Below are positions 1-64,000 of a DNA stretch of 64,000 nt, piece after piece (position 1 is the stretch's first letter; each line of letters opens with the position of its first letter). This DNA is from Wolfiporia cocos (lineage: Eukaryota > Basidiomycota > Agaricomycetes > Polyporales > Phaeolaceae). Under the pieces are notes generated by a model. That model saw nothing but the letters and a program-made list of their open reading frames with translations, was not told the DNA's origin and searched no databases. The stretch spans positions 62,001 to 126,000 of the forward strand of contig JACCLO010000008.1 of NCBI GenBank assembly GCA_029448655.1, in the 5' to 3' direction. A program made the translations under genes and the position numbers.

Positions 1-1641
1 GCCCCAGACGAAGTTCTGCAGGTGGGAAAAGAAGCTTACAGAGAGGCGCTGTACCAAGCCAAGAACCACCTCTACAGCAACCTCGCGGCATACAAAAGCC
101 GGGTAGACACGAATATGGAGATGGTCTGGAACAAGACCAACCAGATTCGGAGTCACAACCAGGTGCTTCAAAATAGAATAGAAGCACTAGAGGAAGCGGA
201 GAGTTTGCGGCAACAATTGGATACCCTTTCCGAAAATCGGTTCGTCCGCATAGAAAAAGACATCGCAGTACTGCAAAAGCGTCCGGCAGTCCCAACCGCG
301 GGATCCAGCGGTGCCCAGGTCACGGCACTAATTAATAGAATTGACCAACTCGAAGCGGAGTTAACCGCTCTAAAAAACGCACCGGCAGCCGCGACAGCAG
401 CCGCCACAACGGTCAACTTCCAACAGACCAAACCGACTCAGCCGCCCAAATTCTCGGGCCCTAAGGACTCCATCTCGTCGAAAGAGTGGATCCAAAAAAT
501 GGGCATGTATTTCGCAGACGCCAAGGTAACCCTCGAGGAAGACAAGGTTCGCCAAGCCCTGCTACGGCTTACGGGCGAGGCCTACCAATACATGTCGCCG
601 GTAGTTGATAAAATCGCCGCCGGACAAACCTCGGGGCACACCTGGAAAACGTTTGCGGAAACGATCGAGAAGGTGTACGGCAAGAAGACGGACAAGGAGA
701 TTGCCGAAAAGGAGATTGAAGGGTACTTCGGAGACGAAGGGAAAAAGAAGCTCCAATCGGACTTCTTTTCTTGGGCACAGAAGCTCAGGACCCTGGCTCG
801 CCTGGCCGAGACTGACAACAAGACGTTGTTCAGTCACATCAAACGGATTCTCCCGGAAAAGGTGCGAGAGACCCTCGCTACCTTAGAATCGGTCCCCGGC
901 TTTACCATGCCGACCGACTGGGAGGTATACCTCGATATGGCCATTGACCTCTACAAGAGGCAATACCCGGATAAACTCAAAGGCAAGATCTTTGAGGAAG
1001 AAAAGAAGAAGGAGTCGTCGGGGTCTGGCAAGACCGCCGACAAAGCTACGTCGAAGCCTGCCAAGGCTGATGACAAAGGCAAAGGCAAGGCAAAGGAAAC
1101 CGGCTCTTACGGGAAGGACTGTCGCAAGCACCCCGGACAACACAAATGGGGCGACTGTCCGGAGAACCCTAAGAACAAGCCGAAGGAAGCCAAGCCGGCC
1201 AGTAGTGGAAGCGGAACGACGAAGCCGACAGGCTCGTCGAGCGGAACGCAACAGTCGGGCCAGAAGAAATTGGACCCGAAGAAAAAATACAAGGTCCGAA
1301 TCGTCAGCACCCAGGAACTGGTGACTGACGACGAAGACGAGTCCCCCCAAGCCACCGTAGGGACCATCCGGACCAACGTTCCAAAGCAACCAGAGGTGGT
1401 TCCTCTGGCCCCCACTACGCGCATCAGCGATGAGGAGAAAAGCGGGAGCCCGGTGCAATCGGCAGAAAGCACCAGCCCCGTCCAGACCCAGTCGACTGGT
1501 TCGACTTCGACTGCGCCTACACCGTCGGGCGACTCCATCAGGACACATCTGCCCTGGCTTCGCAAGCGGATAGCCGACTCCGCGAACACCCTGGGCATCT
1601 ACGGAAGCTCTGCCTCGGGTTTTCCCACCGAGTACATGTGA
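1..1641 (+). CDS. gag: Gag polyprotein of element A (N-terminus missing)
   Basis: Structural capsid/nucleocapsid protein that would package element RNA in cytoplasmic particles. The frame is open from base 1; comparison with C shows that roughly the first 215 residues lie outside the window. Visible parts are a helical/coiled region, the Ty3-type capsid core (WIQKMGMYF, then LTGEAYQYMSP), and a Lys/Ser/Thr-rich tail. The zinc knuckle near nt 1118-1160 reads C-X2-H-X3-H-X4-C (CRKHPGQHKWGDC), not the usual CCHC. The frame ends in ATG TGA, and the A of this stop is the first base of the first pol ATG (TGATG), so pol lies in the -1 frame. Confidence 0.93.
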   Translation, partial: APDEVLQVGKEAYREALYQAKNHLYSNLAAYKSRVDTNMEMVWNKTNQIRSHNQVLQNRIEALEEAESLRQQLDTLSENRFVRIEKDIAVLQKRPAVPTAGSSGAQVTALINRIDQLEAELTALKNAPAAATAAATTVNFQQTKPTQPPKFSGPKDSISSKEWIQKMGMYFADAKVTLEEDKVRQALLRLTGEAYQYMSPVVDKIAAGQTSGHTWKTFAETIEKVYGKKTDKEIAEKEIEGYFGDEGKKKLQSDFFSWAQKLRTLARLAETDNKTLFSHIKRILPEKVRETLATLESVPGFTMPTDWEVYLDMAIDLYKRQYPDKLKGKIFEEEKKKESSGSGKTADKATSKPAKADDKGKGKAKETGSYGKDCRKHPGQHKWGDCPENPKNKPKEAKPASSGSGTTKPTGSSSGTQQSGQKKLDPKKKYKVRIVSTQELVTDDEDESPQATVGTIRTNVPKQPEVVPLAPTTRISDEEKSGSPVQSAESTSPVQTQSTGSTSTAPTPSGDSIRTHLPWLRKRIADSANTLGIYGSSASGFPTEYM

Positions 1642-4178
1642 TGACCTGCCCACTTGTGCTCCCGTGTAAATTTAGTCCCGTACCCGCTGTAAAGAGTGTA
1701 TTCGAGTCAATGTATCATATTTTTGGCAACGATGCGCGCGACTTCGCTCGATCATTCCGTGTCGAAGTAACACTCTGGGTATATGGGCAAAAAGTGCAGG
1801 CTCTGGCTTTAATCGACAGCGGTGCAACCATATCGGTCATATCACAACGATTGGTCGATAAACATAAGCTGGTCACCGACAAACTAGCGTTTCCTATTAC
1901 GGTTACAAACGCAGACGGAACAGAAAACGTCGCCGGCCGCTTAACGCAATCAGTAAAAGCATTCATGCAACATGGCACACACAAGGAAAAAATAGGTCTG
2001 ACGGTCATGCACCTAGAACCAGACCTAATCCTTGGCTATGACTGGTTGCGTCTCCACAATCCTACCTTTGATTGGAGGAAAGGAGAAATGGAATATGCAC
2101 GCTGTACACACGACCAACCCTATGCCAGAAAAAAGGGTAACCGCCCTTCTGAGGAGGAAGCAGTCGAACTCCCAGAAAAGGAAATCATCGAAGTAAATTC
2201 GATTTGGGACACTCCCGTGGACATATTAGGAGAGGAGGACCCCGAAAATCCCTTGATCGCTTGGGTGGCAACCCTTGACGACGAGGAAATGAACCTGCTG
2301 ACACAGTTGGTAGCCGAGGTACTTGACAAAGACCTCGACGAAGCAGACGACCGTGAGGAAAACACACCACCGATTGACATTGAAAAATGGCGATCGTTAG
2401 TGCCCGAACAATACCAAGAGTATGGGCCAACGGTGTTCTCACAAAAGGCGTCAGAGAGGATGCCGGAACGGAAGCCCTGGGATCACGCCATAGTGCTTGA
2501 ACCAGATGCGCAGCTTCCTCCCCCGGTAAAACCATACAAAATGTCTCCCCAAGAGCGTAATAGCTTGGATGAGTGGATAGACACCGAACTACGGAAGGGT
2601 TACATTCGACCATCCGAAAGTCCAATGGCATCCCCGGTCTTCTTTGTCCATAAAAAGGACGGAGGACTGCGGATGGTTGTCGATTACAGGAGGCTAAACG
2701 AAATAACCGTGAAAAATCGTTATCCGATACCTCGGATTGATGATCTCATCGATCAATTGTCCCATGCGACCATCTTCACCAAAATAGACCTTAGATGGGG
2801 ATATAATAATGTCCGCATCAAGGAAGGTGATGAATGGAAGACGGCGTTTATTACACACCGTGGACTATACGAGGCAACGGTAATGTATTTCGGTTTCTGC
2901 AACGCCCCCGCAACGTTCCAAGCGATGATGAATTCTATCCTCGCACCGTTCATTCGGACCGGCAAGGTGGTTGTCTACCTAGACGACATCTTGATTTTCG
3001 GGAATGATATGGAGGAACATCGGCGACTTACCAAAGGGGTTCTCCAAACCCTGAAGGACTCGGACTTGTATGCGAAGCCCGAAAAGTGCTTCTTTGAACA
3101 ATCTTCCATCGAATACCTAGGAATGATCATATCCGACGGTAACATCATGATGGATCCGAAGAAGTACGCCGGAGTTCAGGACTGGCCCAGACCTACTAAG
3201 GTCAAAGAGGTTCAAGCCTTCCTTGGATTCGCCAACTTCTACAGGCGATTCATAGAAGGCTTCTCAAAAATAGCCAAACCACTCACCATGCTGACCAAAA
3301 AGTCAGAAGCTTGGCATTGGGACGCCGAGCAGGAAAATGCTTTCCAAACCCTAAAGGAAGCATTTACCAAAGCGCTCGTGCTTCGAATTCCGTCGCACGA
3401 TCAGCCTTTCCGCGTAGAAACAGATGCGTCAGACTTCGCTACCGGAGCAGTACTATCTCAGTTAGATCCTACGGATAAAAAATTCCACCCCGTGGCGTAC
3501 TATAGCAAATCGCTAAGTGCCCCGGAAAGGAACTACGAGATCTACGACAAGGAAATGTTGGCTGTCATCAGGGCTCTAGAGGAGTGGAGACACTACCTAG
3601 AGGGACACCCTGAAAAATTTGAGATATGGTCGGATCATCTGAACCTGACCTATTTCAAAACGGCGCAAAAACTGACGAGACGACAAGCCCGTTGGGCACT
3701 GTACCTCTCACGCTTCAACTTCCAAATGAAGCACAAACCTGGCAAAACAATGCTAACCGCGGATCCTCTGTCCAGGCGGCCAGACCATGAGGAGGGGGTG
3801 GATCTCGATAATCGCGATCAGGTTCTTCTGAAACCTGAGTGGTTCGAGCAAGAGTACATGGCAATGGCTCTTGATACCTCCCATGCTGCCCCACAATCGG
3901 AAGACGAATCGATACTCCGAGAGATTCGCAAAGCGTTGCTAGACGACAAGGTCACAAAAGACTACAAGGAGCTGCTCTCATCCGGCCCTCGTGAATTCAA
4001 AAAAGACCTAGCAGAATGGAACTACGAAGGAGGGTTACTCCTCCGAAGAGGCAAAGTCTACGTTCCAGCTACACCAGCGGATATCAGACGGCAAGTGGTC
4101 GAGTATCATCACGATCACAAGTCAGCTGGGCATTTCGGACGCTATAAAACGTACGAATTGCTAAGCCGCAACTATTGG
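1641..4178 (+). CDS. pol: Pol of element A, N-terminal part (protease, RT, RNase H, start of integrase)
   Basis: First 846 codons of Pol, cut by the insertion of B. Protease has the active-site triad ALIDSGA (Asp near residue 59), reverse transcriptase has VVYLDDILIFGND (YLDD at about 446-449), RNase H shows FRVETDASDF and WSDHLNLTYF, and the integrase zinc-binding region begins with YHHDHKSAGHF. The reading frame runs on into B's LTR to a stop at 4253, but that extension is not element-A protein. The remainder of Pol resumes at 14212 in the same frame. The start is the ATG overlapping the gag stop; frameshifting or termination-reinitiation at TGATG are both possible. Confidence 0.92.
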
Positions 4179-4878
4179 TGTCACAGATTTGGGACATGCC
4201 ACTATTTTTCCCGTATTTTTACCTATTTATCTGGTATTTCTACGACCTTGTAGACATTTACGCTGCTAAGCGCCCGTCTACACGTACACGCAACCAAACA
4301 ACACGTACACAACGAGGTATACGTCCACCTGTCATAACAACACGTACATAATACGCTCGTACGCGTCAATGACTCAGCGGACTAACCTCCGGTGTCACGC
4401 GCCTTACTCGTATCCCGATACCGGGCTATGTCAGTACAATTGGATAAGCGGCCCGCTCGTTATCACATGCCAATGCCCTTACGATTACTCATATCCCGAT
4501 ACTGGTATATAAGAATCACATGCATGGCTTACTAACGTAGCTACAGCCACTTCCACAACACGGACCTACGGTCCAAACAAACGTTCTTACTGGTGCGGCC
4601 ATTACCGGCGCACATGGTCTATTGTAGTTTACGACTTAGCTGTATTAGTTATGTCTGCGCACAGACCGTCTAACTGTTTGGCTCCTCTTCGAGTAGCCAA
4701 ACAAAGCATGTATATAAGTAGGGCTATCACTGCGGATAAGCCTTAGATTTGTTCTCTGCATTCGCACAGTTACATATCATCTCTGCTTGCGCCCACTAGT
4801 CCTCCTCACCAACCTCCAGCAACTCCTTCAAGTCGCTTATTAGGTTATAGTGTGAGTCCCACAGTCTAGTCTGTGTCA
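4179..4878 (+). repeat. 5' LTR of element B (700 bp)
   Basis: Begins TGTCACAGAT and ends CTAGTCTGTGTCA. U5 ends with a small inverted repeat, CACAG..CTGTG. The same LTR family recurs at 13496, 26203, 33393, 43071 and 50916. Confidence 0.96.
4711..4755 (+). promoter_or_regulatory. TATA box and predicted transcript 5' end of element B
   Basis: TATATAAGTA at 4711, then AGATTTGTTCT at 4745-4755, 34 nt downstream. The second block is the exact reverse complement of the primer site at 4881-4891, which fixes it as the likely 5' end of the RNA. A bulged inverted repeat (GGCTATC..GATAAGCC) lies between the two. Confidence 0.75.
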
Positions 4879-4880
4879 TA

Positions 4881-4891
4881 AGAACAAATCT
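4881..4891 (+). promoter_or_regulatory. Self-primer binding site of element B
   Basis: AGAACAAATCT begins two bases after the 5' LTR and is an 11-nt perfect complement of AGATTTGTTCT at 4745-4755. There is no TGG as expected for a tRNA primer. This matches the Tf1-type mechanism, in which the RNA 5' end folds back and primes minus-strand synthesis. Confidence 0.82.
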
Positions 4892-5922
4892 CCCCCTACC
4901 CCCGCCCTTGCGCTTGCGCTTGGGTCTGGGTTTCTATCCTACAGGGGCTATTACTTGTTGCTGCGCACATCCCTTTCTGCCTGACAAGGCGATTGGGGTG
5001 ATAGTTGAGATCTGGGGGATACAGCGCCATCCTCGGCAGAGGATTGGCAACCAGGGAAGCCACACCGCCTTTTTAGGCAGGAGGCCTACCTAACCCGGAC
5101 TCCAGGGTCAAGGAGACATGATCCTCGCTGACAAGCTTGGACCATGCGCGGTTAAGACCCGCCTGTGGAGAAAAGGGGACGGTCTGCCTGTGTGCGCCCA
5201 ACCCCCTGTCATGGCAAGCGTTGTTCAGCGCCCCATCACTATCCATAGGGTCATCATTATGATGGCATGGGAATTTTCCAAAGCCGCCTCCCAGGCGTAA
5301 GGGACCTGCTTTGAACCCGTTATGGGAAAAGCAGTGAGGGGGGTGACGTAAAAAATCACCCTGCCACAGGTCACTCGCGGTAGCCAATAGCATAAGTCCT
5401 CCGGGCAGCTCGGCGTGCGAGCATGGGTCAAACGGATTTGGGGCCCCATTGGAAGAGAAGCGCGTGGCCCACTCCTTCGGGATGTGGAGCGCTGCTGTCT
5501 CGCGATCTTAGATCGACAATGGTTTTTTAGCCCTGATGTGACACCCATGTGGCTACAGACGGCAACCTCATTGTTGAAGCATGGACAGGCTAAGGGATGT
5601 AAAATCCCAGCCACTTTCCGGCATCGTCCCTCCGGGGCGGTGTCGTGCATCCGAATCCCAATCATCTGACCCAGGAACCGGCCTGGCAGTCAGCAACTCT
5701 ACCCCTGGAGTCGGCGCCTCTGACCGTTAGGGTCATGCGAATATCCGCGCCGTCTCGGCACAGGGTTTGCGCGCAACATAAGAGTAATTATGCCCCGTAG
5801 TACACCTTCTTTGCTCCTGAAAAGGAGTCCACTACCCTACCTTACATAATCCCTTTCATTCCTGTTCTTGGACGTATCACTGGGAAACTTCGTTTCTCAT
5901 GAAGGCTGCACTTTCTAGAATC
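4892..5922 (+). other. Long 5' leader of element B
   Basis: About 1 kb between the primer site and ORF0 with only short, poorly coding ORFs. It is nearly identical to the leader of element E (42025-43057), so it is maintained sequence, presumably holding packaging or translation signals. One clear local fold is CTCCT-GAAA-AGGAG at 5814-5827, a 5-bp stem capped by a GAAA tetraloop about 95 nt before ORF0. Confidence 0.6.
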
Positions 5923-6822
5923 ATGCCCCGCGTTACCCGTCGCACCCGTGGCTCCTCCACTGCCCCTTACGTTAAGCCGGCGAAGCGGTCACTTCTCAGC
6001 CGCATCGACACCACCGACATTCCTCGGGCAGAGGACGTCACCTACACGCTTCCTGTAAAGGAAGACTACACCGGGAAGCTCCATCTTTGGGAGATTCCCG
6101 TCCACATGCCAAAGCACATCGCTGAGGCTGGGAAACCCGCTCCTCGACCTCCCAAGCCAGTTCCACTCGCCAAGCGAATCTGGACAGAGGAAGAGAAGCT
6201 AGCCGCTTCCATTACCGCCATGGAGAACCTAATCGAACTCCGCGAACTCAACAAGCTCAAGCTCGCCCGCGATAAGCTGAATAAGCGAATCGCCGCCAAA
6301 CAAGCCGCCAAGGAAGCCAAGCAAGCAGCTTCTTCACTGGCCCTCCGTCTCTCCAGCCCGGCGGCCGGACCTTCTGTTCCGGCCAACCACAAGATTCTCG
6401 ACCCTTCCCTCGTCTTCGGGAAGAAGAAGCCTCTCCAAGCATGCGATCAAGTTATTCCCATGCTAGAAGGCACTCTCACTCGCCTCACTCCTCTCGCCAA
6501 CCACCCCCCTAATTACCCAGGCTTCCATATGGAAAACGACATGCGTTTCCATACTATGGTAGTAGAATTGGAGGACTTGGTGGATAACGTAAAGGATAGA
6601 GCGAGACGAGGGAGGATCACCAATAGAGACTGGAGAATTATGAAAAAGTATTGCAAACAGCTCGGCAATATTTCCTTTTTGGATTGGCGTACGGACTTAG
6701 CTCGTATCGTAGCAGAATGCGTAGCGCTACAAATTACTTTTGCCTTCGGTGTAACACCACCTGACAAGGTGGCAGGGCCCTCAACTACTTCGGTAGAAGA
6801 GGATATACTCGCGATTGTATAG
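5923..6822 (+). CDS. ORF0 of element B: unrecognised basic coiled-coil protein
   Basis: A 299-aa protein encoded before gag; I do not recognise a family. The N-terminus is basic (MPRVTRRTRG), followed by a proline-rich stretch, a Lys/Ala/Glu/Leu helix with coiled-coil character (about residues 75-125, LNKRIAAKQAAKEAKQA), and a helical C-terminal domain with GRITNRDWRIMKKYCKQL. The same pattern recurs in ORF0 of C (DSMKNEDLRRLEKYL) and D (GLVTNREMRRFL). An in-frame ATG 24 nt upstream is ignored because in element E a 1-nt insertion puts that ATG out of frame while the 5923 ATG is kept. The stop lies inside a GAAA hairpin. Role unknown; a Gag partner, RNA chaperone or targeting factor would each fit. 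Confidence 0.85.
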   Translation: MPRVTRRTRGSSTAPYVKPAKRSLLSRIDTTDIPRAEDVTYTLPVKEDYTGKLHLWEIPVHMPKHIAEAGKPAPRPPKPVPLAKRIWTEEEKLAASITAMENLIELRELNKLKLARDKLNKRIAAKQAAKEAKQAASSLALRLSSPAAGPSVPANHKILDPSLVFGKKKPLQACDQVIPMLEGTLTRLTPLANHPPNYPGFHMENDMRFHTMVVELEDLVDNVKDRARRGRITNRDWRIMKKYCKQLGNISFLDWRTDLARIVAECVALQITFAFGVTPPDKVAGPSTTSVEEDILAIV

Positions 6823-6981
6823 TAGAAATACTATCATCTTTTAACTCTGAAATAGAGTGCGAGTGTGATCTATAACGAAAGTTGCAGCTTTCAAACCCAA
6901 TCCCTTCTTAAGAATCTAAGACAATGAGTAACCGGAAACTAACATTCGTCACAAACAGATTCACAAAAAAAAAAAAAAAAA
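6819..6981 (+). promoter_or_regulatory. ORF0-gag spacer of element B with GAAA-loop hairpins and an A-tract
   Basis: ATAGTA-GAAA-TACTAT (6819-6834) overlaps the ORF0 stop codon. ACTCT-GAAAT-AGAGT and AAC-GAAA-GTT follow within about 50 nt. A run of 17 A ends directly at the gag ATG. Comparable GAAA hairpins lie at the same place in C and D, suggesting a role in internal translation of gag (inference). Confidence 0.55.
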
Positions 6982-8979
6982 ATGTCTTCCACCTCCTCCG
7001 TCAGCACTCCCCTCGCTCCCCGCAAGATGCGCCTCCGCTCAGAAGGCCCGGTGACACCGGTAGCTGGTCCCTCGGGAACCCAGCAACTGGTGACGCTGGA
7101 GCACCTAAGCGAGGGAGAAGAAGAGGAAGAGGAAGGAGAAGAGGAAATACCGGAGTTCGCTCCCCCGCAAAGGGAATCTCCGACCAACCCCATGGGTACA
7201 CGCCCAGGCTCCCCCATTGCCGGATACCCACCGGCTCGTCGAACTCGCCCTATCGGGCCCGCCACCACCCTGGAAATGGAATTTTCGGGTCCGACACGAC
7301 AGACCAATGTCGCTGTCGAGAACAACCTCAAGGCGTACCTTCCTGAGGAGGAACACCACAAGGTGGATGGGTCCATACATGGGCCAATCATCGATGCCGC
7401 CGTACAACGAAGTGCGGCCATAAGCCATGATACCACCGACACCCTAGGTCGAATGGTGCACGCCCGCCTGGAGCGTATCCATGAACGAATCGATTCCCTG
7501 GCTGGGCAATCCAGGGCAATCGAACAGAAGGCCCAAGACGAGCTACACGAAGCGGTCAATTCGGTCCGGAACGAGGTATTGTCCACCATGGTGGACCTCG
7601 GCAAGGAACTCCAACAGGAGTACACCGCCAAGCTCTCCGAAATGGAGAAGCAGCTCCGAAAGGACTACCGGTCCCGGCTGGACGACCTCGAGGATGCGTT
7701 CGCAGAGCGCATGGAGAAGGTTGACGAGGAACTTCGGAGAATTCGCAAGAATCCCTCCGTTCCCAACCCTCCCGGCATCCGCACGCCCCCGGAAGACCCG
7801 GCACCGGCCCCCGGTCATGCTCAAGCCCGTGCAGCCGAGGCCGCTGCCGCCGCACAAGCTGCAGCCGCTGCCGCAGCAGCCGTCGCCCCGCAGATTCCAG
7901 GTCTGCCTCAAAACCTGAAAATCCCCCCTCCCCCCGAATTCTCCGGGTCATCTGGAAAGGTGACTGCGCAGGAATGGGTGGAAAAGATGGGCCTGTACTT
8001 CGGTACGCTCAGGGTCTACGACGACCATGACCGTATCACCACGGCCCTCTTCCGCGTCACAGGGGACGCATACAAGTTTTTCTCGCCTCTCATCAAGAAG
8101 GCAGGAAACGGTGAACCTCTCGGCACCTGGGAGGACTTCACCAAATCCGTAATGGTGCAATATGGGAAGATGACGGATAAGGAGATCGCGAAGAAGGAAA
8201 TTCGCGGCTACTACGGCACGAAGGGCAAGGAACTGGCAGAATCAAACTATTTCAATTACTGCGAACGGTTCCACACCCTCGGCCGACTCTCCGAAACCGC
8301 CAACGAGACTCTGGTGTGGGAATTCACCGAGACTCTCCCCAAAAAGGTTAAGGACACCTTAAACGTCCTCGGCAAGACGCCGTTCTTCAAGGCCCCGACC
8401 GACATCGAACCTCTGATCGACTTCGCTCTGGAAATGTACCAAACGTCATATCCAGACAAGATCAAGGGCTCGATCTTCGAGAAGGCCGGCAAGAAGGACT
8501 CGGCCCCTGCCGAAAAGAAGGAGACGTCCTCCGCTTCTGCGAAGAAGTCGGAGAAAAAGAAGGACAAGGGAAAGGCGCCCGCCAAAGCCCCCGCCGACAC
8601 CGCCAACGCCGTCTGCACATACTGCAAGCAGACAGGACATTACTTCAACAAATGTCCTAAGCTTGCGGCAGACAAGGCCGCGGGAACATTCGTGCCTGCC
8701 GCTCAGCGGGCCGAGCAACAAAGGGCGAAGGATGCAGCTGCCGCGTCTGGAAAGACCACGGCTGCTCCTTCGGGTAGTGGAAAGGGACAGGCTTCTGGCA
8801 AGAAGCCGTACTCGGCGCCCCCCGCGGATGGCAAGACGTATTGTGCCCGAACGATCTGGGAAGAAGTGACAGCTGACTCAAGCTCAGCAGGACCCTCGGC
8901 CCCCGCCACCACCGTCGCCAATGTCGGGACCATCTCGGTTCCTCTCGCCCCAACCACACGTCTCAAAGACGTTCTGTGA
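6982..8979 (+). CDS. gag: Gag polyprotein of element B
   Basis: A 665-aa structural protein. Order: acidic low-complexity N-terminus, long Glu/Lys/Arg coiled coil (about residues 150-255), Ala-rich linker, Ty3-type capsid core (EWVEKMGLYFGT, TGDAYKFFSPL, then DKEIAKKEIRGYYG), Lys/Ala-rich basic tail, and a canonical CCHC knuckle CTYCKQTGHYFNKC near nt 8615-8656. It lacks the N-terminal domain found in family-I Gag of element C. The last 59 nt overlap pol, which is in the +1 frame. The ATG follows an A-run and is the first in frame. Confidence 0.95.
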   Translation: MSSTSSVSTPLAPRKMRLRSEGPVTPVAGPSGTQQLVTLEHLSEGEEEEEEGEEEIPEFAPPQRESPTNPMGTRPGSPIAGYPPARRTRPIGPATTLEMEFSGPTRQTNVAVENNLKAYLPEEEHHKVDGSIHGPIIDAAVQRSAAISHDTTDTLGRMVHARLERIHERIDSLAGQSRAIEQKAQDELHEAVNSVRNEVLSTMVDLGKELQQEYTAKLSEMEKQLRKDYRSRLDDLEDAFAERMEKVDEELRRIRKNPSVPNPPGIRTPPEDPAPAPGHAQARAAEAAAAAQAAAAAAAAVAPQIPGLPQNLKIPPPPEFSGSSGKVTAQEWVEKMGLYFGTLRVYDDHDRITTALFRVTGDAYKFFSPLIKKAGNGEPLGTWEDFTKSVMVQYGKMTDKEIAKKEIRGYYGTKGKELAESNYFNYCERFHTLGRLSETANETLVWEFTETLPKKVKDTLNVLGKTPFFKAPTDIEPLIDFALEMYQTSYPDKIKGSIFEKAGKKDSAPAEKKETSSASAKKSEKKKDKGKAPAKAPADTANAVCTYCKQTGHYFNKCPKLAADKAAGTFVPAAQRAEQQRAKDAAAASGKTTAAPSGSGKGQASGKKPYSAPPADGKTYCARTIWEEVTADSSSAGPSAPATTVANVGTISVPLAPTTRLKDVL

Positions 8980-11900
8980 AGAACACACCAGCCCCGCAGC
9001 GGCTGGGAGTGTACAGCGCCCCGAAGAAGCGCACCTCTACGAAGAGGCTTCACAGAGACCCCTTATCTTGTGGGAAGATAAGACGGTCGTACGTCACCCG
9101 GTATCCCATCTCGGTATATTCGGTAACTCGGCAATGGACTTTGCCCGGAGGACAAGGACACTAGCTACACGTGCCCCTCCTGTACAGTACTTTTATCCTG
9201 ACCCGCTCGCGCTGAAGTTTTTCACTTTGTATAATGTACATGGAAACGATTCTCGAGACGACAATAAATCGTTCTCTATCGAAGTGGAACTGTGGGTATA
9301 TGGAAAGAAAGTCAACGCCATGGCATTAATCGACACCGGTGCATCAATAAGCGTCATTGATAAGAAACTCGTACATGAGGAAAAGTTAGTCACTCAAAAA
9401 CTACCTTCACCTCTCGAGATTCGTAACGCCGACGGTACCTCTAATACCGCCGGTAATATCAATATGGCAGTAAAAGCTTATATGGTGCACGAGGAACACA
9501 AGTCCACCGAATTCTTGTACGTAATGGACGTACAGAATGCGGATGTGATCCTCGGATATGACTGGTTCCTGAAACACAACCCGGACTTCAATTGGCCGGA
9601 AGGAACCTTCACATATCGGTGTACGGAAAAATGCAAACATGGTAAACGGGTTTCGATTTCTGAGGAAGAAGACGAAATCGAACCCCGCAACATCTATCAG
9701 ATCATCAACGACTTTCCAATAGATTTTCTCGGCTTAGAGGAGCCTGAGAATCCCTTTGTCGCTTGGGTGAACACCCTTGACGAAGGAACGGAACTCCTTA
9801 TCGATGCCATTCAGTCGATAACGGAGAAGTCGGACGATGAATTCCTGACAGATGCGGATCTCCAGAAATGGAAATCCTTGGTTCCAGAGGAATACCAGGA
9901 GTTTGGTCCCACGGTATTTTCTCAGCGCGCATCCGAAAGGATGCCCGAACGGAAACCATACGATCACGCCATCGACTTCCCCGATGACGCGATACTACCG
10001 CCCCCGAGTAAGGCATACAAAATGTCTCCTCAGGAAGCGAACTCGCTAGATCAGTGGATTCAGGAAGAGTTACGGAAGGGCTACATCCGACACTCGAAAT
10101 CCCCGATCGCGAGCCCGGTCTTCTTCGTCCCTAAAAAAGACGGCGGAGCCCGAATGGTAGTCGATTACCGGAAAGTAAACGACTTGACCATTAAAAACAG
10201 GTACCCTCTCCCACGCATAGACGAGCTTATCGATAAGCTTAGCCAGGCTTCGATATTTACGAAGCTCGACTTGCGTTGGGGTTACAACAACGTAAGAATC
10301 AAGGAGGGAGATGAATGGAAGACCGCATTCATTACGCCTAACGGCCTTTACGAAGCTGTAGTCATGTACTTCGGTTTTTGTAATGCACCCAGCACGTTCC
10401 AACACATGATGAACGATATTCTAGGTGACCTTATCAGAGAAGGAAGGGTCATTGTCTACCTAGACGACATCCTTGTGTTCGGAAACGACCTGTTGGAACA
10501 CCGTCGTATTGTCAAGCAAGTATTACAAATCTTGCAAGACAACGACTTGTTCGCAAAGCCTGAAAAGTGCTTCTTCGAACAAAGCAGTATTGAATACCTG
10601 GGAATGATCATTTCCAAAGGAAAAGTCGAAATGGACCCTAAGAAGGTAGCCGGCGTAATGGACTGGCCTACACCTGCCAAGGTGAAGGACGTCCAGGCCT
10701 TTGTTGGCTTCGCCAACTACTACCGTCGGTTCATTAAAGACTTCTCCAAAGTGGTTAAGCCGTTAACCGAACTGTCCAAGAAAAACACGCAATGGAACTG
10801 GGGACCCGAACAAGCGGAAGCCTTCCAAACTCTCAAGGAAGCTTTCACATCGGCTCCAATACTCCGGATCCCAGATCAGGAGTCCCCGTTCCGCGTGGAA
10901 GCGGATTCTTCCGATTACGCAACTGGTGCAGTGCTATCGCAATACTCTTCGGAGGATAAGCTCTGGCACCCGGTAGCCTTTTACTCGAAATCTCTATCAG
11001 CACCCGAAAGGAACTATGAGATTTACGATAAGGAGTTGCTCGCAATCATCCGCGCTCTAGAGGAGTGGAGACATTACCTCGAAGGACACCCACACAAATT
11101 TGAAGTATGGTCGGATCATCTCAATCTGACATATTTCAAATCGGCACAACGGCTAACCCGGAGACAGGCACGTTGGAGTCTTTACCTGACAAGGTTCAAC
11201 TTCACCATGTGTCACAAACCCGGTAAAACAATGCTTACGGCTGATCCTCTGTCACGGAGGCCAGACCATGAAGAGGGGGTGGAACTCGACAATCGCGATC
11301 AAATTTTGCTGAAACCGGAATACTTTACGGTTAGGGCGCTAGAAGCGTCACAGCAGGAGATACAATCAGGCGACGAGGACCTCCTCCGACAAATCCGACA
11401 AGCCCTCATGGACGATCAAATTACCAAGGATTACCAGGAACTACTGAAAAGTGGTCCCAAGGAATTCGGTAAAGATCTCCAGGAATGGAACATGGAGGCC
11501 GGATTACTCCTCAGACGAGGAAAAGTGTACGTTCCAAAAGAGCCTAAGGAATTGCGCACGAAGATTCTGGAGTTACATCATGACCATGTAACTGCCGGAC
11601 ACTTCGGACGATGGAAGACCTATGAACTTCTATCACGTAATTACTGGTGGCCTGGAATGACCACGATGGTAAAGCAATACGTGGAAGGTTGTGACACATG
11701 TCAACGCATGAAGAACCACAACCAGACCCCGTACGGACCCCTGCAACCGCTCCCAGTTCCGGAAGCACCTTGGGACACCGTCACAATTGACCTTATTGTC
11801 CACTTACCGCCCAGCGGCGAATTGAAACAATTCAATGCTATTATGGTAATAGTGGACCGGCTTACCAAGCGAGCGCACTTCATTCCCACGTCAGACAAGA

Positions 11901-13456
11901 TAACGGCAAAAGAATTAGCGAACCTCCTGTACCTTCGGATCTATCCGAACCACGGACTTCCGAAACAAATCATTTCGGATAGAGGCCCGCAATTCGCAGC
12001 CGCCTTATTCAAGGGATGGTGTGAACAATTGGGAATCCAACGGTCAATGACAACCGCCTATCACCCGCAAGCGGATGGCCAGACGGAGAGAGTTAACCAG
12101 ATCCTGGAACAATATCTTAGATGTTACATCGATGTTATTCAAAAGGATAATTGGTCATGGTTTCTCCCTACGGCTGAATTCGCGTACAACAACGCGGCTA
12201 GTGAGACAACAAAGAATAGCCCATTCTTTGTCGAACTAGGAAGGCACCCTAACGCAGGACCTACAAATTTACGTCCAACACAATACACGGACTTAAATGT
12301 CATTGCTTACGAACGATGGTCAGCACAAGAACAAGCTAAGGCAGCTATGAAATTGGCTGCTGAACGCTGGTCTTGGTACTACGATCAACATAAGCGCTCG
12401 GTACCGTTTAAAGTCGGCGACAAAGTTCTCGTTGACGCCCGTAGCTGGCAAGACTCCGAAAGAAGTCTTAGTCCACGCTATTTGGGACCATTTAGGATAA
12501 TTGAACAATTATCTCCGGTCACCTTCAGGGTACATATGGACGAGCAATACAGGGCCTATCACCCAGTATTTCACGCCTCCAAGTTGGTCATGTACAAGGA
12601 CCCTGTGCACCAGAAGAAACCAGAGCCTCAACCAGAAATGGTCGATGGCGAGGAATTATGGGAAGTCGAGAAGATCTTAGATCATCGTCTCCGCGCAGGA
12701 AGAGTTGAATACAGAATCCGATGGAAGGGATTCGGTATCAATGACGACTCCTGGGTACGCGAGGCCGATCTCGACTCGGCATATGACATTCTGCAGGAAT
12801 ACAAGGCTTCACACCCTATCCCGATGCAGGATGTTCCCCTCAGGCGATCAGCTAGAAGGAAAGAAGCAGTTCATGTCTTCGACCCTGACAGCGACGACTG
12901 GGAAGCCGACGAATGCACGTGGCCAGACGACTGGCCGCAGTATCGCGAAGAATTTGCGAAAGATCCTAAACAGCGCATGGTTAGACACCCCGACGGGGGA
13001 TGGATGTCAGCTGACATTAACCAAAACGCGGACTTGAAAATCGTAGTCGGTGAAGGCGGCCGAATGCCGGAAAAGGGAACCAAGGACTCGGTTGGGTTTG
13101 ACCTGTACACTGCAACAGGCGACGTTCTGCCAGCTCACGGGCAGACAGAATACAACACCAAACTGAAGATCCAGGTACCTTTCGGCACTTACGGACGTAT
13201 CGCCCCCCGCTCTAGTCTCGCACGCAAAGGCATAGACGTAATGGGTGGCGTTATCGACCACGATTATCAAGGCGAAGTAATCATCATTCTCCGGAATCAC
13301 TCCGACATATCTATCGATATTCGGGCCGGCGATAAGATTGCCCAGCTAATCTGCGAAGTTGCAAAGGACCCGCATATTACGCTACACGGAAAATCTTACT
13401 TTGAAAAGATTAAATCCGAGCGCGGTACTGGTGGATTCGGCTCCACAGGAAAGTAA
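8921..13456 (+). CDS. pol: Pol polyprotein of element B (PR-RT-RH-IN-chromodomain-dUTPase)
   Basis: A 1511-aa intact polyprotein. Protease ALIDTGA (Asp138); reverse transcriptase with YLDD at 513-516; RNase H with EADSSDYATG (Asp about 662) and WSDHLNLTYF; integrase with an HHCC finger (HHDHVTAGHF..CDTCQRMK) and a D957-D1020-E1056 core, 35 residues between the last two as in DD35E. A chromodomain spans about 1243-1300 (WEVEKILDHR..YRIRWKGFG). A C-terminal trimeric dUTPase spans about 1380-1511 with all five motifs (GFDLYTA, RIAPRSSLA, GVIDHDYQGEV, GDKIAQLI, GTGGFGSTGK). It overlaps gag in the +1 frame, so it needs a +1 shift or internal initiation; the 8921 start is only the first ATG of the open frame. 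Confidence 0.96.
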   Translation: MSGPSRFLSPQPHVSKTFCEEHTSPAAAGSVQRPEEAHLYEEASQRPLILWEDKTVVRHPVSHLGIFGNSAMDFARRTRTLATRAPPVQYFYPDPLALKFFTLYNVHGNDSRDDNKSFSIEVELWVYGKKVNAMALIDTGASISVIDKKLVHEEKLVTQKLPSPLEIRNADGTSNTAGNINMAVKAYMVHEEHKSTEFLYVMDVQNADVILGYDWFLKHNPDFNWPEGTFTYRCTEKCKHGKRVSISEEEDEIEPRNIYQIINDFPIDFLGLEEPENPFVAWVNTLDEGTELLIDAIQSITEKSDDEFLTDADLQKWKSLVPEEYQEFGPTVFSQRASERMPERKPYDHAIDFPDDAILPPPSKAYKMSPQEANSLDQWIQEELRKGYIRHSKSPIASPVFFVPKKDGGARMVVDYRKVNDLTIKNRYPLPRIDELIDKLSQASIFTKLDLRWGYNNVRIKEGDEWKTAFITPNGLYEAVVMYFGFCNAPSTFQHMMNDILGDLIREGRVIVYLDDILVFGNDLLEHRRIVKQVLQILQDNDLFAKPEKCFFEQSSIEYLGMIISKGKVEMDPKKVAGVMDWPTPAKVKDVQAFVGFANYYRRFIKDFSKVVKPLTELSKKNTQWNWGPEQAEAFQTLKEAFTSAPILRIPDQESPFRVEADSSDYATGAVLSQYSSEDKLWHPVAFYSKSLSAPERNYEIYDKELLAIIRALEEWRHYLEGHPHKFEVWSDHLNLTYFKSAQRLTRRQARWSLYLTRFNFTMCHKPGKTMLTADPLSRRPDHEEGVELDNRDQILLKPEYFTVRALEASQQEIQSGDEDLLRQIRQALMDDQITKDYQELLKSGPKEFGKDLQEWNMEAGLLLRRGKVYVPKEPKELRTKILELHHDHVTAGHFGRWKTYELLSRNYWWPGMTTMVKQYVEGCDTCQRMKNHNQTPYGPLQPLPVPEAPWDTVTIDLIVHLPPSGELKQFNAIMVIVDRLTKRAHFIPTSDKITAKELANLLYLRIYPNHGLPKQIISDRGPQFAAALFKGWCEQLGIQRSMTTAYHPQADGQTERVNQILEQYLRCYIDVIQKDNWSWFLPTAEFAYNNAASETTKNSPFFVELGRHPNAGPTNLRPTQYTDLNVIAYERWSAQEQAKAAMKLAAERWSWYYDQHKRSVPFKVGDKVLVDARSWQDSERSLSPRYLGPFRIIEQLSPVTFRVHMDEQYRAYHPVFHASKLVMYKDPVHQKKPEPQPEMVDGEELWEVEKILDHRLRAGRVEYRIRWKGFGINDDSWVREADLDSAYDILQEYKASHPIPMQDVPLRRSARRKEAVHVFDPDSDDWEADECTWPDDWPQYREEFAKDPKQRMVRHPDGGWMSADINQNADLKIVVGEGGRMPEKGTKDSVGFDLYTATGDVLPAHGQTEYNTKLKIQVPFGTYGRIAPRSSLARKGIDVMGGVIDHDYQGEVIIILRNHSDISIDIRAGDKIAQLICEVAKDPHITLHGKSYFEKIKSERGTGGFGSTGK

Positions 13457-13495
13457 TCGTTCCATTAGGGACAATGAAACCTGAAGAGGGGGTAA

Positions 13496-14206
13496 TGTCA
13501 CAGATTTGGGACATGCCACTATTTTTCCCGTATTTTTACCTATTTATCTGGTATTTCTACGACCTTGTAGACATTTATGCTGCTAAGCGCCCGTCTACAC
13601 GTACACGCAACCAAACAACACGTACACAACGAGGTATACGTCCACCTGTCATAACAACACGTACATAATACGCTCGTACGCGTCAATGACTCAGCGGACT
13701 AACCTCCGGTGTCACGCGCCTTACTCGTATCCCGATACCGGGCTATGTCAGTACAATTGGATAAGCGGCCCGCTCGTTATCACATGCCAATGCCCTTACG
13801 ATTACTCATATCCCGATACCGGTATATAAGAATCACATGCATGGCTTACTAACGTAGCTACAGCCACTTCCACAACACGGACCTACGGTCCAAACAAACG
13901 TTCTTACTGGTGCGGCCATTACCGGCGCACATGGTCTATTGTAGTTTACGACTTAGCTGTATTAGTTATGTCTGCGCACAGACCGTCTAACTGTTTGGCT
14001 CCTCTTCGAGTAGCCAAACAAAGCATGTATATAAGTAGGGCTATCACTGCGGATAAGCCTTAGATTTGTTCTCTGCATTCGCACAGTTACATATCATCTC
14101 TGCTTGCGCCCACTAGTCCTCCTCACCAACCTCCAGCAACTCCTTCAAGTCGCTTATTAGGTTATAGTGTGAGTCCCACAGTCTAGTCTGTGTCATATCT
14201 GTGTCA
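13496..14206 (+). repeat. 3' LTR of element B (700 bp plus 11 extra bases)
   Basis: The regular LTR is 13496-14195, preceded by a polypurine tract GAAGAGGGGGTAA. Between its CTGTGTCA end and the TSD lies an additional TATCTGTGTCA (14196-14206), a near-duplicate of the LTR terminus not present at the end of the 5' LTR or of other copies. Confidence 0.94.
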
Positions 14207-14211
14207 ATTGG

Positions 14212-16101
14212 TGGCCCGGAATGTTCGTTTACGTCAAAAAATACGTAGACGGATGTGACACATGCCAACGTATGAAGAACCATCCGCAGAAGCAGTACGG
14301 TCCCCTGCAACCCTTACCGGTGCCGTCAGGCCCGTGGGAAGTAGTGACAATAGACCTGATTACACAGCTACCCCCATCGGGAATGCATGACGCGATCATG
14401 GTCGTAGTGGATCGATTGACCAAAAGGGCAAGGTTTTTCCCTATAGAAAACACCTTCTCAACGAAAGACCTAGCTACGATACTCTATCAAAAGGTGTATC
14501 CCTTACATGGGTTGCCGAAACAGATAGTATCGGACAGAGGGACACAATTCGCCTCAAAACTATTTGGTGAATGGTGCACCCTGCTGGGAATTCAAAGGTC
14601 GATGACCACTGCGTACCATCCGCAGGCAGACGGACAAACCGAACGAGTGAACCAAATACTCGAACAGTATCTGCGGTGCTACATCAATACGTACCAAAAA
14701 GATAACTGGTCGGAGTTCCTGCCAACAGCGGAATTTGCGTACAATAATGCAGCTAGCGAAACTACCAAGGAATCCCCATTCCTGGTAGAATTAGGTCGTC
14801 ATCCTATTGCAGGACCAAGCAGTTTCGAACCAAGTCGAAACAAAGACTTAGTAGAAATTGCGAATACACGGTTCTCTGCACAAGAGAAAGCTAAGGCGGC
14901 AATGAAGATTGCAGCCGAAAGATGGTCCTGGTACTATGATCAAAAGAAGCAAGTCGTTCCCTTCAAAGTGGGCGACAAAGTACTCGTGGACGTGCGAAGC
15001 TGGCAAGACACCGAAAGGAGTCTAGCCCCTCGCTACATCGGCCCATTCCGAATCACGGAGAAATTGGGACCGGTAACGTTCAAGGTGTACATGGATGCAC
15101 AATATAGGGCTTACCACCCTGTGTTCCATGCGTCAAAATTGGTCATGTACAAGGAATCCACCATCGAAGGTCAGAAAAGTCATCCCCCAGCGGCCGACAG
15201 GCCAACGGAAATGGAAGACCCGGAAGAATGGGAAGTGGAAGCCATTCTCGACCATCGCAACCGACGCGGCCGGTGGGAATACCTTATCCATTGGAAAGGC
15301 ACCGGACCTGCGGAGGACACATGGGAAATCGAGGAACATCTGGCTAACGCTAAGGAGATATTGGACGAGTACAAGGCAAAATATTCAGCCCTTAGCACCG
15401 ACCCAAATCAACCCCTTCGCCGATCAACTAGACTCGGCGGAACACGGCAGACTGTAGCCGTCTTCGACCCTGACTCGCCAGATTGGGACTCAGACACGTG
15501 TGTCTGGCCCGATGATTGGCCCCAATATCGAGACGATGTTGATCCTACACAACCGAAAGTGTACTACAAGCGCGACCCCTTTACAGGGCAATGGGTACAT
15601 TCCGACGTTGAGTTCAACGAAGACTTGGAAATCGAAGTAGGAGTCAATGGCAAACTACCAACCAGGGGAACAACCGATGCGATCGGCTACGATCTATACG
15701 CCGCGCAGGATATCCTAATTAATTCATGGAAATCCGCCTCGGTCCCCACAGATATTTGTATCAAAGTTCCTTATGGGACATACGGTCGGATAGCGCCAAG
15801 GTCTGGACTTGCGAAAAAGGGCATCGATGTCCTCGCAGGAGTAATAGACCATGACTACCGCGGAGAAGTCTTTGTCATGTTGATGAACCTCACGGGAGAC
15901 CCGTACCAAGTAAAGAAAGGCGACAGAATTGCTCAGCTAATCTGCGAAGTAGCGATCACGCCCGAAATACAGGAATCCATGACCAAGGAGAAGTTCGAGA
16001 AAGAAATTCGACCTCACCTACATGGAAGTGGGCCCTACAACGAGCAGTTCAACAAGCCAACCAAGCGCGGTACACAAGGTTTTGGATCGACAGGACGATA
16101 A
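14212..16101 (+). CDS. pol: Pol of element A, C-terminal part (integrase, chromodomain, dUTPase)
   Basis: Continuation of A Pol after element B; the total of both parts is a whole number of codons (about 1475 residues). It begins at WPGMFVYVKKY and completes the integrase HHCC finger with CDTCQRMK. The DD35E core follows (TIDLI, VSDRGTQF, QTERVNQ), then the GPY-like linker (GPFRITEKLGPVTF), a chromodomain (EVEAILDHR..WEYLIHWKG, predicted to read histone marks), and a trimeric dUTPase with five motifs (GYDLYAAQ, RIAPRSGLA, GVIDHDYRGEV, GDRIAQLI, GTQGFGSTGR). The dUTPase presumably keeps dUTP out of the cDNA. No stop is seen before 16101. Confidence 0.93.
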   Translation, partial: WPGMFVYVKKYVDGCDTCQRMKNHPQKQYGPLQPLPVPSGPWEVVTIDLITQLPPSGMHDAIMVVVDRLTKRARFFPIENTFSTKDLATILYQKVYPLHGLPKQIVSDRGTQFASKLFGEWCTLLGIQRSMTTAYHPQADGQTERVNQILEQYLRCYINTYQKDNWSEFLPTAEFAYNNAASETTKESPFLVELGRHPIAGPSSFEPSRNKDLVEIANTRFSAQEKAKAAMKIAAERWSWYYDQKKQVVPFKVGDKVLVDVRSWQDTERSLAPRYIGPFRITEKLGPVTFKVYMDAQYRAYHPVFHASKLVMYKESTIEGQKSHPPAADRPTEMEDPEEWEVEAILDHRNRRGRWEYLIHWKGTGPAEDTWEIEEHLANAKEILDEYKAKYSALSTDPNQPLRRSTRLGGTRQTVAVFDPDSPDWDSDTCVWPDDWPQYRDDVDPTQPKVYYKRDPFTGQWVHSDVEFNEDLEIEVGVNGKLPTRGTTDAIGYDLYAAQDILINSWKSASVPTDICIKVPYGTYGRIAPRSGLAKKGIDVLAGVIDHDYRGEVFVMLMNLTGDPYQVKKGDRIAQLICEVAITPEIQESMTKEKFEKEIRPHLHGSGPYNEQFNKPTKRGTQGFGSTGR

Positions 16102-16176
16102 AAGTGGAAAAATCGTAAAGTCTAACCCTTCAATGGGCTCTAGCACCATTTCTATTCTCAACGGGGTCGTTGAAAT

Positions 16177-16191
16177 CTAAGGGGGGGGTAA
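16177..16191 (+). promoter_or_regulatory. Polypurine tract of element A
   Basis: A G-run ending GGGGTAA directly abuts the TG of the 3' LTR, as expected for the plus-strand primer. The same G-run-TAA form precedes the 3' LTRs of B, C, E (on its strand) and the TRIM. Confidence 0.8.
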
Positions 16192-16811
16192 TGTCACAAG
16201 AATTCTCCTAGTTTCCCTATATTTCTTACTATTTTTCCGGCAATTCTACGAATTATCTACGACTTTCTAGACCAATAACTAGCTTATCCGGTTCATAAGT
16301 TAACGGTTACATACGTGCCGAATGATGGCCGCGTTATCTCCCGTAACGACGGTCTTATCTTATCACTAGTAGTTACCATCAGTCACATGTCTAGTTCTAG
16401 CCAATCGGACGTTCCGTCCGGAAGCAGTCAGCGTATAAACGTCAGCGGACCGGGCTTTGGTCACGCCCCGTCTTTGTAATGACAAGAGCGCAAAACGCCA
16501 TTCGCGCGGCCTACGCCGCCTTTCTATATCCCGGTTTTGATCGGCATATGTATTTATCGTATATTACTAAGTACTTAGGTACCTGGGGACTTGCACATAC
16601 GAATACGGACATTAGTATTATCTAATAAGACTGTTAGGGGTCTTATTTATCATGTATATATACTGGACTTGCTGAGCGCTATTGCCTCAGTTCTATTCAT
16701 TGCATTCATACTACGAGTTAACCACTCAACGTATCCTGCTTAACACCTGCTTATCCCTTGCCTAACCAGCAAATACCAAGAACATTACAAGTAAGTTGTT
16801 ATCTTGTGTTA
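16192..16811 (+). repeat. 3' LTR of element A (family I, 620 bp)
   Basis: Starts TGTCACAAGA and ends TCTTGTGTTA, so the termini are TG..TA rather than TG..CA. It is the same length as, and closely similar to, the 5' LTR of element C (52329-52948). A TATA box (TGTATATATA) lies near 16655 and the predicted transcript start AGTTCTATTCAT follows it. Confidence 0.93.
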
Positions 16812-17066
16812 ATAAGATAAGCTTCGCCACTTGGCAAAGCCACATAACCCGGTAAGGACATAGCTAGCTAGTAGCACGTGACCTTCCCGTACACATGTAT
16901 ATAAGTAGGAGCCAAGCGCTCTATAACTTCAGTTCTATTCTTCTCGGCGTACGCCGTAGAAGAACCTTCCATCTACTACCCCGTCTGATAACCTCTACCT
17001 CACCTCGTCGCCTTAGTTCATCGCAAGGATACTGGCGTGGTGAGTCCCACAGAGCCATCTGTGTCA
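16812..17066 (+). repeat. 3' part of an L2-family LTR
   Basis: Matches the last about 255 bp of the complete solo LTR at 30536-31631, including ATAAGATAAGCTTCG, a TATA box and the CACAGA..TCTGTGTCA end. Element A inserted into it; its front part must lie left of A, outside the window. Its other edge cuts the pol of the opposite-strand element D after FHASKLVPYS, so it entered D before A arrived. Confidence 0.88.
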
Positions 17067-20000
17067 CTGAGTAGGGGACTAGCTTGGAAGCGTGGAAGAC
17101 CGGGTGATAGGCGCGGTATTGGCTATCCATGAATAGTCTGAATGTCACTGGCGACAATTGTTCTACTATTTTGAATGGGCCAATATATCTGGGGGCAAGA
17201 CTCCTTTCGGATGTCTGGTAGTCCCTTACGTCTATCATGACCTTGTCTCCTACTTTGAAGGGTACCTTCTGTACTGAGTGGTCATAGTACCACTTCATGC
17301 GCTCATTAGCTATTTCCATAGCTGCCTTGGCCTGGTTCTGTGCGTTCCATCGCTCGGTTGCGATTTTGTTAAGATCTGCTTTTGCCTGTATGTTCAGGTC
17401 TGCCGGTCCAGCTCGTGGGTGTCTGCCTAATTCTACGTAAAATGGGGACATCTTGGTAGTTTCCAATGCTGCGTTGTTGTACGCGAACTCTGCCGTTGGA
17501 AGGAACTGTGACCAGTTGTCCTTCCGGTATGAGTTGACGTAACAGCGTAGATACTGTTCCAAGGTTTGATTTGTCCGTTTCGTTTGTCCGTCTGCCCGTG
17601 GGTGATATGCCGTAGTCATGGCGCGTTTTATCCCTAGTAGCTTACACCATTCTCCGAAGAGTTCTGATGCAAACTGTACTCCGCGATCGGAAATGATCTG
17701 GTTTGGTAGCCCGTGTATTGGGTAAAACCTTCCATAAAGGACTTTTACAAGATCCTTTGTTCTGAACTTGCTGGAGATTGGGAAGAAGCGTGCTCGCTTT
17801 GTTAAGCGGTCGACTACCACCATAATTGCGTCGTATACCTTGTTGTCTACTTTGGACTTGGGAAGGTACATGATGAAATCAGTGGTGATTATTTCCCATG
17901 GCGTGGTTGGCGTGACGTTGGGCTGTAATGGACCGTATGGCTTCGCTGGTCTGTTCTTCATACGTTGGCACGTGTCGCAGTTCGTGACGTATTTCTTTAC
18001 CGAGTTGGATAGGCCCGGCCACCAGTAGTTACGGGAGATTAGCTCGTATGTTTTCCATCTCCCTTGATGTCCTGCAGTAGGATGATCGTGATGTAACTGT
18101 AGGAGTTTATTTCTAAGCTCCTCTGGTTGCTTGGGTACGTATATCTTATTTCTATAAAGGAGTAGACCATTTTCATAGTTCCATTCCTTTAGCGCTTTTC
18201 CGAATTCTCGAGGTCCTGACTGCAATAGGCCTTTGTAGTCTTTGGTTACCTCGTCGTCTAGCAATGCTTTGCGTATTTCCCTTTGGAGACTGTCGTCTGG
18301 GACCGTTGACGCATGAGAGGGCTCGATTGCAAGGACAGCAAGTTCTTGCACAAATTTGACAAAAAATTCTGGTTTTAATAGAATATTGTCTCGATTATCG
18401 AGTTCCACCCCCTCTTCATGGTCTGGCCTCCTGAACAGAGGGTCTGCAGTGAGCATAGTTTTTCCTGGCTTATGGTGCATTTCAAAGTTGAAACGGGATA
18501 GGTAAAGTGCCCATCGCGCTTGTCTCCGTGTTAGCTTCTGTGCCGTCTTGAAGTATGTTAGATTTAGGTGATCTGACCACACTTCAAATTTCTTTGGATG
18601 TCCTTCTAAGTAGTGCCGCCATTCTTCTAGCGCTCGAATGATTGCTAGCATTTCTTTATCATAGATTTCGTAGTTTCGTTCTGGTGCTGTCATTGCAGCG
18701 GAGTAAAATGCACACGGATGCCATTTCTGGTCCTCCGGTGACCACTGTGACAGGACTGCACCTGTTGCGAAATCTGATGCGTCGGCTTCTACTCAGAACT
18801 GTTGTTCCTTATCCGGAATTCGTAGGACGGGGGCGGTTGTAAATGCCGTTTTGAGCTGTTGGAAAGCTTCTTCCTGTTCACCATCCCAATGCCATTTCTC
18901 CGATTTCTTTGTTAACGATGTTAAGGGCTTCACTATTTTCGAGAAGTCCTTGATGAACCGTCGGTAAAAGTTCGCAAAGCCTAAAAAGGCTTGAACTTCT
19001 TTCACCTTAGTGGGCTGTGGCCACTGTAGGACTCCGCCTAGCTTTGAAGGATCCATCTCAATTCTTCCTTTGGAGATGATCATTCCCAGATATTCTATGC
19101 TGCTTTGTTCGAAGAAGCATTTTTCTGGTTTGGCGTATAGGTCGTTGTCTTGCAGCCTTTTCAGGACTGCTTCGGTGATTCAACGATATTCTTCCAAATC
19201 GTTTCCAAAGATCAGTATGTCGTCCAAGTATACGATTACTTTCCCAGTTGCGATGAAATCCTTTAGGACGTCGTTCATCATGGCTTGGAAAGTTCCTGGC
19301 GCGTTCTTGAAACCGAAATACATTACTGTGGCCTCATACAATCCCTGTTTGGTGACGAATGCTGTTTTCCATTCGTCTCCTTCGCGGATCCTTACATTGT
19401 TGTATCCCCAGCGTAAGTCAATTTTTGTGAAGATCGATGCTGAGGATAACTGGTCGATGAGATCCGATATTCTGGGGATTGGATATTTATTATCCACTGT
19501 TATGTCGTTCAATTTTCGGTAATCAATAACCATGCGCAGGGTTCCATCCTTCTTGGCTACGAAAAATACTGGGCTGGCTAGGGGTGACAGTGAGTCGCGG
19601 ATATATCCTTTCCGCTTCTCTTCTGCTATCCAATCACGAAGGGAGTTTTCCTCCTTTGGCGATAGTGAATACGGTTTTGCCGGAGTTGGTAACGGTGCTC
19701 CTTCCTTAAAGTCGATCGCATGATCGTATGACTTTCGAGTGGGGAGTCTCTCTGATGCTTTCTGAGAGAATACCGTTGGACCAAAATTCCAATACCGTTT
19801 AGGCACAAGCTGCTTCCATTTTTCCTGAGCAGCGTCCGTTTTTCCTTGGTGGATTTCTCCTACCATACCGACGAGGAGTACCAATTCCTCGTTTGCCAAT
19901 GTTCCAATCCATTTAATAAATGGATCATCGGGATTTCCATCTCCGATCGCGTCTAGCGTGGAATCCCAAATGTCGCGTTGTTCTGTTTCTTCCTCTTCCT

Positions 20001-20532
20001 CAGCAACGACTTCTTCTTCTGAGGATGGATTCTCCTTAGCATGAGACTCTGCCGTAGGGTCTCGATATTTCATTTGTCCGGTGACCCAGTTGAATTCTGG
20101 GTTGTGTTTCTGAAGCCAGTCATACCCTAAGATAATGTCGAGGTTGTGGATTTTCATCACGGTAAGGAATACCCTTTCCTTGTGTTCTCTGTGTTGCATA
20201 TATCCTTTAACCGATTTCTTTATAAGACCATTTTTGTTGTAAGATCCGTCGGCATTGTGGATCCAAAAGGGGTCTTTCTTATCGTGAGTCACTAGACCAT
20301 GTTTTTCAACAAAGTCTGAGTTGATGACTGAGAGCGTAGCACCGGAGTCGATTAATGCTAAGCCTTGCACTTTTTGGCCGTAAACCCATAAGTCGACCCA
20401 TACTTGGAAGGATCTAGACTTATCACGCGCATTGTTCTCGTAAAACTGATACAATTTATAGCAGTCGTTTACAAGAGGGTTTACAGTTTGGGCCGTTATA
20501 CTAGTACACAGCACACATGGGCAAGGGTTCAC
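17067..20532 (-). pseudogene. pol: Pol of element D, truncated and with two nonsense codons
   Basis: Protease ALIDSGATLSVI, RT VIVYLDDILIFGND, RNase H (FATGAVLSQ, WSDHLNLTYF) and integrase (HHDHPTAGHQG, CDTCQRMK, IISDRGVQF) are visible. TGA replaces expected Arg codons at 19180-19182 (after EEYR) and 18793-18795 (after EQQF); in both the related elements have Arg, so CGA to TGA is the simplest change. The frame then runs to FHASKLVPYS, where the L2 LTR cuts it, so chromodomain and dUTPase are absent here. The frame starts in the -1 frame at the gag ATGTGA. Not functional. Confidence 0.9.
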
Positions 20533-22538
20533 ATGTGCTGAAGGGGAAAACCCGGAGCGTTTGCAGGGCGCTCCGGAGTTTGCTGGACTATCGATGTCCA
20601 GGGAATGTATTGTGTGCCCCAGTTAGGCGGCGTACCTACTGGGGCCGTTACCAGCGTACTGCTTGCTGGTTTCTCCACAACTTCTTCAATGCGCGCGGAG
20701 GACGGGGCTGGGGAAGAGCCCGAAGATTCGTCTTCGCCATTGGGGATCCACGTTTCGGTAGTGGTCACCTTGACGAAGCGGCCGCCTTTTTGGCCGGACT
20801 GCTGTTTGTATGCGGGGGGGTTGCCGCTGGTAGATTGTTGAGCCCCCTTCGAGTCCGTCTTGGCCTTGTCGACCCACTTGCACTTGTCCTCGGGGAAGGT
20901 ACAGTTCGGGCGCCCGCATTTGGCGCACTGGTGGGGCGGCCACCATAGAACAAGCTTGTTGAACTTGTTCTTTACCCATTTCGACCCCTTCGGAGCACCA
21001 GCCGGCAGTGGCTTGGTGTCCGGGTCTTCGGGCGCACTCTTCTTCTTCTCCGAGGTAGTAGTAGTGGTCGCCTTTGCAGGCGCCGCATCCTTCTTCTTTT
21101 CCTCCTTTTTCTCGTTCTTCACGAAGATGTGTTGCCCCTCCAAATCGTTGGGGTTCGTCTTCTTGTAAAGATTTATATTGGCGTCGAGATACGCCTCCCA
21201 TTGCTCCGGGGCTTTGAAGCCCATTCCCATTGACTCGAACACGCCAAACTGCTTTTTCAAGTCAGCCGGCAGTGTGTCCTCCAGCTTCTTTCGGAGGGAC
21301 GCGTTTTCGTATCCCGTCAGCTTGGCTAGCTGGCGGAATTCTTCGCAGTAGGTGAAGAATGATTTCTTGCACCTTGCGATTCCTGCGTCTCCTGAGAAAG
21401 CCTTGTCCAACTCATTTTGTGCGACCTCCTTCTGCGTCTTTTTCTCGTATGTCCGCTTTAACCGTGTTTCGAAATCTGCCCAGGTACCGATATTTCCACC
21501 GGCGCTGTACTTCTCCTGTACGTCGGTGAAGTATTTGAACGCCGTCCCGGTGATTCGGGTCAAGGCGTCTCCGATGCGCGCTTTGTCGGTCGTGTATTTC
21601 ATGTGATCATGGTATACGTTGACCTTAAATAACCACTCCTCCACATTGTCCTTTCCCTCGCCTGAGAATGAAGGAGGCGGGGTTGGTCGTGGTGCCATTG
21701 TGACGGTGCCACTAGTGGTGGGAGCTGCTTGTGTGAGAGCGGCGACTTGCGCTTTCAAGTCGTCGATCTCCTTCTGCGCGGATGCGGGGATTGCCGTGAT
21801 CGTGACGTTACCGGGTTGGGCCTTCTTAACCTTTTTGAGGTCGGCACGCAGGACGTCAAGTTGATCCTGGAAGACAGCCGTGTCTCGATTCTCAAGGTCG
21901 AGTACCCGTTGGTGTAAGTACCGGGCATAATTTCGGACTTCGTTGTATTTGCGGTGATAGAGTTGTAGGCGTTGATCGATGCGCCCTCGTTGTTTGGTGA
22001 GCACATGGTCTGTGTAGGTCTTTCCGAGTTGGGTGGCGAGGTACATGCTGGAGGTTGCTGCCTGTATAGCTGGTTCGTCTATGTCGGTGTCGGCGATGTG
22101 TTCTCCAATACTCTGTATGACTTCTGGCAGCGTGGGATAACCAAATTGTTCCTGGTCGATTCTGATCCTGTCGTAGACACCGAGGGGTTTGGGGATAGGC
22201 GGGGCCGGTATTACGGTATCCGGGAGTTCTCGGATCCCCGTGTCCTCCGTCAGGGGTGCTAACGGGTTCTCGTATAGTGGCTTTGGGAAGTAGGTTGGGG
22301 CCTGGACGTTAGTCCTGAAGGCCTGATTTGCTTCCGTCGCTTCCCCTTCCTCTGTTGGTTCGAACCACGGGTCTTGTATCCCTGACATGACACTTTCATC
22401 GAAAGCCCCTGGCGGGCGCGTTCGAGTGTGAGTGGGTGTGGTGGGGGTGGCAGGACGACTGGGAACTTGGTTTCCTGAGCCTTCTGCGTCTTGATTCTCT
22501 GAGGCGAGGCGGGCGGCTTGGCTGCGGGTGGTTGGCAT
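20529..22538 (-). CDS. gag: Gag polyprotein of element D
   Basis: A 669-aa open frame. The N-terminus is basic (MPTTRSQAARLASEN), followed by an acidic/proline-rich segment, coiled-coil helices (about residues 165-275), the capsid core (VEEWLFKVNVYHDHM, ALTRITGTAFKYF, QKEVAQNELDKAF) and a Lys-rich tail. The zinc knuckle is CAKCGRPNCTFPEDKC, spacing C-X2-C-X4-C-X6-C, differing from the CCHC of B and the CHHC of A/C. It ends CAC ATG TGA, the same junction as in A and C, with pol in the -1 frame. The frame is intact although the rest of D is not. Confidence 0.9.
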   Translation of the reverse strand: MPTTRSQAARLASENQDAEGSGNQVPSRPATPTTPTHTRTRPPGAFDESVMSGIQDPWFEPTEEGEATEANQAFRTNVQAPTYFPKPLYENPLAPLTEDTGIRELPDTVIPAPPIPKPLGVYDRIRIDQEQFGYPTLPEVIQSIGEHIADTDIDEPAIQAATSSMYLATQLGKTYTDHVLTKQRGRIDQRLQLYHRKYNEVRNYARYLHQRVLDLENRDTAVFQDQLDVLRADLKKVKKAQPGNVTITAIPASAQKEIDDLKAQVAALTQAAPTTSGTVTMAPRPTPPPSFSGEGKDNVEEWLFKVNVYHDHMKYTTDKARIGDALTRITGTAFKYFTDVQEKYSAGGNIGTWADFETRLKRTYEKKTQKEVAQNELDKAFSGDAGIARCKKSFFTYCEEFRQLAKLTGYENASLRKKLEDTLPADLKKQFGVFESMGMGFKAPEQWEAYLDANINLYKKTNPNDLEGQHIFVKNEKKEEKKKDAAPAKATTTTTSEKKKSAPEDPDTKPLPAGAPKGSKWVKNKFNKLVLWWPPHQCAKCGRPNCTFPEDKCKWVDKAKTDSKGAQQSTSGNPPAYKQQSGQKGGRFVKVTTTETWIPNGEDESSGSSPAPSSARIEEVVEKPASSTLVTAPVGTPPNWGTQYIPWTSIVQQTPERPANAPGFPLQHM

Positions 22539-22725
22539 TTCTGATTGGGAACATGTTAGTTTTCTGGGAATTTCTCGGATTCAGGTTTCTAAAAGGGAAA
22601 TGAAGATTTTCTAGGATGTGTTCCCCTTTTCAGGTGGAACCTTACGTGGATGGTCTTTTCAGATCCATCTGAACCTAATATGCCAATTTTAAAACAATCC
22701 ATTGTTGCCGATGTTACAAAGTGTT
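22539..22725 (-). promoter_or_regulatory. ORF0-gag spacer of element D with GAAA-loop hairpins
   Basis: On the element strand, GTTCC(A)CCT-GAAA-AGGGGAAC lies at 22620-22640 and GG(A)TCT-GAAA-AGACC at 22652-22666. Each has one bulged A in the 5' arm. They sit between ORF0 and gag as in B and C. Confidence 0.5.
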
Positions 22726-24323
22726 CTATGCTAAATCCAGCCCGTCGTTGTCTCCTTCTTCGAACTCCCATCGTTCGTACACCTCGATGCGGTTGTCAAA
22801 AAGTCCCTTCGCTATCTGCTTGAGGTGACGGTAAGGGTCCCTGTCTGCAAAGACGTATTTGACCACCTTAGAGGTGTTGCGCAGGAAACGGCGCATCTCC
22901 CTGTTGGTGACAAGTCCGTGGATGACGGAGCGTCTCCAGGCGATGGCGGCTGTTTCCAGAGCGTCGAAGTAGTGGTCTAAGTAGACCTCGAGTTCCATGT
23001 CGAGCTTTCCGGGTGAGCGGTTCATGGCAGCGTAGAAGGCCTGACACTTCTGAGTCAGTATCACAAGACGACTCACGCAGGGAGGGACCCCTAAACTACC
23101 CCGTCGACTCAAGGGGTAGACCTACAAGGCATGCTACGCTGTTTGTAGCAGAGGCCCTACTCCTAGGTTCAATCCAAGAAGCAGTAGTGGGGCTCACAAG
23201 CGGAGAGATCCAAGGGACCTTCAGGGTCCTAAATGACAATCATAGTCTGAGGTCCTAGTGACCTCAGAGGCTGATATATATACATGTGGGCTGGGTAACT
23301 ATTCAGTAACTACCTGCCCTCAAGTCATGGTCTGTGCGCCCATTATTGCCCGGAGGCTGGGACACAAGACTGGGTCATAGCCTGGCATCAAGCCTGGGCT
23401 GATATGATGGTAACCAGGGCCCCAGTAATGAGACCCTGTGAACTCATATGCCCCCAGACACCTTGTCAGGTGCTGGGCGCTAGTCATTGTAGATCAGGTG
23501 CCGCTACGCGGTCACCTGTCTACGCGTTCCGGTCACGTGTCTACATCTTCGACCGAATATCTATATTCCTACGCGTCTGGTAAGGGGCGCGCGGGTGGCT
23601 ACAGCCTTTAAGGGTTTAGTAGGGCACCCTTAGCCCGTATCGTAGGGAACTACCATGTATTTAGCTAGAGGAGAGAGAAACGTACTTTCTTGTGACAGTC
23701 AGGCGGGCGATGAGGGGCATGGACTTGCGAGCCAAGTACCACTGTGCTTCAGTGCACTTGACCTCACGTAGATCGCACCAGGGGGGGAGGCTGTCAATAT
23801 TCCCCTGGGACCAGTTGTAGTCCACCCTGATCTTGTTGGCGATCCGTTCGATCCTTTTTTCTGGGCCAAATCGACCCTCGCCGTTCTCGAGCCAGTCCTG
23901 GTGCCGTTTTTGGCGACGTTCTAACTCTTCTGCTTCGCGCTGTCGTACTTCTTCCTCAGCCCTGGCCTGAGCTGCAGCTTCCCGAGATCGTGCGAGGGCG
24001 TCTCGAGCTCGCTGCCGCTCAAGCCGGCGGGCGTCTTGGATTTCTCGCTTCTGACGGTTTCGTCGACCTTCGACCTGGATGTCTCGTCGTTCTTCTTTGG
24101 TGAGTCGGGCGGGGATGTGGTCTAGGATTACCGGAGTGTCGGTTTTCAGGGTCAACTCAACTTTTCCACGGCGTAGGCGCCTGTAGGGGTGCGCGTACTC
24201 CTCTTCTCTCCGGGTGAGGTGCTGGGCCTCGGTTTCGCGGACGTTTTCACGTTCCGCATCTTCGCGTGCTTCTGCCTGCGCTTCCAACTCCCTTATCTCC
24301 TTGGGAGTGTAGCGGGGTAGCAT
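22726..24323 (-). pseudogene. ORF0 of element D, interrupted by a solo LTR
   Basis: Counterpart of the pre-gag ORF of B and C. The N-terminal part (24323-23698) starts MLPRYTPKEIREL and is a strongly charged Glu/Arg/Ala coiled coil. The C-terminal part (23053-22726) has MELEVYLDHYFDAL and GLVTNREMRRFL. Removing the LTR at 23059-23697 and one GTCAG copy joins them in frame (..LIARL then TQKCQAF..), about 317 aa, close to 299 in B. No other lesion is seen, so the LTR is the only visible break inside the frame. The ATG itself overlaps the TSD of the second LTR at 24325. Function unknown. Confidence 0.82.
23059..23697 (-). repeat. Solo LTR in ORF0 of D (639 bp, TSD GTCAG)
   Basis: Reads on the minus strand from TGTCACAAGA to TCTTGTGATA, TG..TA ends like family I. 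TSD GTCAG at 23054-23058 and 23698-23702. TATA box near 23272-23288 (minus) and an adjacent perfect 9-bp hairpin TCTGAGGTC-N5-GACCTCAGA at 23246-23268. Confidence 0.9.
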
Positions 24324-24324
24324 G

Positions 24325-24880
24325 TGTCACAAACTTTCCTTAGAGGATACGTAACATCCCTCGCTGTAGGTATTATAGGCGCCGCTAGGTGCGCGCGCGC
24401 TTCCATGATCCTCAGCCACCTCCGCGTCTATCCAGGACTCCGTCTAGATCATATGACTGTAGGTTAGCGCTGTAGGGTAGCGCGCGCCTTAGGTACTCAC
24501 GTTAGGGTCACACAAGTACATACGTCACGGTAGTTACATTATCATGTGCTCTCTTAGTTACGGCGCACAGGCCCATACTTTAGGGCGGCCATTACTGGCC
24601 AACTCCCCATGTATAAGTACGACAAGATGAGGACTTACATCCTCATCTTTAGGATTCTCGACAACTGAGCTTAGGCTCCTTTCTCATCTGCGTTTGTGTG
24701 TGTCTCTGCCCCGGGGGCCCTCCACGACTTGCTTGTCTGTGTGTCTTCCCTCTTGGTCGCCTTAGGAGTTCCCCCTTGGGGATACAGCCGACTGGCTGCC
24801 TTGCGGTTAGCACACCGCCTTGTAGGACGTCTAGGGACTCCCCTGTAGCCAGGGTCCCACAAACCTGTGAGTTTGTGTCA
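24325..24880 (+). repeat. Solo LTR at the start of D ORF0 (556 bp, TSD GCATG)
   Basis: TGTCACAAAC to GTTTGTGTCA with TSD GCATG at 24320-24324 and 24881-24885. Contains TTAGCGCTGTAGGGTAGCGC (24464), a TATA box and a perfect 10-bp hairpin (24624-24649). U5 ends with CACAAAC..GTTTGTG. Related to the TRIM LTR family by internal blocks. Confidence 0.92.
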
Positions 24881-24885
24881 GCATG

Positions 24886-25437
24886 GCACGTGGGCGGCAA
24901 TCGGCTGGCATGGCTAGGTTCTTACACGTAAGCTACTACGTATTCTAAGTGTGGGTCTAAAAATAAAGGCCTAGATCTGCTTCTTGATGTATGCATGAGG
25001 GTCTACTTTCGAATCGAAAACGGGGGGTACACTGGTCATGGGCCTACATGCCAGGAACGGATTCGGGTGTTTACACACCGCTGGAGCCGGACTCCCAGCC
25101 TAGAACCTATGGGGACCAGTACGCGAGCTTATCCACCTGATAGCAGATGGCGCCACAGCCGGAGACTTGTTAGCTCCGGCTTATCGGCTTAAGCGCTATG
25201 GCTTTCCCACAGACCCTGTCGCAAGCGACTAAGACTGGCCCTTACGTCATATGGGCAAAGACGTGGTGACCGGCGCAGTAACCACTTCCTATTTCTAGAG
25301 AAGCGGTGTCCTGGGTCCTCAATACTGCGCACAGAGGCGCCCCCTTAGCCTTGGGGATCAGGCATAGTATTTCCCCCAGAACCCAAGTAGACGTCTTGTC
25401 CTCAAGCCCCCTAAGGGGATGCATACGCAGACCTGTA
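24886..25437 (-). other. Probable 5' leader of element D
   Basis: Continues D upstream of ORF0 once the LTR at 24325 is removed. Short ORFs only, no similarity I can name. Length is in the range of the leaders of C (about 690 nt) and B (about 1030 nt). No primer site or 5' LTR of D was found at its outer end. Confidence 0.4.
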
Positions 25438-25996
25438 TGTCACAAATTATTCCTTTATTAATTTAGACTCCCTCGCTATAGGTTGTATGTGCGGCGCTAG
25501 GCGTACGCCGCGCCTCTACTCCATAGCCACCTCCAGCGTCACTCCCAGTTATTGCAGGTCACCTGGTCGTCAGGTTAGCGCTGTAGGGTAGCGCGCGTCT
25601 CCGGTACTCACATCATGGTCACAGTAGTTACATGTAGCGTCACTTAGCACATGACCCAGTAGATACGGCGCACAGGCCTCATCTTTAGGGCAGTACTAGT
25701 AGCACCATCGCGCATGTATATATTACGACGGAATGAGGGCTTACTCCCCATTCCTAAGATTCTCAACAATTGGGCATAGCCCCTCTCTTACTATCGCTGT
25801 GATGCCTGCTGGCCCGGGGCCCGTATCACGCCGTGCTTGTCTGTGAGCCGCCTTAGTTACCTCGACGTACACAAGGGGACTAGTCACCCCCACGTTGCCT
25901 CTGCGTTCAGCGCTGGCTGGGTGACTTATAGGCTCGTCTCACGACGCGTATGGTTCCCCCTGAGCCCAGGGGTAGCACAGACGTAAGTCTGTGTCA
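25438..25996 (+). repeat. TRIM-family LTR, single copy (559 bp, no TSD)
   Basis: TGTCACAAATTATTCC to GTAAGTCTGTGTCA, the same family as the two LTRs of the miniature element at 61107-62998 (opposite strand). Carries TATA, the GGAATGAGGG..TCCCCATTCC inverted repeat (25730-25754) and CACAGAC-GTAA-GTCTGTG at the end. Flanks CTGTA and CCAAC do not match, so it is a recombination product or a remnant rather than a simple solo LTR. The next 200 bp (25997-26197) hold nothing I recognise. Confidence 0.85.
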
Positions 25997-26202
25997 CCAA
26001 CCTCTTGAAGGCCCGACTTAATCCCTGGATTTTGGGAGCGGCTTAAGGCTATTTAATAGTAGTTTTACCACGCAACTTTTGACCAATCTTATCCCCGACA
26101 AGCGGGGCCCCGTGATACATGGGGGTCACGTGGTGGGTACTTTTCCCTCAGCCGCCAGTGGTTCGGAAGCGCCCCAGGCATGTGACTTATTAACGCCCCC
26201 AA

Positions 26203-26902
26203 TGTCACAGATTTGGGACATGCCACTATTTTTCCCGTATTTTTACCTATTTATCTGGTATTTCTACGACCTTGTAGACATTTACGCTGCTAAGCGCCCG
26301 TCTACACGTACACGCAACCAAACAACACGTACACAACGCGGTATACGTCCACTTGTCATAACAACACGTACATAACACGTTTGTACACGTCAATGACTCA
26401 GCGGACTAACCTCCGGTGTCACGCGCCTTACTCGTATCCCGATACCGGGCTATGTCAGTACAATTGGATAAGCGGCCCGCTCGTTATCACATACCAATGC
26501 CCTCACGATTACTCATATCCCGATACCGGTATATAAGAATCACATGCATGGCTTACTAACGTAGCTCCAGCCACTTCCACAACACGGACCTACGGTCCAA
26601 ACAAACGATCTTATTGGTGCGGCCATTACCGGCGCACATGGTCTATTGTAGTTTACGACTTAGCTGTATTAGTTATGTCTGCGCACAGACCGTTTAACTG
26701 TTTGGCTCCTCTTCGAGTAACCAAACAAAGCATGTATATAAGTAGGGCTATCACTGCGGATAAGCCTTAGATTTGTTCTCTGCATTCGCACAGTTACATA
26801 TCATCTCTGCTTGCGCCCACTAGCCTCCTCACCAACCTCCAGCAACTCCTTCAAAGTCGCTTATTAGGTTACAGTGTGAGTCCCACAGTCTAGTCTGTGT
26901 CA
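26203..26902 (+). repeat. Solo LTR of family B (700 bp, TSD CCCAA)
   Basis: Same LTR as element B from TGTCACAGATTTGGG to CTAGTCTGTGTCA. TSD CCCAA at 26198-26202 and 26903-26907, so the left by-product of LTR-LTR recombination. Confidence 0.95.
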
Positions 26903-26907
26903 CCCAA

Positions 26908-27222
26908 TTAGCGTTTGCCACTGCCCAGGTTCGAACCGGCGACCGGGTAAGCTGTTATTATATCACAAGATGCACAGCGGACCCAATGCAACGCGCTTAT
27001 GAGTGGTGTTATAGACCACTCCCCCAAAAGGGCTACGATAACAGCTTGGCTGTTATCAAGGGTCCGGCTATATCTGCAGTTCAGATTCCCACGCTTAGCG
27101 TCTACGGGTAGCCTTGTTCAGGTTATACCCACGTATTCCCTCCGTATACCCTAGTTAATTACTCCGTAACGTCCAGATGCCTTTACAGGTATAATCTGTG
27201 ACAATGTCTTCAGTCTCTTGAC
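26908..27222. other. Spacer with a tRNA-like B-box segment
   Basis: No gene seen. On the minus strand CCGGTTCGAACCTGGG resembles a tRNA T-arm (26931-26946), but I could not fold a full tRNA. The right end ATAATCTGTGACA (27203-27215) looks like the start of a further minus-strand LTR whose other end I could not find; it could belong to D or to an older element. Confidence 0.3.
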
Positions 27223-27227
27223 CATGG

Positions 27228-27773
27228 TGTCACGGATATCCCTGGGGGGGTACCTGACTCCACTCACGTTAGCTGTATGGGCGGCGCTAGGCGTACGCCG
27301 CTCCGCTACACTAACGCTTGTCTCACGTTAGTACTCGAGTATATAGATCACCTGATTGTCTGGTTAGCGCTGTAGGGTAGCGCGCGTCTCATCATACGGA
27401 CACGTGTAGTTAATGTGCACGGACCATTACTTTAGGGCTAGACTCGTAGTTACTACGCTCATGCATGTATATATACGACAAGATGGCGGCCTTACAGCCC
27501 CATCTTTAGGATTCTCGTCATTGAGCGCAAGCTCCTCTCTTACCACCTAGTCTGTGTTGCTGCTGGCCCGGGGCCCACATCTCGACTGCTAGTCTGTGAG
27601 TCAGTGACGTCGTCGTCTGAGGAACCTCTGGTGGCTGGGCACCTTAGGGATGGACCTATGAGTTCATCGGGGGTTGACCTTATGAGTACGGCGGTGCCGT
27701 TGTCTTGCCACCTATGCAGGCGTGTGAGGATCCCCCTGTAGCCAGGGTCGCACAGACTGGTAAGTCTGTGACA
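27228..27773 (+). repeat. Solo LTR (546 bp, TSD CATGG)
   Basis: TGTCACGGATATCCC to AAGTCTGTGACA; TSD CATGG at 27223-27227 and 27774-27778. Shares the TTAGCGCTGTAGGGTAGCGC block (27364) and GCTGGCCCGGGGCCC with the TRIM LTRs. Hairpin AAGATGG(c)GGC..GCCCCATCTT at 27480-27506, U5 end CACAGACT-GGTA-AGTCTGTG. Confidence 0.92.
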
Positions 27774-27778
27774 CATGG

Positions 27779-28255
27779 TGAGCAGACATTGTGCCGTCAT
27801 CTAGTAATGTAGTGCGCTCCGTACTAGTGTGGAAGTGCAAGTACACAGTAGATGGGGGATAACGGGGAACCGGAGAGGGAGAGAGATTGATGCGCCGCGA
27901 CAATCTCATAGTAGGTCATGCCGCGGAAAGTGGGGGGAAAATCAATCAACAAAGATACAGGATCAGATAGAAGAACAGAAGCCTGAAAAGGAACCGTGAG
28001 AATAGAAGTGCTTATGTGAGCACGAAAACCGGGCATCAAATGAATTATCCCAAAGTGGTCATTAAGCACTTTCGGGGCTGCCCGGGTCTAGGGCACGAGG
28101 CTGTTACATGTGAACAAGTCGTGGAGAGCGCGAAGTCGTGGGCTGCGCGGACTGGAATTGCGACAGCTCTACCATGAACTGTCACCCTGCTCCTCTGCTC
28201 AAGCTCACACTGCACAGCCTACTAGCTTTTGTGCCTCATCTTGCACTCGACAACC
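27779..28255 (+). other. Upstream region of the seven-exon gene
   Basis: About 480 bp between a solo LTR and the first ATG of the gene at 28256. No ORF of note and no clear TATA box. A CT-rich stretch with GCTC/TTTTGTGCC just before the ATG is compatible with a fungal promoter and 5' UTR. Confidence 0.35.
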
Positions 28256-28904
28256 ATGTCTAGCACATCCAGCACCGTCAGCGTCGACACCATGGCTGCC
28301 CGCATGGTTGCAGCCTTCAGGGCAGCCCCCAAGATCCGTAAGGGGGAGGCATACGATCTTTGGGAGACCCAGATGATGGATATGATGGTAAGTGTTTTTC
28401 CTCTCACTTGTATCTATGGTAATCAACAACACTGTCTCAGGCACAATATGCAGTCAAGTTTCCGCATAATAAGACAAAAAAGGGCAGGGGCTGCCGCTCC
28501 TTGTGGCAAGCATCGTGGCTGAGTATTGCGAGGCCAATGATAATGGTAGATCATTCGACACGAAAAAGGTGAGGATCAACGACAAACGTATCAAGACCGA
28601 CAGCCGGGTTTCCTCAGTGGTGGAGGACAGACCAATCCCAGAAATCAAGGATCTGGGGGAGGATCAGTGGTGGATTAAAGGTGAGTACAAGAACTCTTCC
28701 TTCCATGGATTCACGATCTGAAGATATATGTACAGGATTGGCGACTGGTAAGAAGGGCGCCTCGACTCCCAAGCTTTCAGGCAAAAAACGAGCTTGGGAG
28801 GAAGATGGAAATCATAGAAGCGCAGGGGACGTCACTATGGATGAGGTAGGCAGCACAAAGGAGGAGAGCGACGATGAGGAGGGACATGGTAGCAAGAGCC
28901 GCGG

Positions 28905-29050
28905 CCGTAGCAAGGGTCGCGGCCACAAGGGTAACGAGGGTCACACCAGTCGCGGCAGTCGCGGAAGTCGTGACAGTCGCGACGGTCGAGGTTGCGAGGG
29001 GAGCGAAGGTCGCGGTAGTCGCAGAACCGGTGCAGGTCGCAGAACTGCCA
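28905..29050 (+). repeat. GTCGCGG-type minisatellite in exon 3
   Basis: Degenerate 6-9 nt units (GGTCGCGGC, AGTCGCGGA, GGTCGCGGT). In one frame it encodes Arg/Gly/Ser repeats, in another Ala/Val repeats; the gene enters in the first and leaves in the second, so a unit-sized indel or cryptic splicing within the tract is likely. Confidence 0.6.
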
Positions 29051-30384
29051 GCAGCCGTGCCTCGAGCACCTCGCGCGCGCCCTCGACAGGCCCCCCGGTC
29101 ACAGTCTGTTGACCCGAGGCCATCAAAGCTCAGGAAGACCGACAGCAAGCCGTCATCAGCACGGCTGTCGCGCACCTCCAAGTCGCCTGCTGTGTCAGGC
29201 TCAAGGAACCCCAGGAGGCCATCATCAGAGGATGGCAATGACAGTGATGCCCCACCGCCACCTCAGGGAAAGCCAACCAAACTGAGGGCCACTCCATCTG
29301 GAAATCCATCCATATCAGTAAGTGATGGCGGGGGGAGGGGAGTTTTCTTTAACAGATAAAGCTGACACTTTTCCAGGTCCTGTCATGCATCAGCTGCCTG
29401 CAGACCCACAGCACCTGCACCATCGACGTCAGCCGGCGAGCGAGGTGCGAGCGTTGCACCATGATCAACTCAAAGTGCAACCTGGTCCCAAAGGGCCTCA
29501 GCGAGAGGGGGCAATTTGTGCCTCTGAGAGGCAACGCGGCACGAGGGATAGCGGCGAAATTTCAAGAGTGGTTCAAGGACCCGGAACGACGGCCAGAGTG
29601 GTTCAACAGACTGAAGGTAATATACTTTGATGGCATAGAATTTATATTCGACAGGACAACACTACGGAGTAAGGCAGAACAGTCGAGGTTCCCCCAGCGA
29701 GGTGAGCAGTTTCCATTTTTATCTTAACTTGTGCTGATGAGCGATTTAGCTCGACCCAATTGGGATGAAGAGGGTGACCATGACGGTGATGATGAGCAGG
29801 GAGGTCAGCTCGATGACGAAGAAGATGCTAGTATGTGGGAGCAAGAGGACGAGCAGGATGAGCAAGATTCAGGCAATGAGGGCCATGATGAGGACATGCC
29901 AATTGCAGATGAGCCGAGCGGGGCTGAAACATCAACAGAGCTGCAAACCGACAAGGAGAAGTCGGCGGCACGGCAGCCGATGGGGGTCGCGGAACACGGG
30001 ACCCAGGGTGACCAAGCGGTGGCCTCTCAAGAGCATCCCAAATCAGTTCTGACCCAGAACGCTCAGCCAGGAGGTGAGTACAAATGCTATTCATTGGTGC
30101 GGTGATTCTAATCAGTAGCACTCTCCTATGTGTACCTAGCATATCGCGACCGTGAACAGCTCCTTCAAGAAATTAAAGGCCTGAGCAGCCTCGCCGAGCA
30201 GGTCATGAACAAGGTGGACTGCATGGAGGTGTCCATGGGTCAGATTGCAAACAGACAGGTGGGAATGCAGATAGAGGTGGAGACCCTGCGTCAGAGGGAC
30301 TTGATGCCGACAGCAATACCTGCAGACCTGTTGGACACCACATCTGGGACCACCTCAGCCATGAACACCGCGACTGGTGTAGGG

Positions 30385-32001
30385 TGACACAGAACATACC
30401 GCCCTTCCCCCCCTATCTCCAGTGTTCCAGCGTAGCCCCAAGGTGTGTCAGTTCTAGGTGTACGCGCATAGAGGTAGAGGATCTCCCAGACTAGCATGAC
30501 TTAGTTGAAGTAGTCGCGCAGTGCACAGGGAGTTCTGTCACAGATTTATCTGGGGCTTACAGCATTTTTCCTACGATTATAGCAATTTACCTGGGATTTA
30601 TACGTCTACCTACAAGTTATCTACGGGTTAACCCCCATTGCCACAACGACAAGCTCTTAACTGGGCTCGTCAACCACATGACCAGCTTACATAACGCTAC
30701 GGCACCTTCCGGTCCAATAGCATAGTATAGCTACGTCATACAGGTCTCGCCCGACAGAGCAAGACCAAGCCACGTCATAGATCCTAGATCATAATGATAG
30801 GCCGAGCGCGGCACGCTCGCATAATAATGTCCACAAGTACAAACAGTGCCTCGCGGCCTTGTACTATTGGGTCGGCCTTCCCGGCTTCCCACCGCCATAA
30901 GATCCTTGATCACAATGGCACCTCAGGCACGCCACGCCTTCGCATAATAATGGCAACACGACCATACAGCACTATAATAGCATCAAGGCTATATCGCTAT
31001 AGGTCACGGCCTTCTCGGCCTCCCACGGACTCGGCGGTCTCCAAGTCCCGGGCTTCTGCCATCACGGCGTTGCCCAAACACCGGTCCTCGCCTCACGGCT
31101 AAGACCACCATATGCTCCGGTAACCATCCGGTCCGGACATATCACATGCTACGGTGCCTGCTGGCCCAATAGCATAACGACCTCGGCGCCTCGCCTTGGT
31201 CATCCAACGAAGCACGGCCAATCGCCATTATACCGCAAGGTATCCGGCAACCGGCTTCACCTATACCCGGGCTGCGCCCGCGTTAGCATCACAATAAAGA
31301 CATAATCCCTCTATTACGATTGGGTCGGCCATTAGGGCTTTCCACGGCCATTCTAGATAGAGTAACTAAACATCAGATAAGATAAGCTTCGCCACTTGGC
31401 AAAGCCACATAACCCGGTAAGGACATAGCTAGATAGTAGCACGTGACCTTCCCGTACACATGTATATAAGTAGGAGCCAAGCGCTCTATAACTTCAGTTC
31501 TATTCTTCTCGGCGTACGCCGTAGAAGAACCTTCCACCTACTATAGCGTCTGATAACCTCTACCTCACCTCGTCGCCTTAGTTCATCGCAAGGATACTGG
31601 CATGGTGAGTCCCACAGAGCCATCTGTGTCAAGTTCCATGGGTGACAGTCCTGCCCCTCATCAGGGAGGACGTCGAGAGATTTCTAGTTCTGGGGAGTAA
31701 GCCCCAGAACGCATAGGCTTATATACATGAGTAGACGCGCTACCTACTGTTCTACACTACCGGCCCTAAAGGCGTGGTACGTGCGTGTAAGTACTTCTGC
31801 GCTACCCACGGTCATATGGCATAATTAGGTAAGTAATAGCACGGGACCAGGGCGCTAGTCTACTACCTGCATGTGACCTAAAGTCACGTGATCTGTCTGC
31901 CTCCCTTCCAAGCGCTGGCACGAGCATCTAGGAGGTGGCGTCGGGCGCTAGGATCTACCGTAGGGCGCACAAATCAGCTAATAAGGCCAAAATTTGTGAC
32001 A
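30385..32001 (-). repeat. Solo LTR in the gene (own length 516 bp, TSD TAGGG), itself interrupted
   Basis: Minus-strand LTR from TGTCACAAATTTTGG (ends at 32001) to TGTTCTGTGTCA (starts at 30385). TSD TAGGG at 30380-30384 and 32002-32006. An L2 solo LTR sits inside it. On its strand a TATA box (near 31713) is followed by the 9-bp hairpin GTTCTGGGG-CTTACT-CCCCAGAAC (31687-31710). It splits exon 6 after GGG (Gly). Confidence 0.9.
30536..31631 (+). repeat. Solo LTR of family L2 (1096 bp, TSD AGTTC)
   Basis: TGTCACAGATTTATCTGG to CACAGAGCCATCTGTGTCA; TSD AGTTC at 30531-30535 and 31632-31636. The complete copy of the LTR whose 3' end is seen at 16812-17066. The ends of U5 pair as CACAGA-GCCA-TCTGTG (31613-31628). 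Confidence 0.93.
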
Positions 32002-32006
32002 TAGGG

Positions 32007-32972
32007 GCTGTGACTACCGCGGCTGGTGCGGATGGCGCAACCACGACCACCGCAACTGGCGCGACCACCGCGACCACGGCCTCCTCAACCAGTGCAACCG
32101 CGACCTCCGCGACCACAACCTCTGCGACTGGCATGACTGGCACGACCGCGACCTCCGTGTCACAGATTTATCTGTTCTCTAATTTTCCCTGTATTTTTCA
32201 CTATTTCTTCGCATTTATTCCGAATTGTTCTTCGACATCTGCACTTATCCTGTATCTAAGCTATACTTAAGCTACCGTGCCGCTGTACCGAACCATAACC
32301 TTGTAGATCACTCACGTGACCATTCCCACACTAGACGTCTTATCTTATCTCTCAACCACGTTACCTATTCATCACATGATACTATCTCCAGCACCCTTAG
32401 CGCTGCCACGTCATAACTGACATCACCGTTCCAGACTCTGGGCAGAGTCCGGACCCACATCACGTTTCCAACGTAGACGCCTTACTCACGCATCGTCATA
32501 CCAAATGACATATCCCGATCGGCCTATGACTCAGCCCGGGATCCCCATATCACAAGCTACGGACACTTCGTTAGCACCGCCATTACCGGCCTGTGCCCTA
32601 CGCCCTACTGTATCGTTAGTCCTACCTAGAGTACCAGGGGTCTTATACCACATGTATATAAGCTTGCATTCTCTGGCGGCTATTGCCCCAGAACTATCAA
32701 CTTCGTTACTCAGCGATAACACTCTTGCCTAACAAGCAACAACTACTTAGTCTTCTTAGCTCGTCTAACTACAAGACCTTACAAGTAAGTCATTCGTTAC
32801 ACTTCGCGACCACCACGACCACCGCGACCACCGCGACCACCGCGTCCTCAACTGGCGCAACCACGACCTCCGCGGCCACGACCTCCGCGGCCACGACCTC
32901 CGCGACTGGCACGACTGCGACGCCCGCGACTGGTGCGACCGTCGCGACCAGTGCGACCACTACGGCTGATGC
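32007..32972 (+). repeat. GACCACCGC minisatellite encoding Thr/Ala (exon 6), cut by an LTR
   Basis: Two blocks, 32007-32157 and 32807-32972, of degenerate 9-nt units such as GCGACCACC, separated by the solo LTR at 32158-32801. They form one in-frame Thr/Ala/Ser tract that continues at 44349. All three LTR insertions of the gene lie in or at the edge of this tract. Confidence 0.7.
32158..32801 (+). repeat. Solo LTR in the gene (644 bp, TSD CTCCG/CTTCG)
   Basis: TGTCACAGATTTATCTGTTC to CATTCGTTACA, resembling family I in its U5 end (TTACAAGTAAGT). Flanks CTCCG (32153-32157) and CTTCG (32802-32806) differ by one C/T, acceptable for an older insertion. Removing it keeps the Thr/Ala frame. Confidence 0.85.
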
Positions 32973-33392
32973 TGACACAAGCAACAAACTAGCACTCAAC
33001 CGGGGGAAGGGGGCTGACTCAAAGGCGCCTTCCTGGTCTCGGGACCACTAGCCGTCAAAGGCCAAGACAAGTCTGAGGTTTACGCTCAAGACTGTCTGGC
33101 ATATATACTCCTAAACTATTTGTACATGTTTGTGTACGGTGGCTCAGAGGCCTCTACGTACTGGTATCTAACTGGCTATGAGTTATGTGCCGGTAATGGC
33201 ATCGGAGCGCTGGGTACGCGAGGATGTCCATGGCGACGTAACGTATAAGGGGCGGATCTAATGAGTAGCCAATCTGTCGGGTTCGATTGGTGGTTCTCGT
33301 TGATCGTAGGCGCGCCGGTAATGGCGGGGTTCTAAGTCCGTGATCGGGCGTCGTCTGCCACGATCGAGGGCTGGCTAGTACGGGCCGGGTGT

Positions 33393-34091
33393 TGACACAG
33401 ACTAGACTGTGGGACTCACACTATAACCTAATAGGCGACTTTGAAGGAGTTGCTTGAGGTTGGTGAGGAGGCTAGTGGGCGCAAGCAGAGATGGTATGTA
33501 ACTGTGCGAATGCAGAGAACAAATCTAAGGCTTATCGTAGTGATAGCCCTACTTATATACATGCATTGTTTGGTTACTCGAAGAGGAGCCAAACAAGTAG
33601 ATGGTCTGTGCGCAGACGTAACTAATACAGCTAAGTCGTAAACTACAGTAGACCACGTGCGCCGGTAATGGCCGCACCAGTAAGATCGTGTGTTTGGACC
33701 GTGGGTCCATGTTGTGGAAGTGGCGTCACTACGTTAGTAAGCCATGCACGTGATAACTATATACCGGTATCGGGATATGAGTAATACTTAAGGGCATTGG
33801 CATGTGATAACGAGCGGGCCGCTTATCCAATTGTACTGACATAGCCCGGGACCGGGATATGAGTAAGGCGCGTGACACCGGAGGTTAGTCCGCTGAGTCA
33901 TTGACGCGTACAAACGTGTTATGTACGTGTTGTTATGACAAGTGGACGTATACCGCGTTGTGTACGTGTTGTTTGGTTGCGTGTACGTGTAGACAGGCGC
34001 TTAGCAGCGTAAACGTCTACAAGGTCGTAGAAATACCAGATAAATAGGTAAAAATACGGGAAAAATAGTGGCATGTCCCAAATCTGTGACA
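33393..34091 (-). repeat. 3' LTR of element E (699 bp)
   Basis: Family-B LTR in inverted orientation, TGACACAGAC.. at 33393 and ..TCTGTGACA at 34091. Compared with the E 5' LTR I see only scattered differences (for example near 33850 and 34012), so E is also fairly young. The polypurine tract (element strand GAGAGGGTAA) abuts it at 34092. Confidence 0.94.
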
Positions 34092-34130
34092 TTACCCTCT
34101 CTTCAGGTTTCATTGTCCCTAATGGAACGA

Positions 34131-37100
34131 TTACTTTCCTGTGGAGCTGAATCCACCAGTACCGCGCTCGGATTTAATCTTTTCAAAGTAAGATTTTCCG
34201 TGTAGCGTAATGTGCGGGTCCTTAGCAACTTCGCAGATGAGTTGAGCAATCTTGTCACCGGCCCGAATATCGATAGATATATCAGAGTGATTCCGGAGAA
34301 TGATGATTACTTCGCCTTGATAATCGTGATCGATAACGCCACCCATTACGTCTATGCCTTTTCGGGCAAGACTAGAGCGGGGGGCGATACGTCCGTAAGT
34401 GCCGAAAGGTACCTGGATTTTCAGTTTGGTATTGTATTCTGTCTGCCCGTGGGCTGGCAGAACGTCGCCTGTTGCAGTGTACAGGTCAAACCCAACCGAG
34501 TCCTTGGTTCCCTTTTCCGGCATTCGGCCGCCTTCACCGACTACGATTTTCAAGTCCGCGTTTTGGTTAATGTCTGCTGACATCCATCCCCCGTCGGGGT
34601 GTCTAACCATGCGCTGCTTAGGATCCCTTGCAAATTCTTCGCGATACTGCGGCCAGTCGTCTGGCCACGTGCATTCGTCGGCTTCCCAGTCGTTGCTGTC
34701 AGGGTCGAAGACATGAACTGCTTCTTTCCTTCTAGCTGATTGCCTGAGGGGGACGTCCTGCATTGGAATGGCGTGTGAAGCCTTATATTCCTGCAGAATG
34801 TCGTATGCCGTGTTGAGATCGGCTTCGCGTACCCAGGAATCGTTATTGATACCAAAATCTTTCCATCGGATTCTGTATTCAACTCTTCCTGCGCGGAGAC
34901 GATGATCTAAGATCTTCTCAACTTCCCATAGTTCCTCGCCGTCGACCATTTCTGGTTGAGGCTCTGGTTTCTTCTGATGCACAGGGTCTTTGTACATAAC
35001 CAACTTGGAAGCGTGAAATACTGGGTGATAAGCCCTGTATTGCTCGTCCATATGTACCCTAAAGGTGACCGGAGATAATTGTTCAATTATCTTGAATGGC
35101 CCCAGATAGCGTGGACTAAGACTTCTTTCGGAGTCTTGCCAGCTACGGGCGTCGACGAGAACTTTGTCGCCAACTTTAAACGGTACCGAGCGCTTGTGTT
35201 GATCACAGTACCAAGACCAGCGTTCGGCAGCCAATTTCATTGCTGCCTTAGCTTGTTCTTGTGCTGACCATCTGGCGTAGGCAAATTGATTTAAGTCCGA
35301 GTATTGCGTCGGCTTCAAATCCGTAGGTCCTGCATTGGGATGCCTTCCTAGTTCGACGAAGAATGGACTATTCTTGGTCGTCTCACTAGCCGCGTTGTTG
35401 TACGCAAACTCTGCCGTGGGGAGATAGAACACCCAGTTATCTTTTTGGATAACGTCGATATAGCATCGTAGGTATTGTTCTAGAATTTGGTTAATTCTCT
35501 CCGTTTGGCCGTCCGCTTGCGGGTGGTAGGCTGTCGTCATCGACCTCTGAATTCCCAATTGCTCGCACCATCCCTTGAATAACTCAGAAGAGAATTGTGG
35601 TCCTCTATCCGAAATAATTTGTTTCGGAAGCCCGTGATTCGGATAAATCCGAAGGTACAGGAGGTTCGCTAATTCTTTTGCCGAGATATTGTCTGATGTG
35701 GGGATGAAGTGTGCGCGCTTGGTCAATCGGTCCACTACTACCATAATAGCAGTGAATTGTTTGAATTCGCCGCTAGGCGGTAAGTGAACGATGAAGTCGA
35801 TTGTGATTGTGTCCCAGGGTGCTTCCGGTACTGGGAGCGGTTGCAGGGGTCCATACGGGGTCTGGTTGCGGTTCTTCATGCGCTGGCATGTGTCACAACC
35901 TTCCACGTATTGCTTCACCATCGTGGTCATTCCAGGCCACCAGTAATTACGTGATAGAAGTTCATAGGTCTTCCATCGTCCGAAGTGTCCAGCAGTCACA
36001 TGGTCATGATGTAACTCCAGAATCTTCGTGCGCAATTCCTTAGGCTCTTTTGGAACGTACACTTTTCCTCGTCTGAGGAGTAATCCGGCCTCCATGTTCC
36101 ATTCCTGGAGATCTTTACTGAATTCCTTGGGACCACTTTTCAGTAGTTCCTGGTAATCCTTGGTAATCTGATCGTCCATGAGGGCTTGTCGGATTTGTCG
36201 GAGGAGGTCCTCGTCGCCTGATTGTATCTCCTGCTGTGACGCTTCTAGCGCCCTAACCATAAAGTATTCCGGTTTCAGCAAAATCTGATCGCGATTATCG
36301 AGTTCCACCCCCTCTTCATGGTCTGGCCTCCGTGACAGAGGGTCAGCCGTGAGCATTGTTTTACCGGGTTTGTGGCACATGGTGAAGTTGAACCTTGTCA
36401 GGTAAAGACTCCAACGTGCCTGTCTCCGGGTTAGCCGTTGTGCCGATTTGAAATATGTCAGATTGAGATGATCCGACCATACTTCGAATTTGTGTGGATG
36501 TCCCTCGAGGTAATGTCTCCATTCCTCTAGAGCGCGGATGATTGCGAGCAACTCCTTATCGTAAATCTCATAGTTCCTTTTGGGTGCTGATAGAGATTTC
36601 GAGTAAAAGGCTACCGGGTGCCAGAGCTTATCCTCCGAAGAGTATTGTGATAGTACCGCACCAGTTGCGTAATCGGAAGAATCCGCTTCCACGCGGAACG
36701 GGGACTCTTGATCTGGGATCCGGAGTATTGGAGCCGATGTGAAAGCTTCCTTGAGAGTTTGGAAGGCTTCCGCTTGTTCGGGTCCCCAGTTCCACTGCGT
36801 GTTTTTCTTGGACAGTTCGGTTAACGGCTTAACCACTTTGGAGAAATCTTTAATGAACCGACGGTAGTAGTTGGCGAAGCCAACAAAGGCCTGGACGTCC
36901 TTCACCTTGGCAGGTGTAGGCCAGTCCATAACGCCGGCTACCTTCTTAGGGTCCATTTCGACTTTTCCTTTGGAAATGATCATTCCCAGGTATTCAATAC
37001 TGCTTTGTTCGAAGAAGCACTTTTCAGGCTTCACGAACAAGTCGTTGTCTTGCAAGATTTGTAATACTTGCTTGACGATACGACGGTGTTTCAACAGGTC

Positions 37101-38666
37101 GTTTCCGAACACAAGGATGTCGTCTAGGTAGACAATGACCTTTCCTTCTCTGATAAGGTCACCTAGAATATCGTTCATCATGTGTTGGAATGTGCTGGGT
37201 GCATTACAAAAACCGAAGTACATGACTACAGCTTCGTAAAGGCCGTTAGGCGTAATGAATGCGGTCTTCCATTCATCTCCCTCCTTGATTCTTACGTTGT
37301 TGTAACCCCAACGCAAGTCGAGTTTCGTAAATATCGAAGCCTGGCTAAGCTTATCGATAAGCTCGTCTATGCGTGGGAGAGGGTACCTATTTTTAATGGT
37401 CAAGTCGTTTACTTTCCGGTAATCGACTACCATTCGGGCTCCGCCGTCTTTTTTAGGGACGAAGAAGACCGGGCTCACGATCGGGGATTTCGAGTGTCGG
37501 ATGTAGCCCTTCCGTAACTCTTCCTGAATCCACTGATCTAGCGAGTTCGCCTCCTGAGGAGACATCTTGTATGCCTTACTCGGGGGCGGTAGTACCGCGT
37601 CATCGGGGAAGTCGATGGCGTGGTCGTATGGTTTCCGCTCGGGCATCCTTTCGGATGCGCGTTGAGAAAATACCGTGCGACCAAACTCCTGGTATTCCTC
37701 CGGAACCAAGGATTTCCATTTCTGGAGATCCGCATCTGTCAGGAATTCATCATCCGACTTCTCCGTTATCGACTGAATGGCGTCGATAAGGAGTTCCGTT
37801 CCTTTGTCAAGGGTGTTCACCCAAGCGACAAAGGGATTCTCAGGCTCCTCTAAGCCGAGAAAATCTATTGGAAAGTCGTTGATGATCTGATAGATGTTGC
37901 GGGGTTCGATTTCGTCTTCTTTCTCAGAAATCGAAACCCGTTTACCATGTTTGCATTTTTCCGTACACCGATATGTGAAGGTTCCTTCCGGCCAGTTGAA
38001 GTCCAGGTTGTGTTTCAGGAACCAGTCATATCCGAGGATCACATCCGCATTCTGCACGTCCATTACGTACAAGAATTCGGTGGACTTGTGTTCCTCGTGC
38101 ACCATATAAGTTTTAACCGCCATATTGATATTACCGGCGGTATTAGAGGTACCGTCTGCGTTACGAATCTCGAGGGGCGAAGGTAGTTTCTGAGTGACTA
38201 ACTTCTCCTCGTGTACGAGTTTCTTATCTATGACGCTTATTGATGCACCGGTGTCGATTAATGCCATGGCGTTTACTTTCTTTCCATATACCCACAGTTC
38301 CACTTCGATAGAGAAAGATTTATTGTCGTCTCGAGAATCGTTTCCATGTACATTATACAAAGTGAAAAATTTCAGCGCGAGCGGGTCAGGATGAAAGTAT
38401 TGTACAGGAGGGGCACGTGTAGCTAGTGTCCGAGTCCTCCGGGCAAAGTCCATTGCCGAGTTGCCGAATATACCGAGATGGGATACCGGGTGACGTACAA
38501 CCGCCTTATCTTCCCACAAGATAAGGGGTCTCTGTGAAGCCTCTTCGTAAAGGTACGCTTCTTCGGGGCGCTGTACGCTCCCAGCCGCTGCGGGGCTGGT
38601 GCGTTCTTCACAGAACGTCTTCGAGACGTGTGGTTGGAGCGAGGGGAACCGAGAGGGTCCCGACAT
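34131..38666 (-). CDS. pol: Pol polyprotein of element E
   Basis: A 1511-aa open frame, same length as B Pol and nearly identical. Protease LIDTGASISVI, RT VIVYLDDILVFGND, RNase H, integrase (HHDHVTAGHF, CDTCQRMK, IISDRGPQF, QTERINQ), chromodomain (WEVEKILDHR, YRIRWKDFG) and dUTPase are all present. dUTPase motif V reads GTGGFSSTGK instead of GFGSTG, one Gly to Ser in the phosphate-binding tail that could weaken activity. The start is the first ATG of the open frame, overlapping gag by 59 nt in the +1 frame as in B. Confidence 0.95.
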   Translation of the reverse strand: MSGPSRFPSLQPHVSKTFCEERTSPAAAGSVQRPEEAYLYEEASQRPLILWEDKAVVRHPVSHLGIFGNSAMDFARRTRTLATRAPPVQYFHPDPLALKFFTLYNVHGNDSRDDNKSFSIEVELWVYGKKVNAMALIDTGASISVIDKKLVHEEKLVTQKLPSPLEIRNADGTSNTAGNINMAVKTYMVHEEHKSTEFLYVMDVQNADVILGYDWFLKHNLDFNWPEGTFTYRCTEKCKHGKRVSISEKEDEIEPRNIYQIINDFPIDFLGLEEPENPFVAWVNTLDKGTELLIDAIQSITEKSDDEFLTDADLQKWKSLVPEEYQEFGRTVFSQRASERMPERKPYDHAIDFPDDAVLPPPSKAYKMSPQEANSLDQWIQEELRKGYIRHSKSPIVSPVFFVPKKDGGARMVVDYRKVNDLTIKNRYPLPRIDELIDKLSQASIFTKLDLRWGYNNVRIKEGDEWKTAFITPNGLYEAVVMYFGFCNAPSTFQHMMNDILGDLIREGKVIVYLDDILVFGNDLLKHRRIVKQVLQILQDNDLFVKPEKCFFEQSSIEYLGMIISKGKVEMDPKKVAGVMDWPTPAKVKDVQAFVGFANYYRRFIKDFSKVVKPLTELSKKNTQWNWGPEQAEAFQTLKEAFTSAPILRIPDQESPFRVEADSSDYATGAVLSQYSSEDKLWHPVAFYSKSLSAPKRNYEIYDKELLAIIRALEEWRHYLEGHPHKFEVWSDHLNLTYFKSAQRLTRRQARWSLYLTRFNFTMCHKPGKTMLTADPLSRRPDHEEGVELDNRDQILLKPEYFMVRALEASQQEIQSGDEDLLRQIRQALMDDQITKDYQELLKSGPKEFSKDLQEWNMEAGLLLRRGKVYVPKEPKELRTKILELHHDHVTAGHFGRWKTYELLSRNYWWPGMTTMVKQYVEGCDTCQRMKNRNQTPYGPLQPLPVPEAPWDTITIDFIVHLPPSGEFKQFTAIMVVVDRLTKRAHFIPTSDNISAKELANLLYLRIYPNHGLPKQIISDRGPQFSSELFKGWCEQLGIQRSMTTAYHPQADGQTERINQILEQYLRCYIDVIQKDNWVFYLPTAEFAYNNAASETTKNSPFFVELGRHPNAGPTDLKPTQYSDLNQFAYARWSAQEQAKAAMKLAAERWSWYCDQHKRSVPFKVGDKVLVDARSWQDSERSLSPRYLGPFKIIEQLSPVTFRVHMDEQYRAYHPVFHASKLVMYKDPVHQKKPEPQPEMVDGEELWEVEKILDHRLRAGRVEYRIRWKDFGINNDSWVREADLNTAYDILQEYKASHAIPMQDVPLRQSARRKEAVHVFDPDSNDWEADECTWPDDWPQYREEFARDPKQRMVRHPDGGWMSADINQNADLKIVVGEGGRMPEKGTKDSVGFDLYTATGDVLPAHGQTEYNTKLKIQVPFGTYGRIAPRSSLARKGIDVMGGVIDHDYQGEVIIILRNHSDISIDIRAGDKIAQLICEVAKDPHITLHGKSYFEKIKSERGTGGFSSTGK

Positions 38667-40972
38667 TGGCGACGGTGGTGGCGGGGGCCGATGTTCCTGC
38701 TGAGCTTGAGTCAGCCGTTACTTCTTCCCAAATGTATCGGGCACGATACGTCTTGCCATCCGTGGGGGGCGCCGAGTACGGCTTCTTGCCAGAAGCCTGT
38801 CCCTTTCCACTACCCGAAGGAGCAGTTGTGGTCTTTCCAGACGCGGCAGCTGCATCCTTCGCCCTTTGTTGTTCGGACCGCTGAGCGGCAGGCACGAACG
38901 TTCCCGCAGCCTTGTCCGCGGCAAGCTTAGGACACTTGTTGAAGTAGTGTCCCGTCTGCTTGCAGTAGGTGCAGACGGCGTTGGCGGTGTCGGCGGGGGC
39001 TTTGGCGGGCGCCTTTCCCTTATCCTTCTTTTTCTCCGATTTCTTTGCAGAAGCGGAGGACGTCTCCTTCTTTTCGGCAGGGGCCGAGTCCTTCTTGCCG
39101 GCCTTCTCGAAGATCGAGCCCTTGATTTTGTCCGGATATGACGTTTGGTACATTTCCAGGGCGAAGTCGATGAGGGGCTCGATGTCGGTCGGGGCCTTGA
39201 AGAAGGGGGTCTTGCCGAGGACGTTTAAGGTGTCCTTGACCTTTTCGGGGAGTGTCACGGTTTTCTACCTGACGTTGGGACAGTGTACTCCCCCGGGGTC
39301 GAACCCCGGTCCTCTTGGTATCTAGTCACATGTTAAGGCTGTTCCATAGTGTAGCGGTTATCTTCCATACCTTAGTTGTCACGTTACAGGGACACATGAC
39401 AGAAGCTTAGTCAGCGGCGTCGCGGAGCCGGCGCACGGGCCTTTACTTTAGGGTCGGTACTTACAAGTAGTACGGTGCGCTTGACATGTATATAAGCTAG
39501 CGACTGAGGTCTTACAACCTCAGTCTTGTTATTGTCGACATTGGGGCGTGTCCCACAGCTTTACTCTTCTGCGTGCTCTGCTGGCTCAACCATCGACACA
39601 CTCCTTGGTCTTTGAGCATCCCTCATAGCCAGCGCCGCTAGGACGACTACTGTCTAAGGCATTGCGCCTTATATCCTAGGGCATAAGCCGTACGTTCTGT
39701 ATAACTGCGTCACGTTCGCAGTAATTGAAATAGTTCGATTCTGCCAGTTCCTTTCCTTTGGTACCGTAGTAGCCGCGAATCTCCTTTTTCGCGATCTCCT
39801 TGTCCGTCATCTTGCCGTATTGCACCATTACGGATTTGGTGAAGTCCTCCCAGGTGCCGAGAGGTTCACCGTTTCCTGCCTTCTTGATGAGAGGCGAGAA
39901 AAACTTGTATGCGTCTCCTGTGACACGGAAGAGGGCCGTGGTGATACGGTCATGGTCATCATAGACCCTGAGTGTACCGAAGTATAGGCCCATCTTCTCC
40001 ACCCATTCCTGCGCAGTCACCTTTCCAGATGACCCAGAGAATTCGGGGGGAGGAGGAATTTTCAGGTTTTGAGGCAGACCTGGAATCTGCGGGGTGACGG
40101 CTGCTGCAGCAGCGGCTGCAGCTTGTGCGGCGGCAGCGGCCTCGGCTGCACGGGTTCGAGCAGTGTTGGGTGCCGGTGCGGGTTCTTCCGGGGGCGTGCG
40201 GACACCGGGAGGGTTGGGAACGGAGGGATTCTTGCGACTCCTCCGAAGTTCTTCCTCAACCTTCTCCATGCGCTCGGCAAATGCATCCTCGAGGTCGTCG
40301 AGCCGAGACCGGTAATCCTTCCGGAGTTCTTTCTCCATTTCGGAGAACTTGGCGGTGTATTCCTGCCGGAGTTCCTTGCCAAGGTCCACCAAAGTGGACA
40401 CAACCTCGTTGCGGACTGAATTGACCGCTTTGTGTAGCTCGTCTTGGGCCATTTGTTCGATTGCCCTGGATTGCCCAGCCAGGGAGTCGATTCTGCCATG
40501 GATTCGCTCCAGGCGGGCGTACATCATCCGGCCGAGGGTGTTCACCTTGTCGTGGGTGATTGCCGCACTTCGTTGTACGGCGGCATCGAGGATTGCCCCA
40601 TGCAGGGGTGCATCCACCTTGTGGTGATCCTCCTCTGGGAGGTACGACTTGAGGCCTGTTTCGACCTGGTCATTGGTTTGGCGTTCTGGACCCGAAAACT
40701 CTATTTCTAGGTTTGTGACGGGCCCAATCGGATGGGTGTAGCGAGCCGGGGGGTATCCGGGGATAGGTGTGCCCGGATGCGTTCCCATGGGGTTGGATGG
40801 GGAGTCCCTTTGCGGGGGAACCTCCTCGACTTCATCCTCTTCCTCTTCCTCGCTTAGGTGGTCCAGGGTCACCAGGGGTTGAGTCCCTGAGGGCCCTGGC
40901 GTCACCGGACCTTCCGAACGGAGGCGCATGCGACGAGGGGCGGGGGGGGGCTAACGGAGGAGGTGGAAGACA
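38608..40972 (-). pseudogene. gag: Gag of element E, frameshifted and cut by an LTR
   Basis: Equivalent of B Gag. Near the ATG (40970-40972) a C-rich run changes the spacing to the next ATG from 45 to 43 nt, shifting the frame; translation could still begin at 40929 (MRLRSEGP). The coiled coil, Ala-rich linker and capsid core follow to NYFNYCER, where an L3-family LTR (39253-39712) replaces 67 nt of gag. The C-terminal part from LPEKVKDTL to the CCHC knuckle (CTYCKQTGHYFNKC) and the end remain (39252-38608). The missing 67 nt also break the frame, so this gag cannot be rescued by excision. Confidence 0.88.
39253..39712 (+). repeat. L3-family LTR inside gag of E (460 bp, no TSD)
   Basis: TGTCACGGTTTTC to AACTGCGTCA, the same as 48763-49223 (opposite strand). 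TATA at 39488 and perfect 9-bp hairpin GACTGAGGT-CTTACA-ACCTCAGTC (39502-39525). Flanks GGGAG and CGTTC do not match and 67 nt of gag are missing, unlike a simple insertion. Confidence 0.88.
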
Positions 40973-41124
40973 TTTTTTGCGAATCTGTTTATGACGAATG
41001 TTAGTTTCCGGTTACTCATTGTCTTACATTCTTTTTAAGAAGGGATTTTGGTTTGAAAGCTGCGACTTTCGTTATAGATCACACTCGCACTCTATTTCAG
41101 AGTTAAAAGATGATAGTATTTCTA

Positions 41125-42024
41125 CTATACAATCGCGAGTATATCCTCTTCTACCGAAGTAGTTGAGGGCCCTGCCACCTTGTCAGGTGGTGTTACACCG
41201 AAGGCAAAAGTAATTTGTAGCGCTACGCATTCTGCTATGATACGAGCCAAGTCCGTACGCCAATCCAAAAAGGAAATGTTGCCGAGTTGTTTGCAATACT
41301 TTTTCATAATTCTCCAGTCTCTATTGGTGATCCTCCCCCGTCTCGCTCTATCCTTTACGTTATCCACCAAGTCCTCCAATTCTACTACCATAGTATGGAA
41401 TCGCATGTCGTTTTCCATATGGAAGCCTGGGTAATTAGGGGGGTGGTTGGCGAGAGGAGTGAGACGAGTGAGAGTGCCTTCTAGCATGGGAATAACTTGA
41501 TCGCATGCTTGGAGAGGCTTCTTCTTCCCGAAGACGAGGGAAGAGTCGAGAATTTTGTGGTTGGTCGGAACGGGAGGTCCGGCCGCCGGGCTAGAGAGAC
41601 GGAGGGCCAGTGAAGAAGCTGCTTGCTTGGCTTCCTTGGCGGCTTGTTTGGCGGCGATTCGCTTATTCAGCTTATCGCGGGCGAGCTTGAGCTTGTTGAG
41701 TTTGCGGAGTTCGATGAGATTCTCCATGGCGGTAATGGAAGCGGCTAGCTTCTCTTCCTCTGTCCAGATGCGCTTGGCAAGTGGAACTGGTTTGGGAGGT
41801 CGAGGAGCGGGTTTCCCAGCCTCGGCGATGTGCTTTGGCATGTGGACGGGAATCTCCCAAAGATGGAGCTTCCCGGTGTAGTCTTCCTTTACAGGAAGCG
41901 TGTAGGTGACGTCCTCTGCCCGAGGAACGTCAGCTGTGTCGATGCGGCTGAGAAGGGACCGCTTCGCCGGTTTGACGTAAGGGGCAGTGGAGGAGCCACG
42001 GGTGCGACGGGTAACGCGGGGCAT
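41125..42024 (-). CDS. ORF0 of element E
   Basis: A 299-aa protein almost identical to B ORF0, from MPRVTRRTRGSS to SVEEDILAIV. It differs at only a few residues (for example DTADVPRAEDV against DTTDIPRAEDV), so the frame has been kept while gag of this copy decayed. A 1-nt insertion upstream destroys the alternative ATG seen in B, which supports this start. Basic N-terminus, Lys/Ala coiled coil, C-terminal helical domain with GRITNRDWRIMKKY. Function unknown. The spacer to gag keeps the GAAA hairpin at the stop codon but has a much shorter A-run than B. Confidence 0.85.
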   Translation of the reverse strand: MPRVTRRTRGSSTAPYVKPAKRSLLSRIDTADVPRAEDVTYTLPVKEDYTGKLHLWEIPVHMPKHIAEAGKPAPRPPKPVPLAKRIWTEEEKLAASITAMENLIELRKLNKLKLARDKLNKRIAAKQAAKEAKQAASSLALRLSSPAAGPPVPTNHKILDSSLVFGKKKPLQACDQVIPMLEGTLTRLTPLANHPPNYPGFHMENDMRFHTMVVELEDLVDNVKDRARRGRITNRDWRIMKKYCKQLGNISFLDWRTDLARIIAECVALQITFAFGVTPPDKVAGPSTTSVEEDILAIV

Positions 42025-43057
42025 GATTACTAGAAAGTGCAGCTTTCATGAGAAACGAAGTTTCCCAGTGATACGTCCAAGAACAGGAATAGAAGGGATT
42101 ATATAAGGTAGGGTAGTGGACTCCTTTTCAGGAGCAAAGAAGGTGTACTACGGGGCATAATTACTCTTATGTTGCGCGCAAACCCTGTGCCGAGACGGCG
42201 CGGATATTCGCATGACCCTAACGGTCAGAGGCGCCGACTCCAGGGGTAGAGTTGCTGACTGCCAGGCCGGTTCCTGGGTCAGATGATTGGGAATCGGATA
42301 CACGACACCGTCCCGGAGGGACGATGCCGGAAAGTGGCTGGGATTTTACATCCCTTAGCCTGTCCATGCTTCAACAATGAGGTTGCCGTCTGTAGCCACA
42401 TGGGTGTCACATCAGGGCTAAAAAACCACTGTCGATCTAAGATCGCGAGACAGCAGCGCTCCACATCCCGAAGGAGTGGGCCACGCGCTTCTCTTCCAAT
42501 GGGGCCCCAAATCCGTTTGACCCATGCTCGCACGCCGAGCTGCCCGGAGGACTTATGCTATTGGCTACCGCGAGTGACCTATGGCAGGGTGATTTTTTAC
42601 GTCACCCCCCTCACTGCTTTTCCCATAATGGGTTCAAAGCAGGTCCCTTACGCCTGGGAAGCGGCTTTGGAAAATTCCCATGCCATCATAATGATGACCC
42701 TGTGGATAGTGATGGGGCGCTGAACAACGCTTGCCATGACAGGGGGTTGGGTGCACACAGGCAGACCGTCCCCTTTTTTCCACAGGCGGGTCTTAACCGC
42801 GCATAGTCCAAGCTTGTCAGCGAGGACCATGTCTCCTTGACCCTGGAGTCCGGGTTAGGTAGGTCTCCTGCCTAAAAAGGCGGTGTGGCTTCCCTGGTTG
42901 CCAATCCTCTGCCGAGGATGGCGATGTATCCCCCAGATCTCAACTATCACCCCAATCGCCTTGTCAGGCAGAAAGGGATGTGCGCAGCAACGAGCAATAT
43001 ACCCCTGTAGGATAGAAACCCAGACCCAAGCGCAAGCGCAAGGGCGGGGGTAGGGGG
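42025..43057 (-). other. 5' leader of element E
   Basis: Near-identical to the leader of B (4892-5922) in opposite orientation, including the CTCCT-GAAA-AGGAG hairpin (minus strand, near 42121-42134). No long coding frame. Confidence 0.6.
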
Positions 43058-43068
43058 AGATTTGTTCT
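43058..43068 (-). promoter_or_regulatory. Self-primer binding site of element E
   Basis: AGAACAAATCT on the minus strand, two bases inside the 5' LTR, complementary to the predicted RNA start AGATTTGTTCT in the LTR (plus-strand AGAACAAATCT near 43195). Same arrangement as B. Confidence 0.82.
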
Positions 43069-43070
43069 TA

Positions 43071-43769
43071 TGACACAGACTAGACTGTGGGACTCACACT
43101 ATAACCTAATAGGCGACTTTGAAGGAGTTGCTTGAGGTTGGTGAGGAGGCTAGTGGGCGCAAGCAGAGATGGTATGTAACTGTGCGAATGCAGAGAACAA
43201 ATCTAAGGCTTATCGTAGTGATAGCCCTACTTATATACATGCATTGTTTGGTTACTCGAAGAGGAGCCAAACAAGTAGATGGTCTGTGCGCAGACGTAAC
43301 TAATACAGCTAAGTCGTAAACTACAGTAGACCACGTGCGCCGGTAATGGCCGCACCAGTAAGATCGTGTGTTTGGACCGTGGGTCCATGTTGTGGAAGTG
43401 GCGTCACTACGTTAGTAAGCCATGCACGTGATAACTATATACCGGTATCGGGATATGAGTAATACTTAAGGGCATTGGCATGTGATAACGAGCGGGCCGC
43501 TTATCCAATTGTACTGACATAGCCCGGGATCGGGATATGAGTAAGGCGCGTGACACCGGAGGTTAGTCCGCTGAGTCATTGACGCGTACAAACGTGTTAT
43601 GTACGTGTTGTTATGACAAGTGGACGTATACCGCGTTGTGTACGTGTTGTTTGGTTGCGTGTACGTGTAGACAGGCGCTTAGCAGCGTAAATGTCTACAA
43701 GGTCGTAGAAATACCAGATAAATAGGTAAAAATACGGGAAAAATAGTGGCATGTCCCAAATCTGTGACA
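43071..43769 (-). repeat. 5' LTR of element E (699 bp)
   Basis: Family-B LTR, minus orientation, followed outside by TSD GGTGT. Its TATA box lies near 43230 on the minus strand. Confidence 0.95.
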
Positions 43770-44801
43770 GGTGTAGCGTAGGTTGATCGAGCATGATCGG
43801 CTGCAATCGGGGTGTAGCGCTCTGTGACTGGTAGGGTTCTCAGTCGTGCAGAGCCTGGAGGTATTATTCCTGCCTGTTGTACTCGTAGGTCAGGGTGCGT
43901 ACGGGGTATAGTATAGTGTCTATGCCAGTAATGGCGAGTGTCCGTGCGGTAGGGACGCGAGGTGTTAGGTTTAACGTTCCGGGTCACGTGCGAGTGTAGA
44001 CCGTGCCCCTAGTCGGCGTATAGCATGGTGTGCGATGGGTAGTCTTTGGTTGTACAAGGCGTACCGTTGTGCTATCGTAGCCTGTTGGGCTCTAGGGGTC
44101 GGCTCGTGACTCCGGGGTTTAGGGACTAGGCAGCGTATGTCTTGCTGCCGGGACTTGGACTGAGTTTAGGGTTAGACTGCTGGTGGCCTGCTAGTGCCCG
44201 TAGTGTCCTGTATAGCGGAGGGCTTCTACTAGCGTTGCCGTAGGATTCCAGCTGGGCCCGGATAGAGTGCTGTAGCATGCGTATGGCGTGAATGGGGTGT
44301 CAACCTAGGATGTTCTACTAGGCTTTAAAATTGGCTTGTGACAGATGCGGTCGTGATCCCAGTCAACGAATCTCCTGCAAGTACTTTGCTTGCCATCTCC
44401 ACTGCCGCCATCTCCGCTCCTTCCACCGTCGTACCCACAACCACCGCACCTGCCTCCATCCCAACATCTCCTACTGAAGCCACCACAACTGCCACAGACA
44501 ATGTCGCCGAGACCGAACCGTATGCGACTGGCTCCCATGTGCCATCCCTCTCTCCCACGGAGCCTGCTGGCTCCCCTGGCCCTTCACAGCAACCACTTAC
44601 ACAGGCTTTCCACGGGTATGAGACTCCCATGGATGTAGATGAGCTGCCCCCACAGAGTGACGCGTCTGACTATGAGTCTAAATACAAGTTCAGCGATGGT
44701 ATGTCCACATTTTCCTCAGACTGGAGATGCTCAACAGCGCCGTGATTACAGATGACTCAAGTTCATTTGGCTCTGACATGGAATTTGGGACAGATGTCTA
44801 A

Positions 44802-46020
44802 ATTCTCATTACATGTATATGGCGTGGGTGCCATCTTGTATATGCTGTTAGGTCAATGTAAAAATATTATTTTGTCTCCTGTTAACGAAATGGATGGGAT
44901 GGTCATGCGAGAACAGAGAGAGTAGAAGCAAACCACTTTACCTTCCATCTTGGCCAAAGCAATGAATATACCATCACAGTGTAGGCCACTTACATTATGG
45001 GGATCTTGGGCTGGAAAGCATGGCGGCTAAAAAGGTGGCGGTGGTTGTGGTGGGAAGTTGAGGTAGCAAGTTGCAGGGGCAACAGATGTTGCAGAGGCAA
45101 GTCTTGGGAGTTGCTGTGGTTGCAGTTGCAGCAGTCGCGGTGGTCGCGGTGGTTGCGGTAGTCGCAGTGGTCGCAGCGGTCGCAGCGGTCGTGGTGGTCA
45201 CAGGAGTCGTGGTGGTCACCGTAGTTGCTGATAAGGCTCCACCTAAATAGCATACATACTGTGTATACACAGTTTTAACTGTATACCATATACTGTAAAT
45301 GCACAGCAATTAGTAGACGGTATTTCTTCAGTGTTGCATGCAGTACATGGTTTCTGTCTATGATGGTAGCATTGCACTTGCATCAGCATTGCCATGGGTG
45401 TTTCCCTTCTATAATCATATGAAAGATGAACTTCAGAACATTACTGATATGTCTGCGATCCCACATACCTTCCTTGCAGTTCAGGCAAGTATTGTGAAAC
45501 TATTAGTGTGCTGCTCATAAGCCATTGAACGCCATATGAATATCCTGGCAACATGTAAATAGTCTCCTGCCGTTGGATGTATGGAGCTCACATTATCATC
45601 AGTGTTTCACTGAGCTCTTTGTCATGCACGATTCAAAATGCTGGGAATGAATGAAAATGGATGGTGTGGGCTCTTTTTGAGCATGTCTTTGAGAGCTACA
45701 AGACAAGTGTTTTCCAACTGGCAGATTCACCCCAAGAACCTCAGCCCAGCATCATATGGTCATCACACTTTCTGGATTAAATCTCAGCTGGAGTCTCTGA
45801 TGACATACAGCCTGTGCTTGTTTGTACTGAGATACAATGCGGGAAGAACTGAGAAGGTGGCACAGGGGATCCAAACTAACCACTTGTCTGGTGGAAGGTA
45901 AGTGCTGTGATAAATGAAACTTAAGATCTCTTCTCATATTGCTTATGCACATGCTCGCGGATATCTTGTGCTATGTCGAATGGCAAGGGATTTCCTAGCA
46001 GTCCCTGGCATGAGCATCTC
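44802..46020. other. Spacer downstream of the gene with weak coding remnants
   Basis: No intact gene. Short open frames at 45338-45520 (SALPWVFPFYNHMKDELQNI) and 45638-45901 on the plus strand look protein-like; the first vaguely recalls hAT-type transposase but is too short to call. Base composition is more AT-rich than the retroelements, so this is probably older host or DNA-transposon sequence. Confidence 0.35.
45110..45232 (-). repeat. Second GACCACCGC minisatellite, inverted
   Basis: Plus strand reads GGTCGCGGTGGTCGCGGTGG; the minus strand encodes Thr/Ala repeats like exon 6 of the gene that ends about 310 bp earlier. Could be an inverted partial duplication of the repeat. Confidence 0.55.
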
Positions 46021-46025
46021 GGTTG

Positions 46026-46639
46026 TGTCACAAGAAATCCCGGAATAAAGGGATTATTCTTTTGTCTCACCCTTGGCTCACGCTTATCCACAGATATTCG
46101 CTATGATATATTACTTAGCCGCTCAGTGGAACCGCACGTGCGTAGGTAGATAATTCCTTCACAAATCTTATCTCTACAGGTCACGTGACGTCAAGGGTAG
46201 TAACAGCGTTATGTAGTTATGGGTTACGGTCACAGCGCGCGCACAGACCACGCCATTAGGGCAGGCTGTTAGCGACAGTAGTTACTGTTCCCCATGTATA
46301 TATACTACGACGTTCTGAGGCTTACACCTCAGAACTATTCTTCTCGACCTTGGGGCAAGTCCCCTGGGAATCATCTCATCTCTGGTGTGCGCCTGTCTCA
46401 GCGTCGACACCTCTCTCTCTCTCTCTCTTTGACTGCTAGCCTGGGTGCCTAAGGAGCGGCCAGTCCTCCTCATCCGCCAGCGGTTCGGTGCGTCCCGACC
46501 AGCCCCTATACTAGGGAAGGGCAACGGCAGTTCGTCCACAAGAGACGTCCTGTTCTCCTTGGAGGATAGGGATAGGAGGGTTATAGGGAGGGTTTCCCCG
46601 CTTTGCGGGTCGTCACTCAACCAGTGGGTTTCCGTGTCA
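46026..46639 (+). repeat. Solo LTR (614 bp, TSD GGTTG)
   Basis: TGTCACAAGAAATCC to GTTTCCGTGTCA; TSD GGTTG at 46021-46025 and 46640-46644. Same family as the LTR at 56780. TATA near 46297 and perfect 9-bp hairpin GTTCTGAGG-CTTACA-CCTCAGAAC (46312-46335). A (CT)n run lies near 46408-46430. Confidence 0.92.
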
Positions 46640-46771
46640 GGTTGAATGGCTATTCCCGCCCCCGCAAAATCCCCGCAGCATTTCCAGAATCTCTTTCAAA
46701 GCAGAAACAATTACACAGGCCATGTGCACCAAGCAGTTGGCACAGGAAGGAATGTTACATGTACAATAACC

Positions 46772-47713
46772 TGTCACAGAATCTCAGAAATAGGTACCCC
46801 CCCCTGTCTCGAACCCAGGGCCTTAGGTGTACGGTATGTCATGTGACGTCTAGTAGATATAGTCGAGTAGTATAGCGGTTATGCGCCAGATGGCGCCTAC
46901 CCAGGTCACGTGGACTGCTTACGTATACAGAGGCTGTGTAGATAGCGCACGGACCTTTACATTAGGGCGGGCCTTACTGCCTGCCGCGCGCATCCCCTTT
47001 GTATATAAGGCTTCATGGTCTGAGGCGTACTCCTCAGACCTTTCAATCTCAACTCTGGGCTTGGCCCCTTACTCTCATACTCATGCGTGCTAGTCTGTGA
47101 GACCCACCTCGCCTTAGAACTACTCGGCGTTGTACCCTGGAACCTGGTGGATAGGGAGAAGGTCACTGGGATGGGTTATGCGTGAGTGACACTGACACAA
47201 ACTAATGTCGATGCTTACTCTGATAGTGACTTGAAGGTTTGTCGGGCTAACAGAGGCTATACAAGCTAAGAGACGAAGTCGATTGTAGGCAAAGGCTGGT
47301 TAAGCCGTAAGACTGTAAGTCGAGGTGAATAGAACTGAGGTCTTAACGCCTCAGAGCTCTGGTATATATACATGCATGGTAAGACCCCTAATACTTCTGT
47401 AGGACCCGTAGTACCTAGTATCAGTAATCCACCATGTGATCTGGGATAAGCCCGGGCGTCGCCCGAGGCTCTCAGTCAGCTTGCACGTGACTTGTCACAT
47501 GCTCAAGAATCCGGACTAATGTAATAGACCCCGATGGAACTTGCCAGAAGGTTCCAGGTCTAGAACTCATGGACCTCCAACCGTATCTAAGGTTTCGTAA
47601 GTACCTATCTATTTGGACTTATATGTGATAATGCTAGAATAATTCGTAGAAGTCTAGGAAAAATGACTAAAAATAAGGAAAAATCTGTGACAGACACTAG
47701 GAGATTTGTGTCA
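46772..47713 (+). repeat. Solo LTR (own length 437 bp, TSD TAACC), split by another LTR
   Basis: TGTCACAGAATCTC to GATTTGTGTCA; pieces 46772-47192 and 47698-47713 flank a minus-strand LTR. TSD TAACC at 46767-46771 and 47714-47718. TATA near 47001 and hairpin GGTCTGAGG-CGTACT-CCTCAGACC (47017-47040). Confidence 0.88.
47193..47692 (-). repeat. Solo LTR (500 bp, TSD GACAC)
   Basis: Minus-strand LTR TGTCACAGATTTTTCC to CATTAGTTTGTGTCA; TSD GACAC at 47188-47192 and 47693-47697. Inserted near the end of the LTR that began at 46772. Confidence 0.9.
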
Positions 47714-47819
47714 TAACCGTATACACTGGATAAGGACTGAGTATATACTGGACATATACTGTACACCGTGTACATGCAAAATTCCTATATACGTATTGTA
47801 CACGTGTCACGGATATCCC

Positions 47820-50800
47820 GGATCCCAGATCAGGAGTCCCCGTTCCGCGTGGAAGCGAATTCTTCCGATTACGCAACTGGTGCGGTGCTATCACAGTACT
47901 CTTCGGAGGATAAGCTCTGGCACCCGGTAGCCTTTTACTCGAAATCTCTATCAGCACCCGAAAGGAACTATGAGATTTACGACAAAGAGTTGCTTGCAAT
48001 CATCCGCACTCTAGAGGAATGGAGACATTACCTCGAAGGACATCCAGGCAAATTTGAAGTATGGTCGGATCACCTTAATCTGACATATTTCAAATCGGCA
48101 CAATGGCTTACCCGGAGACAGGCACGTTGGAGTCTTTACCTGACAAGGTTCAACTTCACCATGTGTCACAAACCCGGAAAAACAATGCTCACGGCTGACC
48201 CTCTGTCACGGAGGCCAGACCATGAAGAGGGGGTGGAACTCGACAATCGCGATCAAATTTTGCTGAAACCGGAATATTTCACGGTTAGGGCGCTAGAAGC
48301 GTCACAGCAGGAGATACAATCAGGCGACGAGGACCTTCTCCGACAAATCCGACAAGCCCTCATGGACGATCAGATTACCAAAGATTACCAGGAACTACTG
48401 AAAAGTGGTCCCAAGGAATTCGGTAAAGATCTCCAGGAATGGAACATGGAGGCCGGATTACTCCTCAGACGAGGAAAAGTGTACGTTCCAAAAGAGCCTA
48501 AGGAATTGCGAATGAAGATTCTGGAGTTACATCACGACCATGTGACTGCCGGACACTTTGGACGATGGAAGACCTATGAACTTCTATCACGTAATTACTG
48601 GTGGCCTGGAATGACCACGATGGTAAAGCAATACGTGGAAGGTTGTGACACATGTCAACGCATGAAGAACCACAACCAGACCCCGTACGGACCCCTGCAA
48701 CCGCTCCCAGTTCCGGAAGCACCTTGGGACACCGTCACAATTGACCTCATCGTCCACCTACCTGACGCAGTTATTCACGACGTACGGCTTATGCCCTAGG
48801 ATACAAGACGTAATGTCTTGGACCGGAGTCGTCCTAGTGGCGCTGGCTATGAGGGCTACTCAGTAAGGCCAGAGGCTAAGAAGCATGGCGAGGCCAGCAG
48901 AGCACGCAGGGGGAGATTCTGTGGGACACGCCCCAATGTCGACAATAACAAGACTGAGGTAGTAAGACCTCAGTCGCTAGCTTATATACATGTCTCGCGC
49001 AAGTACTACTTGTAAGTACCGACCCTAAAGTAAGGGGCCGTGCGCAGGCGCCGCGACGTCGCTGACTAAGCTACTGTCATGTGTCCCTGTAACGTGACAA
49101 CTAAGGTATGGAAGATAACCGCTACACTATATGACAGTCCTAACATGTGACTAGATACTAAGAGGACCGGGGTTCGACCCCGGGGGAATGCACTGTCCCA
49201 ACGTCAGGTAGAAAACCGTGACACTACCGCCCAGCGGCAAATTGAAACAATTCAATGCTATTATGGTAATAGTGGACCGGCTTACCAAGTGAGCACATTT
49301 CATTCCCACGTCAGACGGAATAACGGCAAAAGAATTAGCGAACCTCCTGTACCTTCGGATTTACCCGAACCACGGACTTCCGAAACAAATCATTTCGGAT
49401 AGAGGCCCGCAATTCGCTGCCGCCTTATTCAAGGGATGGTGTGAGCAATTGGGAATCCAACGGTCAATGACAACCGCCTATCACCCGCAAGCGGATGGCC
49501 AGACGGAGAGAGTTAATCAGATCCTGGAACAATATCTTAGATGTTACATCGATGTTATTCAGAAGGATAATTGGTCATGGTTTCTCCCTACGGCTGAATT
49601 CGCGTATAACAACGCGGCTAGTGAGACAACAAAGAGGAGCCCATTCTTTGTCGAACTAGGAAGGCACCCTAATGCAGGACCTACGAATTTACGTCCAACA
49701 CCATACACGGACCTAAATGTCATTGCTTACGAAAGATGGTCAGCACAAGAACAAGCTAAGGCAGCTATGAAATTGGCTGCTGAACGCTGGTCTTGGTATT
49801 ATGATCAACACAAGCGCTCGGTACCATTTAAAGTTGGCGACAAAGTTCTCATTGACGCCCGTAGCTGGCAAGACTCCGAAAGAAGTCTTAGTCCACGCTA
49901 TTTGGGACCATTCAAGATAATTGAACAATTATCTCCGGTCACCTTTAGGGTACACATGGACGAGCAATACAGGGCTTACCACCCAGTATTTCACGCTTCC
50001 AAGTTGGTTATGTACAAGGACCCTGTGCATCAGAAAAGACCAGAGCCTCAACCAGAAATGGTCGATGGCGAAGAAGTATGGGAAGTCGAGAAGATCTTAG
50101 ATCATTGCCTCCGCGCAGGAAGAGTTGAATACAGAATCCAATGGAAAGGATTCGGTATCAATGACAACTCCTGGGTACGCGAAGCCGATCTCGACACGGC
50201 ATATGACATTCTGCAGGAATACAAGGCTTCACACGCCATTCCAATGCAGGATGTTCCCCTCAGGCGATCAGCTAGAAGGAAAGAAGCAGTCCACGTCTTC
50301 GACCCTGACAGCGAGGACTGGGAAGCCGATGAATGCACATGGCCAGACGACTGGCCACAGTATCGCGAGGAATTTGCGAAAGATCCTAAGCAGCGCATGG
50401 TTAGACACCCCGACGGGGGATGGATGTCAGCTGACATTAACCAAAACGCGGACTTGAAAATCGTAGTCGGTGAAGGCGGCCGAATGCCGGAAAAAGGAAC
50501 CAAGGACTCAGTTGGGTTTGACCTGTACACTGCAACAGGCGATGTTCTGCCAGCTCATGGGCAGACAGAATACAACACCAAACTAAAGATCCAGGTACCT
50601 TTTGGCACTTACGGACGTATCGCCCCCCGCTCTAGTCTCGCCCGAAAAGGCATCGACGTAATGGGTGGCGTTATCGACCACGACTACCAAGGCAAAGTAA
50701 TCATTATTCTTCGGAACCACTCCGACATATCTATCGATATTCGGGCCGGTGATAAGATTGCTCAGCTTATCTGGGAAGTTGCTAAGGACCCACACATTAC

Positions 50801-50876
50801 GCTACACGGAAAATCTTACTTTGAAAAGATTAAATCCGAGCGTGGTACTGGTGGATTCGGCTCCACAGGAAAGTAA
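47820..50876 (+). pseudogene. pol: Pol fragment of element F (RNase H to dUTPase)
   Basis: Retains RNase H (FRVEANSSDYATG, Asp replaced by Asn at the first acidic position), integrase zinc finger and core, chromodomain (WEVEKILDHC) and dUTPase. Broken by the L3 LTR at 48763-49223 (TSD CTACC, excision restores the local frame) and by a TGA at 49290-49292, where B has Arg in LTKRAHF; CGA to TGA again. Other changes at conserved dUTPase positions are QGKV for QGEV and LIWE for LICE. Dead copy. Confidence 0.9.
48763..49223 (-). repeat. L3-family solo LTR in pol of F (461 bp, TSD CTACC)
   Basis: Minus-strand copy of the LTR at 39253-39712. TSD CTACC at 48758-48762 and 49224-49228. Hairpin GACTGAGGT..ACCTCAGTC at 48952-48975 beside a minus-strand TATA. 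Confidence 0.93.
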
Positions 50877-50915
50877 TCGTTCCATTAGGGACAATGAAAC
50901 CTGAAGAGGGGGTAA

Positions 50916-51613
50916 TGTCACAGATTTGGGACATGCCACTATTTTTCCCGTATTTTTACCTATTTATCTGGTATTTCTACGACCTTGTAGACATTTACGC
51001 TGCTAAGCGCCCGTCTACACGTACACGCAACCAAACAACACGTACACAACGCGGTATACGTCCACCTGTCATAACAACACGTACATAACATGTTTGTACG
51101 CGTCAATGACTCAGCGGACTAACCTCCGGTGTCACGCGCCTTACTCATATCCCGATACCGGGCTAGGTCAGTACAATTGGATAAGCGGCCCGCTCGTTAT
51201 CACATGCCAATGACCCTACAATTACTCATATCCCGATACCGGTATATAAGAATCACATGCATGGCTTACTAACGTAGCTACAGCCACTTCCACAACATGG
51301 AACTACGGTCCAAACAAACGCTCTTACTGGTGCGGCCATTACCGGCGCACATGGTCTACTGTAGTTTACGACTTAACCATATTAGTTATGTCTGCGCACA
51401 GACCACCTTCATGTTTGGCTCCCTTACCGGTAACCAAACAATGCATGTATATAAGTAGGGCTATCACTGCGGATAAGCCTTAGATTTGTTCTCTGCATTC
51501 GCACAGTCACATATCATCTCTGCTTGTGCCTACTAGTCCCCTCACCAACCTCCAGCAACTCCTTCAAGTCGCTTATAAGGCTATAGAGTGAGTTCCACAA
51601 CTAGTTTGTGTCA
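50916..51613 (+). repeat. 3' LTR of element F (698 bp)
   Basis: Family-B LTR, more diverged than those of B and E (for example ACTAGTTTGTGTCA at the end and many scattered changes near 51300-51430), so F is the oldest family-B copy here. Preceded by GAAGAGGGGGTAA. Confidence 0.93.
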
Positions 51614-52328
51614 GTAGCCCTACAATTTCAATGGTAATAACTATATTTCCGTAGCTCCCACGCGTGGGATGGATGCCGCCGCCCGACGACAGATGACATC
51701 CGGCGGGCATCTGACCTTCCAAACGCGGAAGGTTATCCCACGCTCAGCGCTCGGCCTTGTCACGCCTCGACCTTCAGATAGCAGCGCGCTTATCTAATCG
51801 CGCACATCGGCGGCGATGGTGGGCTCATTCTTCGAATTTTCAACTCCCGCTTTTTGTATCATATGTAATATAGTATTTACAGCTTTGTAGAGTCATATTA
51901 AATTTTTGTTGCCCCGGTGATTGAGATGGATGCGTCACTCAGCGGGCGGATGACATTGGGTTTGGCGCCCAAATCTCTAGATTAGAATGCTTATCTAATT
52001 GTACCTTGGTGCTTACTGACATTCGTTCGGTCAGACGCATCTTATCTCCGGCTTCTCAATCTTCAATCATGACATCATTGCCAGCCGAGCGAGCGCGCAT
52101 GGACAAGTCCGTAGGGACTTAGTGGCTATGCCTCTGCAGTCACGGCTGCAGATTTATTTCCACACCCCTGTGTCTGATGATGATTCCCATCCTTCGTGGT
52201 TGCAGATTTATTTCCTCCGCTTCAGATACACACTACCTTAGCGTTCCTGTGTCTGATGATGATTCCCATCCTCCGTGGTTGCAGATTTATTTCCTTTGTA
52301 TTTTCAGAACCCTCCTCCTTCGCTTTAC
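51614..52328. other. Spacer between elements F and C
   Basis: No gene seen. Contains the palindrome CCCACGCGTGGG (near 51659-51670), an AT-rich block near 51850-51910 and a short tandem repeat at its right end. May be the remains of a DNA transposon or SINE, not identifiable by eye. Confidence 0.35.
52167..52294 (+). repeat. Tandem repeat, two 49-bp units, period 79
   Basis: Units at 52167-52215 and 52246-52294 start CCTGTGTCTGATGATGATTC and end GTTGCAGATTTATTTCCT, differing at one base (CCTTCG/CCTCCG). A third TGCAGATTTATTTCC lies at 52147. Confidence 0.75.
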
Positions 52329-52948
52329 TGTCACAAGAATTCTCCTAGTTTCCCTATATTTCTTACTATTTTTCCGGCAATTCTACGAATTATCTACGAC
52401 TTTCTAGACCAATAACTAGCTTATCCGGTTCATAAGTTGACGGTTACATACGTGCCGAATGATGGCCGCGTTATCTCCCGTAACGACGGTCTTATCTTAT
52501 CACCAGTAGTTACCATCAGTCGCATGTCTAGTTCTAGCCAATCGGACATTCTGTCCGGAAGCAGTCAGCGTATAAACGTCAGCGGACCGGGCTTTGGTCA
52601 CGCCCCGTCTTTGTAATGACAAGAGCGCAAAAACGCTATTCGTGCGGACTATTCCGTCTTTCTATATCCCGGTTTTGATCGGTATATGTATTTATCGCAT
52701 ATTACTCAGTACTTAGGTATCTGGGGACTTGTACATATGAATACGAACATTAGTATTATCTAATAAGACTGTTAGGGGTCTTATTTACCATGTATATATA
52801 CTAGCCTTGCTGAGCGCTATTGCCTCAGTTCTATTCATTGCATTCATACTACGAGTTAACCACTCAACGTATCCTGCTTAACACCTGCTTATCCCTTGCC
52901 TAACCAGCAAATACCAAGACTATTACAAGTAAGTGTTATCTTGTGTTA
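52329..52948 (+). repeat. 5' LTR of element C (620 bp)
   Basis: TGTCACAAGAATTC to TTATCTTGTGTTA (TG..TA). TATA TGTATATATA at 52791. Confidence 0.94.
52793..52838 (+). promoter_or_regulatory. TATA box and predicted RNA start of element C
   Basis: TATA at 52793 and AGTTCTATTCAT at 52827-52838, spacing 34 nt as in B. The second block is complementary to the primer site at 52950. A short inverted repeat CTGAG..CTCAG spans 52810-52828. Confidence 0.72.
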
Positions 52949-52949
52949 T

Positions 52950-52961
52950 ATGAATAGAACT
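52950..52961 (+). promoter_or_regulatory. Self-primer binding site of element C
   Basis: ATGAATAGAACT, one base after the LTR, is a 12-nt perfect complement of AGTTCTATTCAT at 52827-52838. No tRNA-type TGG start. Confidence 0.82.
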
Positions 52962-53649
52962 CGCTTTCGCCCCCGCCCTCTTTGAGGGTCTGGGATTTTT
53001 TCTTCTTAGGGGTTTTTGTCGCCGTCTGCGCACCCCCGCTCGCCGCCAGGCAGCGGGGTATCCTTAGTGGGTTCTGGGGGATCACCGCCTTCGGGCAGAT
53101 AGCCGGACCGTAGGCTTAAGCGGAACCAGGGGACTGGCTGACAAGCCTTTCCCCATATGTTGGGAATCGATGGCAATGGTGTAACGTCTTGACCGGGCCG
53201 GAGACGACCTTCTCGCTTATCCCCAGGCGTACAGGGGCCACTCTATTCAGAGTTGGGATGGTGGGCACGAGTTGCCCTGCCTAGAACCGCTGCCGATACG
53301 GTTTCAGAACGATGGAGTTCTGGCCTTGGCGCCCTCTAAGTCCCTCAGGGCATGGGTTTGGTTTGAACACTGGCAGCCACCTAACTGGAGTGAGGCGTGG
53401 GCACATGCGGGGTGTAATACCCCAAATCCTGCATTCCCAGGCGTCAAGGGAAGACGACCTGCTGTATCCCCCACCTGGTAGCGTGAGAGAGATGCAATCC
53501 AGTCGCCGACACTAACTCCGGTCGAGGGCGGAGCGCCCATTGACGCCGGAGGATAAGCGCACGACACATCAAGAAGCAACGATAAGCCCTGACAGAAGAC
53601 CGCGTGAATTTCCACTAGAATAGCTTACTTAGACTTCTTTTACGTAGTC
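52962..53649 (+). other. 5' leader of element C
   Basis: About 690 nt, GC-rich, no long ORF, not alignable by eye to the leader of B. Confidence 0.55.
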
Positions 53650-54465
53650 ATGCCGAAAGCACCACATTTCACGGTTACCCCGAGAAACGCCGCTACGGGG
53701 GAGCGCGAGGAATGGCACATTGCCTCCTCTAAATCGCTCGAAGACCGCATTTCTGCGGTCACAGCCCCAAAGCAAGGAAAGTCCCGAAAGGGCAAAGACG
53801 TCTTCTACAGGAAGCCGAACCCTGACCCGGAGGAGATCCAAAGGGTCAACCACAAGGCCGCCCTCGCCGACATTAGGCGAAAGAAGCTCGACAAGCTTTT
53901 CCGACAAAAGGAGAAGCTCGAGGCTCGGATCCAGAAACAGAGCCTGGATCAGCTGATCGCCGAGGCGGCCAGGAAGAGGGTTGAGGACGAGAGAATGGTG
54001 AGGAGTCTTCGGGAGCGAATCCAGCCCCCAAAGAAGTCGCTGTTGGAGAGAGTGGAGGAGCTTAGATTGCCGGCCGAGTGGGTCGAGAAGCGGGGTCTTG
54101 CAAACCCCAGGGACGTCCATTGCACGGAGAAGAAATGGGACTGGTTCTTGGACGTCGATAAGCAGATGAACGCCGCCCACAAGAACCTCTTCCGGCTATG
54201 GAAGGTCCCCGACACAACCACCACGGCCCCCATCATAGCGAAATTCACCACGCTAGTCACCGACTTCGACGACCTCTCCACATACCTGGAGCAAAGAGTC
54301 CGTCAGGACTCCATGAAGAACGAAGATCTCCGCCGCCTCGAAAAATATCTCAGGAGGGTGGAGCACGTTTTTGGAGACCTAGACGTAAAACAGCACGTTA
54401 CGTACTTAAAGACGCATCTAGTACATAGCGGTCTCAACTTCGACCTTGGCAAACCCCAGCTGTAG
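53650..54465 (+). CDS. ORF0 of element C: unrecognised coiled-coil protein
   Basis: A 271-aa protein before gag, starting MPKAPHFTVTPRN. Basic, Lys/Arg/Glu-rich helix from about residue 70 to 135 (RKKLDKLFRQKEKLEARI), then VHCTEKKWDWFLDVDKQMNA, comparable with VKCTEAQWYLARKSM in D, and a C-terminal helix with DSMKNEDLRRLEKYLRRVEH comparable with B and D. No signal peptide, membrane segment or known catalytic motif is visible. It ends in two consecutive stops (TAG TAG) as in B. Intact although gag and pol of this copy are broken. Function unknown. Confidence 0.85.
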   Translation: MPKAPHFTVTPRNAATGEREEWHIASSKSLEDRISAVTAPKQGKSRKGKDVFYRKPNPDPEEIQRVNHKAALADIRRKKLDKLFRQKEKLEARIQKQSLDQLIAEAARKRVEDERMVRSLRERIQPPKKSLLERVEELRLPAEWVEKRGLANPRDVHCTEKKWDWFLDVDKQMNAAHKNLFRLWKVPDTTTTAPIIAKFTTLVTDFDDLSTYLEQRVRQDSMKNEDLRRLEKYLRRVEHVFGDLDVKQHVTYLKTHLVHSGLNFDLGKPQL

Positions 54466-54473
54466 TAGATAGA

Positions 54474-54560
54474 AAGTCCTGAAAAGGCATTATTTTTTGG
54501 TGCATGGCATTGATTGCAAAAAGTCCTGAAAAGGCACTTAAGTCCTGAAAAGGCACTTTT
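54474..54560 (+). promoter_or_regulatory. Three GAAA-loop hairpin repeats before gag of C
   Basis: AGTCCTGAAAAGGCA occurs at about 54475, 54522 and 54541. Each forms CCT-GAAA-AGG; the latter two extend to AGT..ACT with a bulged C. Located between ORF0 and gag like the hairpins of B and D. Confidence 0.6.
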
Positions 54561-54617
54561 TTCTTGAATTATCGTTTAAGGAAGAAAATAACTCAAGCTG
54601 ACGAATACTGTCCAGCA

Positions 54618-57517
54618 ATGGTGTCTTACACAATCGTCCAAGGCGCTTTGTACAACACCCACAAGGTGGCTACGGCCTACCGCCCCGCCGTCGGCAAGCA
54701 CCCGTGGCCCGGAGAGCAAACCTGCTTGATGGACTACCTGCGAGTCGTATTCGGCATCAGAGTTAGGGGGAGTGTCACCTCCTTCAACTCAATTCCGGCG
54801 CATGTGCGCCCATTCCTGAATGTAAACCATACTGCGTACATCAAATACTATGGGGAAGATTCGACTAGGAACCACATCTCGTGGTGGAGGTGGGACAACT
54901 ATTGCACCGCCATCCCCCTGTCGGACCTCATAGTCCTATACGGTGACGTCCACTGGTACTCAGAGGAAGAAGCGTCGCCCCACACGAGAGCCGCCAGGCT
55001 CTTCAGCACGGAAACGCCCGCACGCCGCGCAGTCGTCACCCCCAAAGGCAGCGAGACTCCGCGACCGGAGGAAACGATCAACACGGAGCCCCTATTTGGG
55101 ACGCTCCCCGATCTCCTCCCTTCCTATGAAAGGAGGACTCTGGAAATCGTCGTGCAGCCCGAAAGGAGCGGAAACGAATTGACGGGAAGGTTGCAGCGCA
55201 CTCTGGAAGTGGCCGCCTCAGACGAAGTTCTGCAGGTGGGAAAGGAAGCTTACAGGGAGGCGCTGTACCAAGCCAAGAACCATCTCTATAGCAACCTCGC
55301 GGCCTACAAAGGCTGGGTAGACACGGATATGGAAATGGTCTGGAATAAGACCAACCAAATTCGGAGTCATAACCAGGTGCTTCAAAACAGAATCGAAGCG
55401 CTGGAGGAAGCGGAGAGTTTGTGGCAACAATTGGACACCCTTTCCGAAAATCGGTTCGTCTGCATAGAAAAAGATATCGCGACACTGCAAAAGTGTCCGG
55501 CAGTCCCAACCGCGGGACCCAGCGGTGCCCAGGTCACGGCACTAATTAATAGAATCGACCAACTCGAAGCGGAGTTAACCGCTCTAAAAAACGCACTGGC
55601 AGCCGCGGCAGCAGCAGCCACAACGGTCACCTTCCAACAGACCAAACCGACTCAGCCGCCCACATTCTCGGGCCCTAAGGCTCCTATCTCGTCAAAAGAA
55701 TGGATCCAAAAAATGGGCATGTATTTCGCAGACGCCAAGGTAACCACCGAGGAGAACAAGGTCCGCCAAGCCCTGCTACGGCTTACGGGCGAAGCTTACC
55801 AATACATGTCGCCGGTAGTTGATAAAATCGCCGCCGGACAAACCTCGGGGCACACCTGGAAAACGTTTGCGGAAATGATTGAGAAGGTGTACGGCAAGAA
55901 GACGGACAAGGAGATTGCCGAAAAGGAGATTGAAGGGTACTTCGGAGACGAAGGGAAAAAGAAGCTCCAATCGGACTTCTTCTCTTGGGCACAGAAGCTC
56001 AGGACCCTGGCTAGCCTGGCCGAGACTGACAACAAGACGTTGTTCAGTCAAATCAAGAGGATACTCCCGGAAAAGGTGCGAGAAACCCTCGCTACCTTGG
56101 AATCGGTACCCGGCTTTACAATGCCGACCGACTGGGAAATTTACCTCGACATGGCCATTGACCTCTACAAGAGGCAATACCCGGATAAGCTCAAAGGCAA
56201 GATCTTTGAGGAGGAAAAGAAGAAGCAGTCGTTGGGGTCTGGCAAGACCGCCGAAAAAGCTACGTCGAAGCCTGCCAGGGCTGATGACAAAGGCAAAGGC
56301 AAGGCAAAGGAAACCGGCTCTTACGGAAAGGACTGTCGCAAGCACCCTGGACATCACAAATGGGGCAACTGTCCTGAAAACCCTAAGAACAAGCCGAAGG
56401 AAGCCAAGCCGGCCAGTAGTGGAAGCGGAACGACGAAACCGGCAGGCTCGTCGAGCGGAACGCAACAGTCGGGCCAGAAAAAATTGGACCCGAAAAAGAA
56501 GTACAAGGTCCGAATCGTCAGCACCCAGGAACTGGTGACTGACGACAAAGATGAGTCCCCCCAAGCCACCGTAGGGACCATCCAGACCAACATTCCGAAG
56601 CAACCAGAGGTGGTTCCTCTGGCCCCCACTACGCGCATCAGCAATGAGGAGCAAAGCGGGAGTTCGGTGCGAACGGCTGAAAGCACCAGCCCCGTCCAGA
56701 CCCAGTCGACTGGCTCGACTTTGACTGCGCCTACACCGTCGGGCGACTCCATCAGGACACATCTGCCCTGGCTTCGCAATGTCACAAGAAATAATTTGTG
56801 ATTTTTCCCTTATTTTTGCGCTTTTTATTCCGATTTCTAGGCTTGTTAGACCGACGCTGGAGGTATCACGTGCATAGGTAGATAAGTCTTCATCTTATCT
56901 CGTTATCTCTACAGGTCACGTTGTTATATCTAGAGTCACGGGTAGTTACCTCGTCATATGACTGTCACTTAGTTGTTACTGTAGGCACATGATCCTGATG
57001 CGCACAGACCGTCACTTTAGGGTAGACAAAAGGTCTTTAGCTAGAGGTCTCCTACATGTATATATACTGGCGACGTCTGAGGCTACTCCTCAGACTTAAG
57101 ATTTTGGCCTAGGGGGCGTGTCCCCTGGTCACCTCTTTTATATCCCTCTGCTGCTTGTCTTCGCGTGCAGGGTCCTTGACGACAAAGCCTGCTGCGTCCT
57201 ACTTGGGCGTGGGGGCTCCTATTCATTGCATCCATCTTGTCTTTTCTCTATTACTTGCTAGTCTGGGGGCGTACCGGTACACTCATGGGCCGGTACCTCA
57301 GGCAATACGGCAGGACCTCTCAATAGAGGTGCCTTCTTGTTCTCCGCCTATGGAGGGTGGGGGGCTATTGGAGATAGGATGGGGCGGATATGGGGGTTCC
57401 CCGTTAGGACGGGTGGCACGGATGGTTTCCGTGTCACGCAAGCGGATAGCCGATTCCGCAAACACCCTGGGCATCTACGGAAGCTCTGCCTCGGGTTTTC
57501 CCACCGAGCACATGTGA
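54618..57517 (+). pseudogene. gag: Gag of element C with a family-specific N-terminal domain, cut by a solo LTR
   Basis: Without the LTR (56780-57436) and one CGCAA copy it is 745 aa with no other stop. The ATG at 54618 (MVSYTIVQGALYN) is chosen because the frame upstream has no ATG. The first about 120 residues form a compact Trp/Tyr-rich domain (HISWWRWDNYC, LYGDVHWYSEEE) that B and D lack and that I do not recognise. Then come a linker, coiled coil, capsid core (WIQKMGMYFADAKV, LTGEAYQYMSP), basic tail, and a knuckle CRKHPGHHKWGNC (C-X2-H-X3-H-X4-C). It ends at ATGTGA (57512-57517). Confidence 0.88.
56780..57436 (+). repeat. Solo LTR in gag of C (657 bp, TSD CGCAA)
   Basis: TGTCACAAGAAATAATTTG to GGTTTCCGTGTCA; TSD CGCAA at 56775-56779 and 57437-57441. 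Same family as 46026. TATA near 57057 and hairpin GTCTGAGG-CTACT-CCTCAGAC (57075-57095). Confidence 0.93.
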
Positions 57518-60500
57518 TGACCTGCCCACTTGTGCTCCCGTGTAATTTTAGTCCCGTACCCGCTGTAAAGAGTGTATTCAAGTCAATGTATCATATTTTT
57601 GGCAACGATGCGCGCGACTTTGCTCGATCTTTCCGTGTCGAAGTAACACTCTGGGTATATGGGCAAAAAGTGCAGGCTCTGGCTTTAATCGACAGCGGTG
57701 CAACCATATCGGTCATATCACAACAATTGGTCGATAAACATAAGCTAGTCACCGACAAATTAGCGTTTCCTATTACGGTTACAAACGCAGACGGAACAGA
57801 AAACGTCGCTGGCCGCTTAACGCAATCAGTAAAAGCCATTTATGCAACGTGGCACACACAAGGAAAAAATAGGTCTGACGGTCATGCACCTAGAACCAGA
57901 CCTAATCCTTGGCTATGACTGGTTACGTCTCCACAACCCTACCTTTGATTGGAGGAAAGGAGAAATGGAATATGCACGCTGTACACACGACCAACCGTAC
58001 GCCAGAAAAAAGGGCAACCGCCCTTCTGAGGAGGAAGCAGTGGAACTCCCAGAAAAGGAAATCATCGAAGTAAATTCGATTTGGGACACTCCCGTGGACA
58101 TATTAGGAGAGGAGGACCCCGAAAATCCTTTGATCGCTTGGGTGGCAACCCTTGACGACGAAGAAATGAACCTGCTGACACAGTTGGTAGCCGAGGTACT
58201 TGACAAAGACCTCGACGAAGCAGACGACCATGAGGAAAACACACCACCGATTGACATTGAAAAATGGCGATCGTTAGTGCCCAAACAATACCAAGAGTAT
58301 GGGCCAACGGTGTTCTCACAAAAGGCGTCAGAGAGGATGCCGGAACGGAAGCCCTGGGATCACGCAATAGTGCTTGAACCAGATGCGCAGCTTCCTCCCC
58401 CGGTAAAACCATACAAAATGTCTCCCCAAGAGCGTAATAGCTTGGATGAGTGGATAGACACCGAACTACGGAAGGGTTACATTCAACCGTCCGAAAGTCC
58501 AATGGCATCCCCGGTCTTCTTCGTCCACAAAAAGGATGGAGGACTGCGGATGGTTGTCGATTACAGGAGGCTAAACGAAATAACCGTGAAAAATCGTTAT
58601 CCGATACCTCGGATCGATGATCTAATCGATCAATTGTCCCATGCGACCATCTTCACCAAAATAGACCTTATATGGGGATACAATAATGTCCGCATCAAGG
58701 AAGGTGATGAATGGAAGACGGCGTTTATTACACACCGTGGACTATACGAGGCAACGGTAATGTATTTCGGTTTCTGCAATGCCCCCGCAACGTTCCAAGC
58801 AATGATGAACTCTATCCTCGCACCGTTCATTCGGACCGGCAAGGTGGTTGTCTACCTAGACGACATCTTGATTTTCGGGAATGATATGGAGGAACATCGG
58901 CAACTTACCAAAGGGGTTCTCCGAACCCTGAAGGACTCGGACTTGTATGCGAAGCCCGAAAAGTGCTTCTTCGAACAATCTTCCATCGAATACCTAGGAA
59001 TGATCATTTCCGATGGAAACATCATGATGGATCCAAAGAAGTACGCCGGAGTTCAGGACTGGCCTAGACCTACTAAGGTCAAAGAGGTTCAAGCTTTCCT
59101 TGGATTTGCCAACTTCTACAGGCGATTCATAGAAGGTTTCTCAAAAATAGCCAAACCACTCACCATGCTGACCAAAAAGTCAGAAGCTTGGCATTGGGAC
59201 GCCGAGCAGGAAAATGCCTTCCAAACCCTAAAGGAAGCATTTACCAAAGCGCCCGTGCTTCGAATTCCGTCGCACGATCAGCCTTTCCGCGTAGAAACAG
59301 ATGCATCAGACTTCGCTACCGGAGCAGTACTATCTCAGTTAGATCCTACGGATAAAAAATTCCACCCCGTGGCGTACTATAGCAAATCGCTAAGTGCCCC
59401 GGAAAGGAACTACGAGATTTACCACAAGGAAATGTTGGCTGTCATCAGGGCCCTAGAGGAGTGGCGACACTACCTAGAGGGACATCCTGAAAAATTCGAG
59501 ATATGGTCGGATCACCTAAATCTGACCTATTTCAAAACGGCGCAAAAACTGACGAGACGACAAGCCCGCTGGGCACTGTACCTCTCACGCTTCAACTTCC
59601 AAATGAAGCACAAACCTGGCAAAACAATGCTAACCGCGGATCCTCTGTCCAGGTGGCCAGACCATGAGGAGGGGGTGGATCTCGATAATCGCGACCAGGT
59701 TCTTCTGAAACCTGAGTGGTTCGAGCAAGAGTACATGGCAATGGCTCTTGATACCTCCCATGCTGCCCCACAATCGGAAGACGAATCGATACTCCAAGAA
59801 ATTCGCAAAGCGTTGCTAGACGACAAGGTCACAAAAGACTACAAGGAGCTGCTCTCATCCGGCCCTCGTGAATTCAAAAAAGACCTATCAGAATGGAACT
59901 ACGAAGAAGGGTTACTCCTCCGAAGAGGCAAAGTCTACGTTCCAGCTACACCAGCGGATATCAGATGGCAAGTGGTCAAGTATCATCACGATCACAAGTC
60001 AGCTGGGCATTTCGGACGTTACAAAACATACGAATTGCTAAGCCGCAACTATTGGTGGCCCGGAATGTTCGTTTACGTCAAAAAATACGTAGACGGATGC
60101 GACACATGCCAACGTATGAAGAACCACCCGCAGAAGCCGTATGGCCCCCTGCAACCCTTACCGGTGCCGTCAGGCCCGTGGGAAGTGGTGACAATAGACC
60201 TGATTACTCAGCTACCCCCATCAGGAATGCATGACGCGATCATGGTCGTAGTAGATCGGTTGACCAAAAGAGCAAGGTTCTTCCCAATAGAAAATACCTT
60301 CTCAACGAAAGACCTAGCTACGATACTTTATCAAAAGGTATATCCCTTACATGGGTTGCCGAAACAGATAGTATCGGACAGAGGGACACAATTCGCCTCA
60401 AAACTATTTGGTGAATGGTGCACCCTGCTGGGAATTCAAAGGTCGATGACTACTGCGTACCATCCGCAGGCAGACGGACAAACCGAACGAGTAAATCAAA

Positions 60501-61106
60501 TACTCGAACAGTATCTACGGTGCTACATCAATACGTACCAAAAAGATAACTGGTCGGAGTTCCTGCCAACAGCGGAATTTGCGTACAATAATGCAGCCAG
60601 CGAAACTACCAAGGAATCTCCATTCCTGGTGGAATTAGGTCGTCACCCTATTGCAGGACCAAGCAGTTCCAAACCAAGTCGAAACAAAGACTTAGTAGAA
60701 ATTGCGAACACACGGTTCTCTGCACAGGAAAAAGCTAAGGCGGCAATGAAAATTGCAGCCGAAAGATGATCCTGGTACTATGACCAAAAGAAGCAAGTTG
60801 TCCCCTTCAAAGTGGGTGACAAAGTACTCGTGGACGTGCGAAGTTGGCAAGACACCGAAAGAAGTCTAGCCCCTCGCTACATCGGCCCATTCCGAATCAC
60901 GGAGAAATTGGGACCGGTAACGTTCAAGGTGTACATGGACGCGCAATATAGGGCTTACCACCCTGTGTTCCATGCTTCAAAACTGGTCATGTACAAGGAA
61001 TCAACCATCGAAGGTCAAAAGAGTCATCCCCCTGCGGCTGACAAGCCAACGGAAATGGAAGACCCGGAAGAATGGGAAGTGGAAGCCATTCTCGACCATC
61101 GTAACC

Positions 61107-61664
61107 TGACACAGACTTACGTCTGTGCTACCCCTGGGCTCAGGGGGAACCATACTCGACGTCAGTCGAGCCTACAAGACACCGCACCAGCGCTGAACGT
61201 AGAGGCGCATGGGATGACTGCACATTCCCTGACGTGCGTCGAGGTAGCGACGGCGACTCACAGACAAGGACGCAGAGATGTGGGCCCCGGGCCAGCAGGC
61301 ATCACAGCAATAGTAAGAGAGGGGCTATGCCCAATTGTCGAGAATCTTAGGAATGGGGAGTAAGCCCACATTCCGTCGTAATATATACATGAGCGATGTG
61401 ACTACTAGTACTGCCCTAAAGATGAGGCCTGTGCGCCGTATCTACTGGGTCATGTGCTAAGTGACGCTACATGTAACTACTGTGACCATAGTGTGAGTAC
61501 CGGAGGCGCGCGCTACCCTACAGCGCTAACCTAACGACCAGGTGACCTGCAATATCTGGGAGACGCCGGAGGTGGCTACAGCGCAGAGGCGCGGCGTACG
61601 CCTAGCGCCGCGCGTGCGTCCTATAGCGAGGGAGTACAAACTATTAGTGAAATAATTTGTGACA
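61107..61664 (-). repeat. 3' LTR of the TRIM (558 bp)
   Basis: Lower-coordinate copy. Hairpin GGAATG..CATTCC at 61350-61374 lies between the TATA box and the predicted start; CACAGAC-GTAA-GTCTGTG closes U5. Same family as 25438-25996. Confidence 0.93.
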
Positions 61665-62426
61665 TTACCCCCCCTCTCGAAAAACGTCGTCCCTGACGTT
61701 CTACCTTGAATCCTACGACGCTCGCTACCTTGGTTGCTTGTTTGACTCGAGGCCCATTCCTTCTTCGCGGAGGATGGGGAGCATCCAGGAGCACGGTCCG
61801 TCCGCCGGTGGTGGAGCGAAGTGAGCTAGCCTTCAGGAGACATTGGGAGCCAAACCGACGCATCCCTGTTTCCTTACATCCCGCGACGTGAGCCGACGAG
61901 GCGTGCCAGCGGTGAGCGTATTGGTACATGTCAATGTTCATGACTTGCGCCGACATGACTACGCATGGCCTACCGACCTCGGGGTATGTGGTTCGCTCGT
62001 TGGTATTCGGAAGTCTGTCGTAGTGAATTGCTTTCTAACCTTAGTGATCGTCGGTGTGGGGTTGGGTACCCTTGCGGGACCCTTCGCATACCCACTGATC
62101 AAAGGTTCTTGACGATAACCCCTGCCGCCCAGGGATAATGGCTCCGCTGCACTAGACCTCCACACATCGCATTCCCTTTGCAGGGGTGGATGGCGGGTCC
62201 TCAAACGCGGCTTACGCAAGTCGATCCCGCTACCCAATGTTCACGGGGGGCGGACTTGATTACTCACTCCCTACGGTCGCTTTGCCAGGTGTAGCATTTC
62301 GTGGGGGCTCGTAAAACTACGGACCGACGGCGCTTCTACCGTCGGCTGCCCCGCCATGCTGCCTTGGCGACCTGTAGGTGGAGAACCCTCGGCCCCAGCG
62401 CAGGTGGCGCCGGAGGGGAGGTAAGA
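61665..62426 (-). other. Internal region of the TRIM
   Basis: No ORF resembling element proteins; longest frames are about 110 codons and look random. It starts, on the element strand, right after the primer site and ends with the polypurine tract. Presumably only packaging and priming signals. Confidence 0.6.
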
Positions 62427-62439
62427 CATTCCTAAGATT
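62427..62439 (-). promoter_or_regulatory. Self-primer binding site of the TRIM
   Basis: AATCTTAGGAATG on the minus strand, one base after the 5' LTR, a 13-nt perfect complement of CATTCCTAAGATT inside the LTR (plus-strand AATCTTAGGAATG at 61343-61355), which begins about 33 nt after its TATA box. Confidence 0.82.
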
Positions 62440-62440
62440 A

Positions 62441-62998
62441 TGACACAGACTTACGTCTGTGCTACCCCTGGGCTCAGGGGGAACCATACTCGACGTCAGT
62501 CGAGCCTACAAGACACCGCACCAGCGCTGAACGTAGAGGCGCATGGGATGACTGCACATTCCCTGACGTGCGTCGAGGTAGCGACGGCGACTCACAGACA
62601 AGGACGCAGAGATGTGGGCCCCGGGCCAGCAGGCATCACAGCAATAGTAAGAGAGGGGCTATGCCCAATTGTCGAGAATCTTAGGAATGGGGAGTAAGCC
62701 CACATTCCGTCGTAATATATACATGAGCGATGTGACTACTAGTACTGCCCTAAAGATGAGGCCTGTGCGCCGTATCTACTGGGTCATGTGCTAAGTGACG
62801 CTACATGTAACTACTGTGACCATAGTGTGAGTACCGGAGGCGCGCGCTACCCTACAGCGCTAACCTAACGACCAGGTGACCTGCAATATCTGGGAGACGC
62901 CGGAGGTGGCTACAGCGCAGAGGCGCGGCGTACGCCTAGCGCCGCGCGTGCGTCCTATAGCGAGGGAGTACAAACTATTAGTGGAATAATTTGTGACA
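62441..62998 (-). repeat. 5' LTR of the TRIM (558 bp)
   Basis: Essentially identical to 61107-61664. Confidence 0.93.
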
Positions 62999-63931
62999 TA
63001 ACCGACGCGGCCGGTGGGAATACCTTATCCATTGGAAAGGCACCGGACCTGTGGAAGATACGTGGGAAATCGAGGAACATTTGGCTAACGCTAAGGAGAT
63101 ACTGGACGAGTACAAGGCAAAATATTCAGCCCTTAGTACCGACCCAAATCAACCCCTTCGCCGATCAACTAGACTCGGCGGAACACGGCAGACAATAGCC
63201 GTCTTTGACCTTGACTTGCCAGATTGGGATTCGGACACATGTGTCTGGCCCGACGACTGGCCCCAATATCGAGACGATGTTGATCCCACACAACCGAAAG
63301 TATACTACAAGCGCGACCCCTTTACAGGGCAATGGGTACATTCCGATGTTGAGTTCAACGAAGATTTAGAAATCGAAGTAGGAGTCAATGGCAAACTACC
63401 GACCAGGGGAACAACAGATGCAATCGGCTACGACCTGTATGCCGCGCAGGATATCCTGATTAATTCATGGAAATCCGCTTCGGTCCCCACAGACATCCGC
63501 ATCAAAGTTCCATATGGAACATACGGTCGGATAGCGCCAAGGTCTGGACTTGCGAAAAAGGGCATAGACGTCCTCGCAGGTGTAATAGACCATGACTACC
63601 GCGGAGAAGTCTTTGTCATGTTGATGAACCTCACTGGAGACCCGTACCAAGTAAAGAAAGGCGACAGAATTGCGCAGCTAATCTGCGAAGTAGCAATCAC
63701 GCCTGAAATACAGGAATCCATGACAAAGGAGAAGTTCGAAAAAGAAATTCGACCTCACCTACATGGAAGTGGGCCCTACAACGAGCAGTTCAACAAGCCA
63801 ACCACGTGCGGTACACAAGGTTCCGGATCGACAGGACGATAAAAGTGGAAAAATCGTAAAGACTAACCCTTCAATGGGCTCTAGCACAACTTCTACTCTC
63901 AACGGGGTCGTTGAAATCTAAGGGGGGGTAA

Positions 63932-64000
63932 TGTCACAAGAATTCTCCTAGTTTCCCTATATTTCTTACTATTTTTCCGGCAATTCTACGAATTATTTAC
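63932..64000 (+). repeat. 3' LTR of element C (first 69 bp)
   Basis: TGTCACAAGAATTCTCC after the polypurine tract AAGGGGGGGTAA; continues beyond the window. Confidence 0.92.

Follow-up and report, generated by a model that had tools for sequence, protein, structure and literature searches.

The coding pieces scattered over the window, i.e. the whole 64 kb stretch of Wolfiporia cocos DNA that was analysed, belong to one gene interrupted by LTR insertions, and this gene is very probably a decayed member of a family carried by ~24-kb KDZ (Kyakuja-type) transposons with a TET/JBP dioxygenase. The reassembly of the gene from its fragments, proposed in a sequence-only reading, was confirmed by a natural uninterrupted copy in the same genome, at C67 (L004), which shows ~92–93% identity to the window gene and is without any of the three insertions.

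Four segments of the window (27769–30384, 32012–32157, 32808–32971 and 44344–44895) are collinear with L004. At insertion 1, the left flank stops at L004 position 3008 and the right flank begins at 3004, while at insertion 3 they meet at 3343 and 3339, respectively; in both cases the overlap is exactly the 5-bp target site duplication (TSD). The flanks of insertion 2 fall in a repetitive stretch of L004 and could be placed only within a few bases. All of the TSDs claimed at the junctions were located: TAGGG at 30380–30384 and 32002–32006, GATGC at 32968–32972 and 44344–44348, and CTCCG at 32153–32157, which differs by one mismatch from its partner CTTCG at 32802–32806. For each perfect TSD, the probability of all five bases agreeing by chance at a predetermined boundary is about 1 in 1000. 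The inserts begin with the LTR-type ends TGACAC or TGTCAC and finish with TGTGACA (insertions 1 and 3) or GTTACA (insertion 2), also LTR-type, and the LTR of insertion 2 recurs at 93–98% in at least 39 other places of the genome, at least 35 of them full length, with 40 of 147 candidates scored. Each junction is thus an LTR with its TSD, as had been read, but the count of three insertions is too low, as at least six lie in or beside the gene (Table 1). Two of the three are nested pairs rather than single events, the innermost of insertion 3 being a full-length 10.4 kb Ty3 element within an older LTR, and a further insertion upstream of the ATG had been overlooked.

Table 1. Features of the interrupted gene and of the LTR insertions in and beside it (window positions)
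Feature	Position	Strand	Description
Insertion 0	27228..27773		Solo LTR, 546 bp; TSD CATGG; upstream of ATG; its two flanks share 5 bp in L004 (414-418)
Exon 1	28256..28387	+	132 nt, length equal to L029 exon 1; splice site GTAAGT
Exon 2	28441..28680	+	1-nt frameshift near 28480; L029 exon 2 tblastn match at 28482-28673
Exon 3	28736..29317	+	Extra base in C-run ~29091-29098, without counterpart in C67
Exon 4	29377..29701	+	Zn2Cys6-like six-cysteine cluster; 43% identity to L029 exon 4
Exon 5	29750..30073	+	Acidic region; splice phase matches L029
Exon 6, first piece	30140..30384	+	TSD TAGGG at its end
Insertion 1	30385..32001		1617 bp; TSD TAGGG; outer LTR split by inner LTR 30536-31631 (TSD AGTTC)
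Exon 6, second piece	32007..32157	+	Thr/Ala-rich; 32012-32157 aligns with L004 3047-3201
Insertion 2	32158..32801		Solo LTR, 644 bp; TSD CTCCG/CTTCG
Exon 6, third piece	32807..32972	+	TSD GATGC at its end; 32808-32971 aligns with L004 3194-3342
Insertion 3	32973..44343		11371 bp; TSD GATGC; outer LTR of ~990 bp split by full-length Ty3 element
Inner full-length Ty3 element	33393..43769	-	Chromodomain and dUTPase; 699-bp LTRs with 2 mismatches; TSD GGTGT
Exon 6, last piece	44349..44698	+	44344-44895 aligns with L004 3339-3887, 92.6% identity
Last exon	44752..44801	+	Ends FGTDV; preceded by 53-bp intron 44699-44751

The 3′ part does not occur as an independent gene in this genome, as 44349–44801 has two matches there, the window itself and C67, where it stands after the 5′ part. 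A third copy, on C20, might be taken for a homolog that ends early; it covers the equivalent of 29193–29808 only, and since LTR sequence flanks it on both sides it is a cut fragment and not a shorter gene.

The window gene has seven exons, and the lengths of their pieces (132 + 240 + 582 + 325 + 324 + 245 + 151 + 166 + 350 + 50) add up to the 2565 nt of coding sequence reported previously. This is a multiple of three only by virtue of two frameshifts which cancel, and the frame inherited from the ATG meets stops at 28570 (exon 2) and 28847 (exon 3). The intact relative L029, with 8 exons, 2916 nt and 971 aa, has its first five introns positioned as in the window gene, and its 3′ exons are the same as those of W. 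cocos P0004, which was annotated by others. The intact protein has a Thr/Ala-rich tail and, as judged by eye, a coiled-coil-like stretch. Unless a different splice site operates, the frameshift near 28480, being common to the window and C67 copies, is older than the window insertions. The C67 copy is likewise defective: exon 2 contains a TAG in frame, exon 3 has a gap of 2 nt, and gaps of 1 nt occur towards the 3′ end. Function can accordingly be granted at most to the ancestry of the gene, as both copies contain disabling changes that do not stem from LTRs. Between the two copies, transitions make up 164 of the 183 substitutions over 27774–30384 and 79 of the 90 over 44344–45780, with 86 and 33 changes from CpG to TpG/CpA, respectively.

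Could the window copy still be translated? An intron at 28388–28487, whose acceptor GGCAG at 28487 fits the phase of the conserved frame of exon 2, would bypass the frameshift in that exon; the additional C at ~29091–29098, which falls in a homopolymer run, would then be an assembly error. However, intron 1 lies at the same place in the window (53 bp) and in L029 (55 bp), and 13.6 kb of LTR sequence would cut the gene anyway, so that continued translation is scarcely credible.

The six-cysteine cluster described earlier is present in exon 4, and its spacing, CX2CX6CX9CX2CX6C, is invariant in 5 aligned members. It has the same cysteine spacing as the fungal Zn(2)-Cys(6) regulators (PF00172), but, unlike them, it falls below the family cut-off and forms part of a protein that a transposon encodes and that has a tail rich in Thr and Ala. 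Against the Pfam Zn_clus profile (PF00172) the window copy scored 10.5–11 bits with a cut-off of 21, and 4 of the 5 members gave sub-threshold matches only (best E-value 0.036). A PDB profile search returned nothing significant, the sole hint being LEU3 (E-value 2.8), and exon 4 alone gave a poor structure model (pLDDT 47). No Pfam family was above cut-off in the window pieces 28732–29109, 29362–29616 and 44350–44697, and nothing was found in the window by Rfam (gathering threshold) or tRNA scans. Three protein searches, which need shared 5-letter words and in two of which only part of the candidates were scored, detected at least 9 proteins, of which eight belong to Wolfiporia cocos and the ninth is a fragment of 87 aa. 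None of these nine database proteins contains the cysteine cluster as annotated, their models skipping the exon, stopping earlier or using another frame. In the genome, the Zn2Cys6-like exon (hereafter the Zn exon, and its gene the Zn gene) has 32 matches, and exon 4 has diverged between element subfamilies with dN of 0.45–0.76 and dS from 1.7 to saturation.

The elements that carry this family are ~24 kb long, have inverted terminal repeats (TIRs) and contain genes for a KDZ transposase and for a TET/JBP dioxygenase. One end sequence recurs in six inverted pairs spaced 23.4–25.4 kb apart; the TIR is ~380 bp at 85%, accompanied by 44-bp subterminal repeats, and the ends read 5′-GAGCCC...GGTGTG-3′. 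Within one copy we detected CxC2 (E-value 2.7e-29), KDZ (PF18758, E-value 3.3e-32) and Tet_JBP (PF12851, E-value 9.8e-14), and in a Pfam scan of the frames of the C76 element no frame apart from those of CxC2, KDZ and Tet_JBP was above cut-off. Perfect 7-bp TSDs (ATGGTTG, ACTTACC, GTTGGAC and ATGGCCG) were found in 4 of the 13 end pairs read and were absent from the other 9.

Many members of the Zn family occupy a fixed place in these TIR-bounded KDZ/TET elements. In 11 of the 32 matches, the distance between the Zn exon and a GGTGTG-type end is 2.8–3.1 kb, and in 10 the exon is 10.0–11.6 kb away from TET. Within 30 kb, a TET match accompanies 20 of the 32 Zn-exon matches, compared with 3.4% of the genome, and a TIR end accompanies 21, compared with 3.2%, the latter count taking in the C67 sibling via one end that was added separately. 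Conversely, a Zn match lies no more than 30 kb from 17 of the 20 TET copies at 99–100%. It is thus very improbable that the window gene was a lone, ordinary gene of the host that worked until the three LTR insertions disrupted it. Its exon order, introns and TSDs do match that description, but it is one of a multi-copy family within TIR-bounded elements, its C67 sibling is broken as well, and the frameshifts of the window copy have no connection with the LTRs, the one near 28480 being common to C67. The plain host gene view taken at first is therefore disfavoured: the family belongs to giant KDZ/TET transposons and not to the ordinary host gene set.

An improbable explanation, though less so, is a host multigene family residing in transposon-rich regions, outside the mobile unit, and segmentally duplicated together with KDZ elements. 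Some segmental duplication is indicated, since the outer flank is the same for the C1 and C20 copies, and another flank is common to three ends. Moreover, 5 of the 32 Zn-exon matches, including that of the window, lie more than 30 kb from any TET, KDZ or TIR, and one TSD-bounded element (C76:3184118-3209535) has KDZ and TET without a Zn-exon match. On the other hand, the constant distances of the Zn exon from the GGTGTG-type end and from TET would be hard to reconcile with a gene outside the unit, and in three of the four elements with perfect 7-bp TSDs the Zn gene lies, together with KDZ and TET, between the duplicated target sites. We thus prefer a gene carried within the elements.

As for the window itself, no TIR, KDZ or TET match was found in its 64 kb, the KDZ match closest to the gene being ~58 kb away. 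Likewise, no KDZ or TET match occurred in the 21 kb of sequence surrounding the C67 sibling; a family end, with 1 mismatch in 24 bp, lies ~3 kb upstream of its ATG. The window copy may be what survives of a shortened, older relative of the KDZ/TET elements, which would have been silenced by CpG methylation, decayed through CpG-to-TpG change and frameshifts, and gathered nested LTR insertions.

The assignment of the elements to the KDZ transposons is firm. TET-positive Kyakuja transposons of the KDZ superfamily are known in Agaricomycetes (Kojima 2025, PMC12730594), and for Polyporales the text of that study reports only Kyakuja among TET-positive elements; it gives TSDs of 7 bp for Kyakuja and 8 bp for Zisupton. 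The elements described here resemble Kyakuja of PMC12730594 in combining a KDZ transposase and TET/JBP in one element and in their 7-bp TSDs. The Laccaria Kyakuja families, however, are described there with 5′-CA..TG-3′ termini and no TIRs (PMC12730594), whereas those in W. cocos are ~24 kb long, have GAGCCC...GGTGTG ends, TIRs and 44-bp subterminal arrays, and include a Zn2Cys6-like gene in addition. The assignment to Kyakuja is provisional because of these ends and TIRs. The words "zinc", "cargo" and "Wolfiporia" are absent from the main text of PMC12730594, and we found no description in the literature of a Zn2Cys6-like third gene in TET-bearing KDZ elements. Like the present elements, Cryptococcus KDZ1–3 have long TIRs and a KDZ transposase that contains a CxC domain, but they are ~9–11 kb long with 4–8 bp TSDs, and the passages on them in PMC12810828 describe no TET or Zn gene.

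Judging by its sequence, the product of the intact Zn gene may be a DNA-binding protein which helps the element to move or to escape silencing. A more specific possibility, which we consider doubtful, is that it is a transposon-encoded targeting factor: the Zn2Cys6-like protein would bind the CpG-/CGG-rich 44-bp end repeats and bring TET and the transposase there, so that the element demethylates its own ends with a module of transposase, eraser and DNA-binder. CGG/CCG is in only modest excess over dinucleotide shuffles in the left subterminal array (8.0 per 100, versus 6.95, sd 0.45) and in the right one (7.05, versus 5.55, sd 0.75). The odds of such a targeting role are lowered by the lack of the cysteine cluster in the annotated database models. 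In plants, TnpA of En/Spm and VANC of VANDAL are transposon-encoded anti-silencing DNA-binders which act on the repeats of their own element and counter DNA methylation; the likeness would be one of role, which is hypothetical here.

The gene rightly read from its fragments is thus very probably no broken host gene but a passenger carried by giant, TET-bearing transposons of a wood-decay mushroom. If this passenger acts with the TET enzyme as its DNA-binding partner, KDZ elements of fungi would be equipped to demethylate themselves, an idea that is testable in a cultivated, methylation-mapped mushroom.

A genome-wide search (64.43 Mb in 76 contigs, with the window at C75:62001-126000) identified a second locus, on contig C67, that holds the whole gene within ~2.9 kb. 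The pieces of the window gene are collinear with this uninterrupted sibling (L004), as expected if one gene was split by LTR insertions. For the upstream insertion and for insertions 1 and 3, the left and right flanks were placed separately on L004, where they overlapped by exactly five bases, corresponding to the TSD; insertion 2 sits among near-repeats, and its position on L004 was resolved to a few bases only. No independent gene matching 44349-44801 alone was found, as this 3′ part matched only itself and the C67 copy genome-wide. As for homologs ending before 30384, a C20 copy spans only the equivalent of 29193-29808 and has LTR sequence on both sides, which marks it as a cut fragment rather than a shorter gene.

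Pieces of the window gene, their alignment to the C67 sibling (L004), and LTR insertions
Feature	Position	L004 position or TSD	Remarks
Gene piece	window 27769-30384	L004 410-3008	long; 92-93% identity
Gene piece	window 32012-32157	L004 3047-3201	short, repetitive; 79-81%
Gene piece	window 32808-32971	L004 3194-3342	short, repetitive; 79-81%
Gene piece	window 44344-44895	L004 3339-3887	long; 92-93%
Upstream insertion	window 27228-27773	CATGG	upstream of ATG
Insertion 1	window 30385-32001	TAGGG	two LTRs; inner 30536-31631 (TSD AGTTC), from copies of the middle part elsewhere
Insertion 2	window 32158-32801	CTCCG/CTTCG	
Insertion 3	window 32973-44343	GATGC	~990-bp LTR interrupted by complete Ty3 element 33393-43769 (inner TSD GGTGT)
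L004 own insertion		ATTAA	707-bp LTR downstream of the L004 stop codon

The four fragments, three TSD pairs and terminal intron of the sequence-only reading were all recovered at the same positions, and its CDS total of 2565 nt was reproduced by an independent exon model of seven exons in ten pieces. This total is indeed a multiple of three, but frameshifts in exons 2 and 3 cancel each other, and thus the length is a weak argument. The count of three LTR insertions had to be raised, since a fourth site lies upstream of the ATG and insertions 1 and 3 are nested. The 699-bp LTRs of the inner Ty3 element differ at 2 sites only, so its insertion is recent relative to the 7% divergence between the gene and its sibling. 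At ~27203, the upstream region of the gene adjoins a further LTR-like end, TGTGACA, and the next bases, ATGTC, are also present there in L004; this is perhaps a seventh insertion whose partner end was not found.

The pol frame of the inner Ty3/chromodomain element (minus strand, 34131-38714) terminates in a dUTPase domain (PF00692, E 7.7e-32), and a putatively similar frame lies at 8870-13456 (+). A dUTPase within polypore Ty3 elements is already described (PMC2864245). Additional frames of 306-333 aa outside gag and pol were seen in Ty3 elements at 41125-42045 (-) and 5821-6822 (+); a Pfam scan of 41125-42042 gave no family at E 0.01. A 285-aa frame at 53608-54465 (+), ahead of another Ty3 gag-like frame, matched DUF7117 weakly (E 0.002, below the cut-off).

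It had also been proposed that the gene was functional before the insertions; this is weakened by lesions apart from the LTRs in both copies. Translated from the ATG, the window pieces have stops at 28570 and 28847. Compared with an intact relative, exon 2 misses one base near 28480, as does L004, and in exon 3 the window copy, unlike L004, has a surplus C near 29091-29098. Splicing to an alternative acceptor at 28487 would bring exon 2 back into frame, and therefore the shared loss may be no lesion; the surplus C might stem from an assembly error. The lesions of L004 are different ones: exon 2 contains an in-frame TAG, exon 3 has a 2-nt gap, and gaps of 1 nt lie close to the 3′ end. Between the siblings, transitions made up 164 of 183 substitutions over 27774-30384 (2593 bases aligned) and 79 of 90 over 44344-45780 (1360 bases aligned); CpG in the window is paired with TpG/CpA in L004 at 68 and 26 sites, respectively, against 18 and 7 with the CpG in L004. 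Methylation in W. hoelen is mostly CG and much higher on transposons than on genes (PMC9503964), and the substitution pattern fits decay of methylated DNA.

The exon 4 protein query gave 32 matches genome-wide, 3 of which form the window's subfamily and many others of which fall in groups of near-identical copies. The intact member L029 (C76) has eight exons (2916 nt, 971 aa), modelled with an unusual acceptor, AAAAAG, before exon 3 that was picked to fit P0001. Its introns 1-5 lie at the same positions as in the window gene, with two introns versus one at the 3′ end, where its exons agree with those of P0004, a W. cocos protein annotated by others. All named database matches are from W. cocos MD-104, and none of 9 database proteins contains the cysteine cluster, the models omitting the exon, stopping short or using another frame. 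The cysteine frame is nevertheless retained, because it is conserved between subfamilies with saturated silent sites (exon 4 dN 0.45-0.76; dS 1.7 and above or saturated), which suggests long conservation of exon 4. A closer pairing, L027 against the young group, gave ratios of 0.68-0.86, and changes within the young group are too few to judge selection. In the alignment of the element-borne gene, the six cysteines are invariant, with Zn2Cys6 spacing.

For more than 10 kb, the copies on C76, C1 and C75 resemble one another, and their similarity ceases at one common point. This 200-bp element end has at least 40 long matches at 87-100% among 105 rows (a lower bound, as 40 candidates were scored), and six inverted end pairs are spaced 23.4-25.4 kb, the remaining neighbouring ends being nearer or farther. 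Both ends of the C76 copy form an inverted repeat (~380 bp at 85%) and contain a 44-bp unit in tandem, ~6 times at the right end and 29 times at the left. Between the ends lie CxC2 and KDZ, with Tet_JBP on the opposite strand. Perfect 7-bp TSDs were found in 4 of 13 end pairs (C8, C12, C75 and a second C76 element) and in none of the other 9; pairs were picked by proximity, and at least one joins two like ends. All three genes (KDZ, TET and Zn) lie inside the elements on C8, C12 and C75, while the second C76 element showed no Zn match.

Several further features were seen. Another element gene lies between TET and the Zn gene (L034 298-3562; C76:215798-219062), with several frames of 123-361 aa and no Pfam family above the cut-off in those scanned. 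A low-complexity repeat past the stop codon of the window gene (45110-45225) resembles repeats scattered through the 24-kb elements. The copies at C1:187668 and C20:21873 have an identical outer flank, TGACTGCAAGCATGAGCAGA, which suggests segmental duplication, or else that the assembly contains the region twice. The ends at C4:2858211, C11:453469 and C23:5097574 adjoin a common flank, CTCGAGGTAAT; either the target is repeated or the region has been duplicated.

Within 30 kb of the 32 Zn-exon matches, TET was found for 20 (genome expectation 3.4%), KDZ for 18 (7.2%) and a TIR end for 21, or 20 without the added C67 end (3.2%); reciprocally, 17 of 20 TET copies at 99-100% identity have a Zn match at this distance. 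Five Zn-exon matches, the window copy included, have no TET, KDZ or TIR within 30 kb. A terminus of this element family precedes the ATG of the C67 sibling by ~3 kb, but the 21 kb examined there show no KDZ or TET match; the sibling is therefore probably a shortened element.

TET-bearing KDZ transposons were reportedly described by Iyer et al. in 2014. They are established in a later account (PMC12730594). The present elements share KDZ, TET and 7-bp TSDs with them, but their termini and TIRs are different. Searches of open-licence papers yielded no account of the third (Zn) gene. We infer that its Zn2Cys6-like protein binds DNA; against this count the sub-threshold Pfam and PDB scores of the cysteine exon, a structure model of the exon too poor for use, and the absence of the cluster from annotated protein models. 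The subterminal arrays have 11.3 and 8.3 CpG per 100, versus 5.4 inside the element, and 8.0 and 7.1 CGG/CCG per 100, versus 2.75 inside, the latter content modestly exceeding shuffles. The predicted protein may bind the element ends and, once bound, would guide the element's TET enzyme to them; the array composition is compatible with, and allows rather than demonstrates, such a role.
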